64,000 nucleotides of DNA. Source: Romanomermis culicivorax. Taxonomy: Eukaryota > Nematoda > Enoplea > Mermithida > Mermithidae. This document shows, in pieces, positions 1 through 64,000 of the stretch (its first letter is position 1; each line of letters starts with the position of its first letter). The notes under the pieces are model-generated. The model made no database searches and was not told the DNA's origin. It saw only the letters and a program-made list of their open reading frames with translations. The position numbers and the translations under genes are program-made. The DNA is taken from positions 62,001-126,000 of the forward strand of contig CAWUHX010000421.1 in NCBI GenBank assembly GCA_963922205.1, in the 5' to 3' direction.

Positions 1-182
1 TACGCAAAATTTTAGTGTAAATAAAACTCATTCATGAAATTCTTAGTGTAAATAAGATAGTTTTACGCAAATTTTAGTGTAAATATGACACATTTATTTT
101 TTTAAAATATTAAAAAATCGACGATTCTAACATTAAAAATTTTATTATTTATATAAAAATGGTTATTTTTAAATTTTTCTAG
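1..182 (+). other. Intron end upstream of first visible exon, with AGTGTAAATA repeats
   Basis: No coding sequence is visible. The first 95 bases hold three copies of a motif like GCAAATTTTAGTGTAAATA, which recurs near 7440-7500 and 16497-16620, so it belongs to a dispersed local repeat. The stretch ends in TTTTTCTAG at 174-182, a good 3' splice site. The stretch is therefore read as the end of an intron whose upstream exon lies outside the window. Confidence 0.5.
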
Positions 183-266
183 ATTGAAAATGGAGCTAAA
201 ATCGTCGAACAAGAAGAATCGGAGGAAAAAATTGCGGAAAAAATGACCACAAAACAAGCTACAAAA
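183..266 (+). CDS. AT-hook paralogue, visible exon 1
   Basis: Acceptor TTTTTCTAG precedes and GTTTGT donor follows. It encodes 28 residues, IENGAKIVEQEESEEKIAEK and then MTTKQATK, phase 0 at both ends. It is acidic and then basic, of low complexity. Only 67 bp separate it from the next exon, in contrast to the 4-kb intron after that. Confidence 0.55.
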
Positions 267-3200
267 GTTTGTTTTTGTTTTTTTTTCACTATTGAAATTT
301 AGTAATTTATTAATTTTTGCATTTTTTTTGAAGGAAAAAAAAGAATCGAAAACGGCGGCCAAACGCGGTCGTCCAGCAAAAGTATGTGTGTCAGTTGAAA
401 AAAAATCAAATAAAAAGATTATATTTTCATGCATTTTTTAACAAAAAAAATTAAAAGTCAACTTTTTCGCGTTTTTTGCGCGTTAAAAACAGAATTTTCA
501 CATTTTTAGAGTAAAAAACAGCAAATTTTTCATTTTTTGTAGTGAATAACATCAAATTTTCCAATTTTTTTGAAAAAATATACTTTTTCGCTTTTTTTGC
601 GCGTTAAAAAACAAAATTTTCTCATTTTTTGGCAGTAAAAAACATCGAATTTCTCAACTTTTTGACCAAAAATTCATGTTTTTGATTGCGAAAAATGTAA
701 ATTTTTCAATTTTTGTAGTAAAGAACATCAAATTTTTCATTTTTTTTGAAAAAAATATACTTTTTCGCGTTTTTTGCGCGTTAAAATACAAAATTTTCTC
801 ATTTTTTGGCAGTAAAAAATATTTAATTTCTTAATTTTTAGACGTAAAATTCATGTTTTTGATTGCGAAAAATGTAAATTTTCCAATTTTTTATAGTGAA
901 ATACATCAAGTTTTTATTTTTTGACAGTAAAAAATATTTAATTTCTTAATTTTTTGACGAAAAATTCATGTTTTTTGAATGCGGAAAATGTGAATTTTGC
1001 AAATTTTTGTAGTAAAAAATATCAAAATTTCCTCCTTTTTTAGAGCAAAAAATTCAACTTTTTCGCGTTTTTTGCGCGTAAAAAACAAAATTTTCTCATT
1101 TTTTGGCAGTAAAAAATATTGAATTTGTTTATTTTTTGACGAAAAATTCATGTTTTTGATTGCGAAAAATGTAAATTTTCCAATTTTTGTAGTAAAAAAC
1201 ATCAAATTTTTCATTGTTTCGAGCAAAAAAGTCGTTTTTCGCGTTTTTGCACGCGTAAAATGAAATTTTTCTCATTTTTGGGCGTCAAGAAACATTGAAT
1301 TTCTCAACTTTTTGACTAAAAATTCATGTTTTTGATTGCGAAAAATGTGAATTTTGCAAATTTTTGTAGTGAAAAACATCAAATTTTTCATTTTTTTGGA
1401 AAAATCTACTTTTTCGCGTTTTTTGCGCGTTAAAAACCCATTTTTTTTCATTTTTACAGTAAAAAACAGCAAATTTTTTATTGTTTCGAGCAAAAAAGTC
1501 GTTTTTCGCGTTTTTGCACGCGTAAAATGAAATTTTTCTCATTTTTGGGCGTCAAAAAACATCGAATTTCTCAACTTTTTGACCAAAAATTCATGTTTTT
1601 GATTGCGAAAAATGTAAATTTTCCAATTTTTGTAGTATAGAAAACATCAAATTTTTCATTTTTTTTGAAAAAATTTACTTTTTCGCGTTTTTTGCGCGTT
1701 AACAAAACCAAATTTTTTCATTTTTACAGTAAAAAACAGCAAATTTTTCATTTATTCGACCAAAAAATTCAACTTTTTCGCGTTTTTTGCGCGTTAAACA
1801 AAATTTTCTCATTTTTGGCAGTAAAAATTGTTGAATTTGTTTATTTATTGACGAAAAATTCATGTTTTTGATATCGAAAAATGTAAATTTCCCAATTTTT
1901 ATAGTAAAAAACGTCAAATTCTTTATTTTTTAACAGTAAAAAATATTTAATTTCTCAATTTTTTGACGAAAAATTCATGTTTTTGATTGCGAAAAATGTA
2001 AATGTTAAAATTTTTGTAGTAAAAAATATCAAATTTTTCATTTTTTTGAAAAAATTTACTTTTTCGCGTTTTTTTGCGCGTTAAAAAACAAAATTTTCTC
2101 ATTTTCACAGTGAAAAACAGCAAATTTTTCATTTATTCGACCAAAAAATTCAACTTTTTCGCGTTTTTTTGCGCGTTAAACAAAATTTTCTCATTTTTTG
2201 GCAGTAAAAATTGTTGAATTTGTTTATTTATTGACGAAAAATTCATGTTTTTGATTGCGAAAAATGTAAATTTTCCAATTTTTATAGTAAAAAAACGTCA
2301 AATTCTTCATTTTTTAACAGTAAAAAATATTTAATTCCTCAATTTTTGACTAAAAATTCATGTTTTTCGAATGCGGAAAATGTGAATTTTGCAAATTTTT
2401 GTAGTAAAAAACGTCAAATTTTTCATTTTTTTTTAAATCTACTTTTTCGCGTTTTTTGCGCGTTAAAAACAGAATTTTCACATTTTTAGAGTAAAAAAAC
2501 AGCAAATTTTTTATTGTTTCGAGCAAAAAAGTCGTTTTTTCGAGTTTTTGCGCACGTTAAATGAAAATTTTCTTATTTTTTTGGCATCAAAAAAACACCA
2601 AATTTCTCAACCTTTAGTCGAAAAATTCATTTTTTTGATTGCCAGAAATAAAAATTTTGCAAATTTTTGTTGTAAAAACATCAAATTTTTCATTTTTGTT
2701 GAAAAAATCTACTTTTTCGCGTTTTTTGCGCGTTAAAAAACAAAATTTACTCATTTTTATAATGAAAAACATCAATTTTTTCATTTTTTTGACAAAAAAT
2801 GTAAAAACGCCGCAAATATCCAAAAAATTTCCTGCTTTTTTGGAGCAAAAAAGTGAAATTTCTCCGTTTTTTGATAGCAAAAATGCAAATTTTTAATTTT
2901 TCGACGAAAAATTAAAGTTTCCTTATTTTATGACGTCAAAAAATTGTTTTTTTTTTAATTTTTTTGATCCAAAAAGTGATTTTTTTTCTCGTTTTCGCAC
3001 AGGAAAAATGGAATTTTTCTCATTTCCAAACAGTAAAATGCAAAATTTCCCCAATTTTTTTGACGATAAACCAAAAATTGTAAAAAAAAGTAAAATCTAA
3101 AAGCAAAAATTGTAAAAAAAATTAATTTCCAACTTAAAAAGTCAACTTTTTCGCGTTTTTGCGCGCGTTAAAAAACAAAATTTTCTCATTTTTGACAGTA

Positions 3201-6200
3201 AAAAATATTAAATTTGTTTTTTTGACGAAAAATTCATGTTTTTGATAGCGAAAAATGTAAATTTTCCAACTTTTTGTAGTAAAAAACGTCAAATTTTTCA
3301 TTTTTTAACAGTAAAAAATATTTAATTTCTCAATTTTTCGACGAAAAATTCATGTTTTTGATTGCGAAAAATGTAAATTTTCCAATTTTTATAGTAAAAA
3401 ACGTCAAATTCTTCATTTTTTAACAGTAAAAAATATTTAATTTCTCAATTTTTGACGAAAAATTCATGTTTTTGATTGCGAAAAATGTAAATTTTCCAAT
3501 TTTTATAGTAAAAAAACGTTAAATTCTTCATTTTTTAACAATAAAAAATATTTAATTTCTCAATTTTTTGACGAAAAATTCATGTTTTTCGAATGCGGAA
3601 AATGTGAATTTTGCAAATTTTTGTAGTAAAAAACGTCAAATTTTTCATTTTTTTAAAAAAAATCTACTTTTTCGCGTTTTTTGCGCGTTAAAAACAGAAT
3701 TTTCACATTTTTAGAGTAAAAAAACAGCAAATTTTTTATTGTTTCGAGTAAAAAAGTCGTTTTTTCGCGTTTTTGCACGCGTAAAATGAAATTTTTCTGA
3801 TTTTTAGGCGTCAAAAAACATTGAATTTCTCAACTTTTTGACTAAAAATTCATGTTTTTGATTGCGAAAAATGTAAATTTTCCGATTTTTGTAGTAAAAA
3901 ACATCAAATTTTTCATTTTTTTGAAAAAATCTACTTTTTCGCGTTTTTTGCGCGTTGAAAAACAAAATTTTCTCATTTTTACAGTAAAAAACAGCAAATT
4001 TTTCATTTATTCGACCAAAAAATTTAACTTTTTCGCGTTTTTTGCGCGTTAAAAACAAAATTTTCTCAATTTTTGTAGTAAAAAACATCAAATTTTTCAT
4101 TTTTTTTTTGAAAAAATCTACTTTTTCGCGTTTTCTGCGCGTTAAAAAACAAAATTTTCTCATCTTTTGGCAGTAAAAAATATTTAATTTCTTAATTTTT
4201 AGACGTAAAATTCATGATTTTGATTGCGAAAAATGTAAATTTTCCAATTTTTTTATAGTGAAAAACATTAAATTTTTCATTTTTTCCGACAAAAAAGTCA
4301 ACTTTTTCGCCTTTTTGACATTGAAAAACAGCAAATTTTTCAATTTTCGGACGGAGAAAGTTGATTTTTTCGCGTTGAAAATGGTCAAAAATCGACATTT
4401 TCGACCATTTTTTGTTCAAAAATTGATTGTGTAAAGTGTAAACTGTAAAAAATGTAATTTTTTTTCTAGAAAGTGCAAGAAATCGAACAAGAATCGCCCG
4501 AAAAGAAGGCCAAATTGGCCGACGAAGAGAAGCCGAAACGTGGTGGACGGGCCAAAATTGCTGCTCCTAAAAATGACGAACAAGTGCGGAAAAATTTTTT
4601 TCTCTACAAATATTGTAAATTTAAGCTCAATTTTTTTAAGGAAAAAGTCGAAGATTTGCCGGTAGAAAAAAAAGTAGCAGCTAAAACGACCAAAAAAGTA
4701 GGATTTTGGTTGTAAAATTCCACTTTTTTAAAGGAAAAAATGCAAATTTTTCCTCTTTCTTTACGTAAAAATTTGGAAAAAAATCCATTTTCAGGAGAAA
4801 GTTACCGTCGTCGATGCGAAGAAAAACGCGAAAAATGGACGTCAAAAGGTTTCGATTTTTCGATTTTTTTTGTAACTTTACAACGAAAAATGAGATTTTT
4901 TGTTAATTTACAACAAAACAAGATTTTTCTTGTTTTATAATTTTACAAAAAAGGAGACGTTTCCTAAATTTACAATAGAAAAGATTTTTTTCTTTTTTTA
5001 CGTTTTTACAAAAAATTGTGTTTTTGTAACTTTACAACAAAATTTTTTTGTCATTTTCAACTTTACAACAAGAAAGATTTTTTGTAACTTTACAACGAAA
5101 ATGCGATTTTTTGTTAATTTACAATAAAACAAGATTTTTCTTTTTTTACGTTTCTACAAAAAATTGTGTTTTTGTAACTTTACAACAAAATTTTTTTGTC
5201 ATTTTCAACTTTACAACAGGAAAGATATTTTTGTAAGTTTTCAACAAAAACAACATTATTGTGACAAAACGTTTTTTTGTAACTTTACAACAGAAAAAAA
5301 TTTTTCGATTTTTTTTGTAACTTTAGAACGAAAAATGATTTTTTTTGTTAATTTAAAACAAAAAAAGATTTTTGTTTTTTTATTACTTTACAAAAATTAA
5401 GACGTTCCGTAATTTTACAACAGAAAAGATTTTTTGTTTTTTACGACTTTACAGAAAAATGGGTTTTTTTTGTAACATTACAACAAAAAAGGATTTTTTT
5501 GTTTTTTGTAACTTTACAACAAAATATTTTTGTCATTTCCAACTTTACAACAAGAAAGTTTCTATTGCTTTCGTAACTTTACAACGAAAAAAATCTCTTT
5601 TTTTTGTAACTTTACGACAGGAAAATGAAATTTTTTGTTTCGTTTTTTTTACTTTACAAAAAGGAAGACGTTTCGTAAATTTACAACAGAAAAGATTTTT
5701 TTGTTTTTCACTACTTTACAAAAATGGTGTTTTTGTAACATTACAACAAAAAAATGATTTTTTTTTGTTTTTTCGTAACTTTGCAACAGAAAAGATTTCT
5801 CTTGTTTTTTGCTACTTTACAACAAAAACTTTTTTGCAACTTTACAACAAAACGGGTTTTTTGGTAACTTTACAACGAAAAATTCTCTTTTTTTGTAATT
5901 TCACAACAAAAGAGATTTTTTAATTTTTTGCAGCTTTACAACAGAAAAGATTTTTCTTGTTTTTTTTGCTACTTTACAACAAAACGGGTTTTTTTGGTAA
6001 CTTTACAACAAAAAATTCTCTTTTTTTGTAATTTCACGACAAAAGAGATTTTTTAATTTTTCGCAACTTTACAACAGAAAAGATTTCTCTTGTTTTTTGT
6101 CACTTTACAACAAAAACTTTTTTGCAACTTTACAACAAAACGGGTTTTTTTGGAACTTTACAACAAAAAATGATTTTTTGGCTTTTTCGTAACTTTACAA

Positions 6201-6842
6201 CGAAAAATTCTCTTTTTTTGTAATTTCACGACAAAAGAGATTTTTTGTTTTTTCGCAACTTTGCAACAGAAAAGATTTCTCTTGTTTTGTAATTTCACGA
6301 CAAAAGAGATTTTTTAATTTTTCGCAACTTTGCAACAGAAAAGATTTCTCTTGTTTTTTGCTACTTTACAACAAAAACTTTCTGTAACTTTACAACAAAA
6401 CTGGTTTTTTTGGAACTTTACAACAAAAAATGATTTTTTGGCTTTTTCGTAACTTTACAACGAAAAATTCTCTTTTTTTGTAATTTCACGACAAAAGAGA
6501 TTTTTTAATTTTTCGCAACTTTGCAACAGAAAAGATTTCTCTTGTTTTTTGCTACTTTACAACAAAAGCTTTTTTGTAACTTTACAACAAAACGGGTTTT
6601 TTGGTAACTTTACAACAAAAAATGATTTTTTTTTTGGTTTTTTCGCAACTTTGCAACAGAAAAGATTTCTCTTGTTTTTTGCTACTTTACAACAAAAGCT
6701 TTTTTGTAACTTTACAACAAAACGGGTTTTTTTGGTAACTTTACAACAAAAAATGATTTTTTTGGTTTTTTCGTAACTTTACAACAAAAAAATTGTTTTT
6801 TTGTAAACTTTAATTCTTTAGGCTACAAAAGTCGCCGAATAA
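183..6842 (+). CDS. AT-hook, Lys/Glu-rich nuclear protein; 5' partial, paralogue of the APE N-terminal extension
   Basis: Six exons are visible (183-266, 334-381, 4470-4583, 4641-4697, 4795-4848, 6822-6842), all joining in phase 0. They encode 125 residues and end ATKVAE-stop; the start lies before the window. The protein is rich in Lys, Glu and Ala, without membrane segments or an enzyme domain. Exon 334-381 carries the AT-hook core AKRGRPAK, which in known AT-hook proteins inserts into the minor groove of AT-rich DNA. Exon 4470-4583 carries a degenerate second hook, PKRGGRAK. The basic clusters would also suit nuclear import. Exon order and motifs (KRGRPAK, then SPEKKAK, then EKPKRG) match exons 4-7 of the AP endonuclease gene at 28728, but no nuclease exon follows here. 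It could be a stand-alone DNA-binding partner of the endonuclease or a decaying partial duplicate. The open frames and intact splice sites in all six exons favour a working gene. Confidence 0.6.
334..381 (+). CDS. AT-hook paralogue, visible exon 2 (AT-hook)
   Basis: A 16-codon exon between TTTTTTTTGAAG and GTATGT, phase 0. It encodes EKKESKTAAKRGRPAK. RGRP flanked by Lys is the AT-hook core. It aligns with the 14-codon exon [14 protein letters not shown] at 34338 in the endonuclease gene. Confidence 0.65.
382..4469 (+). repeat. 4.1-kb intron filled with CGCGTTTTTTGCGCG-type tandem repeat
   Basis: From about 450 to 4390 the intron is a degenerate tandem array. The recurring core TTTTTCGCGTTTTTTGCGCG is followed by modules such as TTCATGTTTTTGATTGCG and TTTGTAGTAAAAAACATCAA. 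Core copies lie near 466, 586, 755, 1055, 1410, 1682, 1775, 2070, 2160, 2450, 2715, 3145, 3670, 3940, 4030 and 4125. Modules of roughly 60-90 bp combine into higher-order units of about 150-300 bp. CGCG/GCGCG stands out in an otherwise A/T sequence. Reverse-strand reading frames rich in FLTRKKREKVDFF come from this repeat and are not genes. Confidence 0.75.
4470..4583 (+). CDS. AT-hook paralogue, visible exon 3
   Basis: A 38-codon exon between TTTTTTCTAG and GTGCGG, phase 0. The first half reads KVQEIEQESPEKKAKLADEE and the second half contains EKPKRGGRAK. It has the same length as, and shares SPEKKAK and EKPKRG with, the exon at 38584 of the endonuclease gene. PKRGGRAK looks like an AT-hook whose core Pro has been lost. 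Confidence 0.65.
4641..4697 (+). CDS. AT-hook paralogue, visible exon 4
   Basis: A 19-codon exon between TTTTTTTAAG and GTAGGA, phase 0: EKVEDLPVEKKVAAKTTKK. It is charged and of low complexity. It corresponds in position to the exon at 38753 of the endonuclease gene; both end in KK and both have Val and Thr between charged residues. Confidence 0.6.
4795..4848 (+). CDS. AT-hook paralogue, visible exon 5
   Basis: An 18-codon exon between CCATTTTCAG (the best acceptor of this gene) and GTTTCG, phase 0: EKVTVVDAKKNAKNGRQK. It corresponds to the exon at 43079 of the endonuclease gene, which also starts with EK and ends in a Lys/Asn-rich run. Confidence 0.6.
4849..6821 (+). repeat. Intron minisatellite built on TTTGTAACTTTACAACA
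   Basis: From about 4868 to 6810 the last intron is a dense minisatellite. A core like TTTTGTAACTTTACAACAAA recurs every 30-55 bp, several dozen times, with variants (GCAACTTTGCAACAG, GTAATTTCACGACAAAAG). The variants are ordered into units of roughly 200 bp between 5880 and 6780. The intron's own first 40 bases already hold one core copy, so the array may have grown from the donor side. Phe-rich forward frames such as the one at 5372-5923 are repeat translations. Confidence 0.8.
6822..6842 (+). CDS. AT-hook paralogue, terminal exon
   Basis: After acceptor TTAATTCTTTAG the frame gives ATKVAE and then TAA at 6840-6842. This 7-codon exon stands where the endonuclease gene instead has its large catalytic exon. 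It is very short, so the call rests on phase, the acceptor and the clear change to non-repeat sequence right after it. Confidence 0.5.
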   Translation, partial: ATKVAE

Positions 6843-6982
6843 CGTCGACGACAATTGTAAACGCTGGCCTTGTAAAATTTTTCGTAAGAATACGATATCG
6901 TTCGTTACCGACGGGTTTTTGTTTTAAATTTTTTTTTTGTTGTTGAAATTTTGGCCTCAAAAAATCGCTCGAAACGCTACGA

Positions 6983-6988
6983 AATAAA
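6983..6988 (+). terminator. Candidate poly(A) signal of the AT-hook gene
   Basis: AATAAA 141 bp after the stop codon, in the short non-repetitive stretch 6843-7010. It is followed by T-rich sequence. It is the nearest canonical signal to the stop. Confidence 0.4.
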
Positions 6989-7009
6989 AAAGAAATGCTT
7001 TAAAAATGA

Positions 7010-8087
7010 GTTTTTCGGTGCGGTTTACACCACATTTTTTTGGTGTAAACTTTTTTTTGGAAATTTAGTGTAAACTTTCTACTAAATGGTTTACACTAAA
7101 TCTGTCGGATTAAATTTCACATTTTTCGGGGAATCATCGTTGTAAACTTAATTGTAGTAGAAAAAACCACTTTACACCATTTTAAAATTCAAAGCGTTTC
7201 GACGGTTTTACACATTCCTTTTCGTTTAATAATTTTTTCTTTCGAATTTCACTTTACACAGGCGTGTACAAATATATTTTTTTTGCGTCGTTTTATCAAT
7301 TTCTTATCAATATCGGTGTAAACAAATAAATTTGAATCGTTTAGTTTACATTTTTTGGTGTGAATAGAGGCTGCTTTGGTGTAAACTTGAAAGATTTTTG
7401 TTTTGCGCTTGAAACTTGCATAAGTTTACACACAAAATTTGGGCATCTATGCAAATTTTAGTGTAAACAGGACGCATTTAAGTTTTAGTGTAAACCAAAA
7501 ACTGTGGCTTGAATATTGATTTTTTTCCCCAAAATTAGTTTACACCTTCATTTTTGACATCTTTTTTTTGTAAATTCTGTTGTCGTATTTTAGGTTTACA
7601 CCACCAGTTTTTCGATTTTAAGCCTAAATTCAAATTTACACCATTATTTTTCTCTTTAAAATTTTGTAAAAATATTTCATTTTTATGGTCAACTTTACAA
7701 CACCATCACTTTATTTCCTAGGTTTAAATTTCAATTTTTTCAAGTTTACACTACAATTTTTAAGTTTACACTTCAATTTTACATTTACATTTTTCCAGTT
7801 TACACTTTGATTTCTCAAGTTTACACTTTAATTCTTTCAAGTTTACACTTCAATTTTCGCGAATTTACACCATAAATTTTCTTTTTTGCCAGTTTTTACC
7901 ATAGGAGATTTTTTTTTGTAAACTAACGTTTCAATTTTTCCAAGTTTACACCATAAAATTTCGATGCTAAATAAATTCAAAATATTCTTTATTTCTAAAT
8001 TGACTTTTTTGGCCATTTTCGAATCAGAATTTGTTTATACCAACTTTACATCATTAACTTTTTTCCAAAATGATTTTACATCATTAA
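7010..8087. repeat. Intergenic GTTTACAC / GTGTAAAC repeat region
   Basis: No gene is seen. GTTTACACC and its complement GGTGTAAAC recur more than twenty times at irregular spacing, in both orientations: GTGTAAAC mainly in 7010-7500 and GTTTACAC mainly in 7540-7960. The two orientations could pair as long imperfect hairpins. The 125-codon frame at 7964-8341 runs from this into the duplicated segment and is Phe-rich low complexity. Confidence 0.6.
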
Positions 8088-11000
8088 TTTTTTCCAAAAT
8101 GTTCTGGTTTAAAATACAAATTTGGACTAAATTTCGAAAAATTTCTGTCACAGAATTTTTGAAAAAAAAAATTCAAATTTTTGAAATATTTTCAATTTCC
8201 TATAGGAAAATTCTAAATTTTGCCCAAATTTTCGTTAATTTCAGTCATAATTTGGCAAAATTTACCAATTTTTTTACAAGATTTAAAGTTTTGGATGTGA
8301 AAAAATTTGATTTTTCGAAATTTTCAAGTCACAATTTTTAGGACTATTGCTTAAAATTCTAAATTATGGATCGAATTTTACAAAAATTTCGGTCATAATT
8401 TTTTAAAAATGTAGAAATTTTTTTCACAAAATTCTAAATTTTCGATTAAATTTTCGAAAATATTCATCATAATTTATACAAAAATTAAAATTTTATATGT
8501 GCATTCGAGTGGCAAAATTCTGAATTTGGCGTCAAATTTTCGTCGTGGTTTTTCGAAATTTCGAAATTTTTTTTACAAAATTTTAAATTTTGCATTTTAA
8601 AAAGTTGGAATTTTTGAAATGATTATTCACAAAGTTCCAAAATTTTCAACTAAATTTTGAAAAATTTTTGTCACAAAACTTTAGAATTTTTCAAAAAAAC
8701 TTTTACATTTTCGAAATCTGTTTGATAATAATTTTCAGAATCTTCCATTTACTATGGCAAAATTCTAAATTATGCACCAAATTTTCGCGAATTTTGGTCG
8801 TAATTTTGATAAAATTTGCCAATTTTTTCACAAAATTTTAAATTTTACGTGCGAAAAAATTTGAATTTTCTAAATTTTTACCAATAATTTTTATGAATTT
8901 TGAATTTAAAATTGCAAAATTCTAAAATTTTGCTCCGAATTTTTGATAATTTCAATAATGATTTGGCCAGAATTTCAAATTTTTACCGCAAACTTGTAAA
9001 TTTTTTAAGGAAAAATATTTTTGAATTTAAAAAATTTTTTAGTAATATTTTTTAGAATTTCGGATTTCCCATCGCAAAATTCTAAAATTTGGATGGAATT
9101 TTCAAAAATTTCAGGGGCATAATTTTCCGAATTTCAGGATTTTATTTCTATTTTTATTATATTTTTTCATTTTTTAATTTATTATTATATTTTTTTTTTG
9201 TTTTTTCTTTAAATATTTGATATAATTGATATTTTCAGCTCATTTTGTGGGTTGATGTCCAAAAATATTTTTCAGTTTCGTGGGTTTTTTCCAGAGAGAT
9301 CATGAAATGCATGTGATCCAAATTGACGCATAATCAAGTAGTTTATGTTAAATTAGTGCTCCAAAAGTCTAGACTTTGCTACTAAAAATAATTCTCATAA
9401 ATTAATTAACATCCTAATTAATTAATTAATTAATTAGATATCAATATCATGCACAAAACATGGAATTTTGTATATTAGCTTACAACATTTTTTGGCTTCA
9501 TGTTTTATATCCTCGCAATGTTTTTTTCAAAAATGGATTAAAATGCTACAAATTTGGTATCAATCGATAGATCTCGTCGAGACCTATTCAAATATATATT
9601 TGAAAAATTTGTATCTTTACTTTTGACGGATTTACGAGCGATTTTCTCTTCACAATTTTTTTCCCAGCTTTACACCCACCAAGTAATTTTGTAAAGATAT
9701 TTTTTTAAACTTTACAACGTCAGTTAATTTCAATTTTGGCTAGTTTACACTATATTTAAAGCGAAAAAAGTTCAAATTTTTTTATTTTCAATCAAATTTT
9801 CAAATTTTTTTACCCTAAAAATCGAATTTTTTGCAATTTTTTTACATTTAAATTTAAAATTTTTTTTCATTTTTTGGAGAAAAATGTCATATTTTTTTCA
9901 TTTTTCGACAAAGAAAAAGTTGTTTTTCTGGTGAATGAAAAAACAAATCTCAATTTTTTTAATGCAAAAAAAGTCTTTTTTTAGCTTTTTTCCAAAGGAA
10001 AAATCAAAATTTTCTCATTTTTTGTTGGAAAAAAACACAAAATTTCTCAATTTTCGAGAGAAAAAAATTTGAATTTTCCGCCATTTTTTCCGGAAAAAAT
10101 GTAATTTTTAAATTTTTTTGAGAAAAAAGTCATATTTTTTCACTTTTCCACTGAAAAAAATCATTTTTTGCGTTTTTTAAGTAGAAAAATTAGAATTTTC
10201 GCATATTTTTGTTAGAAAAAAAAAACCCAAATTTTTCACTTTTTTGGGAAAAAATCCATTTTTTCAATTTTTTGACGAAAAGAAATCCAATTTTTCGCAT
10301 AGAGATGTTAAAAATATCGAAATTTTCTCATTTTCTCAGAGCAAAATCGTCAAATTTCTTCATTTTTCGGGCAGAAAAAAATATTTTTTTACGTTTTTTT
10401 ACACAAAAAATGATTTTTTTTCAATTTTTCCAACAAAAAAATGTAATTTTTTTGTATAAAATCGACGCAAATATTTTCTCATTTTTCGACCCAAAAAAAT
10501 ACTTTCTTTGCGTTTTTCAGAAGAAAAATCAAAATATTTCCATTTTTTGATGGCAAAAAACGCAAAATTCTGTCAATTTTGGATGGAAAAAAAACTTTTT
10601 TTGCGTTTTTTCAAAGAAAAATGAAAACTTTTCAACTTTTAGTATGAAAAAAGCTTTAAATTTCTTAATTTTTTCCACGGAAAAAGTCATTTTTTGCGTT
10701 TTTTCTCAGCAAAAACTATTTTTTTTTCAATTTTTTGACATCAAAATCACTGAATTTGTCGGTTTTTCAAGAGAAAAAGTCGATTTTCAGAGAAAAATGA
10801 CATTTTTTTTTATTTTCAATTTTCAAAGTTGATTTTTTTGAATTTTTCTATAGAAAAATATGAAATTTTTGTCATTTTTGGCAGCAAAAAATATGAATTC
10901 TATCAATTTTATGACGAAAAGGTCAATTTTTCAGCGTTTTTTTAACGAAAAAATGAAAATTTATTCATTTTTTTGGCAAAAAAAGTCAAATTTTCTGTCA

Positions 11001-12359
11001 TTTTTTGAGAAAAAAATTGAGTTTTTGCATTATTTTCTTATGAAAAAAATGAAAATTTAGCAATTTTTTGCGAAAAATATTCAATTTTCGCACAGTCGAA
11101 AACAATTTGAAAATTTTTTCGACAAATTTCAATATTTTTTTCGCCACTTTACACCATCACTTTGACTTTATAAGAATTTTAATCGAGCAACTTTACACTA
11201 CAATTTTTTTATGTCTACATTCCAAATTTCATTGTCGAAATTTTTTAAACTGATTTTTTTGGTCGTTAAAACATTAAAAACCCTAAAATGTTCAATTTTT
11301 TGACAGAAAAAGTCAAATTTTTTAGCATTTTTTGGAGAAAAAACGAAATTTTGTCACTTTTCGAGAGCAAAAACATAAAATTTCTCAAATTTTTCGGCAG
11401 AGAGAATGAAATTTTTTGCGATTTTCAGGGGAAATTTAAAAAGTTTCTCATTTTTTGACGAGAAAAAATATTAAATTTCTTATTTTTTGGCGTTAAAAGT
11501 CAATTTTTTCGCGTTTTTTTTCGAAATTTCGAAATTTTTCCAGAAATTTTTAAATTTTCCGCGTAAAAAATTAGAACTTTTGAAATAATTTCGAATTTTG
11601 AATTACAAAATTCCGATATTTCCCGCCGAATTTAAAAAAATTTCTGTCACAAAATTTCCGAATTTCGAAATTTTTCCTACAAAATTTCAAATTTTCGGTA
11701 TATGTTCAATGATGATTTTTAGAATTTTCAGTTTCCTATGGCGAAATTCTAAATTTCGGAACAAATTTTCGACAATTTCAGTCATAATTTTGCTAAAATT
11801 TGCAAAGTTTTTCTCAAAAATTTAAATTTTTTCGAAATTTTCTTTTAGAATTTTGAATTTAAAATGTCTAAATTCTAAAGTTTGTATCAAATTTTACAAA
11901 AATTTCTGTTACAATTCTTCAAAATTCCAAAATTTTTTAACAAAGTTTTAATTTTTGCATAATATGTGGAAAAATTTGAACTTTCTAGATTTTGTAGAAT
12001 TTTACATTTTAAAATGGCTAAATTCTGAATTTTAAATCGAACTTTATGATAATTTCAGTCATGAATTTTACAAAATTTACAAATTTTGTATGTAAAAAAT
12101 TTATTTCTTTTGAAATCATTAGACAAAAAATTTCTAGAATTTTTAATTTAACATCACAAAATTCTAAATTTTGGACCGAATTTTTGCAAAAATTTCAGTC
12201 ATATTTTTGCCACAATTTTGAAATTTTTTTCACAAATGTTTGGATTTTGCACGTAAAATTTTTTTTTTTTGAAAAAATTACACAAACAATTTTTAAAATT
12301 TTGAAATATTTTGTGTTTTTTCTAATTTTTCTTAAAATTAAGACTCTGGGCTAATTATG

Positions 12360-13860
12360 AACCAAAAAGCTATAATTTTAGTATCAGTCGATAGATCTCG
12401 ATGAGACCTATCCGAAACTATATTATAAATTTTTTTAGCTTCATTTTTGACAAAGTTACGCTTGTTTTTAGGAATTTTTTTTGCATTACTACAAACTTTC
12501 TTGTTTTTTTGGAATTTTTCGCAGCATTATGATTTTTGACAGAAAATTTTAAAATATTACATTTTTGGTATCGATCGATTGGTCTTGTTGGGATCTATTC
12601 AAAAATGAATCTGAAAATTTTTTAGGTCCATTTTTGACAAAGTTAATTATATTTTTCTGAATATTCACGTTTTTCGATATTTTCCAGTTCTTTTTACGAC
12701 ACTTGACTAAAATGCTGAAATTTTGACACCAATCGATAGATCTTGCCGAGACTTATCCAAAACTATATTTTAAAATTTTGTAGTTTCGTTTTTAAAAAAG
12801 TTGTCACTAATTTTCTGAATATTTTTGTTTTTTAATTTTTTTCATTTCTCTATAGAAAAACAGCTCAAAATGCAACAAATTTAATACTAATCGATAGATC
12901 ATGTTAAGACCTATCCAAACATATATTATAATTTTTTCTAGCATCATTTTTGACAAAGTTATGCTTGTTTTTGAAAATTTTTTGAAAAAAACTTTTTTTG
13001 TGCATTACTACAAACTTTCTTGTTTTTTTCAAATTTTTCGCAGCATCATGACTTTTCACACAAAAATTTAAAATATCACAATTTTAGTATCAATCGATTG
13101 GTCTCGATGAGATCTACTCAAAAATTTATCTTAAATTTTTTTAGGTTCATTTTTGACAAAGTTGATGATATTTTTCTGAATATTTATGCTTTTCGAAGTT
13201 TTCCAGTTTTCTTTCCGAAAATCGAATAAAATGTTAAAAATTTAACACCAATCGATAGATCTCGTTGAGATCTATCCAAATCTGTATTATAAATTTTTCT
13301 ACCTTCATATTTCAAAAAGTTATTACTAACTTTCTTAATGTTTTTGTTTTTTAATTTTTTTTATTTTTTCACGGGGAAACAGCTCAAAATGCCGCCACAA
13401 ATTTAATACTAATCGATAGATCTCGTTTAGATCTATTCAAAAACATATTATAAATTTTTCTAGCATCATTTTTGACAAAGTTATGCTTGTTTTTGAAAAT
13501 TTTTTGAAAAAAACTTTTTTTTGTGCATTACTACAAACTTTCTTGTTTTTTTGAAATTTTTCGCAGCATCATGACTTTTCAGAGAAAATTTCAAAATATT
13601 ACAATTTTGGTATGAATCGATTGGTCTCGATGAGATCTACTCAAAAATTTATCTTAAATTTTTTTAGGATCATTTTTGACAAAGTTAATTATATTTTTCT
13701 GAATATTCATGCTTTTCGATATTTTCTAGTTCTCTCTGCGAAAGTTGACTAAAACGCTGAAATTTTGACATCAATCGATAGATCTCGTTAAGACCTATCC
13801 AAACATATATTATAAATTTTTCTAGCTTCATTATTGACAAAGTTATGTTCAATTTTCCAA
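12360..13860. repeat. Tandem dyad-repeat array upstream of receptor copy 1
   Basis: About nine units of 150-200 bp. Each contains a form of ATCAATCGATAGATCTCG followed by CGAGACCTATC, then a step such as TTTTTGACAAAGTTATG. Cores lie near 12388, 12571, 12733, 12890, 13093, 13249, 13413, 13615 and 13773. The consensus GATAGATCTCG-T-CGAGATCTATC is a near-perfect inverted repeat. A two-type alternation (GATAGATCT and GATTGGTCT) suggests multi-unit amplification. Confidence 0.75.
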
Positions 13861-13959
13861 ATATTTTTTTTTGTTGACAAAACTACAAAATTTCTCATGT
13901 TTTCCCTTTTTTTTCTTGGCATTAAAAGTCGCACATTTCCGACCACATAGGAAATCCAT

Positions 13960-14078
13960 TTAGCTTTTTTTTTCTTTTTTGCTAATTAACCACCCATTGT
14001 CCTTTGTCTAATTAATTAAGCTAAATTTTGGCTTATAAAGCAAAATCAAGGTTAATAAAATACAGTATTTTCTACAGT
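13960..14078 (+). promoter_or_regulatory. Putative promoter of receptor copy 1
   Basis: Unlike its surroundings, this stretch is not repetitive and is almost identical to 22717-22834 before receptor copy 2. It holds CTAATTAACC and TAATTAATTAAG (homeodomain-type TAATTA cores) and TATAAA at 14034-14039, 40 bp before the start codon. TATTTTCTACAG ends 1 nt before the ATG and looks like a 3' splice site. Conservation above that of the flanks is the main support. Confidence 0.45.
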
Positions 14079-14574
14079 ATGAACGCGTCCCAAAACGACC
14101 AACTCGTTGTTGTGGCGGATGAATCGATGAGCATTTTATGGCAATGCATGATTTCTATTTTGGTTTTCATGTTGGCCGGTCTGGTGGCCATGTTCACTTC
14201 GTTGATAAACGTGCTGGCCATCCTAAAATCCAAAGAAATGAAGTCGAAATTTTACGCTTTGTACGTCGAAACGGGCGTCGTCGATTTTCTGATGGGCTCG
14301 GTTTACGTGGCTACGGGCGTCAAAAAAATTTACCGCTATTTTTCGGGCGTGGGGGACGTGATGACCAGGCGCCAATGTTGCCAAGAATCTGCTTTATTAT
14401 ACTTTTGCCAAACTTTGGGTTTGTACGTCGCTTTTACGTTGGCTTTGGATAGGACGGTTTCGTTTTTGAAACCGGTTTTCTATAAATATTTAAAAGCCCT
14501 TTTTATCACCTATCCGTTGGTCTTTGGTGCTTGGGCTTTGAGTATTATGGAAACGGCTATTATGCTAATTTTGG
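14079..14574 (+). CDS. Receptor copy 1, exon 1 (TM1-TM4), intact
   Basis: 165 codons plus one base, ending TTG G before GTGAGC. It shows the TM1 Asn (LIN, residue 44), the TM2 Asp69, Cys100/101 at the TM3 start, LDR (123-125) at the DRY position and Trp152 in TM4. The frame is fully open, which is unexpected for an old pseudogene. Confidence 0.7.
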
Positions 14575-14589
14575 GTGAGCAATTTTTTG

Positions 14590-15500
14590 GATCAAAATTT
14601 TTTTCAAATGGGTATCAATCGATAGATTTTTGCGTGAAGTTTCTAAAAATGTAAACTAAAAATTTTTATCTTCACTTTTGACAGAGTTATGCTAGTTTAA
14701 AGTTTTAAATGAGACACCCTGTTTCACAAATTTCTTTTTTTGGCTATTTTGCGGTTGTTTTCAAAGTAAAATATATGATGTTTGGTATAAATCGATAGAT
14801 CTCATTAAGATCTTTCTGAAAAAGTTAATTAAAATTTTCCATCTTGACTTTGAATGCAACTATGCTAATTTGAGGAATGACAATATTTTGCGAGTAAATT
14901 TTTCATTAATATGCATATCGATCGATAGGTCTTATCATGAGCTTTCCAAAAATGTAAACTAAAAATTTGTAGCTTCATTTTTGACTGAGTTGTGCTAGTT
15001 TAAAGTTTTAAATGAGACACCCTGTTTCACAAATTTCTTGTTTTTTCTATATTTTGATTGGTTTCAAAGTAAAATATATCATGTTTGGTATAAATCAATA
15101 GATCTCATTGAGAGCTTTTTGAAAAATTTGTATAAAATTTTGTATCTTCATTTTTCATGCGACCATACTAATTATAAAACAGAGACATTGTTGAAAAATT
15201 TTTTCATTCCCAAATTATATCAATTTGGGTATCGATCGATAGACCTCGATTTTGAGCTTTCAAAAAATGTCAATTAAAATTTTGTACCTATATTTTTGAC
15301 TGAGTTATGACTGTTTGAAAGTTTTTTTTGAGACAACCTGTTCTACAAGTTTTCTTTTTTGGTCCTCCAGAGTCGTTTCCCGCTCAAATTATATTGTTTT
15401 AGGTACCATTCGATAGATCTCGTCAAGATCTTTCTAAAAATGCTAATTAAAAGCTTCTATCTTTATTTTTGACAAAGTTATAGCATTTTTAGTGAAAAAA
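14590..15500. repeat. Dyad-repeat units inside receptor copy 1 intron
   Basis: Six units with ATCGATAGATCT-like cores (near 14618, 14792, 14920, 15094, 15234, 15410). Several are followed by TTTTTGACNGAGTTATG and GAGACACCCTGTTTCAC. The same family lies upstream of exon 1, so exon 1 is embedded in this repeat on both sides. Confidence 0.7.
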
Positions 15501-15613
15501 CTGCATTTTTGTTCTTAAAATTCAAGGAACGAAAAAAGACGATTTCGGCCAGGAATTGACGATTTCGTGCGGTACGGCCAGCTGTCGACAGTTATTTCGC
15601 CAGGTTGTATAGC

Positions 15614-16754
15614 TTCTCAAAAATGGTAATTAAAAAACTCAAATGCTGAAATTTGCATTTAAAAAGCCATTTTTGGAAATTCGAGTGATGGAAATCAGAA
15701 CAAAAATTTTAAAATTTTGAACATCCATTCTTAAAAATGACGACAAAAAAAGCAAATTTTTGAAGTTCAGGTGATGAAAAATACAACAAATTTTTAAAAT
15801 TTGAGTTAGTTATTCATTTTTTTAAATATAAAAAATAATCAAAAAGCCAAATTTAATGTATTTTAATTGGTCGAAATTGAAAAAATTTTTTAGTTTTTTA
15901 GACAAAATTGGAAAAAAATTTGTAAAATTGGACTTGAAATTCCAAAATATAACAGTAAAAATTTGGAAAATTGGAGTGTTTAACATTAAAGATTTAGAAT
16001 TTTGCGAAAAAAATTCGTAATTCTGAAAAATTAATCACTGAAATTTTCCAAAATTTGAATTTTTTGACGCATCTAAAATATGAAATTTCGTGAAAAATGG
16101 GTTGGAATTCTAAAACGTAGCGTTAAATATTTTGAAAAATTCCAATTTTTTACATTAAAAATTCAAAATTTTGGGGGGAAATTTGAAATTCTAAAAAATT
16201 GAAATTTTTCAAATTTAAAATTTCAATCCTCACTTTCGAATATAAAAAATTATCAAAAAGCCCAATTTTATGTATTTTAATTGGTCGAAATTGGAAAATT
16301 TTTCTAGTTTTTTAGACAAAATTAGGAAAAAAGTCAAATTTTTGAAAATTCTTTTCATCAAAATTTGTTTAGAATTCTATTTTTTCTAATTAGCTTTATT
16401 TTTTTCTTTTTTTCAGATCGGCATCATATAAAAAGTAAAAGACGTGATTTTCTTGTTATTGTTGGAATTTTCGAAAATAATAAAATTTACATCATAGTAT
16501 GCAAATTTTAGAGTAAATAAAACAAATTTCTGCAAGTTTTAGTGTTAATTGGCACATTTTTGCAAATCTTAGTGTAAATAAGACAAATTTTTGCAAATTT
16601 TAGTCTAAATATTTTTGTAAAATTAGCATTTTTTAACAAAAATTTTTAAATAAAATACCTTGAAATTTGCATTTTTCGGGAAAAACTGCTTTTTAAAAAT
16701 TGAATTTCTTTAAAATTGCATGGTTTTAAAGGGAATTTTCTTCGAAAATAGGAA
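15614..16754. other. Gap between the two duplication copies
   Basis: AT-rich, mostly AAATTTTGAAATT-type low complexity. A stretch near 15800-15890 recurs near 16220-16310 (AAAAAGCCNAATTTNATGTATTTTAATTGGTCGAAATTG). Two things stand out: a strong acceptor with a short open frame at 16417, and 16497-16620, which carries four GCAAATTTTAGTGTAAAT-type units as at 1-95 and 7440-7500. Confidence 0.55.
16417..16511 (+). CDS. Candidate alternative terminal exon for receptor copy 1
   Basis: The sequence TTTTTCTTTTTTTCAG at 16401-16416 is one of the best acceptors in the window. If joined to exon 1 of copy 1 (phase 1), the frame stays open for 31 codons (starting DRHHIKSKRRDF, ending YIIVCKF) to TAG at 16509-16511. 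AATAAA occurs inside at 16479-16484. The product would be a four-TM protein with a basic tail. No homologue is recognised and the frame could be open by chance. Confidence 0.2.
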
Positions 16755-19700
16755 TTTTTTCCAAAATGTTCTGGTTTAAAATACAAATTTGGACTAAATT
16801 TCGAAAAATTTATGTTACAGAATTTTTGAAAAAAATTCAAATTTTCCAAATTTGCTAATGACTTGTAGAATTTTCAATTTCCTATAGGAAAATTCTAAAT
16901 TTTGCCCAAATTTTCGTTAATTTCAGTCATAATTTGGCAAAATTTACCATTTTTTTACAAGATTTAAAGTTTCGGATGTGAAAAAAATTCCTTTTTCGAA
17001 ATTTTCAAGTCACAATTTTTAAGGACTATTGCTTTAAATTCTAAATTATGGATCGAATTTTACAAAAATTTCGGTCATAATTTTTAAAAAATGTAGAAAT
17101 TTTTTTCACAAAATTCTAAATTTTCGATTAAATTTTCGAAAATATTCATCATAATTTATACAAAAATTAAAATTTTATATGTGCATTCGAGTGGCAAAAT
17201 TCTGAATTTGGCGTCAAATTTTCGTCGTGGTTTTTCGAAATTTCGAAATTTTTTTTACAAAATTTTAAATTTTGCATTTTAAAAAGTTGGAATTTTTGAA
17301 ATGATTATTCACAAAGTTCCAAAATTTTCAACTAAATTTTGAAAAATTTTTGTCACAAAACTTTAGAATTTTTCAAAAAAACTTTTACATTTTCGAAATC
17401 TGTTTGATAATAATTTTCAGAATCTTCCATTTACTATGGCAAAATTCTAAATTATGCACCAAATTTTCGCGAATTTCGGTCGTAATTTTATAAAATTTGC
17501 CAATTTTTTCACAAAATTTTAAATTTTACGTGGGAAAAAATTTGAATTTTCCAAATTTTTACCAATAATTTTTATGAATTTTGAATTTAAAATTGCAAAA
17601 TTCTAAAATTTTGATCCGAATTTTTAATAATTTCAATGATGATTTGGCCAGAATTTCAAATTTTTTTCCGCAAACTTGTAAATTTTTGATGGAAAAATAT
17701 TTTTGAATTTAAAAAATTTTTTAGCAATATTTTTTAGAATTTCGGATTTCCCATCGCAAAATTCTAAAATTTGGATGGAACTTTCAAATATTTCAGGGGT
17801 ATAATTTTCAGAATTTCAGTATTTTATTTCTATTTTTATTAAATATTTTTATTTATTTCATTTTTTATTATATTTTTTAATTTTTTTTTGTTTTTTTTTC
17901 TTGAAATATTTGATATAATTGATATTTTTAGCTCATTTTGTGGGTTGATGTATAAAAATATTTTTCAGTTTCGTGGGTTTTTTCCAGAGAGATCATGAAA
18001 TCCATGTGATCCAAATTGACGCATAATCAAGTAGTTTATGTTAAATTAGTTGTCCAAAAGTCTAGACTCTGCTACTAAAAATAATTCTCATAAATTAATT
18101 AACATCTTAATTAATTAATTAATTAATTAGATATCAATATCGTCCACAAAACATAGAATTTTGTATATTTAGCATAGAAAATTTTTTGGCTTCATGTTTC
18201 ATATTCTCGCAAAGCTATTTTTCCAAAAATGGATTAAAATGCTACAAATTTGGTATCAATCGATAGATCTCGTCGAGTCCTATTCAAATATATATTTGAA
18301 AAGATTCTATCTTTTTTTTTGACGGATTTACGAGCGATTTTCTCTTCACAATTTTTTTCCCCAGCTTTACACCCACCAAGTAATTTTGTAAAGACATTTT
18401 TTTAAACTTTACAACGTCAATTCCAATTTTGGCTAGTTTACACTATACTTGAAGCGAAAAAAGTTCAAATTTTTTTATTTTCAATCAAATTTGTAAATTT
18501 TTTTACCATGAAAATCGAATTTTCTGCAATTTTTTTACAAAAAAAAATGTGATTTTTAAATTTTTGTTCATTTTTTTGAGAAAAAAGTCATATTTTTTTC
18601 ATTTTTCGACATAGAAAAAGTCGTTTTTTTGGCGAATAAAAAAACAAATCTCTCGATTTTTTGATGCAAAAAAGTCTTTTTTCAGCTTTTTTTCAAAGGA
18701 AAAATCAAAATTTTCTCATTTTTTGTTGGAAAAAAAACAAAATTTCTCAATTTTCGAGAGAAAAAAATTTGAATTTTCCGCCATTTTTTTCCGGAAAAAA
18801 TGTAATTTTTAAATTTTTTTGAGAAAAAGTCATATTTTTTCACTTTTCCACTGAAAAAAATCATTTTTTGCGTTTTTTAAGTAGAAAAATTAGAATTTTT
18901 GCATATTTTTGTTAGAAAAAAAACACAAAATTTTTCACTTTTTTGGGAAAAAATCCATTTTTTCAATTTTTTGACGAAAAGAAATCCAATTTTTCGCATA
19001 AAGATGTTGAAAATATCGAAATTTTCTCATTTTCTCAGAGCAAAATCGTCAAATTTCTTCATTTTTCGGGCAGAAAAAAAGCATTTTTCATGTTTTTTTA
19101 CACAAAAAATGATTTTTTTCCAATTTTTCCAACAAAAAATGTAATTTTTTGTATAAAATCGAAGCAAATATTTTCTCATTTTTTGAGAGAAAAAAAATTA
19201 TATTTTTTGATTTTTCGACCCAAAAAAATCATTTTTTGGCGTTTTTCAGAAGAAAAATCAACATATTTCCATTTTTTCATGGCAAAAAACGCAAAATTCT
19301 GTCAATTTTTGATGGGAAAAATGCTTTTTTGCGTTTTTTCGAAGGAAAAAATGAAAACTTTTCAACTTTTAGCATGAAAAAAGCTTTAAATTTCTTAATT
19401 TTTTCCACGGAAAAAGTCATTTTTTGCGTTTTTTCTTAGCAAAAATAAAATTTTCTTTTATTTTTTGACATCAAAATCACTAAATTTCTCGGTTTTTCAA
19501 GAGAAAAATTCGATTTTTAGAGAAAAAATAACATTTTTTTTTATTTTCCAATTTTTTCAAAGTTGATTTTTTTGCATTTTTCTATGGAAAAATATGAAAA
19601 TTTTGTCATTTTTGACAACAAAAAACATGAATTCTATCAATTTTATGACGAAATAGTCAATTTTTCAGCGTTTTTTTAACGAAAAAATGAAAATATTTTC

Positions 19701-20825
19701 AATTTTTTTGGCAAAAAAGTCAAATTTTCTGTCATTTTTTTTGAGAAAAAAATTGAGTTTTTGCATTATTTTCTTATGAAAAAAATGAAAATTTAGCAAT
19801 TTTTTGCGAAAAATGTTAAAATTTTCGCACAGTCAAAAACAATTTGAAAATTTTTTTTTTACAAATTTCAATATTTTTTTCGCCACTTTACACCATCACT
19901 TTGACTTTATAAGAATTTTAATCGAGCAACTTTACACTACAATTTTTTTATGTCTACATTCCAAATTTCATTGTCGAAATTTTTCAAACTGATTTTTTTG
20001 GTCGTTAAAACATTAAAAACCCAAAAATGTTCAATTTTTTGACAGAAAAAGTCAAATTTTTTAGCATTTTTTTTGGGAAAAAACGAAATTTTGTCACTTT
20101 TCGAGAGCAAAAACATAAAATTTTTCATATTTTTTGGCAGAGAGAATGAAATTTTTTGCGATTTTCAGGGGAAATTTAAAAACTTTCTCATTTTTTGATG
20201 AGAAAAAATATTAAATTTCTTATTTTTTGGGCGTTAAAATTCAATTTTTTCGCGTTTTTTCAGAGAAAAAATGAAAATTTTCTCATTTTTTGGAAAAATA
20301 AAAAAAACAAAATTTCTCGATTTTTTTCAGGGCGAAAGTCAATTGTTGCATTTTTCAGGAAAAAAATCTTTTTTTCTTTATTTTTTGGACGAAAAAGAGC
20401 AATTTTTCTCATAAAAATGACGTAAATATGGAAATTTTGTGCCTTTTTCCATCACATTTTCAACAATTTTTTAACAAAAAGATGCAGTTTCGACATTTTT
20501 TCATATAAAAAATGAGAATTTTATCATTTTTGTTGAGAAAAAAATTTTTAAAACTGTTTTTTTCAACAAATTATAGATCAAAATGCTCTAATTTTGGTAG
20601 CAATCGAGATTTATTCAAAAATATATTTCAGAATTTTCTATTTTCGACCACGAAAAAAATCCATTTACGTTTTTTTTAATTAAAAATTAAAATTAAAATT
20701 AAAAAAATTAATTAATTAAAAATTTAAAAAACTAATTTAAAAAAAATTCAATTTTTTGATGGGAGAAGTCAAATTTTTCCAAAAGAAAAATTGAAATTTT
20801 TAAATTTCGGACAGTAAAACGTTGT

Positions 20826-20865
20826 AAAATTCAAAGAAATGAAATCGAAATTATACGCTTTATAC
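20826..20865 (+). pseudogene. Relic of receptor exon 1 (40 bp)
   Basis: Forty bases align with the exon 1 part that encodes ILKSKEMKSKFYALY. Read in frame they give KFKEMKSKLYALY. About five bases differ, two of them at third positions. Both flanks are low-complexity repeat. It is too short to be functional and shows that a third, older copy of the receptor existed here. Confidence 0.55.
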
Positions 20866-21819
20866 TTAAATATAATTAAATTTTTGCATAAAATAACGAA
20901 ATTTCCTCCTTTTTGACACAAAAAGCATCAAGTTTCTTTAATTTTTCTGCAGAAAAATTCAATTATTGAGCGATTTTTCAAAGGAAAAATGAAAATTTTC
21001 AAATTTTTCACATCAAAAAACACTAAATTGAAAAATTCAAATTTTTTGCCTATTTTCCAAGAAAAATGAAAATTTTCTTTTTTTCACAGTAGAAACATAA
21101 AATTTTTCAATTTTCTGGAGGAAAAACGCAAATTTTTTTTGGCTTTTCGAAAAAAAATTGAAATTTGTTCATTTTTTGACAACAAAGAGAAAAAAGTTTT
21201 AAACAATTTTTTCGAACGCAAATTTGAAATTTTCTAATCTTTCAACGTCGAAAACACAAAAATTTTCAATTTTTTGATGGAAAAAGTCAAATTTTTACGC
21301 GTTTTTCCAAAAGAAAAATTGCCATTTTTAAATTTTGGACAGTAAAACAGATAATTTTCCAAGTTTTTGAGGAAAAAAACAATTTTTTACTATATTTTCT
21401 CATTTTTTTGCAGTAAAAACAAAATTTTTCAATTTTTTCACAGCAAAAAAGTCAAATTTCTCAATTTTTTCGGCAGAAAAAATGAATTTTTACACGCCAT
21501 TTTAGGGGAAATCAAAATTTTCTCATTTTTCGACACCAAAGACGTATAAATTTTGCGAGTTTTTGACGGAAAAAACAATTTTTTCGCGTTTTTCTCATTT
21601 TTTAAGAGAAAAAAAGCGAAAAATTTCTCCATTTTTCGACGAAAAAAGTCAATTTTTTTCTATTTTTCGACGAAAAATTTTTGCACTCAAAATTCAAATT
21701 GATGGCAAAAATCACGAAATTTATCATTTTTTAGACAAAAAAAGTCAATTTTTTTGCGTTTTTTTTTGCGTTTTGCACGAAAAAGTCCAAATTTGATGCT
21801 AACCAAACACTGATTTTTC

Positions 21820-22640
21820 GAGGCGAATTATAGACTAAAATACCACAAATTTAGTACCAATCGATAGGTCTTGTCGAGATCTATCCAAAAATATACCTTA
21901 AATTTTTTTAGCTTCATTTTTACAAAAATTTATTGCTGATTTTTTAAATATTTACGTTTATCTTGAATTTGTCTTAAAATTTAGACTTTAGGCTCATTAT
22001 GAATCAAAAAAGTACATTTTTAATACCAATCGATAGATCTTGTCGAGATCTAATCAAAAACATATTATAAATTTTTTTAGCTTCATTTTTGACAAAGTTA
22101 TGTTTGTTTTTGGAAATTTTTTTTGCATTACTACAAACTTTCTGGTTTTTTTTTCAAATTTTTCGCAGCATTATGACTTTTCACAGAAAATTTTAAAATA
22201 TTACAATTTTGGTATCGATCGATTGGTCCCGATAAGATCTATTCAAAAATGAATCTGAAAATTTTTTAGGTCCATTTTTGACAAAGTTGATGATATTTTT
22301 CTGAATATTTATGCTTTTCGAAATTTTCTAGTTTTCTTTGCGAAAAATGACCGAAACGCTGAAGTTTTCACATCAATCGATAGATCTTGTCGAGACCTAT
22401 TCAAAACTATATTTTAAAATTTTGTAGCTTCATTTTTCGAAAAGTTATCACTAATTTTCTGAATATTTTTGTTTTTTAATTTTTTTTATTTCTCGACAGG
22501 AAAACAGCTCAAAATGCAACAATTTCAATACTAATCGATAGATCTTGTTGAGATCTATCCAAACATATATTATAAATTTTTCTAGCATCATTATTGACAA
22601 AGTTATGTCCAATTTTCCAAATATTTTTTTTGACAAAACT
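21820..22640. repeat. Dyad-repeat array upstream of receptor copy 2
   Basis: Five units of about 160-180 bp with cores near 21860, 22029, 22215, 22375 and 22533. The first two show the dyad best, e.g. GATAGATCTTGTCGAGATCTA at 22032-22052. It corresponds to the array at 12360-13860 but has fewer units. Confidence 0.7.
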
Positions 22641-22716
22641 ACAAAATTTCTCATGTTTTTCTAATTTTTTTCTTGGCATTAAAAGTCGCACATTTCCGAC
22701 CACATAGGAAATCCAT

Positions 22717-22834
22717 TTAGCTTTTTTTTTCTTTTTTGCTAATTAACCACCCATTGTCTTTTGTCTAATTAATTAAGCTAAATTTTGGCTTATAAAGCAA
22801 AATCAAGTTAATAATCTACAGTATTTTCTACAGT
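22717..22834 (+). promoter_or_regulatory. Putative promoter and leader of the receptor gene
   Basis: Non-repetitive and nearly identical to 13960-14078. It contains CTAATTAACC, TAATTAATTAAG and TATAAA at 22791-22796, 39 bp before the ATG. TATTTTCTACAG at 22822-22833 ends one base before the ATG and matches a nematode 3' splice site. It could accept a spliced leader or join an unseen 5' exon. Confidence 0.45.
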
Positions 22835-23330
22835 ATGAACGCGTCCCAAAACGACCAACTCGTTGTTGTGGCGGATGAATCGATGAGCATTTTATGGCAA
22901 TGCATGATTTCTATTTTGGTTTTCATGTTGGCCGGTCTGGTGGCCATGTTCACTTCGTTGATAAACGTGCTGGCCATCCTAAAATCCAAAGAAATGAAGT
23001 CGAAATTTTACGCTTTGTACGTCGAAACGGGCGTCGTCGATTTTCTGATGGGCTCGGTTTACGTGGCTACGGGCGTCAAAAAAATTTACCGCTATTTTTC
23101 GGGCGTGGGGGACGCGATGACCAGGCGCCAATGTTGCCAAGAATCTGCTTTATTATACTTTTGCCAAACTTTGGGTTTGTACGTCGCTTTTACGTTGGCT
23201 TTGGATAGGACGGTTTCGTTTTTGAAACCGGTTTTCTATAAATATTTAAAAGCCCTTTTTATCACCTATCCGTTGGTTTTTGGTGCTTGGGCTTTGAGTA
23301 TTATGGAAACGGCTATTATGCTAATTTTGG
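22835..23330 (+). CDS. Receptor exon 1 (TM1-TM4)
   Basis: Starts at the first ATG after a promoter-like region and ends TTG G before GTGAGA, phase 1. It encodes MNASQNDQLVVVADES and then four hydrophobic segments. N-terminal Asn2 (NAS) could be glycosylated. Confidence 0.75.
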
Positions 23331-26300
23331 GTGAGAAATTTTTTGGATCAAAATTTTTTCAAAATGGGTATCAATCGATAGATTTTTGCGTGAAGTTTCT
23401 AAAAATGTAAACTAAAATTTTGTAGCTTCATTTTTGACAGAGTTGTGCTAGTTTAAAGTTTTGAATGAGACATCCTGTTTCACAAATTTCTTGTTTTTTT
23501 ATATTTTGATCGTTTTCAGAGTAAAATATGTCATGTTTGGTATAGATCAATAGATCTCAATGAGATCTTTCTGAAAAAAGCAATGAAATTTTTATATCTC
23601 TATTTTTCATGCGACTATGCCAGTTTGAAAAATGAAACTGTTTTTCACATGATTTTTACATCGATCTACATACCAGTCGATAGATCTCATCATGAGCTTT
23701 CTAAAAATGTAAACTAAAAATTTGTAGCTTCATTTTTGACAGAGTTGTGCTAGTTTAAAGTTTTGAATGAGACACCCTGTTTCATAAATTTCTTTTTTGA
23801 GCTATATTTTGATAGGTTTTCATGTAAAATATAGCATGTTTGGTATAGATCGATAGATCTTATCAAGATCTTTTTGGAAAAGTTAGTTAAAATTTTGTAT
23901 CTCAATTTTTAATGCAACTATGCTAATTTCAAATGAGACACCCTGTTGCAAAAACTTTTTTTATAGAAACGTAATAATACTACTATCAATCGATAGATCT
24001 TGTTGCCAGGATTCTAATAATATTGATTAAATTTTTTTATCTATATTTTTGACTGAGTTATGCTTGTTCAAATTTGCAAATGAGACACCCTGTTTCAGAA
24101 ATTTTTCTTTTTGACAATTTTGGGGTCGTTTTGTGTATAAAATATAACAATATGGGTACCATTCGATAGGTCTCTTGGTGATCTATCGAAAAACATACAT
24201 TAAAATGTGTGATGAATATTTTTCATCGAGTTATGTTTGTTTTAATTTTTTTTTGAGACACCCTGTTTACTTAATTTCTTTTTTTGGCTATTTCGCGGTT
24301 GTTTCTCGCCTAAAATACAACATTTTGGGTACCATTCGATAGATCTCGTTGAGATCTTTCCAAAAATGCTAATTAAAAGCTTCTATCTTAATTTTTGACA
24401 AAGTTATAGCATTTTTAGTGAAAAAACTGCATTTCTGTTCTTAAAATTCAAGGAACGAAAAACGACGATTTCGGCCGAGAATTGATGATTTCGTGCGGTA
24501 CGGCCAGCTGTTGGTCGGTCGACAGTTATTTCGCCACGTTGTATAGCCATTTATTTATATCGATTTTCGTCGTTTTGCTAAATTTTGGTTTAATGTTTTT
24601 GGCTAAACGTTTAATGAAACAAGCTTTGGAAAGGAAGAAAACTAAACGCAATTTGACCGCCGAAGAAAAACGTCTAAGTTCGCAAAATCATTTCCAAATT
24701 AAAGTGATCAAAACTTTGTCGGTGATGGTCATTTCGCACGCCACTTCGCACATAACTAGCCGGGTCATTTTATTGGTTTTGCTCACCATGCTCCGTCGCG
24801 ACCCGGAATTGACAGTTTTGGGTATGATTGATGATTGACAGGTCACATGATTGATACTTGACAGATCATGCGACATGACATGACACCTCATATGACACAT
24901 CACATGATTGATGACTGACAGCTCACATGATTGATAGTTGACAGATCATGTGACATGACATGACACATCACATGACATATTACATGATTCATCACTGACA
25001 GGTCACATGATTCATGACTGACAGGTCACATGATTCATCACTCACAGGTCGCATGATTCATCACTCACAGGTCGCATGATGATGATTGACAGGTCACGTG
25101 ATTGATATTTGACATATCATGTGACATGACATGACACCTCATATGACACATCACATGATTCATGACTGACAGGTCACATGATTGATAGTTGACAGATCAT
25201 GTGACATGACGTGACACATTACATGATTGATGAATGACAGCTCACGTGATTGATATTTGACAGATCATTGACATTACATGACACATCACATGACATATTA
25301 CATGATTCATCACTGACAGGTCACATGATTCATCACTGACAGGTCACATGATTCATCACTGACAGGTCGCATGATGATGATTGACAGGTCTCGTCATTGA
25401 TATTTCACAGATCATTGACATTACATGACACATCACATGACATATTACATGATTGATCACTGACAGGTCACATGATTGATGCTTGACAGGTCACGTGATT
25501 GATATTTGACAGATCATCGACATTACATGACACATCACATGACACATCATTCGCACGCCACCTCGCACATAATTAGCCGGGTCATCCTCCTCGTTTTGCT
25601 GACCATGCTGCGTTGCGATCCGGAATTGACAGTTTTGGGTATGATTGACATCATGATTGATGAGTGACAGGTCGCATGATTCATAGTTGACAGACCATGT
25701 GACATGACATGACACATTAGATGATTGATGAGTGACAGGTCGCATGATTGATATATGACAGGTCATGTGACATGACATGACACATCACATGACTGATAGT
25801 TCACAGATCACATGATTGATCACTGACAGGTCACATGATTGATGATTGACAGGTCACGTGATTGATATTCGACAGATCATCGACATTACATGACACATCA
25901 CATGATTGACGATTGACAGGTCAAATAATTAAAGTATAACAAGTCATAGGATTGATTCCATGAGACATCACATGACAGATCACGTAACTGATTCACAGAT
26001 CACATGATTGATCACTGACAGGTCACATGATTGATGATTGACAGCTCACATGATTGATATTCGACAGATCATCGACATTACATGACACATCACATGACAC
26101 ATCACATGACACATCACATCATTGACGAACACATCACATGATTGACGATTGACAGGTCAAATAATTAAAGTATAACAAGTCATATGATTGATTCCATGAG
26201 ACATCACATGACAGATCACATAACTGATCCACAGATCACATGATTGATCACTGACAGGTCACATGATTGATGATTGACAGCTCACGTGATTGATATTGGA

Positions 26301-28510
26301 CAGATCATCGACATTACATGACACATCACATGACACATTACATGATTGATGACTCACAGGTCGCATGATTGACATATGACAGGTCACATGATGAATCACA
26401 TGATTGATATTTGACAGGTCACATGATTGATTGACATATGACAACTCATATGATTATCACATGATTGATGACTGACAGGTCACGCCACATCTGACACATG
26501 ATATGATTGATATTTGACACATCACATGACATATCACATGATTGATAGTTGACAGATCACGTTATTGATGTCATGACATATCACATGACTAATGATTGAC
26601 AAGTCACCTAATTGACATATCACAGGTCATACGATTTATTCCATGAGACATTACATGACACATCACATGATTGATAGTTGACAGAGCATATCATTTATGT
26701 CATGAGACATCACATGACACATCACTTCATTGATGACTGACAGGTCACATGACATCTGACACATGATATGATTGATATTTGACAGATCATATAACACATC
26801 ACATGACATATCACATGATTGATCATTGGCAGGTCACACGATTGATAGTTGCCAGATCACACGATTTACATCTGACATATCAGATGATTGATATTTGACA
26901 GATCACATGATTGATCTCATGAGACATTACACGACACATCACATGGTCATATTTGACAGATCACATGATTTACATCTGACAGATGACACGATATCCTACG
27001 GATCACATTATATTAGACAGATCACATCATATCTGACGGATCACATGATAATTGACACATCACATGATTGACCTTAGACAGATCACATGATTTACATCCG
27101 ACTGATCACATGATATCTGACCCATCAAATGATCGATATATGACACATCACATGATTGATATTTGACAGATCACATGATTTTTATCTGACAGATCACGTG
27201 ATTGACGTCATGTAATCATAAAATTTTCACATGTTCATGTTTTTGCGCGCGAAAATTCAATTACCAACTACAGTAAACCTGAATCTTTCGATTCTCAAGT
27301 AGAATGATTTTACTTACTGATCTTTTCGATGCGAAATTTCGGTTTACTGTAGACATTTTTGTGGTTTTTCGCGCTAAAAACACAATTCGACGCTACAGTA
27401 ACCCCAAATTTTTTGATCCGCAAGTTTCCTCACTGTACTTGCTAATCTTTTTTATACAGTCTTCAATTTACTGTAGGTGCATGCATATGAAAACTGAAAG
27501 TATTCAACGCTACAGTAAACCGTGATTTTTTTGATTGTCAAGTTTCCCCATTTTACTTACTGATCTTTTTGATGCACAATCTTAGTTTACTGTAGACAAT
27601 TCCACGTTTTTGCGCGCGAAAATCCAATTCTAAGCTACAGTAATCCAAATTTTTTTGACCCGCAAGTTTCACATTTGTACTTGCTGATCTTTTTCCTGCA
27701 AAATGTTGGTTTACTGTACAAACATTTTCATATTTTTGCGCGCGAAAATTCAATTCCGAGCTACAGTAACCCAACTTTTTTGATCTTCAAGTTTCACAGA
27801 TTTTGTACTTGCTGATCGTTTTCCTGTGAAAACTTGGTTCACTGTACACGCATTTTCATGTTTTTGCGCGCGAAAATTCAATTCTAAGCTACAGTAACCC
27901 AAAAATTTTTGATCGTCAAGTTTCACAATTGCACCCACTCATCTTTTTCCTGCACAATGTTGCTGTACTGTACACATTCCCGTGTTTTTTAGCGCGAAAA
28001 TTCAAATCCAAGCTACAGTAGATCAAATTTTCGTGATCCGCAAGTTTCATATCAACACTTGCTCATCTTTTTCGTACAAATTTCCAATTTACTGTAGGTT
28101 CCTGCGCCCGGAATTTAGTCGTCATCAACGCAGCGTTGCATTTCTTTTTCTACTACGCAACCAGTAGCGAAATGCGTACGGCCGTCGATCAATATTGCGG
28201 CTGCAGCGGCAGCCGCAGCCGTTGGCTGCGTTTTTGTTGCCGTGCGTCGACGCGCGACGACGCACGCGTCGCGGCGGCCGCGGCGGTGAGCTTCAACGAC
28301 CGAGCGTCGCCCGCCGACGGAAATTTTCTGGCTACGACGTCGGGAGCCGGCGGCGGCGGAAACGTCGACGGAGCGTCGACGTTTTTCCGACGTACAATAG
28401 GCGGCGGCGATACGACGACGTTGACGGCTACAGTAACCAATGAAAGAAATCGAGGCGGTAGATCGAAAATCCAACCTTTGACGCATTTGAACGCGGGAAA
28501 TTTGGAATAA
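22835..28510 (+). CDS. Rhodopsin-like 7TM receptor, probable nematode chemoreceptor (Srsx-like), 425 aa
   Basis: Three exons (22835-23330, 24453-24821, 28098-28510) join in phase 1 to give 425 residues, a usual length for a serpentine receptor. Seen: TM1 about 20-49 with Asn44, TM2 with Asp69, Cys100/101 at the TM3 start, LDR at 123-125 in place of DRY, and TM4 with Trp152. Then a Cys-containing loop (about 178-190), TM5 about 195-220 and a basic third loop (LERKKTKRNL). TM6 follows at about 237-265, and TM7 has NAALHFFFYY in place of NPxxY. The NxxxxFFYY-SSEMR form is typical of nematode chemoreceptor families, hence Srsx-like as inference. The C-tail of about 100 residues is Ala/Gly/Arg/Ser-rich and looks disordered. 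It should sit in the plasma membrane and signal through G proteins; the ligand is unknown. Frame continuity over all three exons is strong support. Confidence 0.75.
23340..24420. repeat. Dyad-repeat units in receptor intron 1
   Basis: Seven units with cores near 23373, 23548, 23681, 23849, 23989, 24163 and 24337. They carry the companion motif GAGACACCCTGTTTCA. There is one more unit than in copy 1, which explains most of the length difference (1122 against 952 bp). Confidence 0.7.
24453..24821 (+). CDS. Receptor exon 2 (TM5-TM6)
   Basis: Acceptor TTAAAATTCAAG, donor GTATGA, phase 1 at both ends. The split Gly166 joins to TKNDDFGRELMISCG. It includes TM5 (LFISIFVVLLNFGLMFLA), a basic loop, TM6 and the third outer loop ending LRRDPELTVL. 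Confidence 0.75.
24822..27215. repeat. Receptor intron 2 satellite (CATGATTGAT / TGACAGGTCA modules)
   Basis: About 2.4 kb of irregular satellite starts directly at the donor. Modules of about 20-25 bp such as TCACATGATTGATGACTGAC, AGGTCACATGATTGAT and ATGACACATCACATGA are shuffled. The intron's own first bases (GTATGATTGATGATTGACAGG) are a module, so the array seems to have grown from the 5' splice site. CACATG/CACGTG (E-box form) and AGGTCA occur dozens of times. The base composition is unlike the A/T homopolymer-rich neighbours. Reverse frames encoding MSCHMTCH-like peptides are repeat translations. Confidence 0.85.
25551..25638 (+). pseudogene. 88-nt copy of receptor exon 2 3' end with donor, inside the satellite
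   Basis: It aligns without gaps to 24734-24821 and is followed by the same donor, GTATGATTGA. I count 11 base differences. Seven of nine changed codons are synonymous; the two replacements are Thr to Ile and Arg to Cys. No acceptor lies directly upstream and TGA closes the frame in the satellite, so it is not a complete exon. Confidence 0.7.
27240..28097. repeat. Seven-unit ~125-bp tandem repeat ending at the exon 3 acceptor
   Basis: CTACAGTAA recurs at 27268, 27393, 27510, 27635, 27762, 27889 and 28013 (spacing 117-127 bp). Each unit also has GCGCGAAAATTCAA just before it and TTTACTGTAG or TTTACTGTAC about 75 bp after it, so the ends are inverted (CTACAGTA / TACTGTAG). The last TTTACTGTAG (28088-28097) is the splice acceptor of exon 3; identical decamers end at 27352, 27476 and 27595. 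I recall dispersed Caenorhabditis repeats with CTACAGTA/TACTGTAG and GCGCG, but this is unverified. Confidence 0.8.
28098..28510 (+). CDS. Receptor exon 3 (TM7 and GC-rich C-tail)
   Basis: Acceptor TTTACTGTAG; the split Gly leads into SCARNLVVINAALHFFFYYA and SSEMRTAVDQYCG. From about 28180 to 28440 the exon is strikingly GC- and CpG-rich. It encodes a tail with poly-Ala, GAGGGG and Arg-rich runs. It ends HLNAGNLE and TAA at 28508-28510. CTACAGTAACC at 28428-28438, the motif of the adjacent repeat, lies inside the coding part (ATVTNE). Confidence 0.7.
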
Positions 28511-28511
28511 A
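28506..28511 (+). terminator. AATAAA overlapping the receptor stop codon
   Basis: GAATAA is the end of the reading frame and AATAAA spans its TAA. If used for cleavage, the 3' UTR would be only about 10-30 nt. Nothing better is seen before the next gene starts at 28728. Confidence 0.35.
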
Positions 28512-28727
28512 AAAATATTCTGTCGTTTTTCGTGGTTGATCAACATGTTTGTATTTGTGGAAAGGTTGCTCGAAAATCAAATTCCTGTATCGATGTTTAC
28601 TGTATCAAATTCTAAAATCGATGCGTCGAAAAATTGTCAGTTTTTTTCCTAATTTCGTCGTTTTTTGCTCATTTTGCGTCATTTTTCAATTTCTATATCG
28701 TCTTTGCTCATTGAATTTAGAATAATT
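28511..28727 (+). promoter_or_regulatory. 217-bp spacer between receptor and endonuclease genes
   Basis: Non-repetitive AT-rich spacer. It ends in CATTGAATTTAG (28709-28720), seven bases before the next ATG. This is acceptor-like and could take a spliced leader. A single short spacer between two same-strand genes allows either a compact promoter or a two-gene operon; the sequence does not decide. Confidence 0.35.
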
Positions 28728-28748
28728 ATGGCGCCCGTTCGTAAAAAT
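28728..28748 (+). CDS. APEX1: AP endonuclease exon 1 (start)
   Basis: ATG followed by six codons (MAPVRKN) and GTGAGC, phase 0. The stretch is GC-richer than its surroundings and a good donor follows. A 7-codon first exon is unusual but fits the small basic exons that follow. Confidence 0.5.
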
Positions 28749-31700
28749 GTGAGCGAAATTTGAAAATTTTCGCGTTTTTTCGCCCAAAAATTGTCCATTT
28801 TATGGGGAAAAATGCTGATATTTGGAAAAAAATTTTGGGCTTTTGACGTAGAAAACACGCAATTTTGCGTTTTTTGTTTAAAAAAATTAGAAATTATGAA
28901 AATTTATGAGTTGAATTTTCGAAAATTTGATCCAAAATTTAGAATTTTGCGGTAGGAAATTCGAAAATTCCAATTTTTTCATGAAAAATTTCGAATTTAT
29001 TCGAAAGGAAAAATTCGAAATTTTTCCAAATTTTGACTCGAATTTTCCAACATTTCGTCCAGAATTTTGAATTTTCCGATATAAAATTGGAAAATTCTAA
29101 TTTTTTACATTGGAAATTTAAAATTTTGTGGAAAAAAATTTCCAAATTCTAAAAAGTTGTGACTGGAATTTTCGAAAATTTGATGCAAAATTTAGAATTT
29201 TGAAAAAAATTTCGGAATTTTCTCAAAATTGCGACTGAAATTTCCGAAAATACGATCTAAAATTTAGAATTTTTATGAGAAAAAATTCTGAAAATTTATG
29301 ACTAAAATTTTCCAAAATTTGATTCAAAATTTAGAATTTTGCGATAGGAAGTATGAAATTTCTTAAATTTTGCATCCGAAATTTAGAATTTTATGACTAA
29401 TTATCGAAAACTCGATCGAAAATTTAGAATTTAAAAAAAAAAATTTCGAAATTTTGAAAAATTGTGACTAAAATTTCCGAATATTCCATCCAAAACTTAG
29501 CATTTCGTGTTGAAAATTTCGAAATTTTGAAAAAATGTGACTTACAATGCTCGAAAATTCAAGTTCTTTTACAGCAAAGTTTACAAGGTTAGCATAAGAA
29601 ATTCGAAATTCTTTAAATAATGTAAATATTTTAAAAATTCAAATTTTTTCAATTCAAAGTATAAAACTTTGCCAAAAAAATTTGGAAATTCCGAGAAATT
29701 TTTACTAAAATTTCCGAAAATTCGATCCAAAATTCATGTTGAAAACTCCGAAATTGTGAAATTTCAGAATTTCGAAATTTTCTTGAAAAAATTTTCCAAA
29801 ATTTTGTTCCAAAAATTCTTAATTTTCATTGAAATTTTCGAAAATTTCCATCGAAATTTTTTTCCAAAATTTTCAAATTTTTGTCTAAAATCTACGAAAA
29901 TTTTATTCATAGTTTCAGAATTTTTTTCTCTCAAAATTCTAAATTTTAGATCGTATTTTCGGAAATTTCAGTCGCAATTTTGAAAAAATTCCGAAATTTT
30001 TACCAAAATTCTAAATTTTGCATCAAATTTTCGAAAATTCTAGTCAAAAATTTTTAGAATTTCGAAATTTTTTCAATTTTTTTTTTCAATTTTAATCAAA
30101 TTTTTGGAATTTTTTTTCCAAAAAATGTAATATTTAATTGAAGTTAGAATTTCGAAATTTCCTTCAAAATTTTTTTTCAAATTTTAATGAAATTTTCCAA
30201 AATTTTCTTCAGAAAATTTCTTAATTTTTATTGAAATTTTCGAAAATTTCAGCTAATTTTTTTAGAATTTTCAATTTTGTCTCTTAATTTCCAAATTTTG
30301 GATCAAATTTTTGAAAAATTCAAAATTTTTAATCAAATTTTCGAAATTTTTATTTATAAAATTTTTAATCTTAATTAAACTTTCGGAAATTTTAGTTGAA
30401 AATTTTTCGAATTCCGAACTTTGTTACGAAAAATTCTCCATTTTTGATTTGAAAAGATCAGAATTTTCGAGTTAGAATTTTTTTAATTTTGAATTTTATA
30501 TCGTAAAATTCTAAATTTTGGATCAAATTTTCGAAAATTACGGTCACAATTTTCAAATTTTTTAGATAAAATTTATAAATTTTGGATGAATTTTTTAAAA
30601 TTTTTTTAAAAAATTAAAATTAAAAATTTTTTCTAAATTTTTTTTCAGAAATTGAAAAAAGAAGCTTTGTCGTCTATGGAAACGGAAAAAGTTATGAATA
30701 CTTGACTTATAGAGAATGCATTATCGAATTTTTTGTTCTTAATTTTGAAGAAATTTGGCATTTTTAAACAAAATTTTGTTCAAAAAACAGAATTCTTTAC
30801 AAAAAAAATTGACAATTTGAACTGTTTTGAATTTATAAATTAAAATTTTTAAGGGAAAAATCTATATTTTTTAAATCAATTTTTGTTCAAAAATTACAAG
30901 TTTCTACTGAAAAATTGGCATTTTCGACCTAATTTTGTTCAAAAACCACAAATTTTTAAATAGAAAATTGACAATTTCGACAATTTCAAGTTTAGAAATG
31001 GACATTTTCAAGAGGAAAAGTTGGCATTTTTGGTCAAATTTTGTTCAAAAATCATAATTTTCTATTGAAAAATTGACAATTTCGACTGTAATAATCGCAA
31101 TTTACTCGAAAAAATTTACAATTTTAATTATTTTAAATTTAAAAATGAAAATATTCGAGAGAAAAATTTGAAATTTTTAGTCAAACTTTGTTCTAAAATT
31201 ACAATTTTTTCCCTAAAAAATTGACAACTTCGTCTTCAAAAACCGACTTTTGTACTACAAAATTGACAATGTCGACTGTTTTAAGTTTAAAAATGAGAAT
31301 TTTAAAAGAAAAAATTGTTAATTTTAACTAAATTTTGTTCAAAAATCACATAATTTTGCTCGAAAAATTGACAATTTCCACTTCAAAAATCACAGTTTTT
31401 AAGTAGAAAAATTTGAAATTTTTGATCAAATTTTGTTCAAAAATTACAATTTTATTGAAAAATTTACAATTTTGACTGTTATAATTTAAAAAATGAATTT
31501 TTCCATGGAAAAAATTGACAATTTTTAGTGAAAAATTGATAATTTTGACAATTTTTTGTTAAAAATTGAAGTTTTCTATGGAAAATTCTGAATTTTTGAC
31601 CAAATTTGGTTCAGAAAAATACAATTTTTTACTTAAAATTGACAATTTTGAGCTGGAAATGAAAATTTTCTAGAAAAAAAATTCAAATTTTTGATCAGAG

Positions 31701-34700
31701 TTCGTTCAAATATTACATTTTTCTACTGGAAAATTTACAATTTTGACTGTTTTAAATTTAAAAATGTAAATTTGATGAAAATCACAATTTTTTATTGAAA
31801 ATTTAAAAATTTGGAAGAAGAAAAAATTACATTTTTCACCAAATTTTGTTCAAAAATTACAATTTTCTACTAAAAAGTTGACACTTTCGACTTCAAAAAT
31901 CGAATTTTGTACTACAAAATTGATCATTTTGACTGTTTTCAGTTGAAAAATGACAATTTTCCCGAAAAAATTCATAATTTTTACCCAAATTTTGTTCAAT
32001 AATTACGAATTTTTCTACAAAAAAAAATTTATAGTTTTGACTGTTGCAAATTTGAGAATGAAAATTTTTCAGAAAAAAATTAAAAATTATGTTAAAAATT
32101 GCGATTTTCTAATTTAAAATTGACAATTTTAAATTTAAAAATAAAAATTTTCAAACGAAAAAATTGACATTTTCGACCAAACAATGTTCAAAAATCGAAA
32201 TTTTTTACTGAAAAATTTACAATTTCGACCATTTCAAGCTAAAAAAAATGAAAATTTTCAAGAAAAAGTAGACATTTTTGAAGGAAATTTCGTTGAAAAA
32301 TCCCAATTTTTACTCAAAAATTGACAATTTTGACTGACGTTTCAAGTTCTAAATGAGAATTTTGATGGAAAAAATTGACATTTTCAACTAAATTTGTTCA
32401 AAGATCACAATTTTCCATAGTAGAAAGTTGACAATTGTAATTGTTTCAAATTTAAAAATGAAATTTTTTCATGAAAAAATGGACATTTTTTTCAAAATTC
32501 ACAATTTTCTGCTGAAAAATTGACAATTTGGACTATTTTAAAATTGAAAATGACAATTTTCTAAAGAAAAAAAATTGACATTTTTGAATAAATATTGTTC
32601 AAAAATCACATTTTTTATACAAAAAAATTTTCACTTTCGACTACTTAAATTTAAAAAATAGAAATTTTGCCGAAAAAAATTGACACTCGAAGAAAATTTG
32701 TTGGAAAATCACAATTTTTCACTGAAAAATTGACAATCACAGCTTGAAAAATTGAAATTTTCTGGCGAAAAATTTGTACAGTTTTGCACGTTTTTCGGGG
32801 AAATTGATAATTTCAAGTGTTTTAAGCAGAAAAAAATAAAAATTTCGACATTTTTTTATGTTTAAAAATGAAAATTTTCCCGAGAAAAAATGACATTTTT
32901 TCAAAAAAAAAATTGGTCAAAAATCAACAATTTCGACAATTTTAAGGTTAAAAATTAGAATTTTTAAAAAACCTGTTTGATCAAATTTCGTTGAAAAATT
33001 ACAATTTTCTACTGAAAAAATTAAAATTTCCACAATTTTAAGTGTAAAAATGTGAATTTTCTAGAAAAAAATGTAATTTTCCATCAAATTTTGTTCAAAA
33101 AAATCGACTCGAAAATTGGCAACTTCGATAATTTTAAGGCTAAAAATCGAAATTTTAAAAAGAAAAAATTGACATTTGTGATTAAATTTCGTTTAAAAAT
33201 TACAATTTTTCACTCAAAAATTTAAAATTTCCACAATTTTAAGTGTAAAAATGTAAATTTTTTAGAAAAAATGACATTTTCCATCAAATTTTGTTCAAAA
33301 AAATCGACTCGAAAATTGGCAACTTCGATAATTTTGAGGCTAAAAATCGAAATTTTAAAAAGAAAAAATTGACATTTCTGATCAAATTTCACTGAAAAAT
33401 TTAAAATTTTCACAAATTTAAGTGTAAAAATGTAAATTTTCTAGAAAAAAATGACATTTTCCATCAAATTTTGTTCAAAAATCATAAATTTTAGTGAAAA
33501 TTTGACAACTTCGATGACAATTTCGACTGTATTCTTGATTTAAAAATGGAAAGTTTTGAAAAAAATTGAAATTTCTGACGGAATTTTCTTCAAAAATCAC
33601 AATTTTCGTCAGGAAAATTGATAATTTTAGGCACAAAAAATGGGAATTTTCGAGAAAAAATGACATTTTTAACCAAATATTGTTCAAAAATCAAATTTGT
33701 ACTAAAAATTGACAATTTCGACTATTTTTTACATTTGAAAGTGAAAATTTTCAAAAATTTTAAATAAAATTTTGTTTAAAAATCTCAATTTTCTACTGAA
33801 ATATTTGACAATTTTGATTATAATTCAAGTTTAAAAATGGGAATTTTCGGAAAAATTTGAAATTTTCGAACGGAATTTGTTGAAAAATGAAAATTTTTTA
33901 CTGAAAAATTAACAATCACAGCTCGAAAAATTGAAATTTTTCGCCCTAAAATTTACAGTTTCGCATTTTTAAGCTGAAAAATGAAAATTTTCCAAATGAA
34001 AATTTACATTTTTGACCAAATTTTCTTCAAAAATCACACAGTTTTCTACAGGAAAATTTAAAATGTCAACTGTTTTAGCCACAAAAAAATGGAAATTTTC
34101 AAGGAAAAATGACATTTTCCACAAAATTTTTATTCAAAAATTGCAATTTTCTACCGAAAAATTGACAATTTTTGACCAGTTTTTGTTGAATTTTTCACTA
34201 AAAAAAAAATTTTTAATTGCAAATTTTTCTAGGATATCAATGAAGAAACCACATCGATAGAGAAAAAAGTCAATAAAGTTGGTTAAATTATAAGGATTTA
34301 GTTGAAAAATTTATACAAAATGCATCTTTTTTTTCAGGAAAAAGAAGCAAAAATTGGTAAACGTGGTCGACCAGCTAAGGTAAAAAATTTTTTTTGTTCA
34401 TAAAAAGTATACTTTAAATCACTTTTTTGCACCAAATAAACGTTAAAAAGTAAAGTTTTCAGCAGAAAAATTGGTCAAAAATGTCGATTTTTTGCTTTCA
34501 AATTTTTATTTTTGAGCCTAAAAGAAGCGAAAATGTCGAATTTTTCCGTAAAAATTTGTAATTTTTACACAAAATTTGATCAAAACGGTCAACTTTGTGT
34601 TTAAATTTTCATTTTTTAAAGTTTAAAGTAGTCGAAAATGTCGAATTTTTCAGTAAAAATTTGTAATTTTTGAACAAAATTTGATCAAAAATGTCAACTT

Positions 34701-37700
34701 TGTGTTTAAATTTTCATTTTTTAAAGTTTAAAGCAGTCGAAAACGTCAATTTTTTGCTTCCAAATTTTTATTTTTGAGCCTAAAAGAAGCGAAAATGTCG
34801 AATTTTTCAGTAAAAATTTGTAATTTTTACACAAAATTTGATCAAAAATGTTGACTTTGTGTTTAAATTTTCATTTTTTAAAGTTTAAAGCAGTCGAAAA
34901 CGTCAATTTTTTGCTTCCAAATTTTTATTTTTGAGCCTAAAAGAAGCGAAAATGTCGAATTTTTCAGTAAAAATTTGTAATTTTTACACAAAATTTGATC
35001 AAAAATGTCGACTTTGTGTTTAAATTTTCATTTTTTAAAGTTTAAAGTAGTCGAAAATGTCAATTTTTTGCTTCCAAATTTTTATTTTTGAGCCTAAAAG
35101 AAGCGAAAATGTTGAATTTTTCAGTAAAAATTTTTAATTTTTGAACAAAATTTGATCAAAAATGTCAACTTTGTGTTTAAATTTTCATTTTTTAAAGTTT
35201 AAAGTAGTCGAAAATGTCAATTTTTTGCTTCCAAATTTTTATTTTTGAGCCTAAAAGAAGCGAAAATGTCGAATATTTCAGTAAAAATTTTCAATTTTTG
35301 AACAAAATTTGATCAAAAATGTCAACTTTGTGTGGGAATTTTGAGTTTAAAGCAGTTGAAAATTTCAATTTTTCAGTAAAAATTTGTAATTTTTGAACAA
35401 AATTTGATCAAAAATGTCGACTTGTATGAAAATTTTCATTTTTTTTTTGAGCTGGAACAGTTTAAAATTTCAGTTTTTCAGTAAAAATTTGTAATTTTTG
35501 AACAAAATTTACGTGAAAAAATGCAATTTTTTCGAAAATTTTCATTTTTTTGAGCGTAAAACAGTCGAAAATATCGAATTTTTCAGTAAAAATCTGTAAT
35601 TTTTGAACAAAATTTGATCAAAAATGTCAACTTTGTGTGGGAATTTTGAGTTTAAAGTAGTTGAAAATTTCAATTTTTCAGTAAAATTTTTTAATTTTTG
35701 AACAAAATTTACGTGAAAAAATGCCACTTTTTCGAAAATTTTCATTTTTTTTGAGCGTAAAACAGTCGAAAATGTCGAATTTTTCAGTAAAAATTTTTAA
35801 TTTTTGAACAAAATTTGATCAAAAATGTCAACTTTGTGTTTAAATTTTCATTTTTTAAAGTTTAAAGTAGTCGAAAATGTCAATTTTTTGCTTCCAAATT
35901 TTTATTTTTGAGCCTAAAAGAAGCGAAAATGTCGAATTTTTCAGTAAAAATTTGTAATTTTTACACAAAATTTGATCAAAAATGTCGACTTTGTGTTTAA
36001 ATTTTCATTTTTTAAAGTTTAAAGTAGTCGAAAATGTCAATTTTTTGCTTCCAAATTTTTATTTTTGAGCCTAAAAGAAGCGAAAATGTCGAATTTTTCA
36101 GTAAAAATTTGTAATTTTTACACAAAATTTGATCAAAAATGTCGACTTTGTGTTTAAATTTTCATTTTTTAAAGTTTAAAGTAGTCGAAAATGTCAATTT
36201 TTTGCTTCCAAATTTTTATTTTTGAGCCTAAAAGAAGCGAAAATGTTGAGTTTTTCAGTAAAAATTTGTAATTTTTACACAAAATTTGATCAAAAATGTC
36301 AACTTTGTGTTTAAATTTTCATTTTTTAAAGTTTAAAGCAGTCGAAAATGTCAATTTTTTGCTTCCAAATTTTTATTTTTGAGCCTAAAAGAAGCGAAAA
36401 TGTCGAATTTTTCAGTAAAAATTTGTAATTTTTACACAAAATTTGATCAAAAATGTCGACTTTGTGTTTAAATTTTCATTTTTTAAAGTTTAAAGTAGTC
36501 GAAAATGTCAATTTTTTGCTTCCAAATTTTTATTTTTGAGCCTAAAAGAAGCGAAAATGTTGAGTTTTTCAGTAAAAATTTGTAATTTTTACACAAAATT
36601 TGATCAAAAATGTCAACTTTGTGTTTAAATTTTCATTTTTTAAAGTTTAAAGTAGTCGAAAATGTCAATTTTTTGCTTCCAAATTTTTATTTTTGAGCCT
36701 AAAAGAAGCGAAAATGTCGAATTTTTCAGTAAAAATTTGTAATTTTTGAACAAAATTTACGTGAAGAAATGCCATTTTTTCTCGAAAATTTTCATTTTTT
36801 TGAGTGTAAAATAGTCGAAAATTTGAATTTTTCGGTGAAAATTCGATCAAAAATGTCGACTTTGCATGGAAATTTTCATTTTTCGAGCTTAAAACAGTTG
36901 AAAATTGCAATTTTTCAGTAAAAATTTGTAATTTTTGAACAAAATTTACATGAAAAATTCCATTTTTTTCGAAAATTTTCATTTTTCTTGAGTTTAAAAC
37001 AGTCGAAAATTTCAATTTTTCAGTAAAAATTTGTAATTTTTGAACAAAATTTACTTAAAAACGTCATTTTTTTCTCGAAAATTTTCATTTTTGAGCTTAA
37101 AACAGTCGAAAATGTTAATTTTTGAATAAAAATTTGTGATTTATATAGAGAAAATTCGATTTTTCCAAATATTTATTCACCGTTTTAAAAATTTATAATT
37201 TTTTTAAATGAAAATTTTAAATGCTAGATAAAAAAATTAGAATTTAGGAAAGTTTTAGCCACAATTTTTAAAATTTTGAATTTAACATCCCAAAATTCTA
37301 AATTTTCTATCGAGTTTTGGACAACTTTTGGGCATAATTTTGTCAAAATTGCCGAATTTTGTCACAAAATTTAAAATTCTAGACAAAAAATAAAATTCTC
37401 GATATTTAGTCAAAGTTTTAGAACTTTGAATTTAAAACCGCAAAATTCTAAATTGTGGATTGAAATTTCGAAAATTTCTGGCAAGATTTTCAAAATTTCC
37501 AAACTTTTTCACAAAATTCTAAATTTTTAAGTAAAAATATTTGAATTTTTGATAATTTTAGTCATAATTTTAATTTTGCCACAAAAAATTGAATTTCGGA
37601 AGTTTTTACTTGTAATTTTTAGAATTTTGAATTTTCTACCCCAAAATTGTAAATTTTGCTGCAAAACAAATTGAATTTCTAAGCTTTTTTAGTCGTAATT

Positions 37701-40700
37701 TTTAGAAATTTTAAACACAAAATTTTAAGTTTTACGTGAAAAAAATTAGAATTTCGAAAATTTTAGTCATAATTTTTTTGAAATTTCGAAATTTTGAACA
37801 CAAAATTCTAAATTTCGGATCGAAAATTCGGATATTTTAGTGAAATTTTTTTTAGAATTTTGATTTTTTTTTTAATTCTAAATTTTGGATCGAATCAGCC
37901 ATAATTTGGTTAATATTTAGAAATTTTCAACGCATAATTCCAAAATTTGCATCAAATTTCCGAAAATTTGTCAAAAATTTTTAGAATTTTCAAACTTTTT
38001 TCCAAAAATTTTCAAATTTCAAATCAAATTTTCGAATTTTTTTGACAAAGTTTTTTCAAAATTTCGGGATTTTTGCATAAAATTCTAAATTTCGGATCGA
38101 AAGTGAAATTTTTTTAGAATTTCGATTTTTTTTCAAATTCTAAATTTTGGATCGAATCAGTCATAATTTCGTTTAAATTTAGAAATTTTCAACGCATAAT
38201 TCCTGAATTTGCATCAAATTTCCGAAATTTTTTCAAAATTTTTTAGAATTTCCAAATTTTTTTCCGAAAATTTTCAAATTTTAAATCAAATTTTCGAATT
38301 TTTTTTTGACAAAGTTTTTTCAAAATTTCGGGATTTTTGCATAAAATTCTAAATTTTCCAACGAATTTTCGAAAATTTTTGGTTATAATTTCGTCAAAAT
38401 TTTAAAAATTTTTCTCATAAAATTCTAAATTTTGGGTGGGAAAAAAATTTAAATTTTTGAACAGAATTTGATTTATAATTGAGAAAATTAAATTTATTTT
38501 TTTTTTAAATTTAAATTCTTAAATCAAATTTTAAAAAATTTAATTAAATTTTTTAATTGTAATTTAAATTATTTTTATTTCAGAAAATCGATCAAGTTAC
38601 CGAAAATGGATCGCCAGAAAAGAAAGCTAAAATTGAAAATAATTTGGAAAAACCGAAAAGAGGTAGAACGGCCAAAAATGCCACAAAAATAGTAAAAGTT
38701 TGTGTTTACACCAAATTTTAAAAAAATTTAAATTTACACTTTTGTATTTTAGGCAGATGTTGTAAAGGAAGAAACGAAAATTGTTACAACAGAAGTCGAA
38801 ACAAATACAAACAAAAAAGTAAATTTAGCAATATTAAAACCTCAAAATTTTCTAAAATTTGAAAGAAAATTAAATTTTTTGAATTTTGAAATTTAATTTC
38901 AAAAAAAAATTTATTTTTTTAAATTTATATTTTTTAGTTTTTTTTTTGAAAATTCAGCTCGAAAAAACAAATTTTTGATAAATTTTTGCAAAAAAAAATT
39001 TTCATAATTTCTTGATTTTCCAATCAAAAGCCTCAAAAAATTAATTTCATTTTAAATTTTAATCTTTTTTAAATTCAAATTTGTTATGAATTTTCGAATC
39101 AAAAACTTGAAAAATTCTCAAATTTCGATTTCGAATTTCTAAACTTAACACTTGAAAATTTTTAGAATTTTGCAAAAAATGACATTTTCACAAAAAAATA
39201 TCCCAAAATTCAATATTTTTTAAATTTTTGTATCGAAAACTCGAAAAATTTTTGAGTTCTGATTTCAAATTTGTAAACTTTACACTTTAAAATTTCTAAA
39301 ATTTTGGAAAAACAAATTTAAAAAAGTTTAAAAAATTCAATTTTTTAAATTTTCGAATCAAAAACTTGGGAAATTTTCCAATTTTGATTTCAAATTTCTG
39401 AACTTGACACTTTAAAATTTTTAGAATTTTGCAAAAAACTACATTTTTACAACAAAATATGCAAAAATTCAATACTTTATGAATTTTTCAAATCAAAAAT
39501 TTAAAAAATCTCCGAGTTTTGATTTCAAATTTGTAAACTTGACACTTTAAAATTTCTAAAATTTTGCAAAAAATGACATTTTCACAAAAAAATATCCAAA
39601 AATTCAATATTTCTTAAATTTTTGTATCAAAAAATTGAAAAAATTTTGAGTTTTGATTTCGAATTTGTAAACTTTACACTTTAAAATTTCTAAAATTATG
39701 CAAAAAATTACATTTTCACAAAAAAATATCCAAAAATTCAATATTTTTCAATTTTTGCATCAAAAACTCGAAAAATTTTCGAGTTTTGATTTCAAATTTG
39801 TAAACTTTACACTTTAAAATTTCTAAAATGTTGCAAAAAATGACATTTTCACAAAAAATATCCAAAAATTCAATATTTTTTAAATTTTTGTATCAAAAAG
39901 TTGAAAGAGTTTTGATTTCGAATTTGTAAACTTTACACTTTAAAATTTCTAAAATTTTGCAAAATATGACATTTTCACAAAAAAATATCCAAAAATTCAA
40001 TATTTTTCAATTTTTGCATCAAAAACTCGAAAAATTTTTGAGTTTTGATTTAAAATTTGTAAACTTTACACATTAAAATTTCTAAAAGTTTGCAAAAAAT
40101 GACATTTTCACAAAAAATATCCAAAAATTCAATATTTTTTTAAATTTTTGTATCAAAAAGTTGAAAAAATTTTGAGTTTTGATTTCAAATTTGTAAACTT
40201 TACACTTTAAAATTTCTCAAATTTTGCAAAATATGACATTTTCACAGAAAAATATCCAAAAATTCAATATTTTTCAATTTTTTGCATCAAAAACTCGAAA
40301 AATTTTTGAGTTTTGATTTCAAATTTGTAAACTTTACACTTTAAAATTTCTAAAATTTTAAAAAAATGACATTTTCACAAAAAATATCCCAAAATTCAAT
40401 ATTTTTCAAATTTTTGCATCAAAAACTCGAAAAATTTTCGAGTTTTGATTTCAAATTTGTAAACTTTACACTTTAAAATTTCTAAAATTTTGCAAAAATG
40501 ACATTTTTACAACAAAATATTCAAAAATTCAATACTTTATGAATTTTTCAAATCAAAAATTTAAAAAATCTCCGAGTTTTGATTTCAGATGTGTAAATTT
40601 TACACTTTAAAATTTCTAAAACTTTGCAAAAAATGATATTTTTACAACAAAATATCCAAAAATTCAATATTTTTCAAATTTTTGTATCAAAAAGTTGAAA

Positions 40701-43700
40701 GAAATTTGATTTCGAATTTGTAAACTTTACACTTTAAAATTTCTAAAATTTTGCAAAATATGACATTTTCACAAAAAAATATTCAAAAATTCAATATTTT
40801 TCAATTTTTGCATCAAAAACTCGAAAAATTTTTGAGTTTTGATTTCAAATTTGTAAACTTTACACTTTAAAATTTCTAAAATTTTGGAAAAAATGACATT
40901 TTCACAAAAAATATCCCAAAATTCAATATTTTTTAATTTTTTGCATCAAAAACTCGAAAAATTTTTGAGTTTTGATTTCAAATTTGTAAACTTTACACTT
41001 TAAAATTTCTAAAATTTTAAAAAAATGACATTTTCACAAAAAATATCCCAAAATTCAATATTTTTCAAATTTTTGCATCAAAAACTCGAAAAATTTTCGA
41101 GTTTTGATTTCAAATTTGTAAACTTTACACTTTAAAATTTCAAAAATTTTGCAAAAAACGACATTTTTACAACAAAATATTCAAAAATTCAATACTTTAT
41201 GAATTTTTCAAATCAAAAATTCAAAAAATCTCCTAGTTTTGATTTCAGATGTGTAAATTTTACACTTTAAAATTTCTCAAATTTTGCAAAAAATGACATT
41301 TTCACAAAAAAAATATCCAAAAATTCAAAATTTTTCAAATTTTTGCATCAAAAACTCGAAAAATTTTTGAGTTTTGATTTCAAATTTGTAAACTTTACAC
41401 TTTAAAATTTCTAAAATTTTGCAAAAAATGACATTTTCACAAAAAAAATATCCAAAAATTCAATATTTCTCAAATTTTTGAGTTTTGATTTCAAATTTGT
41501 AAACTTTACACTTTAAAATTTCTAAAATTTTGCAAAAAATGACATTTTCACAAAAAAATATCCCAAAATTCAATATTTTTTAAATTTTTGTATCAAAAAG
41601 TTGAAAAAAAATTTTGAGTTTTGATTTCAAATTTGTAAAGTTTACACTTTAAAATTTCTAAAATTTTGGAAAAACAAATTTGAAAAAGTTGAAAAAATTC
41701 ATTTTTTTTAATTTTCGAATCAAAAACTTGAAAAATTTTCGAGTTTTTTTTCAAATTTAAATTTTACACTTTAAAATTTTTAGAATTTTGCAAAAAACGA
41801 CATTTTTACAACAAAATATGCAAAAATTCAAAACTTCATGAATTTTTCAAATCAAACATTTAAAAAATCTCCGAGTTTTGATTTAAAATTTGTAAACTTT
41901 ACACATTAAAATTTCTAAAAGTTTGCAAAAACTGACATTTTCACAAAAAATATCCAAAAATTTTTAAATTTTTGTATTAAAAACTCAAAAAATTCTCAAA
42001 TTTCGATTTCAAATTTCTAAACTTAACACTTTAAAATTTCTAAAATTTTGCAAAAAATGACATTTTCACAAAAAAATATCCAAAATTTCAATATTTTTTA
42101 AATTTTTGCATCAAAAACTCGAAAAATTTTTGAGTTTTGATTTCAAATTTGTAAACTACACTTTAAAATTTCTAAAATTTTGCAAAATATGACATTTTCA
42201 CAAAAAAATCCAAAAATTCAATATTTTTCAATTTTTTGCATCAAAAACTCGAAAAAATTTTTGAGTTTTGATTTCAAATTTGTAAACTTTACACTTTAAA
42301 ATTTCTGAAATTTTTGCAAAAAATGACATTTTCACAAAAAAAATATCCCAAAATTCAATATTTTTCAAATTTTTGTCTCGAAAACTCGAAAAATTTTTGA
42401 GTTTTGATTTCAAATTCGTAAACTTTACACTTTAAAATTTCAAAAATTTTGCAAAAAACGACATTTTTACAACAAAATATTCAAAAATTCAAAACTTTAT
42501 GAATTTTTCAAATCAAAAATTAAAAAAATCTCCGAGTTTTGATTTCAGATGTGTAAATTTTACACTTTAAAATTTGTAAAATTTTGCAAAAAATGACATT
42601 TTTACAACAAAATATCCAAAAATTCAATATTTTTTAAATTTTTGTATCAAAAACTCGGAAAATTTTTGAGTTTTGATTTCAAATTTGTAAACTTTACACT
42701 TTAAAATTTCTAAAAGTTTGCAAAAAATGACATTTTCACAAAAAATATCCCAAAATTCAATATTTTTTAAATTTTTGTATCAAAAAGTTGAAAAAATTTT
42801 GAGTTTTGATTTCAAATTTGTAAACTTTACACTTTAAAATTTCAAAAATTTCGGGAAAACAAATTTGAAAAAGTTAAAAAAATTCTTTTTTTTTTAAATT
42901 TTCGAATCAAAAACTTGAAAAATTTTCGAGTTTTTTTTTCAAATTTAAATTTTGCACTTGAAAATTTCTAAAATTTTGCAAAAAAAATAAATCTAAAAAA
43001 GTTTAGAAAATTCAATTTTTTTTAAATTTAATTTTTAATCATAATTTTGAGAAAATTTTGAAAATTCAATTTTTTCAGGAAAAATCGGAAAATGGCACCT
43101 CTTCGGCAGGCAAAAAGGAAAAAAAAACCAAAAATCCAAAGGTAATGCGTAAAAATGTGCTTAGAAAAGTAAAATTGAAATTTTTTGAAAAAAATTTCGA
43201 AATTCTGAAAAATTATGAATCGAATTTTCGGAAATTCGATTAGAATTCAGAATTTTGTGTAAAAAAATTTTCGAAATTTTGGCTATGGAAATTCCTATTT
43301 TTTTACATTTAAAATTTAAAAAATTGTGTTGAAAATTTGGAAATTTTAAAAAATTATGACAAAAATTTTCGGAAATTTCGACTGAAATTTTCGAATATTC
43401 CGTGTAAAATTTAGAGTTTTTTCGGCAACTTAATCCAAGATTGAAAATTTTTTGGAAAAAAATTTCGAAAGTTTGGAGAATCATGACAACAAATTTCGAA
43501 ATTTTGATCCAAAATTGAAAATTTCTTGAAAAAAAATTCGAATTTCTTAGAAATTTTAACTAAAATTTGATTGAAAATTTAGAATTTTTTGAAAAAAAGA
43601 TTCGAAAATTTGATGAAAAATTATAAATTTCTCGAAAAAATTTCGAAATTCTGAGAACTTTTCGAAAGTTTGATGAAAAATTTTGGAATTTTCTATAAAA

Positions 43701-46700
43701 ATTTCGTAATTCTGAGAAATTTCGGAAAATGTGATGCAAAGTTGAAAATTTCTCGAAACAAAAAAATTTGAATTTCTAAGAAATTTTGACTCAAATTTTC
43801 GAAAATTCGATCCAAAAATTGAAAACTTTTGAAGAAAAGAATTCAAAAATTTGATTGAAAATTTAGAATTTTTTGGAAAAAGATTCGAAAATTTGATATT
43901 TTATGAAAAAAAATTCGAAATCGTGAGAAATTTTCGAAAATTTGATGAAAAATTTTCGAAATTGTGAGAAATTAAAAAAATTTGATCCAAAATTCAAACT
44001 TTCTTGAAAAATAAATTCGAATTTCTAAGAAATTTTGCCTAAAATTTTCGAAAACTCGATCCAAAATTCGAAAATTTTTGAAAAAAATTGGAAAATTTGA
44101 TTAAAAATTTGGAATTTTTCGAAAACATATCGAAACATTGAGAAAAAGTTATAAATTTCTTGAAAAAAATTTCGAAATTCTGAGAAGTTTTCGATCGCGG
44201 ATATGATAAATTTGGAATTTTTTGGAAAAAATTTCGACATTCTTGAAAATTTTCGAAAATTTGATGAAATCTTTTGAAAAAAATTTTGAAGTTGTGAGAA
44301 ATTTTCGAAAATTTGATGAAAGATTTTGAATTTTCTGGAAAAAATTTCCAAATTTTGTCAAATTTATGACTAAAATTTTATCCAAAATTCAAAATTTCTT
44401 GAAAAAAAATTTGAATTTCTAAGAAATTTTAACTCAAATTTTCGAAAATTGGATCCAAAATTTGAAATTTTTTTAAAAAAATTGGAAAATTTGATTACAA
44501 ATTTAGAATTTTTCGAAAAAATATCGAAACATTCAGAAAAAGTTATAAATTTCTTGAAAAAAATTTCGAAATTCTGAGAAATTTTCGATCGAGGATATGA
44601 TAAATTTGGAATTTTTTTTGGAAAAATTTCGACATTCTTGGAAATTTTCGAGAATTTGATGAAATCTTTTGAAAAAAATTTCGAAATTGTGACAAATTTT
44701 CGAAAATTTGATGAAAAATTTTGAATTTTTTTGAAAAAATAATTTCGAAATTTTTACAAAATTATAGCTAAAATTTTCCAAAATTCGCAAATATAACATT
44801 TTTCAGCAGGAAAAACTCGAATCCGAAGCGAATATTTACCAGGAAAATGATATTTTACTCAATTTGTGGCTGAAATTTTCGAAAATTTGATCCAAAATTT
44901 GAAAAAAAATTTAGGATTTTGTGAAAAAAAAATTGTGAAAAATTATAAAAAAAATTTTTTTGAGAAAAATTCCAAAATTCTGAAAAATGTTCGAAAATTT
45001 GATAAAAAATTTTGAAAAAAATTTCGAAATTTTCGTCAAATTAATGTCTAAAATTTTATCCAAATTCGCAATTATTGCTCTTTTTCAGCAGGAAAAACTC
45101 GAATCCGAAGCGAATATTTCCCAGGAAATCGATATTTTACTCAATTTGTGGCTGAAATTTTCGAAAATTTGATGCCAAATTTGAAAAAATTGGAAAATTC
45201 GATTAAAAATTTAGGGTTTTTTTGAAAAAAATTGTGAAAAATTATAAAAAATTTAAAAAAAAAAAAAAAATTCCGAAATTCTGGAAAATTTTCGAAAATT
45301 TGATGAAAAATTTTGAAATTTTTTGAAATTTTGTCAAATTCATGACTAAAATTTTATCCAAAATTCGCAATTATTTCTGCTTTTTTCAGCAGGAAAAACT
45401 CGAATCCGAAACGAATATTTCCCTGGAAAATGATATTTTACTCAATTTATAGCTGAAATTTTCGAAAATTTGATGCAAAATTTGAAAAAAAATTGGAAAA
45501 TTCGATTAAAAATTTAGGATTTTTTGAAAAAAATTGTGAAAAATTATAATTTTTTTGAAAAAAAAATCCGAAATTCTGAAAAATTTTCGAAAATTTGATG
45601 AAAAATTTTGAAAAAAAATCGAAATTTTTATAAATTCATGACTAAAATTTTATTCAAAATTCCCAATTATTGCTCTTTTTCAGCAGCAAAAACTCGAATC
45701 CGAAGCGAATATTTCCCTGGAAATCGATATTTTACTCAATTTGTGGCTAAAATTTTCGAAAATTTCATCCAAGATTTGATAATTTTCGAAAAAAAATTCC
45801 AAAATTTGATTAAAAATTTTAATTTAAAAATGAAATTGTGAATATTTGAAAAAAAATTCCAAAATTCTGAGAAATTTTCGAAAATTTGTTGAAAAATTTT
45901 GGAATTTTTTTTGAAAAAAATTTACAATTTCAATTGTTTCAAGCTTAAAAATGCAGGTTTTCAAGGAGAAAGGTTGAATTTTTGAAGAAATCACAATTTT
46001 TTTACTGAAAAATTTAAAATTTTAATTGTTTTAAGCTTAAAAATGAAAATTTTCAAGAAAAAAAGTTGAATTTTTGACCAAATTTAATTCAAAAATCACA
46101 ATTTTTTTACTGAAAAATTTACAATTTCAATTGTTTCAAGCTTAAAAATGCATGTTTTCAAGGAAAAAAGTTGAATTTTTGACCAAATTTGATTGAAGAA
46201 ATTACAATTTTTTTACTGAAAAATTTACAATTTCAATTGTTTTAAGCTGAAAAATGAAAAATTTCAAGAAAAAAAGTTGAATTTTTGATCAAATTTGATT
46301 CGAAAATCGCAATTTTTCGCTGGAAAATTGCTGGAAATTTTCTAAAATTTGATGAAAAACTTTGAAATTTTTTGAAAAAAATTCGAAAATTTTTTAAATT
46401 CGTGACTGAAAATTTATCCAAAATTCGCAATTATTGCTCTTTTTCAGCAGGAAAAACTCGAATCCGAAGCCCTGGAAAATGAAATTTTACTCAATTCGGA
46501 TAAAAAAACGGCCGACGGACGAGAATTTTCTTTAAAAATTTCTTGTTGGAACGTGGCCGGTTTGCGCGCTTGGTTCGAAAAAGGCGCCCATAAATTTTTA
46601 ATTTCGCAAGAAAAACCGGATATTTTATTCGTCCAAGAAACAAAAATTTGTAAAGATGAAGATTTACAAGTCGAATTTAGAAGAATTCAAGGCTACCATT

Positions 46701-49700
46701 CTTATTCCGCTTATTCCAAAAAGAAAGGTTACGCCGGCGTTACGTTATATTCGAAAATTATGCCCATGAACGTAGATTACGGTTTGGGTGAGGTTTAAAT
46801 CAAAATTTTTTAAAATTTTAAATTTTTTTGAAATTTTAAAATTTTTTGAAATTTTAAAATTTTTTGAAATTTTAAAATTTTTTGAAATTTTGAAATTTTT
46901 TAAATTTTTCTTTGAAAAATTTTTGTCCATTTAAAGTTATTACTATTATTATTATGTATTTTCTATTTTTTAAATTTTTTGTCTCTTTAAATTCTTTTGG
47001 TTTTTTATTCCTTCATTTTTTGTTTTTTTTCAAATTTTTTTTCAAGTTTTTGGATTTTTTGTATCAAAATTTTTTTTTGGTTTTTTGAAATGAATTTTTT
47101 TTTTTAATCAAAAATTTGCGTCCATTGAAATTTTTTTGTGGTTTTTTGATTTTTTTTCTTTTCCTTTTTATATTTTATATAGCTTTTTTACGGTTTGGGT
47201 GAGGTTTAAATCGAAATTTTTTAAAATTTTAAATTTTTTTGAAATTTTAAAATTTTTTGAAATTTTGAAATTTTTGAAATTTTATAAATTTTTCTTTCAA
47301 AATTTTTTGTCCATTTAAAGTTATTACTTGTATTTTCTATTTTTTAAATTTTTTGTCTCTTTAAATTCTTTTGGTTTTTTATTCCTTCATTTTTTGTTTT
47401 TTTTTCAAATTTTTTTTCAAGTTTTTGGATTTTTTGTATGAAAATTTTTTTTTGGTTTTTTGAAATGAATTTTTTTTTTTAATCAAAAATTCGCGTCCAT
47501 TGAAATTTTTTGTGGTTTTTTTGATTTTTTTTCTTTTTCTTTTTATATTTTATATAGCTTTTTTACGGTTTGGGTGAGGTTTAAATCGAATTTTTTAAAA
47601 TTTTAAAATTTTAAATTTTTTTGAAATTTTGAATTTTTTGAAATTTTATAAATTTTTCTTTCAAAATTTTTTGTCCATTTAAAGTTATTACTTGTATTTT
47701 CTATTTTTTAAATTTTTTGTCTCTTTAAATTCTTTTGGTTTTTTATTCCTTCATTTTTTGTTTTTTTTCAAATTTTTTTTCAAGTTTTTGGATTTTTTGT
47801 ATCAAAATTTTTTTTTGGTTTTTTGAAATGAATTTTTTTTTTTAATCAAAAATTTGCGTCCATTGAAATTTTTTTGTGGTTTTTTGATTTTTTTTCTTTT
47901 CCTTTTTATATTTTATATAGCTTTTTTACGGTTTGGGTGAGGTTTAAATCGAAATTTTTTAAAATTTTAAATTTTTTTGAAATTTTAAAATTTTTTGAAA
48001 TTTTGAAATTTTTGAAATTTTATAAATTTTTCTTTCAAAATTTTTTGTCCATTTAAAGTTATTACTTGTATTTTCTATTTTTTAAATTTTTTGTCTCTTT
48101 AAATTCTTTTGGTTTTTTATTCCTTCATTTTTTGTTTTTTTTTTCAAATTTTTGTTTCAAGTTTTTGGATTTTTTGTATGAAAATTTTTTTTTGGTTTTT
48201 TGCAATGAATTTTTTTTTTAATCAAAAATTTGCGTCCATTGAAATTTTTTTGTGGTTTTTTGATTTTTTTACTTTTTATTTTTTTTTATTTTATATAGCT
48301 TTTTTACGGTTTGGGTGACGTTTAAATCGAAATATTTTAAAATTTTAAAATTTTAAATTTTTTTGAAATTTTGAATTTTTTGAAATTTTATAAATTTTTC
48401 TTTCAAAATTTTTTGTCCATTTAAAGTTATTACTTGTATTTTCTATTTTTAAATTTTTTGTCTCTTTAAATTCTTTTGGTTTTTTATTCCTTCATTTTTT
48501 GTTTTTTTTCAAATTTTTGTTTCAAGTTTTTGGATTTTTTGTATGAAAATTTTTTTTTGGTTTTTTGCAATGAATTTTTTTTTTAATCAAAAATTTGCGT
48601 CCATTGAAATTTTTTTGTGGTTTTTTGATTTTTTTACTTTTTATTTTTTTTTATTTTATATAGCTTTTTTACGGTTTGGGTGACGTTTAAATCGAAATAT
48701 TTTAAAATTTTAAAATTTTAAATTTTTTTGAAATTTTGAATTTTTTGAAATTTTATAAATTTTTCTTTCAAAATTTTTTGTCCATTTAAAGTTATTACTT
48801 GTATTTTCTATTTTTAAATTTTTTGTCTCTTTAAATTCTTTTGGTTTTTTATTCCTTCATTTTTTGTTTTTTTTCAAATTTTTGTTTCAAGTTTTTGGAT
48901 TTTTTGTATGAAAATTTTTTTTTGGTTTTTTGCAATGAATTTTTTTTTTAATCAAAAATTTGCGTCCATTGAAATTTTTTTGTGGTTTTTTGATTTTTTT
49001 TCTTTTCCTTTTTATATTTTATATAGCTTTCTTACGGTTTGGGTGAGGTTTAAATCGAAATTTTTTAAAATTTTAAATTTTTTTGAAATTTTAAAATTTT
49101 TTGAAATTCTGAAATTTTTTGAGATTTTGAATTTTTTGAAATTTTATAAATTTTTTTTCAAAATTTTTTGTCCATTTAAAGTTATTACTTGTATTTTCTA
49201 TTTTTTAAATTTTTTGTCTCTTTAAATTCTTTTGGTTTTTTATTCCTTCATTATTTGTTTTTTTCAAATTTTTTTTCAAGTTTTTGGATATTTTGTATGA
49301 AAATTTTTTTTTGTTTTTTGAAATGAATTTTTTTTAATCAAAAATTTGCGTCCATTGAAATTTTTTTGTGGTTTTTTGATTTTTTTTCTTTTCCTTTTTA
49401 TATTTTATATAGCTTTTTTACGGTTTGGGTGAGGTTTAAATCGAAATTTTTTAAAATTTTAAAATTTTAAATTTTTTTGAAATTTTAAAATTTTTTGAAA
49501 TTCTGAAATTTTTTGAAATTTTGAAATTTTTGAAATTTTAGAAAATTTTTCTTTCTAAAATTTTTGTCCATTTAAAGTTATTACTTGTATTTTCTATGTT
49601 TTAAATTTTTTGTCTCTTTAAATTCTTTTGGTTTTTTATTCCTTCATTTTTTGTTGTTTTTTTCAAATTTTTGTTTCAAGTTTTTGGATTTTTTGTATGA

Positions 49701-52700
49701 AAATTTTTTTTGATTAAAAATTTTTTTTTGGTTTTTTGATTTTTTACTTTTTATTTTTTTTATTTTATATAGCTTTTTTACGGTTTGGGTGAGGTTTAAA
49801 TCGAAATTTTTTAAAATTTTAAAATTTTAAATTTTTTTGAGATTTTAAAATTTTTTGAAATTCTGAAATTTTTTGAAATTTTGAAATTTTTGAAATTTTA
49901 TAAATTTTTCTTTCAAAATTTTTTGTCCGTTTAAAGTTATTACTGGTATTTTCTATTTTTTAAATTTTTTGTCTCTTTAAATTCTTTTGGTTTTTTATTC
50001 CTTCATTTTTTGTTTTTTTCAAATTTTTTTTCAAGTTTTTGGATATTTTGTATGAAAATTTTTTTTTGTTTTTTGAAATGAATTTTTTTTTTAATCAAAA
50101 ATTTGCGTCCATTGAAATTTTTTTGTGGTTTTTTGATTTTTTTTCTTTTCCTTTTTATATTTTATATAGCTTTCTTACGGTTTGGGTGAGGTTTAAATCG
50201 AAATTTTTTAAAATTTTAAATTTTTTTGAAATTTTAAAATTTTTTGAAATTCTGAAATTTTTTGAGATTTTGAATTTTTTGAAATTTTATAAATTTTTTT
50301 TCAAAATTTTTTGTCCATTTAAAGTTATTACTTGTATTTTCTATTTTTTAAATTTTTTGTCTCTTTAAATTCTTTTGGTTTTTTATTCCTTCATTATTTG
50401 TTTTTTTCAAATTTTTTTTCAAGTTTTTGGATATTTTGTATGAAAATTTTTTTTTGTTTTTTGAAATGAATTTTTTTTAATCAAAAATTTGCGTCCATTG
50501 AAATTTTTTTGTGGTTTTTTGATTTTTTTTCTTTTCCTTTTTATATTTTATATAGCTTTTTTACGGTTTGGGTGAGGTTTAAATCGAAATTTTTTAAAAT
50601 TTTAAAATTTTAAATTTTTTTGAAATTTTAAAATTTTTTGAAATTCTGAAATTTTTTGAAATTTTGAAATTTTTGAAATTTTAGAAAATTTTTCTTTCTA
50701 AAATTTTTGTCCATTTAAAGTTATTACTTGTATTTTCTATGTTTTAAATTTTTTGTCTCTTTAAATTCTTTTGGTTTTTTATTCCTTCATTTTTTGTTGT
50801 TTTTTTCAAATTTTTGTTTCAAGTTTTTGGATTTTTTGTATGAAAATTTTTTTTGATTAAAAATTTTTTTTTGGTTTTTTGATTTTTTACTTTTTATTTT
50901 TTTTATTTTATATAGCTTTTTTACGGTTTGGGTGAGGTTTAAATCGAAATTTTTTAAAATTTTAAAATTTTAAATTTTTTTGAGATTTTAAAATTTTTTG
51001 AAATTCTGAAATTTTTTGAAATTTTGAAATTTTTGAAATTTTATAAATTTTTCTTTCAAAATTTTTTGTCCGTTTAAAGTTATTACTGGTATTTTCTATT
51101 TTTTAAATTTTTTGTCTCTTTAAATTCTTTTGGTTTTTTATTCCTTCATTTTTTGTTTTTTTCAAATTTTTTTTCAAGTTTTTGGATATTTTGTATGAAA
51201 ATTTTTTTTTGTTTTTTGAAATGAATTTTTTTTAATCAAAAATTTGCGTCCATTGAAATTTTTTTGTGGTTTTTTGATTTTTTTTCTTTTCCTTTTTATA
51301 TTTTATATAGCTTTTTTACGGTTTGGGTGAGGTTTAAATCGAAATTTTTTAAAATTTTAAAATTTTAAATTTTTTGAAATTCTGAAATTTTTTGAAATTT
51401 TGAAATTTTTGAAATTTCATAAATTTTTCTTTCAAAAATTTTTGTTCATTTAATTACTTGTATTTTCTATTTTTTAAATTTTTTGTCTCTTTAAATTCTT
51501 TTGGTTTTTTATTCCTTCATTTTTTGTTTTTTTTTTCAAATTTTTTTTTCAAGTTTTCGGATTTTTTGTATGAAAATTTTTTTTGATTAAAAATTATTTT
51601 TTTTGGTTTTTTGAAATGAATTTTTTTTTAGTCAAAAATTTGCGTCCATTGAAATTTTTTTGTGGTTTTTTGATTTTTTTACTTTTTATTTTTTTTTATT
51701 TTATATAGCTTTTTTACGGTTTGGGTGAGGTTTAAATCGAAATTTTTTAAAATTTTAAATTTTTTTGAGATTTTGAATTTTTTGAAATTTAAAGTTATTA
51801 CTTGTATTTTCTATTTTTTAAATTTTTTGTCCCTTTAAATTCTTTGGTTTTTTATTCCTTCATTTTTTGTTTTTTAATTTTTGAATTTAAGAGGTTTAAA
51901 TTTGAATTTTTAAATTTTTTTTTGATTTAAAAATTTTTTTTTGTTTTTTTGAAATGAAATTTTCTTTTAATCAAAAATTTGCGTCCATTGAAATTTTTTT
52001 GTGGTTTTTTGATTTTTTTTCTTTTTATTTTTTTATTTTATATAGCTTTTTTACGGTTTGGGTGAGGTTTAAATCGAATTTTTTAAAATTTTAAAATTTC
52101 AAATTTTTTTGAAATTTTGAATTTTTTGAAATTTTATAAATTTTTCTTTCAAAATTTTTTGTCCATTTAAAGTTATTACTTGTATTTTCTATTTTTTAAA
52201 TTTTTTGTCTCTTTAAATTCTTTTGGTTTTTTATTCCTTCATTTTTTGTTTTTTTTTCAAATTTTTTTTCCAAGTTTTTGGATTTTTTGTATGAAAATTT
52301 TTTTTTGATTAAAAATTTTTTTTGGTTTTTTGAAATGAAATTTTTTTTGATCAAAAATTCGCGTCCATTGAATTTTTTTTTGTGGTTTTTTGATTTTTTT
52401 CTTTATTTTTTTATTTTGTAGCTTTTTTAATGTTTTTTTGCTTTTTCTTTAATTGAAAATTTCTTGTAATCAAAAATTTGCGTCCATTATAAAATAATTT
52501 TTTCTTTAAAATTTTCGTCCGTTCAAAACTGAAATTTTTTCGAATTTTTTGCTTTTTTCGAAGGTTTTTTTCCATTCTTTGAAAATTTTGTCATTTTTTC
52601 AAAAATTTTCTTATTTTTTGGTTTTTCAATTTTTTTTTGATTTCATCATATTTTTGTTATTTTTTTCAATTAAAATATATTTTTGAGTTTTTTTTTTGGT

Positions 52701-55700
52701 TATTTGATTTTCTTTTAATTTCTCTTTTTTCTTTTTTTCTTCTTTTTTTTCAATTTTTTACTCATTTTTTGCTTTAAAAAAATCGTTTTCCAATTTAAAA
52801 TTTTCGTCTATTTGAATGTTATTATTATTATTGTTTTTATTTTTTACAATTTTTTGTGTTTTTTTTAATTTTTTGTTTCTTTCTATTTTTAACGGTTTTT
52901 AAATTTTTCTGGTTTTTTGAAATTTTTTGAATTTTTTCATTCAAAACAAGATTTAAATTGTTTTGATTTTTCGAAATTTAAATTTGTTTTGATTTTTCGA
53001 AATCGAAATTTTTTTTCTGATTTTATGAATTTAAAAACTTTTGTTTAATTTCTTATTTTTTAAAAAAATTTTCCATTTTTTAAAATTTTTCTGATTAAAA
53101 ATTTTTGTGCATCGAAATTTTTTTCTATGAAAAATTTTTGTCCATTTAAAAGTTTTTTCTTCAAATGAAATTCATTTATTTTTTTATAATTTTTTTCCCT
53201 ATTTCTTCATTTTTTTCTTTTTTTAATTTTTTTGGTTATTTTAATTGAATTTTTTTAATCAAAAATTTGCGTCCATTGAAATTTTTTTTTTTGAAAATTT
53301 TTTGCCTATTTAAAAGTTATTTTTAAAATTTTTTCATTTATTTATTTTTATATTTTTTTGTTTTACAATTTTTTGGCTATTTATTTTCATATTTTAGTTT
53401 TTTTAATTTTTTGGCTTTTTATTTTTTTAATTTTTAAATTTTTTGCTTTTTAAATTTATTATTGTTTTTTTGAATGCAACTTTACTTTTTTTGAAATTTT
53501 TTTTAGTTTTTTTATTTCTTTTTTTATTGGTTTTTTAAATTTTTGCTTTTTTTCATTTGAAATTTTTTTTTAATCAAAAATTTGCATCTATTGAAACTTT
53601 TTTTCAAAAATTTTCGTAGATTTAAAAGTTACTTTTATTATTTTATTTTATCATTTTTTAATTTATCAGGTTTTTTAATTTTTTTTTGGTTTTTTTTAAA
53701 TTTTTACTCTTTTTTTAAATTTGTTTTTTGATTTTTTCAATTAAAAATTTTGTTAATCAAAAATTTTCGTTGATTTAAAAGATATTATTATTATTTTTAT
53801 TTTTTAAATTTTTTGCGTTTTTAGATTTTTTTGTTTTTTCAATTTTTTTTTTTTTAAATTTTTTTCAATCAAAATTTTTTGTCCATTTGAAAGTTATTAT
53901 TATGATTGTTTTTTTTTATTCGGTTTTAAATTTTTTTGTTTCTTTTTTTAATTTTTTATTTTAAAAAATTTTCATCTTCTCTATTATTTTTTTGAAATTT
54001 TAAAATTTTAAATTTTTTTGAAATTTTATAAATTTTTCTTTCAAAAATTTTTGTCCATTTAAAGTTATTACTTGTATTTTCTATTTTTTAAATTTTTTGT
54101 CTCTTTAAATTCTTTTGGTTTTTTATTCCTTCATTTTTTGTTTTTTAATTTTTTAATTTAAGAGGTTTAAATTTGAATTTTTCAAATTTTTTTTTCAAGT
54201 TTTTGGATTTTTTGTATGAAAATTTTCTTGATTAAAAATTATTTTTTTTGGTTTTTTGAAATGAATTTTTTCTAATCAAAAATTTGCGTCCATTGAAATT
54301 TTTTTGTGGTATTTTGTTTTTTTTTCTTTTTATATTTTATATAGCTTTTTTACGGTTTGGGTGAGGTTCAAATCGAAATTTTTTAAAATTTTAAATTTTT
54401 TTAAAATTTTAAATTTTTTTGAAATTTTAAAATTTTTTAAATTTTTCTTTAAAAAATTTTTGTTTATTTAAAGTTATTACTATTATTATTATGTATTTTC
54501 TATTTTTTAAATTTTTTGTCTCTTTAAATTCTTTTGGTTTTTTATTCCTTCATTTTTTGTTTTTAAATTTTTAAATTTAAGAGGTTCAAATTTGAATTTT
54601 TCAAATTTTTTTTTCAAGTTTTTGGATTTTTTGTATGAAAATTTTCTTGATTAAAAATTATTTTTTTTGGTTTTTTGAAATGAATTTTTTCTAATCAAAA
54701 ATTTGCGTCCATTGAAATTTTTTTGTGGTTTTTTGTTTTTTTTTCTTTTTATATTTTATATAGCTTTTTTACGGTTTGGGTGAGGTTCAAATCGAAATTT
54801 TTTAAAATTTTAAATTTTTTTAAAATTTTAAATTTTTTTGAAATTTTAAAATTTTTTAAATTTTTCTTTAAAAAATTTTTGTTTATTTAAAGTTATTACT
54901 ATTATTATTATGTATTTTCTATTTTTTAAATTTTTTGTCTCTTTAAATTCTTTTGGTTTTTTATTCCTTCATTTTTTGTTTTTTTCACATTTTTTTTCAA
55001 GTTTTTGGATTTTTTTGTATGAAAATTTTTTTTGATTAAAAATTTTTTTTGGTTTTTTGAAATGAATTTTTTTTTAATCAAAAGTTTGCGTCCATTGAAA
55101 TTTTTTTGTGGTTTTTTGATTTTTTTACTTTTTATTTTTTTTAATTTTATATAGCTTTTTTACGGTTTGGGTGAGGTTTAAATCGAAATTTTCTAAAATT
55201 CTAAAATTTTAAATTTTTTTGAAATTTTATAAATTTTTCTTTCAAAAATTTTGGTCCATTTAAAGTTATTACTTGTATTTTCTATTTTTTAAATTTTTTG
55301 TCTCTTCAAATTCTTTTGGTTTTTTATTCCTTCATTTTTTGTTTTTTTTCAAATTTTTTTTTCAAGTTTTCGGATTTTTTGTATGAAAATTTTTTTTGAT
55401 TAAAAATTATTTTTTTTTGGTTTTTTGAAATGAATTTTTTCTAATCAAAAATTTGCGTCCATTGAAATTTTTTTGTGGTTTTTTGTTTTTTTTTCTTTTT
55501 ATATTTTATATAGCTTTTTTACGGTTTGGGTGAGGTTCAAATCGAAATTTTTTAAAATTTTAAATTTTTTTAAAATTTTAAATTTTTTTGAAATTATAAA
55601 ATTTTTTAAATTTTTCTTTAAAAAATTTTTGTTTATTTGAAGTTATTACTATTATTATTATGTATTTTCTATTTTTTAAATTTTTTGTCTCTTTAAATTC

Positions 55701-58700
55701 TTTTGGTTTTTTATTCCTTCATTTTTTGTTTTTAAATTTTTAAATTTAAGAGGTTTAAATTTGAATTTTTAAATTTTTTTTTGATTTTTAAAATTTTTTT
55801 TCAAATTTTTGGATTTTTTGTACGAAAATTTGTTTTTGATTAAAAATTTTTTTTTGTTTTTTTGAAATGAATTTTTTTTTAATCAAAAATTTGCGTCCAT
55901 TGAAATTTTTTTGTGGTTTTTTGATTTTTTTTTCTTTTTTTTTTATTTTATATAGCTTTCTTACGGTTTAGTTGAGGTTTAAGTCGAAATTTTTTAAAAT
56001 TCTAAAATTTTAAATTTTTTTGAAATTTTAAAATTTTTTGAAATTTTAAAATTTTTTGAAATTTTATAAATTTTTCTTTCAAAAATTTTTGTCCATTTAA
56101 AGTTATTACTTGTATTTTCTATTTTTTAATTTTTTTGTCTCTTTAAATTCTTTTGGTTTTTTATTTATTTACTCTTTTTTTCTTTTTTTAAATTTTTTTT
56201 TTGATTTTTTCAATTAAAAATTTTGTTAATCAAAAATTTTCGTCGATTTAAAAGGTATTATTATTATTTTTATTTTTTAAATTTTTTTTTGCGTTTTTAG
56301 ATTTTTTTGTTTTTTCAAATTTTTTTTTTGAAATTTTTTTCAATCAAAATTTTTTGTCCATTTGAAATTTAATATTATGATTGTTTTTTTTATTCGGTTT
56401 TAAATTTTTTTGTTTTTTTTAATTTACTTTTTTAAAAAATTTTCATCTTCTCAATTTTTTTTTTGAAAAATTAAAATTTTTTGCTTTAAATAATTTTATT
56501 TTTCAATTTTTTTTTAAAAAAATTTTTCTCCCAAATTTTAATTTTGGGTGTTTTTTTCTTAATTTGAGGATTGAAATTTTCAAATTTTTTTTTAAATTTT
56601 CGTCCAAATTGCTCAATTTTCATTGTTTTTTTTTGTTCAGGTAAACCCGAACACGACGAAGAAGGACGTGTTATAACGGCCGAATATGAAAAATTCTATT
56701 TAGTCGGTGCTTGTAAGTTTACAATTTTTATTTTTTTTTCTATTTTTTTTATTTTTTTTCTATTTTTTTCTATTTTTCTTTTTTATTTTTTATTTTTTTA
56801 TTTTATTTTTTTTTTTATTTTTTTTTACATTCCATAATTTAAATTTTGTTTACACTCTATTTGGCACGTCAAAATTTTATAAAAAGTGTAAAATGTGTAG
56901 GATTCGATCAAATTGTTCACATTAAATTCAAAATTTTTTAATTTTTTTTCTAAATTTTTATGCGAATATTTTTAATTTCTTTTTTTGTTTTTTATTTATT
57001 TTTTTCTTTAATTTATTTTTAAATTATAATTTTCATTTCAAAAAAAATTTGTATTTTTTTATTTTGCTGAAAAAATAACAAAAATTAAAAGAACAGATGT
57101 TCATGAGAAAAATGAATCCAAAAAATGAAAAAAAAAATGAAAAAACAAAAAAAAAGAAAAAAACGGAAAAAAGACAAAAAATGTCAAAAATACGATGAAA
57201 AAAGTAAAAAGGATTTCAAAAAAACTGAAAAAATAAATTGAAAAATTTGGAAACATTGAAAAAATTCAAAAAATGTTCTAAAAAATGGAAAAATCAAGAG
57301 AATAAAAAATGAAAGAATGAAAACAAAAAAAATCAAAAAAATAAAAAATTTATAAAATACGCAAATTAAAACGAAAAAAACCAACAAAAAATAAAAAAAC
57401 ACAAAAAAAAATTGAAAAAATTAAATTTGAAAACATTGAAAAAAATGCATAAAAATTCAAGTTTGAAAATTTTATACATGTTTATGAGAAAAATGAATCC
57501 AAAAAATAAAAAAAATGAGAAAAAGAAAAAAAATGGAAAAAAGACAAAAAATGTCAAAAATACGATGAAAAAAGTTGAAAGGATTTCAAAAAACTGAAAA
57601 AAATAAATTAAAAAATTTGGAAACATTGAAAAAATTCAAAAAATGATCTAAAAAATGGAAAAAAAAGAGAAACGAAAAAAGCAAAAAACTGAAAAAACAA
57701 GAGAATAAAAAATGAAACAAATAAAATGAAAGAATGAAAACAAAAAAATCAAACTAATCAAAAAAACAAAAAATTTAAAAAATTCGGAAAATAAAACAAA
57801 AAAACAAAAAAAAACTGAAAAAACAAGAGAATAAAAAATGAAAGAATGAAAAGAAAAAAATCAAAAAAACAAAAAATTTATAAAATGCACAAATTAAAAC
57901 GAAAAAAAAACCAACAAAAAATGAAAAAAAAACACAAAAAAACTGAAAAAATTAAATTTGAAAACGTTGAAAAAAATGCATAAAAATTTAAGTTTGAAAA
58001 TTTAATACATGTTCATGAGAAAAATGAATCCAAAAAGTAAAAAAAGGAAAAACAAAAAAAAAATGAAAAAACGGAAAAAAGACAAAAAATGCCAAAAATA
58101 CGATGAAAAAAGTAGAAAGGATTTCAAAAAACAGAAAAAATAAATTGAAAAATTTGGAAACATTGAAAAAATTCAAAAAATGATCTCAAAAATGGAAAAA
58201 AGAGAAACGAAAAAAGCAAAAAACTGAAAAAACAAGAGAATAAAAAATGAAAGAATGAAAACAAAAAAAAAATCAAAAAAACAAAAAATTTATAAAATGC
58301 AAAAAATAAAATGAAAAAACCAACAAAAAATGAGAAAAACACAAAAAAAACTGAAAAAAATAAAATTTGAAAACGTTGAAAAAAATGCATAAAAATTTAA
58401 GTTTGAAAATTTTATACATGTTCATGAGAAAAATGAATCCAAAAAGTAAAATAATGAAAAAACAAAAAAAAGAAAAAAAACGGAAAAAATACAAAAAATG
58501 TCAAAAATACGATGAAAAAAGTTGAAAAATTTTTCAATATTTTTGTTTTTTTTCTTTAATTAAATTTTTTGTTTTTTTTGTTTTTTATCACTTTTTTCAA
58601 AAAAAATAATTTTTTTAATTTCTAGACGTCCCAAATAGTAGCCGAGGTTTAATTCGTTTGGTTTTTTTTATTTTTTTATTGAAAAAATAAAAATGAAAAA

Positions 58701-60867
58701 ACAAAAAACTGTCGAAAATGTTGAAAAACACATAAAAATTTGAATTTTTAAAAATAAGAAATATATAAAATAACGAAAAATAAAGAAATAAAGAAAAACA
58801 AAAAAAGAGAAAAAATAAAAAAAATAAATTTAAAATTTTTTTCTAAATTTTTCAATATTTTTGTTTTTTTTCTTTAATTAAATTTTTTGTTTTTCATCAC
58901 TTTTTTCAAAGAAAATTAAATTTTTTAAATTTCTAGACGTCCCAAATAGTAGCCGAGGTTTAATTCGTTTGGAATATCGTCGAACGTGGAACGAAGATTT
59001 TTTAAATTATTTAAAAAAATTAGACGCCAAAAAACCCGTAATTTTATGCGGCGATTTAAACGTGGCCCATCAAGAAATTGGTGAAAAAATTTTTTGTTTA
59101 CATTTTTTAATTTTTTTGCTTAAATTTTTAAATTTTTTTGTTTACATTTTTAACTTTTTTTTTAACATTTCTCGACCTTTTGTGTACATTTTTTAATTTT
59201 TTTGCTTAAATTTTTAAATTTTTTTGTTTACATTTTTAAGCTTTTTTTAACATTTCTCGAACTTTTGGGTACATTTTTTAATTTTTTTGCTTAAATTTTT
59301 AAATTTTTTTGTTTACATTTTCAAGCTTTTTTCAACATTTCTCGAACTTTTGTGTACATTTTTTAATTTTTTTGCTTAAATTTTTAAATTTTTTTGTTTA
59401 CATTTTTAAGCTTTTTTTAACATTTCTCGAACTTTTGTGTACATTTTTTAATTTTTTTGCTTAAATTTTTAAATTTTTTTGTTTACATTTTTAACTTTTT
59501 TTTAACATTTCTCGAACTTTTGTGTACATTTTTTAATTTTTTTTGTTTAAATATTCAAATTTTTTTGTTTACATTTTTAATTTTTTAAAAACATTTCTCG
59601 AACTTTTGGGTACATTTTTTAATTTTTTTGCTTAATTTTTTAAATTTTTTTGTTCACATTTTTAACTTTTTTTTAACATTTCTCGAACTTTTGTGTACAT
59701 TTTTTAATTTTTTTGTTTAAATTTTCAAATTTTTTTGTTTACATTTTTAATTTTTTAAAAACATTTCTCGAACTTTTGGGTACATTTTTTAATTTTTTTG
59801 CTTAATTTTTTAAATTTTTTTGTTCACATTTTTAACTTTTTTTTAACATTTCTCGAACTTTTGTGTACATTTTTTAATTTTTTTGTTTAAATTTTCAAAT
59901 TTTTTTGTTTACATTTTCAACTTTTTTTAAACATTTCTCGAACTTTTGTGTACATTTTTTAATTTTTTTGTTTAAATTTTTAAATTTTTTTGTTTACATT
60001 TTTAATTTTTTTTAACATTTCTCGAACTTTTGTGTACATTTTTTAATTTTTTTGCTTAAATTTTTAAATTTTTTTGTTTACATTTTTAACTTTTTTTTAA
60101 TATTTCTCGAGCTTTTGTGTACATTTTTTAATTTTTTTCTTTACATTTTTTAATTTTTTTGTTTACATTTTTTTGCTGGAATTTAATTTTCATTTTTGTT
60201 TACATTTTTTTCTCTAATTTAATTTTTTTTTGGTTTACATTTCTTCCCGTATTCAATTTTTCATCATTTTTTAATCTTTTGTTCACAATTTTTTTAAATT
60301 TTTTTTGTTTACATTTTTTCTTGAATTTAACTTTGTTTACATTTCTTTTTCGAATTGTTAAGTTTAGAATTTTTTGGGCATTTAATTGTTTAGTTTTGTT
60401 TACATTTTTTCGAATTTTTTTGTCAACATTTTTTTTGGAATTTAATTTTTATTTTTGTTTGTTTACATTTTTTAATTTTTTTGTTTTCTATTTATCGAAT
60501 TTTTTTGTTTATTTTTTTTTAAATTTTCTTTGTTTACATTTTTACATTTTTTTGTTTTCATTTTTTCTCAAATTTAAATTTAAATTTTTTTAAGATTTTA
60601 AAATTTTTAATTTAAAAAATTTTTTTAAATTAAAATTTTTAATTAAAAAAAATTTTTTTTAAATTAAAATTTTTAATTTTTTTAAGATTTGGCCAATCCG
60701 AAAACAAACAAGAAAAATGCAGGTTTTACACCTGAAGAGAGAGTCGATTTTACAAAATTGTTGGACTCCGGTTTTGTGGACGCTTTTCGATTTTTGTACC
60801 CTCAGGAAACGGGCGCCTACACTTTTTGGACCAATATGCGCAATTGTAGAGAGAAAAATATTGGATG
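28728..60867 (+). CDS. APEX1: AP endonuclease, APE1/ExoIII family, with AT-hook N-terminal extension; 3' partial
   Basis: Eleven exons (28728-28748, 30649-30690, 34233-34277, 34338-34379, 38584-38697, 38753-38818, 43079-43141, 46451-46787, 56641-56712, 58937-59080, 60687-60867) give 375 codons plus two bases. The last roughly 40 residues lie beyond the window. Residues 1-131 are Lys/Glu-rich with an AT-hook (KRGRPAK) and PKRGRTAK. A long charged N-terminus recalls Drosophila Rrp1, and a shorter basic one mammalian APE1. The endonuclease/exonuclease/phosphatase fold starts near 160 ([13 protein letters not shown]). Family catalytic positions present: Asn165, Glu194 (QETK), Tyr268 (AYVPN), Arg274, Asp307 and Asn309 (GDLNVAH), Phe362 and Trp376. 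The APE1 Asp70 position is Ala167, as I recall for Rrp1. The role is to cut DNA 5' of abasic sites in nuclear base-excision repair. The catalytic domain is certain; exons 1-3 are less sure. Confidence 0.85.
28749..30648. other. AP endonuclease intron 1, low complexity
   Basis: 1.9 kb of AAAATTTAGAATTTTG and GAAATTTTCGAAAATT modules without a fixed period. No exon is seen. The style is the same as in 8100-9180 and 43142-44800. Confidence 0.6.
30649..30690 (+). CDS. APEX1: AP endonuclease exon 2
   Basis: Strong acceptor TTTTTTTTCAG, 14 codons ([14 protein letters not shown]), weak donor GTTATG, phase 0. If the donor were not used the frame would stop five codons later (TGA). Codon use and charge fit the neighbouring exons. 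Confidence 0.5.
30691..34232. repeat. AP endonuclease intron 2, degenerate ~100-120-bp repeat
   Basis: 3.5 kb made of a degenerate unit containing AAAATTGACAATTTCGACTG, TTTAAGTTTAAAAATGAAAATTTTC and CAAATTTTGTTCAAAAATCAC. It is too diverged for exact copy counts. Units between about 33000 and 33480 are nearly alike and so younger. Confidence 0.65.
34233..34277 (+). CDS. APEX1: AP endonuclease exon 3
   Basis: Acceptor AAATTTTTCTAG, then [15 protein letters not shown], phase 0. Two weak donors are possible: GTTGGT after 34277 or GTCAAT after 34268; both keep the frame. The next exon is only 60 bp away. Confidence 0.45.
34338..34379 (+). CDS. APEX1: AP endonuclease exon 4 (AT-hook)
   Basis: Acceptor TTTTTTTTTCAG, 14 codons [14 protein letters not shown], donor GTAAAA, phase 0. 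It has the canonical AT-hook core RGRP. It is the counterpart of 334-381 in the paralogue. Confidence 0.75.
34380..38583. repeat. AP endonuclease intron 4 with 157-bp satellite-like array
   Basis: GAGCCTAAAAGAAGCGAAAA recurs near 34514, 34777, 34933, 35090, 35247, 35910, 36066, 36224, 36381, 36538 and 36695. Spacing inside the two blocks is 156-158 bp and copies are nearly identical. Between 35300 and 35860 shorter, diverged units occur. From 37150 to 38580 the intron is non-tandem AAATTCTAAATTTTG sequence. Confidence 0.85.
38584..38697 (+). CDS. APEX1: AP endonuclease exon 5
   Basis: Acceptor TTTTTATTTCAG. The 38 codons hold [14 protein letters not shown] and [17 protein letters not shown]. 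The end may instead be 38691 (donor GTAAAAGT, better than GTTTGT); both are phase 0. It is the counterpart of 4470-4583, which has 38 codons. Confidence 0.7.
38753..38818 (+). CDS. APEX1: AP endonuclease exon 6
   Basis: Acceptor TTTGTATTTTAG, 22 codons ([20 protein letters not shown], then KK), donor GTAAAT, phase 0. Charged, Thr/Val-rich linker sequence. Confidence 0.65.
38819..43078. repeat. AP endonuclease intron 6, ~131-bp tandem array
   Basis: From about 39050 to 42960 a unit of 126-134 bp is repeated roughly 28 times. Marker TTTGTAAACTTTACACTTTA lies near 39278, 39669, 39802, 39928, 40061, 40195 and 40328, and on through 42820. Other modules are AAAATGACATTTTCACAAAA and TTTTTGCATCAAAAACTCG. 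Variant units (ACAACAAAATAT, GATTTCAGATGTGTAAATTT) recur at intervals, showing multi-unit amplification. Confidence 0.85.
43079..43141 (+). CDS. APEX1: AP endonuclease exon 7
   Basis: Acceptor AATTTTTTCAG, 21 codons ([20 protein letters not shown], then K), donor GTAATG, phase 0. Ser/Gly then Lys-rich linker just before the catalytic exon. Confidence 0.7.
44801..44866 (+). pseudogene. Decoy copy 1 of exon 8 5' edge
   Basis: TTTCAGCAG and then GAAAAACTCGAATCCGAAGC and about 37 more exon-like bases. Matches to exon 8 stop at CTCAATT. No usable donor follows and the frame ends at TGA. Confidence 0.75.
45081..45148 (+). pseudogene. Decoy copy 2 of exon 8 5' edge
   Basis: TTTTTCAGCAG and GAAAAACTCGAATCCGAAGC, 282 bp after copy 1. 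The acceptor is as strong as that of real exon 8. Confidence 0.75.
45381..45449 (+). pseudogene. Decoy copy 3 of exon 8 5' edge
   Basis: TTTTTTCAGCAG and GAAAAACTCGAATCCGAAAC, 301 bp after copy 2. An in-frame TAG follows CTCAATTTA. Confidence 0.75.
45675..45743 (+). pseudogene. Decoy copy 4 of exon 8 5' edge
   Basis: CTTTTTCAGCAG and CAAAAACTCGAATCCGAAGC, 294 bp after copy 3; the first codon is CAA instead of GAA. Real exon 8 follows 764 bp later. Confidence 0.75.
46451..46787 (+). CDS. APEX1: AP endonuclease exon 8 (start of nuclease domain)
   Basis: The tandem acceptor TTTTTCAGCAG allows the exon to start at 46448 (extra Gln) or 46451; both keep phase 0. It encodes 112 residues plus one base, with [23 protein letters not shown] and [10 protein letters not shown]. 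The donor is GTGAGG. Catalytic Asn and Glu positions of the family are present. Confidence 0.9.
46788..56640. repeat. AP endonuclease intron 8: 9.85-kb array of ~360-400-bp units with decoy splice sites
   Basis: The end of exon 8 plus donor and 16 intron bases (ACGGTTTGGGTGAGGTTTAA) is real at 46779. It recurs at 47190, 47565, 47928, 48306, 48671, 49034, 49420, 49780, 50177, 50563, 50923, 51318, 51716, 52053, 54352, 54771, 55162, 55521 and 55963. Spacing is mostly 337-442 bp. Other unit markers are AAATTTGCGTCCATTGAAAT and GGTTTTTTATTCCTTCATTT. 49034-50176 and 50177-51317 form a 1.14-kb higher-order duplication. 52400-54000 and 56170-56500 are T-rich sequence without the donor motif and share a segment. 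Confidence 0.9.
56641..56712 (+). CDS. APEX1: AP endonuclease exon 9
   Basis: Acceptor TTTTTTTTGTTCAG, donor GTAAGT (a perfect match), phase 1 at both ends. It encodes [20 protein letters not shown] and VGA. The EGRVI-E-F core is characteristic of APE1/ExoIII enzymes. Confidence 0.9.
56713..58936. repeat. AP endonuclease intron 9 with a purine-rich block
   Basis: 56713-57060 is T-rich. 57080-58530 switches to A/purine-rich sequence (GAAAAAACAAAAAAAAAG) with repeats marked by TTCATGAGAAAAATGAATCC near 57099, 57480, 58006 and 58423. 58530-58936 is T-rich again and duplicated around the exon 10 acceptor. Phe-rich reverse frames in this block are repeat translations. Confidence 0.75.
58535..58661 (+). 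pseudogene. Decoy copy of exon 10 5' edge
   Basis: 36 bases (58626-58661) are identical to the start of exon 10 (58937-58972). They are preceded by the same TTTCTAG acceptor and a similar upstream stretch (TTTCTTTAATTAAATTTTTTG, TATCACTTTTTTC). Exon similarity breaks off at CGTTTGG; the frame then runs into intron sequence and stops. Confidence 0.8.
58937..59080 (+). CDS. APEX1: AP endonuclease exon 10
   Basis: Acceptor AAATTTCTAG, donor GTGAAA, phase 1. The split codon gives Tyr268, and [17 protein letters not shown] and [14 protein letters not shown] follow. The GDLN motif holds the proposed general base Asp and its Asn partner. Confidence 0.9.
59081..60686. repeat. AP endonuclease intron 10 with a very regular 85-bp array
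   Basis: CATTTCTCGA recurs with CTCGA at 59171, 59256, 59341, 59426, 59511, 59597, 59682, 59767, 59852, 59937, 60021 and 60106, i.e. every 84-86 bp. Units hold GTTTACATTTTTAA and GTACATTTTTTAATTTTTTT. The intron's opening bases match the unit. 60130-60680 continues as degenerate TTTACATTTTT sequence. Confidence 0.9.
60687..60867 (+). CDS. APEX1: AP endonuclease exon 11
   Basis: Acceptor TTTTTTTAAG, donor GTGAGC, phase 1 to phase 2. The split Asp316 leads to [18 protein letters not shown], then [16 protein letters not shown] and the split Trp376. The family continues with the Asp-His containing C-terminal part, which must lie beyond 64000. Confidence 0.9.
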
Positions 60868-63800
60868 GTGAGCCAAAAAGCCGCATTTTTCTCTAGAAAT
60901 TTGCGTTTTTTCCAAAAAAATCTACTCCAAAATGAGCATTTTTTGATTAAAATCACAATTTTTTCTCTATAATTGACAAATTTTTGTAAAAAAAATCTTG
61001 CAAAATCAAAATTTTCGGGCGATATTAAAAAAAAATTGGAATTTTTTAGTGTAAAATTTGCGTTTTTTCCCAGGAAAACTAATCAAAAATGAGCATTTTT
61101 TGTCCGAAATCAGAATTTTTTCTCTAAAATTAGCATTTTTTTATAGAAAAAAATCCTGTAAAATAAAGATTTTTGAGCAATATTTTATCAAAATTGAAAT
61201 TTTTTAGCCTAAAATTTGCGTTTTTTCCAAAGAAATCTACTCAAAAATGAGCATTTTTTGATTAAAATCAGATTTTTTTCTCTATGATTGACAAATTTTT
61301 GTAAAAAAATCTTGTGAAATCGAGGTTTTTGCGCGATATTTTTCTATAAAATTGAAATTTTTCAGTGTAAAATTTTCGTTTTTTTTCTAGCAAAACTACT
61401 CAAAAATGAGCATTTTTTGATCGAAATTACAATTTTTTCTCTAAAATTAGCATTTTTTTGTGGAAAAAATCCTGTAAAATAAACATTTTTGAGCGATATT
61501 TTTTTCAAAATTTGAATTTTTGCTCCAAAATTATTAATTTTCTGCGAAAAAAATTCAATGAAATTAAGATTTTTGGCGATATTTTTTTAATTGGCAGTGT
61601 AAAATTTGCGTTTTTTCCAAGGAAATCTACTCAAAAATGAGCATTTTTTGATTAAAATCACAATTTGTTCTCCATAATTGACCAATTTTTGTAAAAAAAT
61701 CTTACAAAATTAAAATTTTCGGGCGATATTTTAAAAAAAGTTGGAATTTTTTAGTGTAAAATTTGCGTTTTTTCCCAGGAAAACTACTCAAAAATGAGCA
61801 TTTTTTGATTAAAATTGGAATTTTTTCTCTATGATTGACAAATTTTTGTAAAAGAAAATCTTACAAAATCAAAATTTTCGGTCGATATTAAAAAAAAATT
61901 GGAATTTTTTAGTGTAAAATTTGGGGTTTTTCGCAGGAAAACTACTCAAAAACGAGCATTCTTTGTCCAAAATTAGAATTTTTTCTCTAAAATTAGCATT
62001 TTTTTTGTAGAAAAAATCCTGTGAAATAATGATTTTTGAGCGAAATTTTTTCAAATTTGAAATTTTTTAGCCTAAAATTTGCGTTTTTTCCAAAGAAATC
62101 TACTCAAAAATGAGCATTTTTTGATTAAAATCAGATTTTTTTCTCTATGATTGACAAATTTTTGTAAAAAAATCTTGTGAAATCGAGGTTTTTGCGCGAT
62201 ATTTTTCTATAAAATTGAAATTTTTCAGTGTAAAATTTTCGTTTTTTTTTCTAGCAAAACTACTCAAAAATGAGCATTTTTTGATCGAAATTACAATTTT
62301 TTCTCTAAAATTAGCATTTTTTTGTGGAAAAAATCCTGTAAAATAAACATTTTTGAGCGATATTTTTTTCAAAATTTGAATTTTTGCTCCAAAATTATTA
62401 ATTTTCTGCGAAAAAAATTCAATGAAATTAAGATTTTTGGCGATATTTTTTTAATTGGCAGTGTAAAATTTGCGTTTTTTCCAAGGAAATCTACTCAAAA
62501 ATGAGCATTTTTTGATTAAAATCACAATTTGTTCTCCATAATTGACCAATTTTTGTAAAAAAAATCTTACAAAATTAAAATTTTCGGGCGATATTTTAAA
62601 AAAAGTTGGAATTTTTTAGTGTAAAATTTGCGTTTTTTCCCAGGAAAACTACTCAAAAATGAGCATTTTTTGATTAAAATTGGAATTTTTTCTCTATGAT
62701 TGACAAATTTTTGTAAAAAAATCTTACAAAATCAAAATTTTCGGTCGATATTAAAAAAAAATTGGAATTTTTTAGTGTAAAATTTGGGGTTTTTCGCAGG
62801 AAAACTACTCAAAAACGAGCATTCTTTGTCCAAAATTAGAATTTTTTCTCTAAAATTAGCATTTTTTTGTAGAAAAAAACCTGTAAAATAAAGATTTTTG
62901 AGCGAAATTTTTTCAAAATTTGAATTTTTACTTCAAAATTGGCAATTTTTTGTGAAAAAAATTCCGTGAAATTAAGACTTTTAGGCGATATTTTATTAAA
63001 TCGGTGCGAAATTTACGTTTTTTCAGAAGGGAAAAACTCAAAAATGATCATTTTTTCTCTAAAATTAGCAATTTTGTTTGAAAAATCGTGTAAAATTAAG
63101 ATTTTTGGGCGATATTTTTTTCAAAATTAAATTTTTTCTAGTGTAAAATTTGCATTTTTTCCAGCAAAACTAGTCAAAAATAATTATTTTTTTGCACGAA
63201 ATTTGAATTTTTCCCTCCAAAATTGGCAATTTTTTGGTAAAAAAAGTCCTGTTAAATTGAGATTTTTGGACAATATTATTTTAAAATTGGATTTTTCAGC
63301 AAAATTCCTTCAAATTTAGCGTTTTTTCGCCAAAACTACTCAAAAATTAACATTTTTCTGGAAATTCCTTCAAAAGCCTAAAATTAGAATTTCCCCCCTC
63401 AAAATGGGCAATTTTTCTTGTAAAATTAAGATTTTTGGGAAAAATTGTTTCAAAATTGGAGTTTTACAGCAAAATTCCTCACGAAAATAGCGTTTTTTCA
63501 ACAAAACTACTCAAAAAATCAGCATTTTTTGCGCAAAATTCTAAAATTATAATTTTTTCTCCAAAATTTGGAATTTTTGTTGAAAAAATTCAGCAAAATC
63601 AAAATTTTTTAGGCGATATTTCTTTCGGAATTCGATTTTTTCAGTGTAAAATTTGCGTTTTTTTCGACAAAAACTACTCAAAAATGAGCATTTTTTGATC
63701 AAAATTAGAATTTTTCGTGCAAATTTTTCTAAAATTAGCAATTTTTGGCCAAAATTCAAAAACAGAAAATTAAAAAGAAAAAATAGAAAAAAGGAAAACA

Positions 63801-64000
63801 AGGAAAGGCAATAAAACAAGAAATACAGAAGAAAAAAAAACAAAAAACAATAGAAATAAAAAATAAAGAAAAGCAAAAAATACAAAAAATTGGAAAAATT
63901 ACTAAAAAATAAAAAAAAAACCAAAAAGGAAAAAAATACAAAAAAAGGCAAAAATTACAAAGAAAACATAAAATGCTGAAAATAAAGAAAAACAAAGAAA
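60868..64000. repeat. AP endonuclease intron 11 (incomplete), ~157-bp units and an 862-bp duplication
   Basis: AAATGAGCATTTTTTGAT recurs near 60931, 61088, 61246, 61406, 61638, 61794, 61951, 62108, 62268, 62499, 62655 and 62815, with degenerate copies to 63690. 61246-62107 and 62108-62900 are nearly identical, offset about 862 bp. From 63750 the sequence becomes A/purine-rich, as in 57080-58530. No further exon is seen. Confidence 0.8.

What the first reader, a model, noticed from the sequence alone, without database searches (positions are those of the whole stretch)
43142..60686. Introns that appear to grow by tandem duplication across their own splice junctions
In the AP endonuclease gene three exon edges have extra copies inside the neighbouring intron: the exon 8 start (4 copies), the exon 8 end (19 copies) and the exon 10 start (1 copy). 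The receptor gene shows the same for exon 2 (88 nt) and the exon 3 acceptor. Exon pieces mark where each duplication began, so the arrays arose from the junctions and not from insertion of a foreign element. Each long intron also has its own repeat family. Together this points to a recurrent process of junction-anchored intron expansion that I do not know as a described system.
Basis: partly seen in the sequence, partly recalled or inferred. Interest (0 to 1): 0.85.

Follow-up and report, generated by a model that had tools for sequence, protein, structure and literature searches.

The report
Tandem duplications crossing exon-intron junctions
In an unusually A/T-rich stretch of the genome of a mosquito-parasitic roundworm, introns have swollen into tandem-repeat arrays, and several of the repeating units carry a copied sliver of the neighbouring exon together with its splice site; this looks like rampant local duplication in one kind of genomic region rather than a new genome-wide machine.

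Summary
In the APEX1-type gene (Romanomermis culicivorax), exon 8's start has 4 extra copies, its end 19, and exon 10's start 1. The receptor's exon 2 end (89 nt) has one copy; the claimed exon 3 acceptor copies contain no convincing exon sequence. In all, 4 of 16 exon edges are crossed. Each exon 8 array traces to one founding joint. A third gene on the contig, an STK11-like kinase, shows the same at both edges of one exon. Elsewhere, 0 of 51 coding matches at 40 loci do, against 4 of 13 exons here (p 0.001, indicative). The contig is 25% GC and 53% tandem arrays, against 36% and 3% around 30 kinase matches elsewhere. So this is compartment-specific tandem duplication whose endpoints sometimes fall inside exons. 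Junction-crossing duplications and satellite-filled introns are each described. Open: exon-side breakpoints sit closer to junctions than uniform (8 of 9 at or below 0.26 of the exon; KS p 5e-4), so selection or a bias at the A/T-to-G/C step stays unresolved. New variant of a known kind; moderate interest.

The parts
46448..46787 (+). APEX1-type gene, exon 8 (340 nt)
   Evidence: Exon with acceptor cag and donor gtgagg; PF03372 in the joined exon translation; the best APEX1 matches of the whole genome are on this contig
44802..44864 (+). copy 1 of the exon 8 start with its acceptor (first 23 exon nt exact, about 58 exon-derived nt in all)
45084..45146 (+). copy 2 of the exon 8 start
45385..45447 (+). 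copy 3 of the exon 8 start
45679..45741 (+). copy 4 of the exon 8 start (the alignment runs on to 45752)
46777..46801 (+). real exon 8 end (TTACGGTTTGG, 11 nt) and donor, the founder of the array
47188..52076 (+). first block of the intron 8 array: 14 junction copies (11-nt exon 8 end and donor), spaced 337-398 bp
   Evidence: of all 19 copies 16 keep GTGAGG and 2 read GTGACG
54350..55986 (+). second block of the intron 8 array: 5 more junction copies, the last one decayed
56641..56712 (+). APEX1 exon 9, no edge copies found
58620..58661 (+). copy of the exon 10 start (6 intron nt + 36 exon nt, identical)
58937..59080 (+). APEX1 exon 10 (144 nt), real
59092..60678 (+). intron 10 array; starts 12 nt past exon 10, no exon copy found
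39071..43061 (+). intron 6 array (offset about 132 bp); stops 17 nt before exon 7, no exon copy found
24453..24821 (+). receptor gene B, exon 2 (369 nt)
   Evidence: 112 of 112 residues identical to R. culicivorax A0A915HVG2
25550..25638 (+). copy of the last 89 nt of receptor exon 2, followed by its donor
   Evidence: used as part of an extra exon in the public model P0121
27229..28048 (+). 124-bp array before receptor exon 3: repeats the intronic acceptor side, no convincing exon sequence
15527..15613 (+). truncated exon 2 of receptor copy A: a roughly 8.7-kb tandem unit breaks inside this exon

Best explanation
The window lies in an A/T-rich, array-rich compartment of the Romanomermis culicivorax genome. 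There, local tandem duplications of sizes from 23 bp to about 10 kb arise, probably by template switching or end joining at short homologies (inferred), and are then amplified by unequal exchange (inferred). Where one endpoint happens to fall inside an exon near its edge, the unit carries that exon edge and splice site into the intron, and later amplification multiplies it. Such duplications are tolerated because the original junction stays intact, so the copies persist as unused or rarely used splice-site decoys (inferred). Shown: tandem arrangement, a single exon-side joint for each exon 8 array, recurrence in three genes of this contig, and absence from 51 sampled coding matches elsewhere.
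For: All 19 and all 4 exon 8 copies share one exon-side joint each. Three-nt overlap (TTA) between the exon breakpoint and the sequence at the end of the first array block (my reading, one joint). Recent higher-order duplication: units 6-8 and 9-11 are 99-100% identical. Duplications also break inside exons at gene scale: the 8.7-kb receptor unit and the roughly 10-kb kinase units that carry the end of exon J. Arrays cover 84% of intron bases, 13-58% of three stretches outside the gene models and 0.2% of exon bases, so they are regional, though denser in introns. Contig GC 0.247 and arrays 53% against flank GC 0.357 and arrays 3.2% at 30 kinase matches elsewhere. Exon-edge copies 4 of 13 against 0 of 51. 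The junction part of the array is not specially conserved: rank 52 of 362 windows. Differences among the exon 8 start copies change amino acids, as in non-coding DNA (read).
Against: The exon-side breakpoints are closer to junctions than random placement predicts. The receptor copy differs from its exon by 9 synonymous and 2 amino-acid changes, p 6e-5, and the kinase exon-edge copies by synonymous ones in the stretches printed (read), which simple neutral decay of a dead copy does not give. Four other loci with arrays over at least 20% (L039, L048, L049, L057) showed no exon copy, so arrays alone do not bring junction copies.
Confidence: 0.7

Rival explanations
1. Junction-biased expansion: duplication endpoints are drawn to exon edges because the step from A/T-rich intron to G/C-richer exon acts as a clamp for strand slippage or template switching (or because of co-transcriptional events at splice sites). 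Exon slivers are then its regular signature.
For: Exon-side extents 11/340, 49/340, 36/144, 89/369, 95/369, 30/313, 42/313, 76/313 and 61/117: 8 of 9 at or below 0.26 of the exon, KS p 5e-4. Exon GC 0.43 against intron GC 0.20 in the window. One acceptor, that of kinase exon K, was hit by two different founders (30 and 42 nt).
Against: Nine events from three genes are not independent, two of them belong to gene-scale units, and selection against long exon copies would give the same skew. Other arrays stop or start next to the junction without crossing it (introns 6 and 10).
Confidence: 0.2
2. Scars of gene-copy turnover: in the receptor and kinase genes the exon pieces are remnants of whole tandem gene copies, cut down by unequal exchange or deletion, and not direct duplications of the junction.
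For: Both genes are tandemly duplicated with truncated copies. Copy-exon differences are mainly synonymous: 9 of 11 in the receptor. Kinase copies carry codons seen in other units' real exons: the exon K end copies share AACCCGCCG with unit 3.
Against: No second APEX1 gene of like similarity was found, yet APEX1 shows 3 crossed junctions; its exon 8 start copies differ at amino-acid positions.
Confidence: 0.25
3. The copies are used: extra or alternative exon ends, or regulatory decoys. In the receptor the copied 89 nt plus array sequence form an in-frame 43-codon exon.
For: The public model P0121 includes it. Mainly synonymous divergence. 16 of 19 intron 8 copies keep the donor GTGAGG.
Against: The model is a prediction, and no RNA evidence was available here. 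It would duplicate part of a transmembrane region (my reading). Junction copies in intron 8 are no more conserved than other parts of the unit. Exon 8 start copies run into stops (read).
Confidence: 0.08
4. Assembly artefact.
For: Some blocks are 99-100% identical.
Against: Most pairs of intron 8 units are only 55-95% identical. The public protein P0121 contains both receptor exon 2 and its copy. The held assembly (595 contigs) is not the 62,537-scaffold one of 2013. That the protein comes from the 2013 assembly is recalled, not shown.
Confidence: 0.03

Closest known systems
[quoted passage not shown] Drosophila novel intron positions, PMC2891723; passages of both read)
   Same: In potato a tandem duplication crosses an exon-intron boundary and carries the splice site and a piece of exon. 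The same paper cites fission-yeast genes in which an exonic 24-bp segment is duplicated several times and an intron spans up to four duplicates.
   Different: There the result is a new intron. Here the old intron gets longer, junction copies are amplified to as many as 19, and no new intron is shown.
Satellite-filled introns and duplicated exons of Drosophila Y-linked genes (PMC8794474, passages read; PMC6508621, start of abstract in a search listing)
   Same: Array-rich compartment, long introns with gene-specific repeats, duplicated exons, and a proposed role for microhomology-mediated repair in tandem duplication and birth of repeats.
   Different: Whether this contig is sex-linked or heterochromatic is unknown. 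Units that include an exon edge were not mentioned in the passages read.
Internal gene duplication (Gao and Lynch 2009; recalled, and cited in PMC4974935)
   Same: Local tandem duplication within genes as a common source of new structure.
   Different: As I recall, those duplications concern whole exons or introns; here edges of exons.
Introner elements (PMC9860276, start of abstract in a search listing)
   Same: Large-scale remodelling of introns.
   Different: Introners insert copies of themselves at many genes. Here the units contain the gene's own junction, and the families differ between introns of the window.

Membership tests
Tandem duplication crossing an exon-intron junction | Direct head-to-tail copies containing both exon and intron sequence contiguous as at the real junction | tested here: met
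Tandem duplication crossing an exon-intron junction | Creation of a new, spliced intron | not testable with these tools
   no RNA data held for this gene; only the predicted model P0121
   0 of 51 coding matches at 40 loci, two gene families, flanks mostly up to 1.5 kb and shorter at some locus ends; splice sites there were not verified one by one
   8 of 9 at or below 0.26 of exon length, KS p 5e-4, but few genes and selection not excluded
Drosophila-Y-like satellite introns | Introns filled with tandem repeats | tested here: met
   84% of intron bases in TRF arrays; 6 of 8 introns at 66-99%, 2 at 0
Drosophila-Y-like satellite introns | Location on a non-recombining sex chromosome or in heterochromatin | not testable with these tools
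   no male/female coverage or linkage data
Introner / transposable element insertion | The same element at many unrelated introns | tested here: inconclusive
   Between introns of the window only weak similarity in 8 of 21 pairs. The genome search with two intron 8 units listed only 64-85% matches elsewhere, but it also failed to list its own locus, so it proves little

The most novel reading that the evidence does not exclude
In A/T-rich parts of this genome the exon edge itself fixes where tandem duplications end, so introns grow by repeatedly copying their own splice junctions outward. The exon slivers are then a dated record of each expansion and a natural supply of decoy splice sites.
Probability: 0.2. 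Interest if true: 0.75.

Novelty: new variant of a known kind. Interest (0 to 1): 0.5.

Why it matters
As I recall, intron lengthening is usually explained by mobile-element insertion. Here arrays carry an internal tag, an exon sliver, that shows their origin and founder. Because the compartment holds the genome's best APEX1 matches, it offers a way to ask how a probably working gene tolerates 19 copies of its own donor site, and whether duplication endpoints favour exon edges.

Tried and rejected
Chance matches: rejected. Foreign insertion: rejected, since units contain the host exon edge contiguous with the host intron. Selection on the junction copies of intron 8: no sign, the junction window ranks 52 of 362 by conservation. 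Receptor exon 3 acceptor as an exon copy: dropped. APEX1 as a redundant pseudogene: not supported; the next best places (C129, C69) match at 41-42% over the C-terminal part and C129 at 33% over another part, against 45-73% on C421, and many other hits look like the endonuclease domain of retrotransposons (my reading). But the last exon (residues 301-336 of the Plectus protein) was not found in the 66 kb downstream, so completeness is unsettled. An edge-level Fisher test (7 of 21 against 0 of 94) was set aside because the edges elsewhere were not verified individually; earlier exon-level tests used 12 exons or 47 matches, the last one 13 and 51. My first regular-expression counts undercounted and were replaced. 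The first copy scan of the kinase loci was replaced, which has positive controls; there exon 10's known copy was not among the four hits printed (array repeats ranked higher). Of the 30 kinase matches 11 contain stop codons, so they may span a short intron or be broken. Extents entered as 50, 43, 77, 62 and 97 nt were recounted as 49, 42, 76, 61 and 95.

Full report
What the window is. The receptor exons match Romanomermis culicivorax proteins exactly (112 of 112 residues of A0A915HVG2; 132 of 132 of A0A915K434), and the AP endonuclease exon 8 matches an R. culicivorax AP endonuclease at 98% over 96% of the query. The genome is held as G000 (359.1 Mb, 595 contigs), and the window is bases 62001-126000 of a 189,215-bp contig, C421.

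Noticed in passing
L006-L010 (contig C421:2001-52000): STK11/LKB1-like kinase exon K in five tandem units spaced 8.5-11 kb, identical in protein over 105 residues; two of the units are 99% identical over 9.9 kb.
   Followed up: partly
window 4470-4715 and 38584-38697: An exon-like stretch 34 kb upstream (EIEQESPEKKAKLADEEKPKRGGRAKI) resembles APEX1 exon 5 (QVTENGSPEKKAKIENNLEKPKRGRTAKN): perhaps a displaced copy of the gene's N-terminal part.
   Followed up: no
L012 about 1636-1881 (contig C421:127636-127881, minus strand): A first-exon-like piece resembling an ERK-type MAP kinase (GQCFEVGPRYSNLQYIGEGAYGMV; the name is my recall); the kinase matches listed for this contig include no further exon of it.
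   Followed up: no
window 24822-25549: The 23-bp minisatellite unit of receptor intron 2 (TGACAGGTCACATGATTGATGAT) resembles the exon 2 end plus donor (TGACAGTTTTGGGTATGATTGATGAT), so the small array may itself descend from the junction (read).
   Followed up: no
contig C421:122869-189215 (end of window and L012-L018): The expected last APEX1 exon (about 36 residues) was not found in the 66 kb after exon 11; a very long intron, a missed or unassembled exon, or a truncated gene are all possible.
   Followed up: partly
P0128 (R. culicivorax AP endonuclease, 129 aa): The public model stops right after exon 8 by reading through the donor (GLGEV), so the public annotation of this piece ends where the array begins.
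   Followed up: yes
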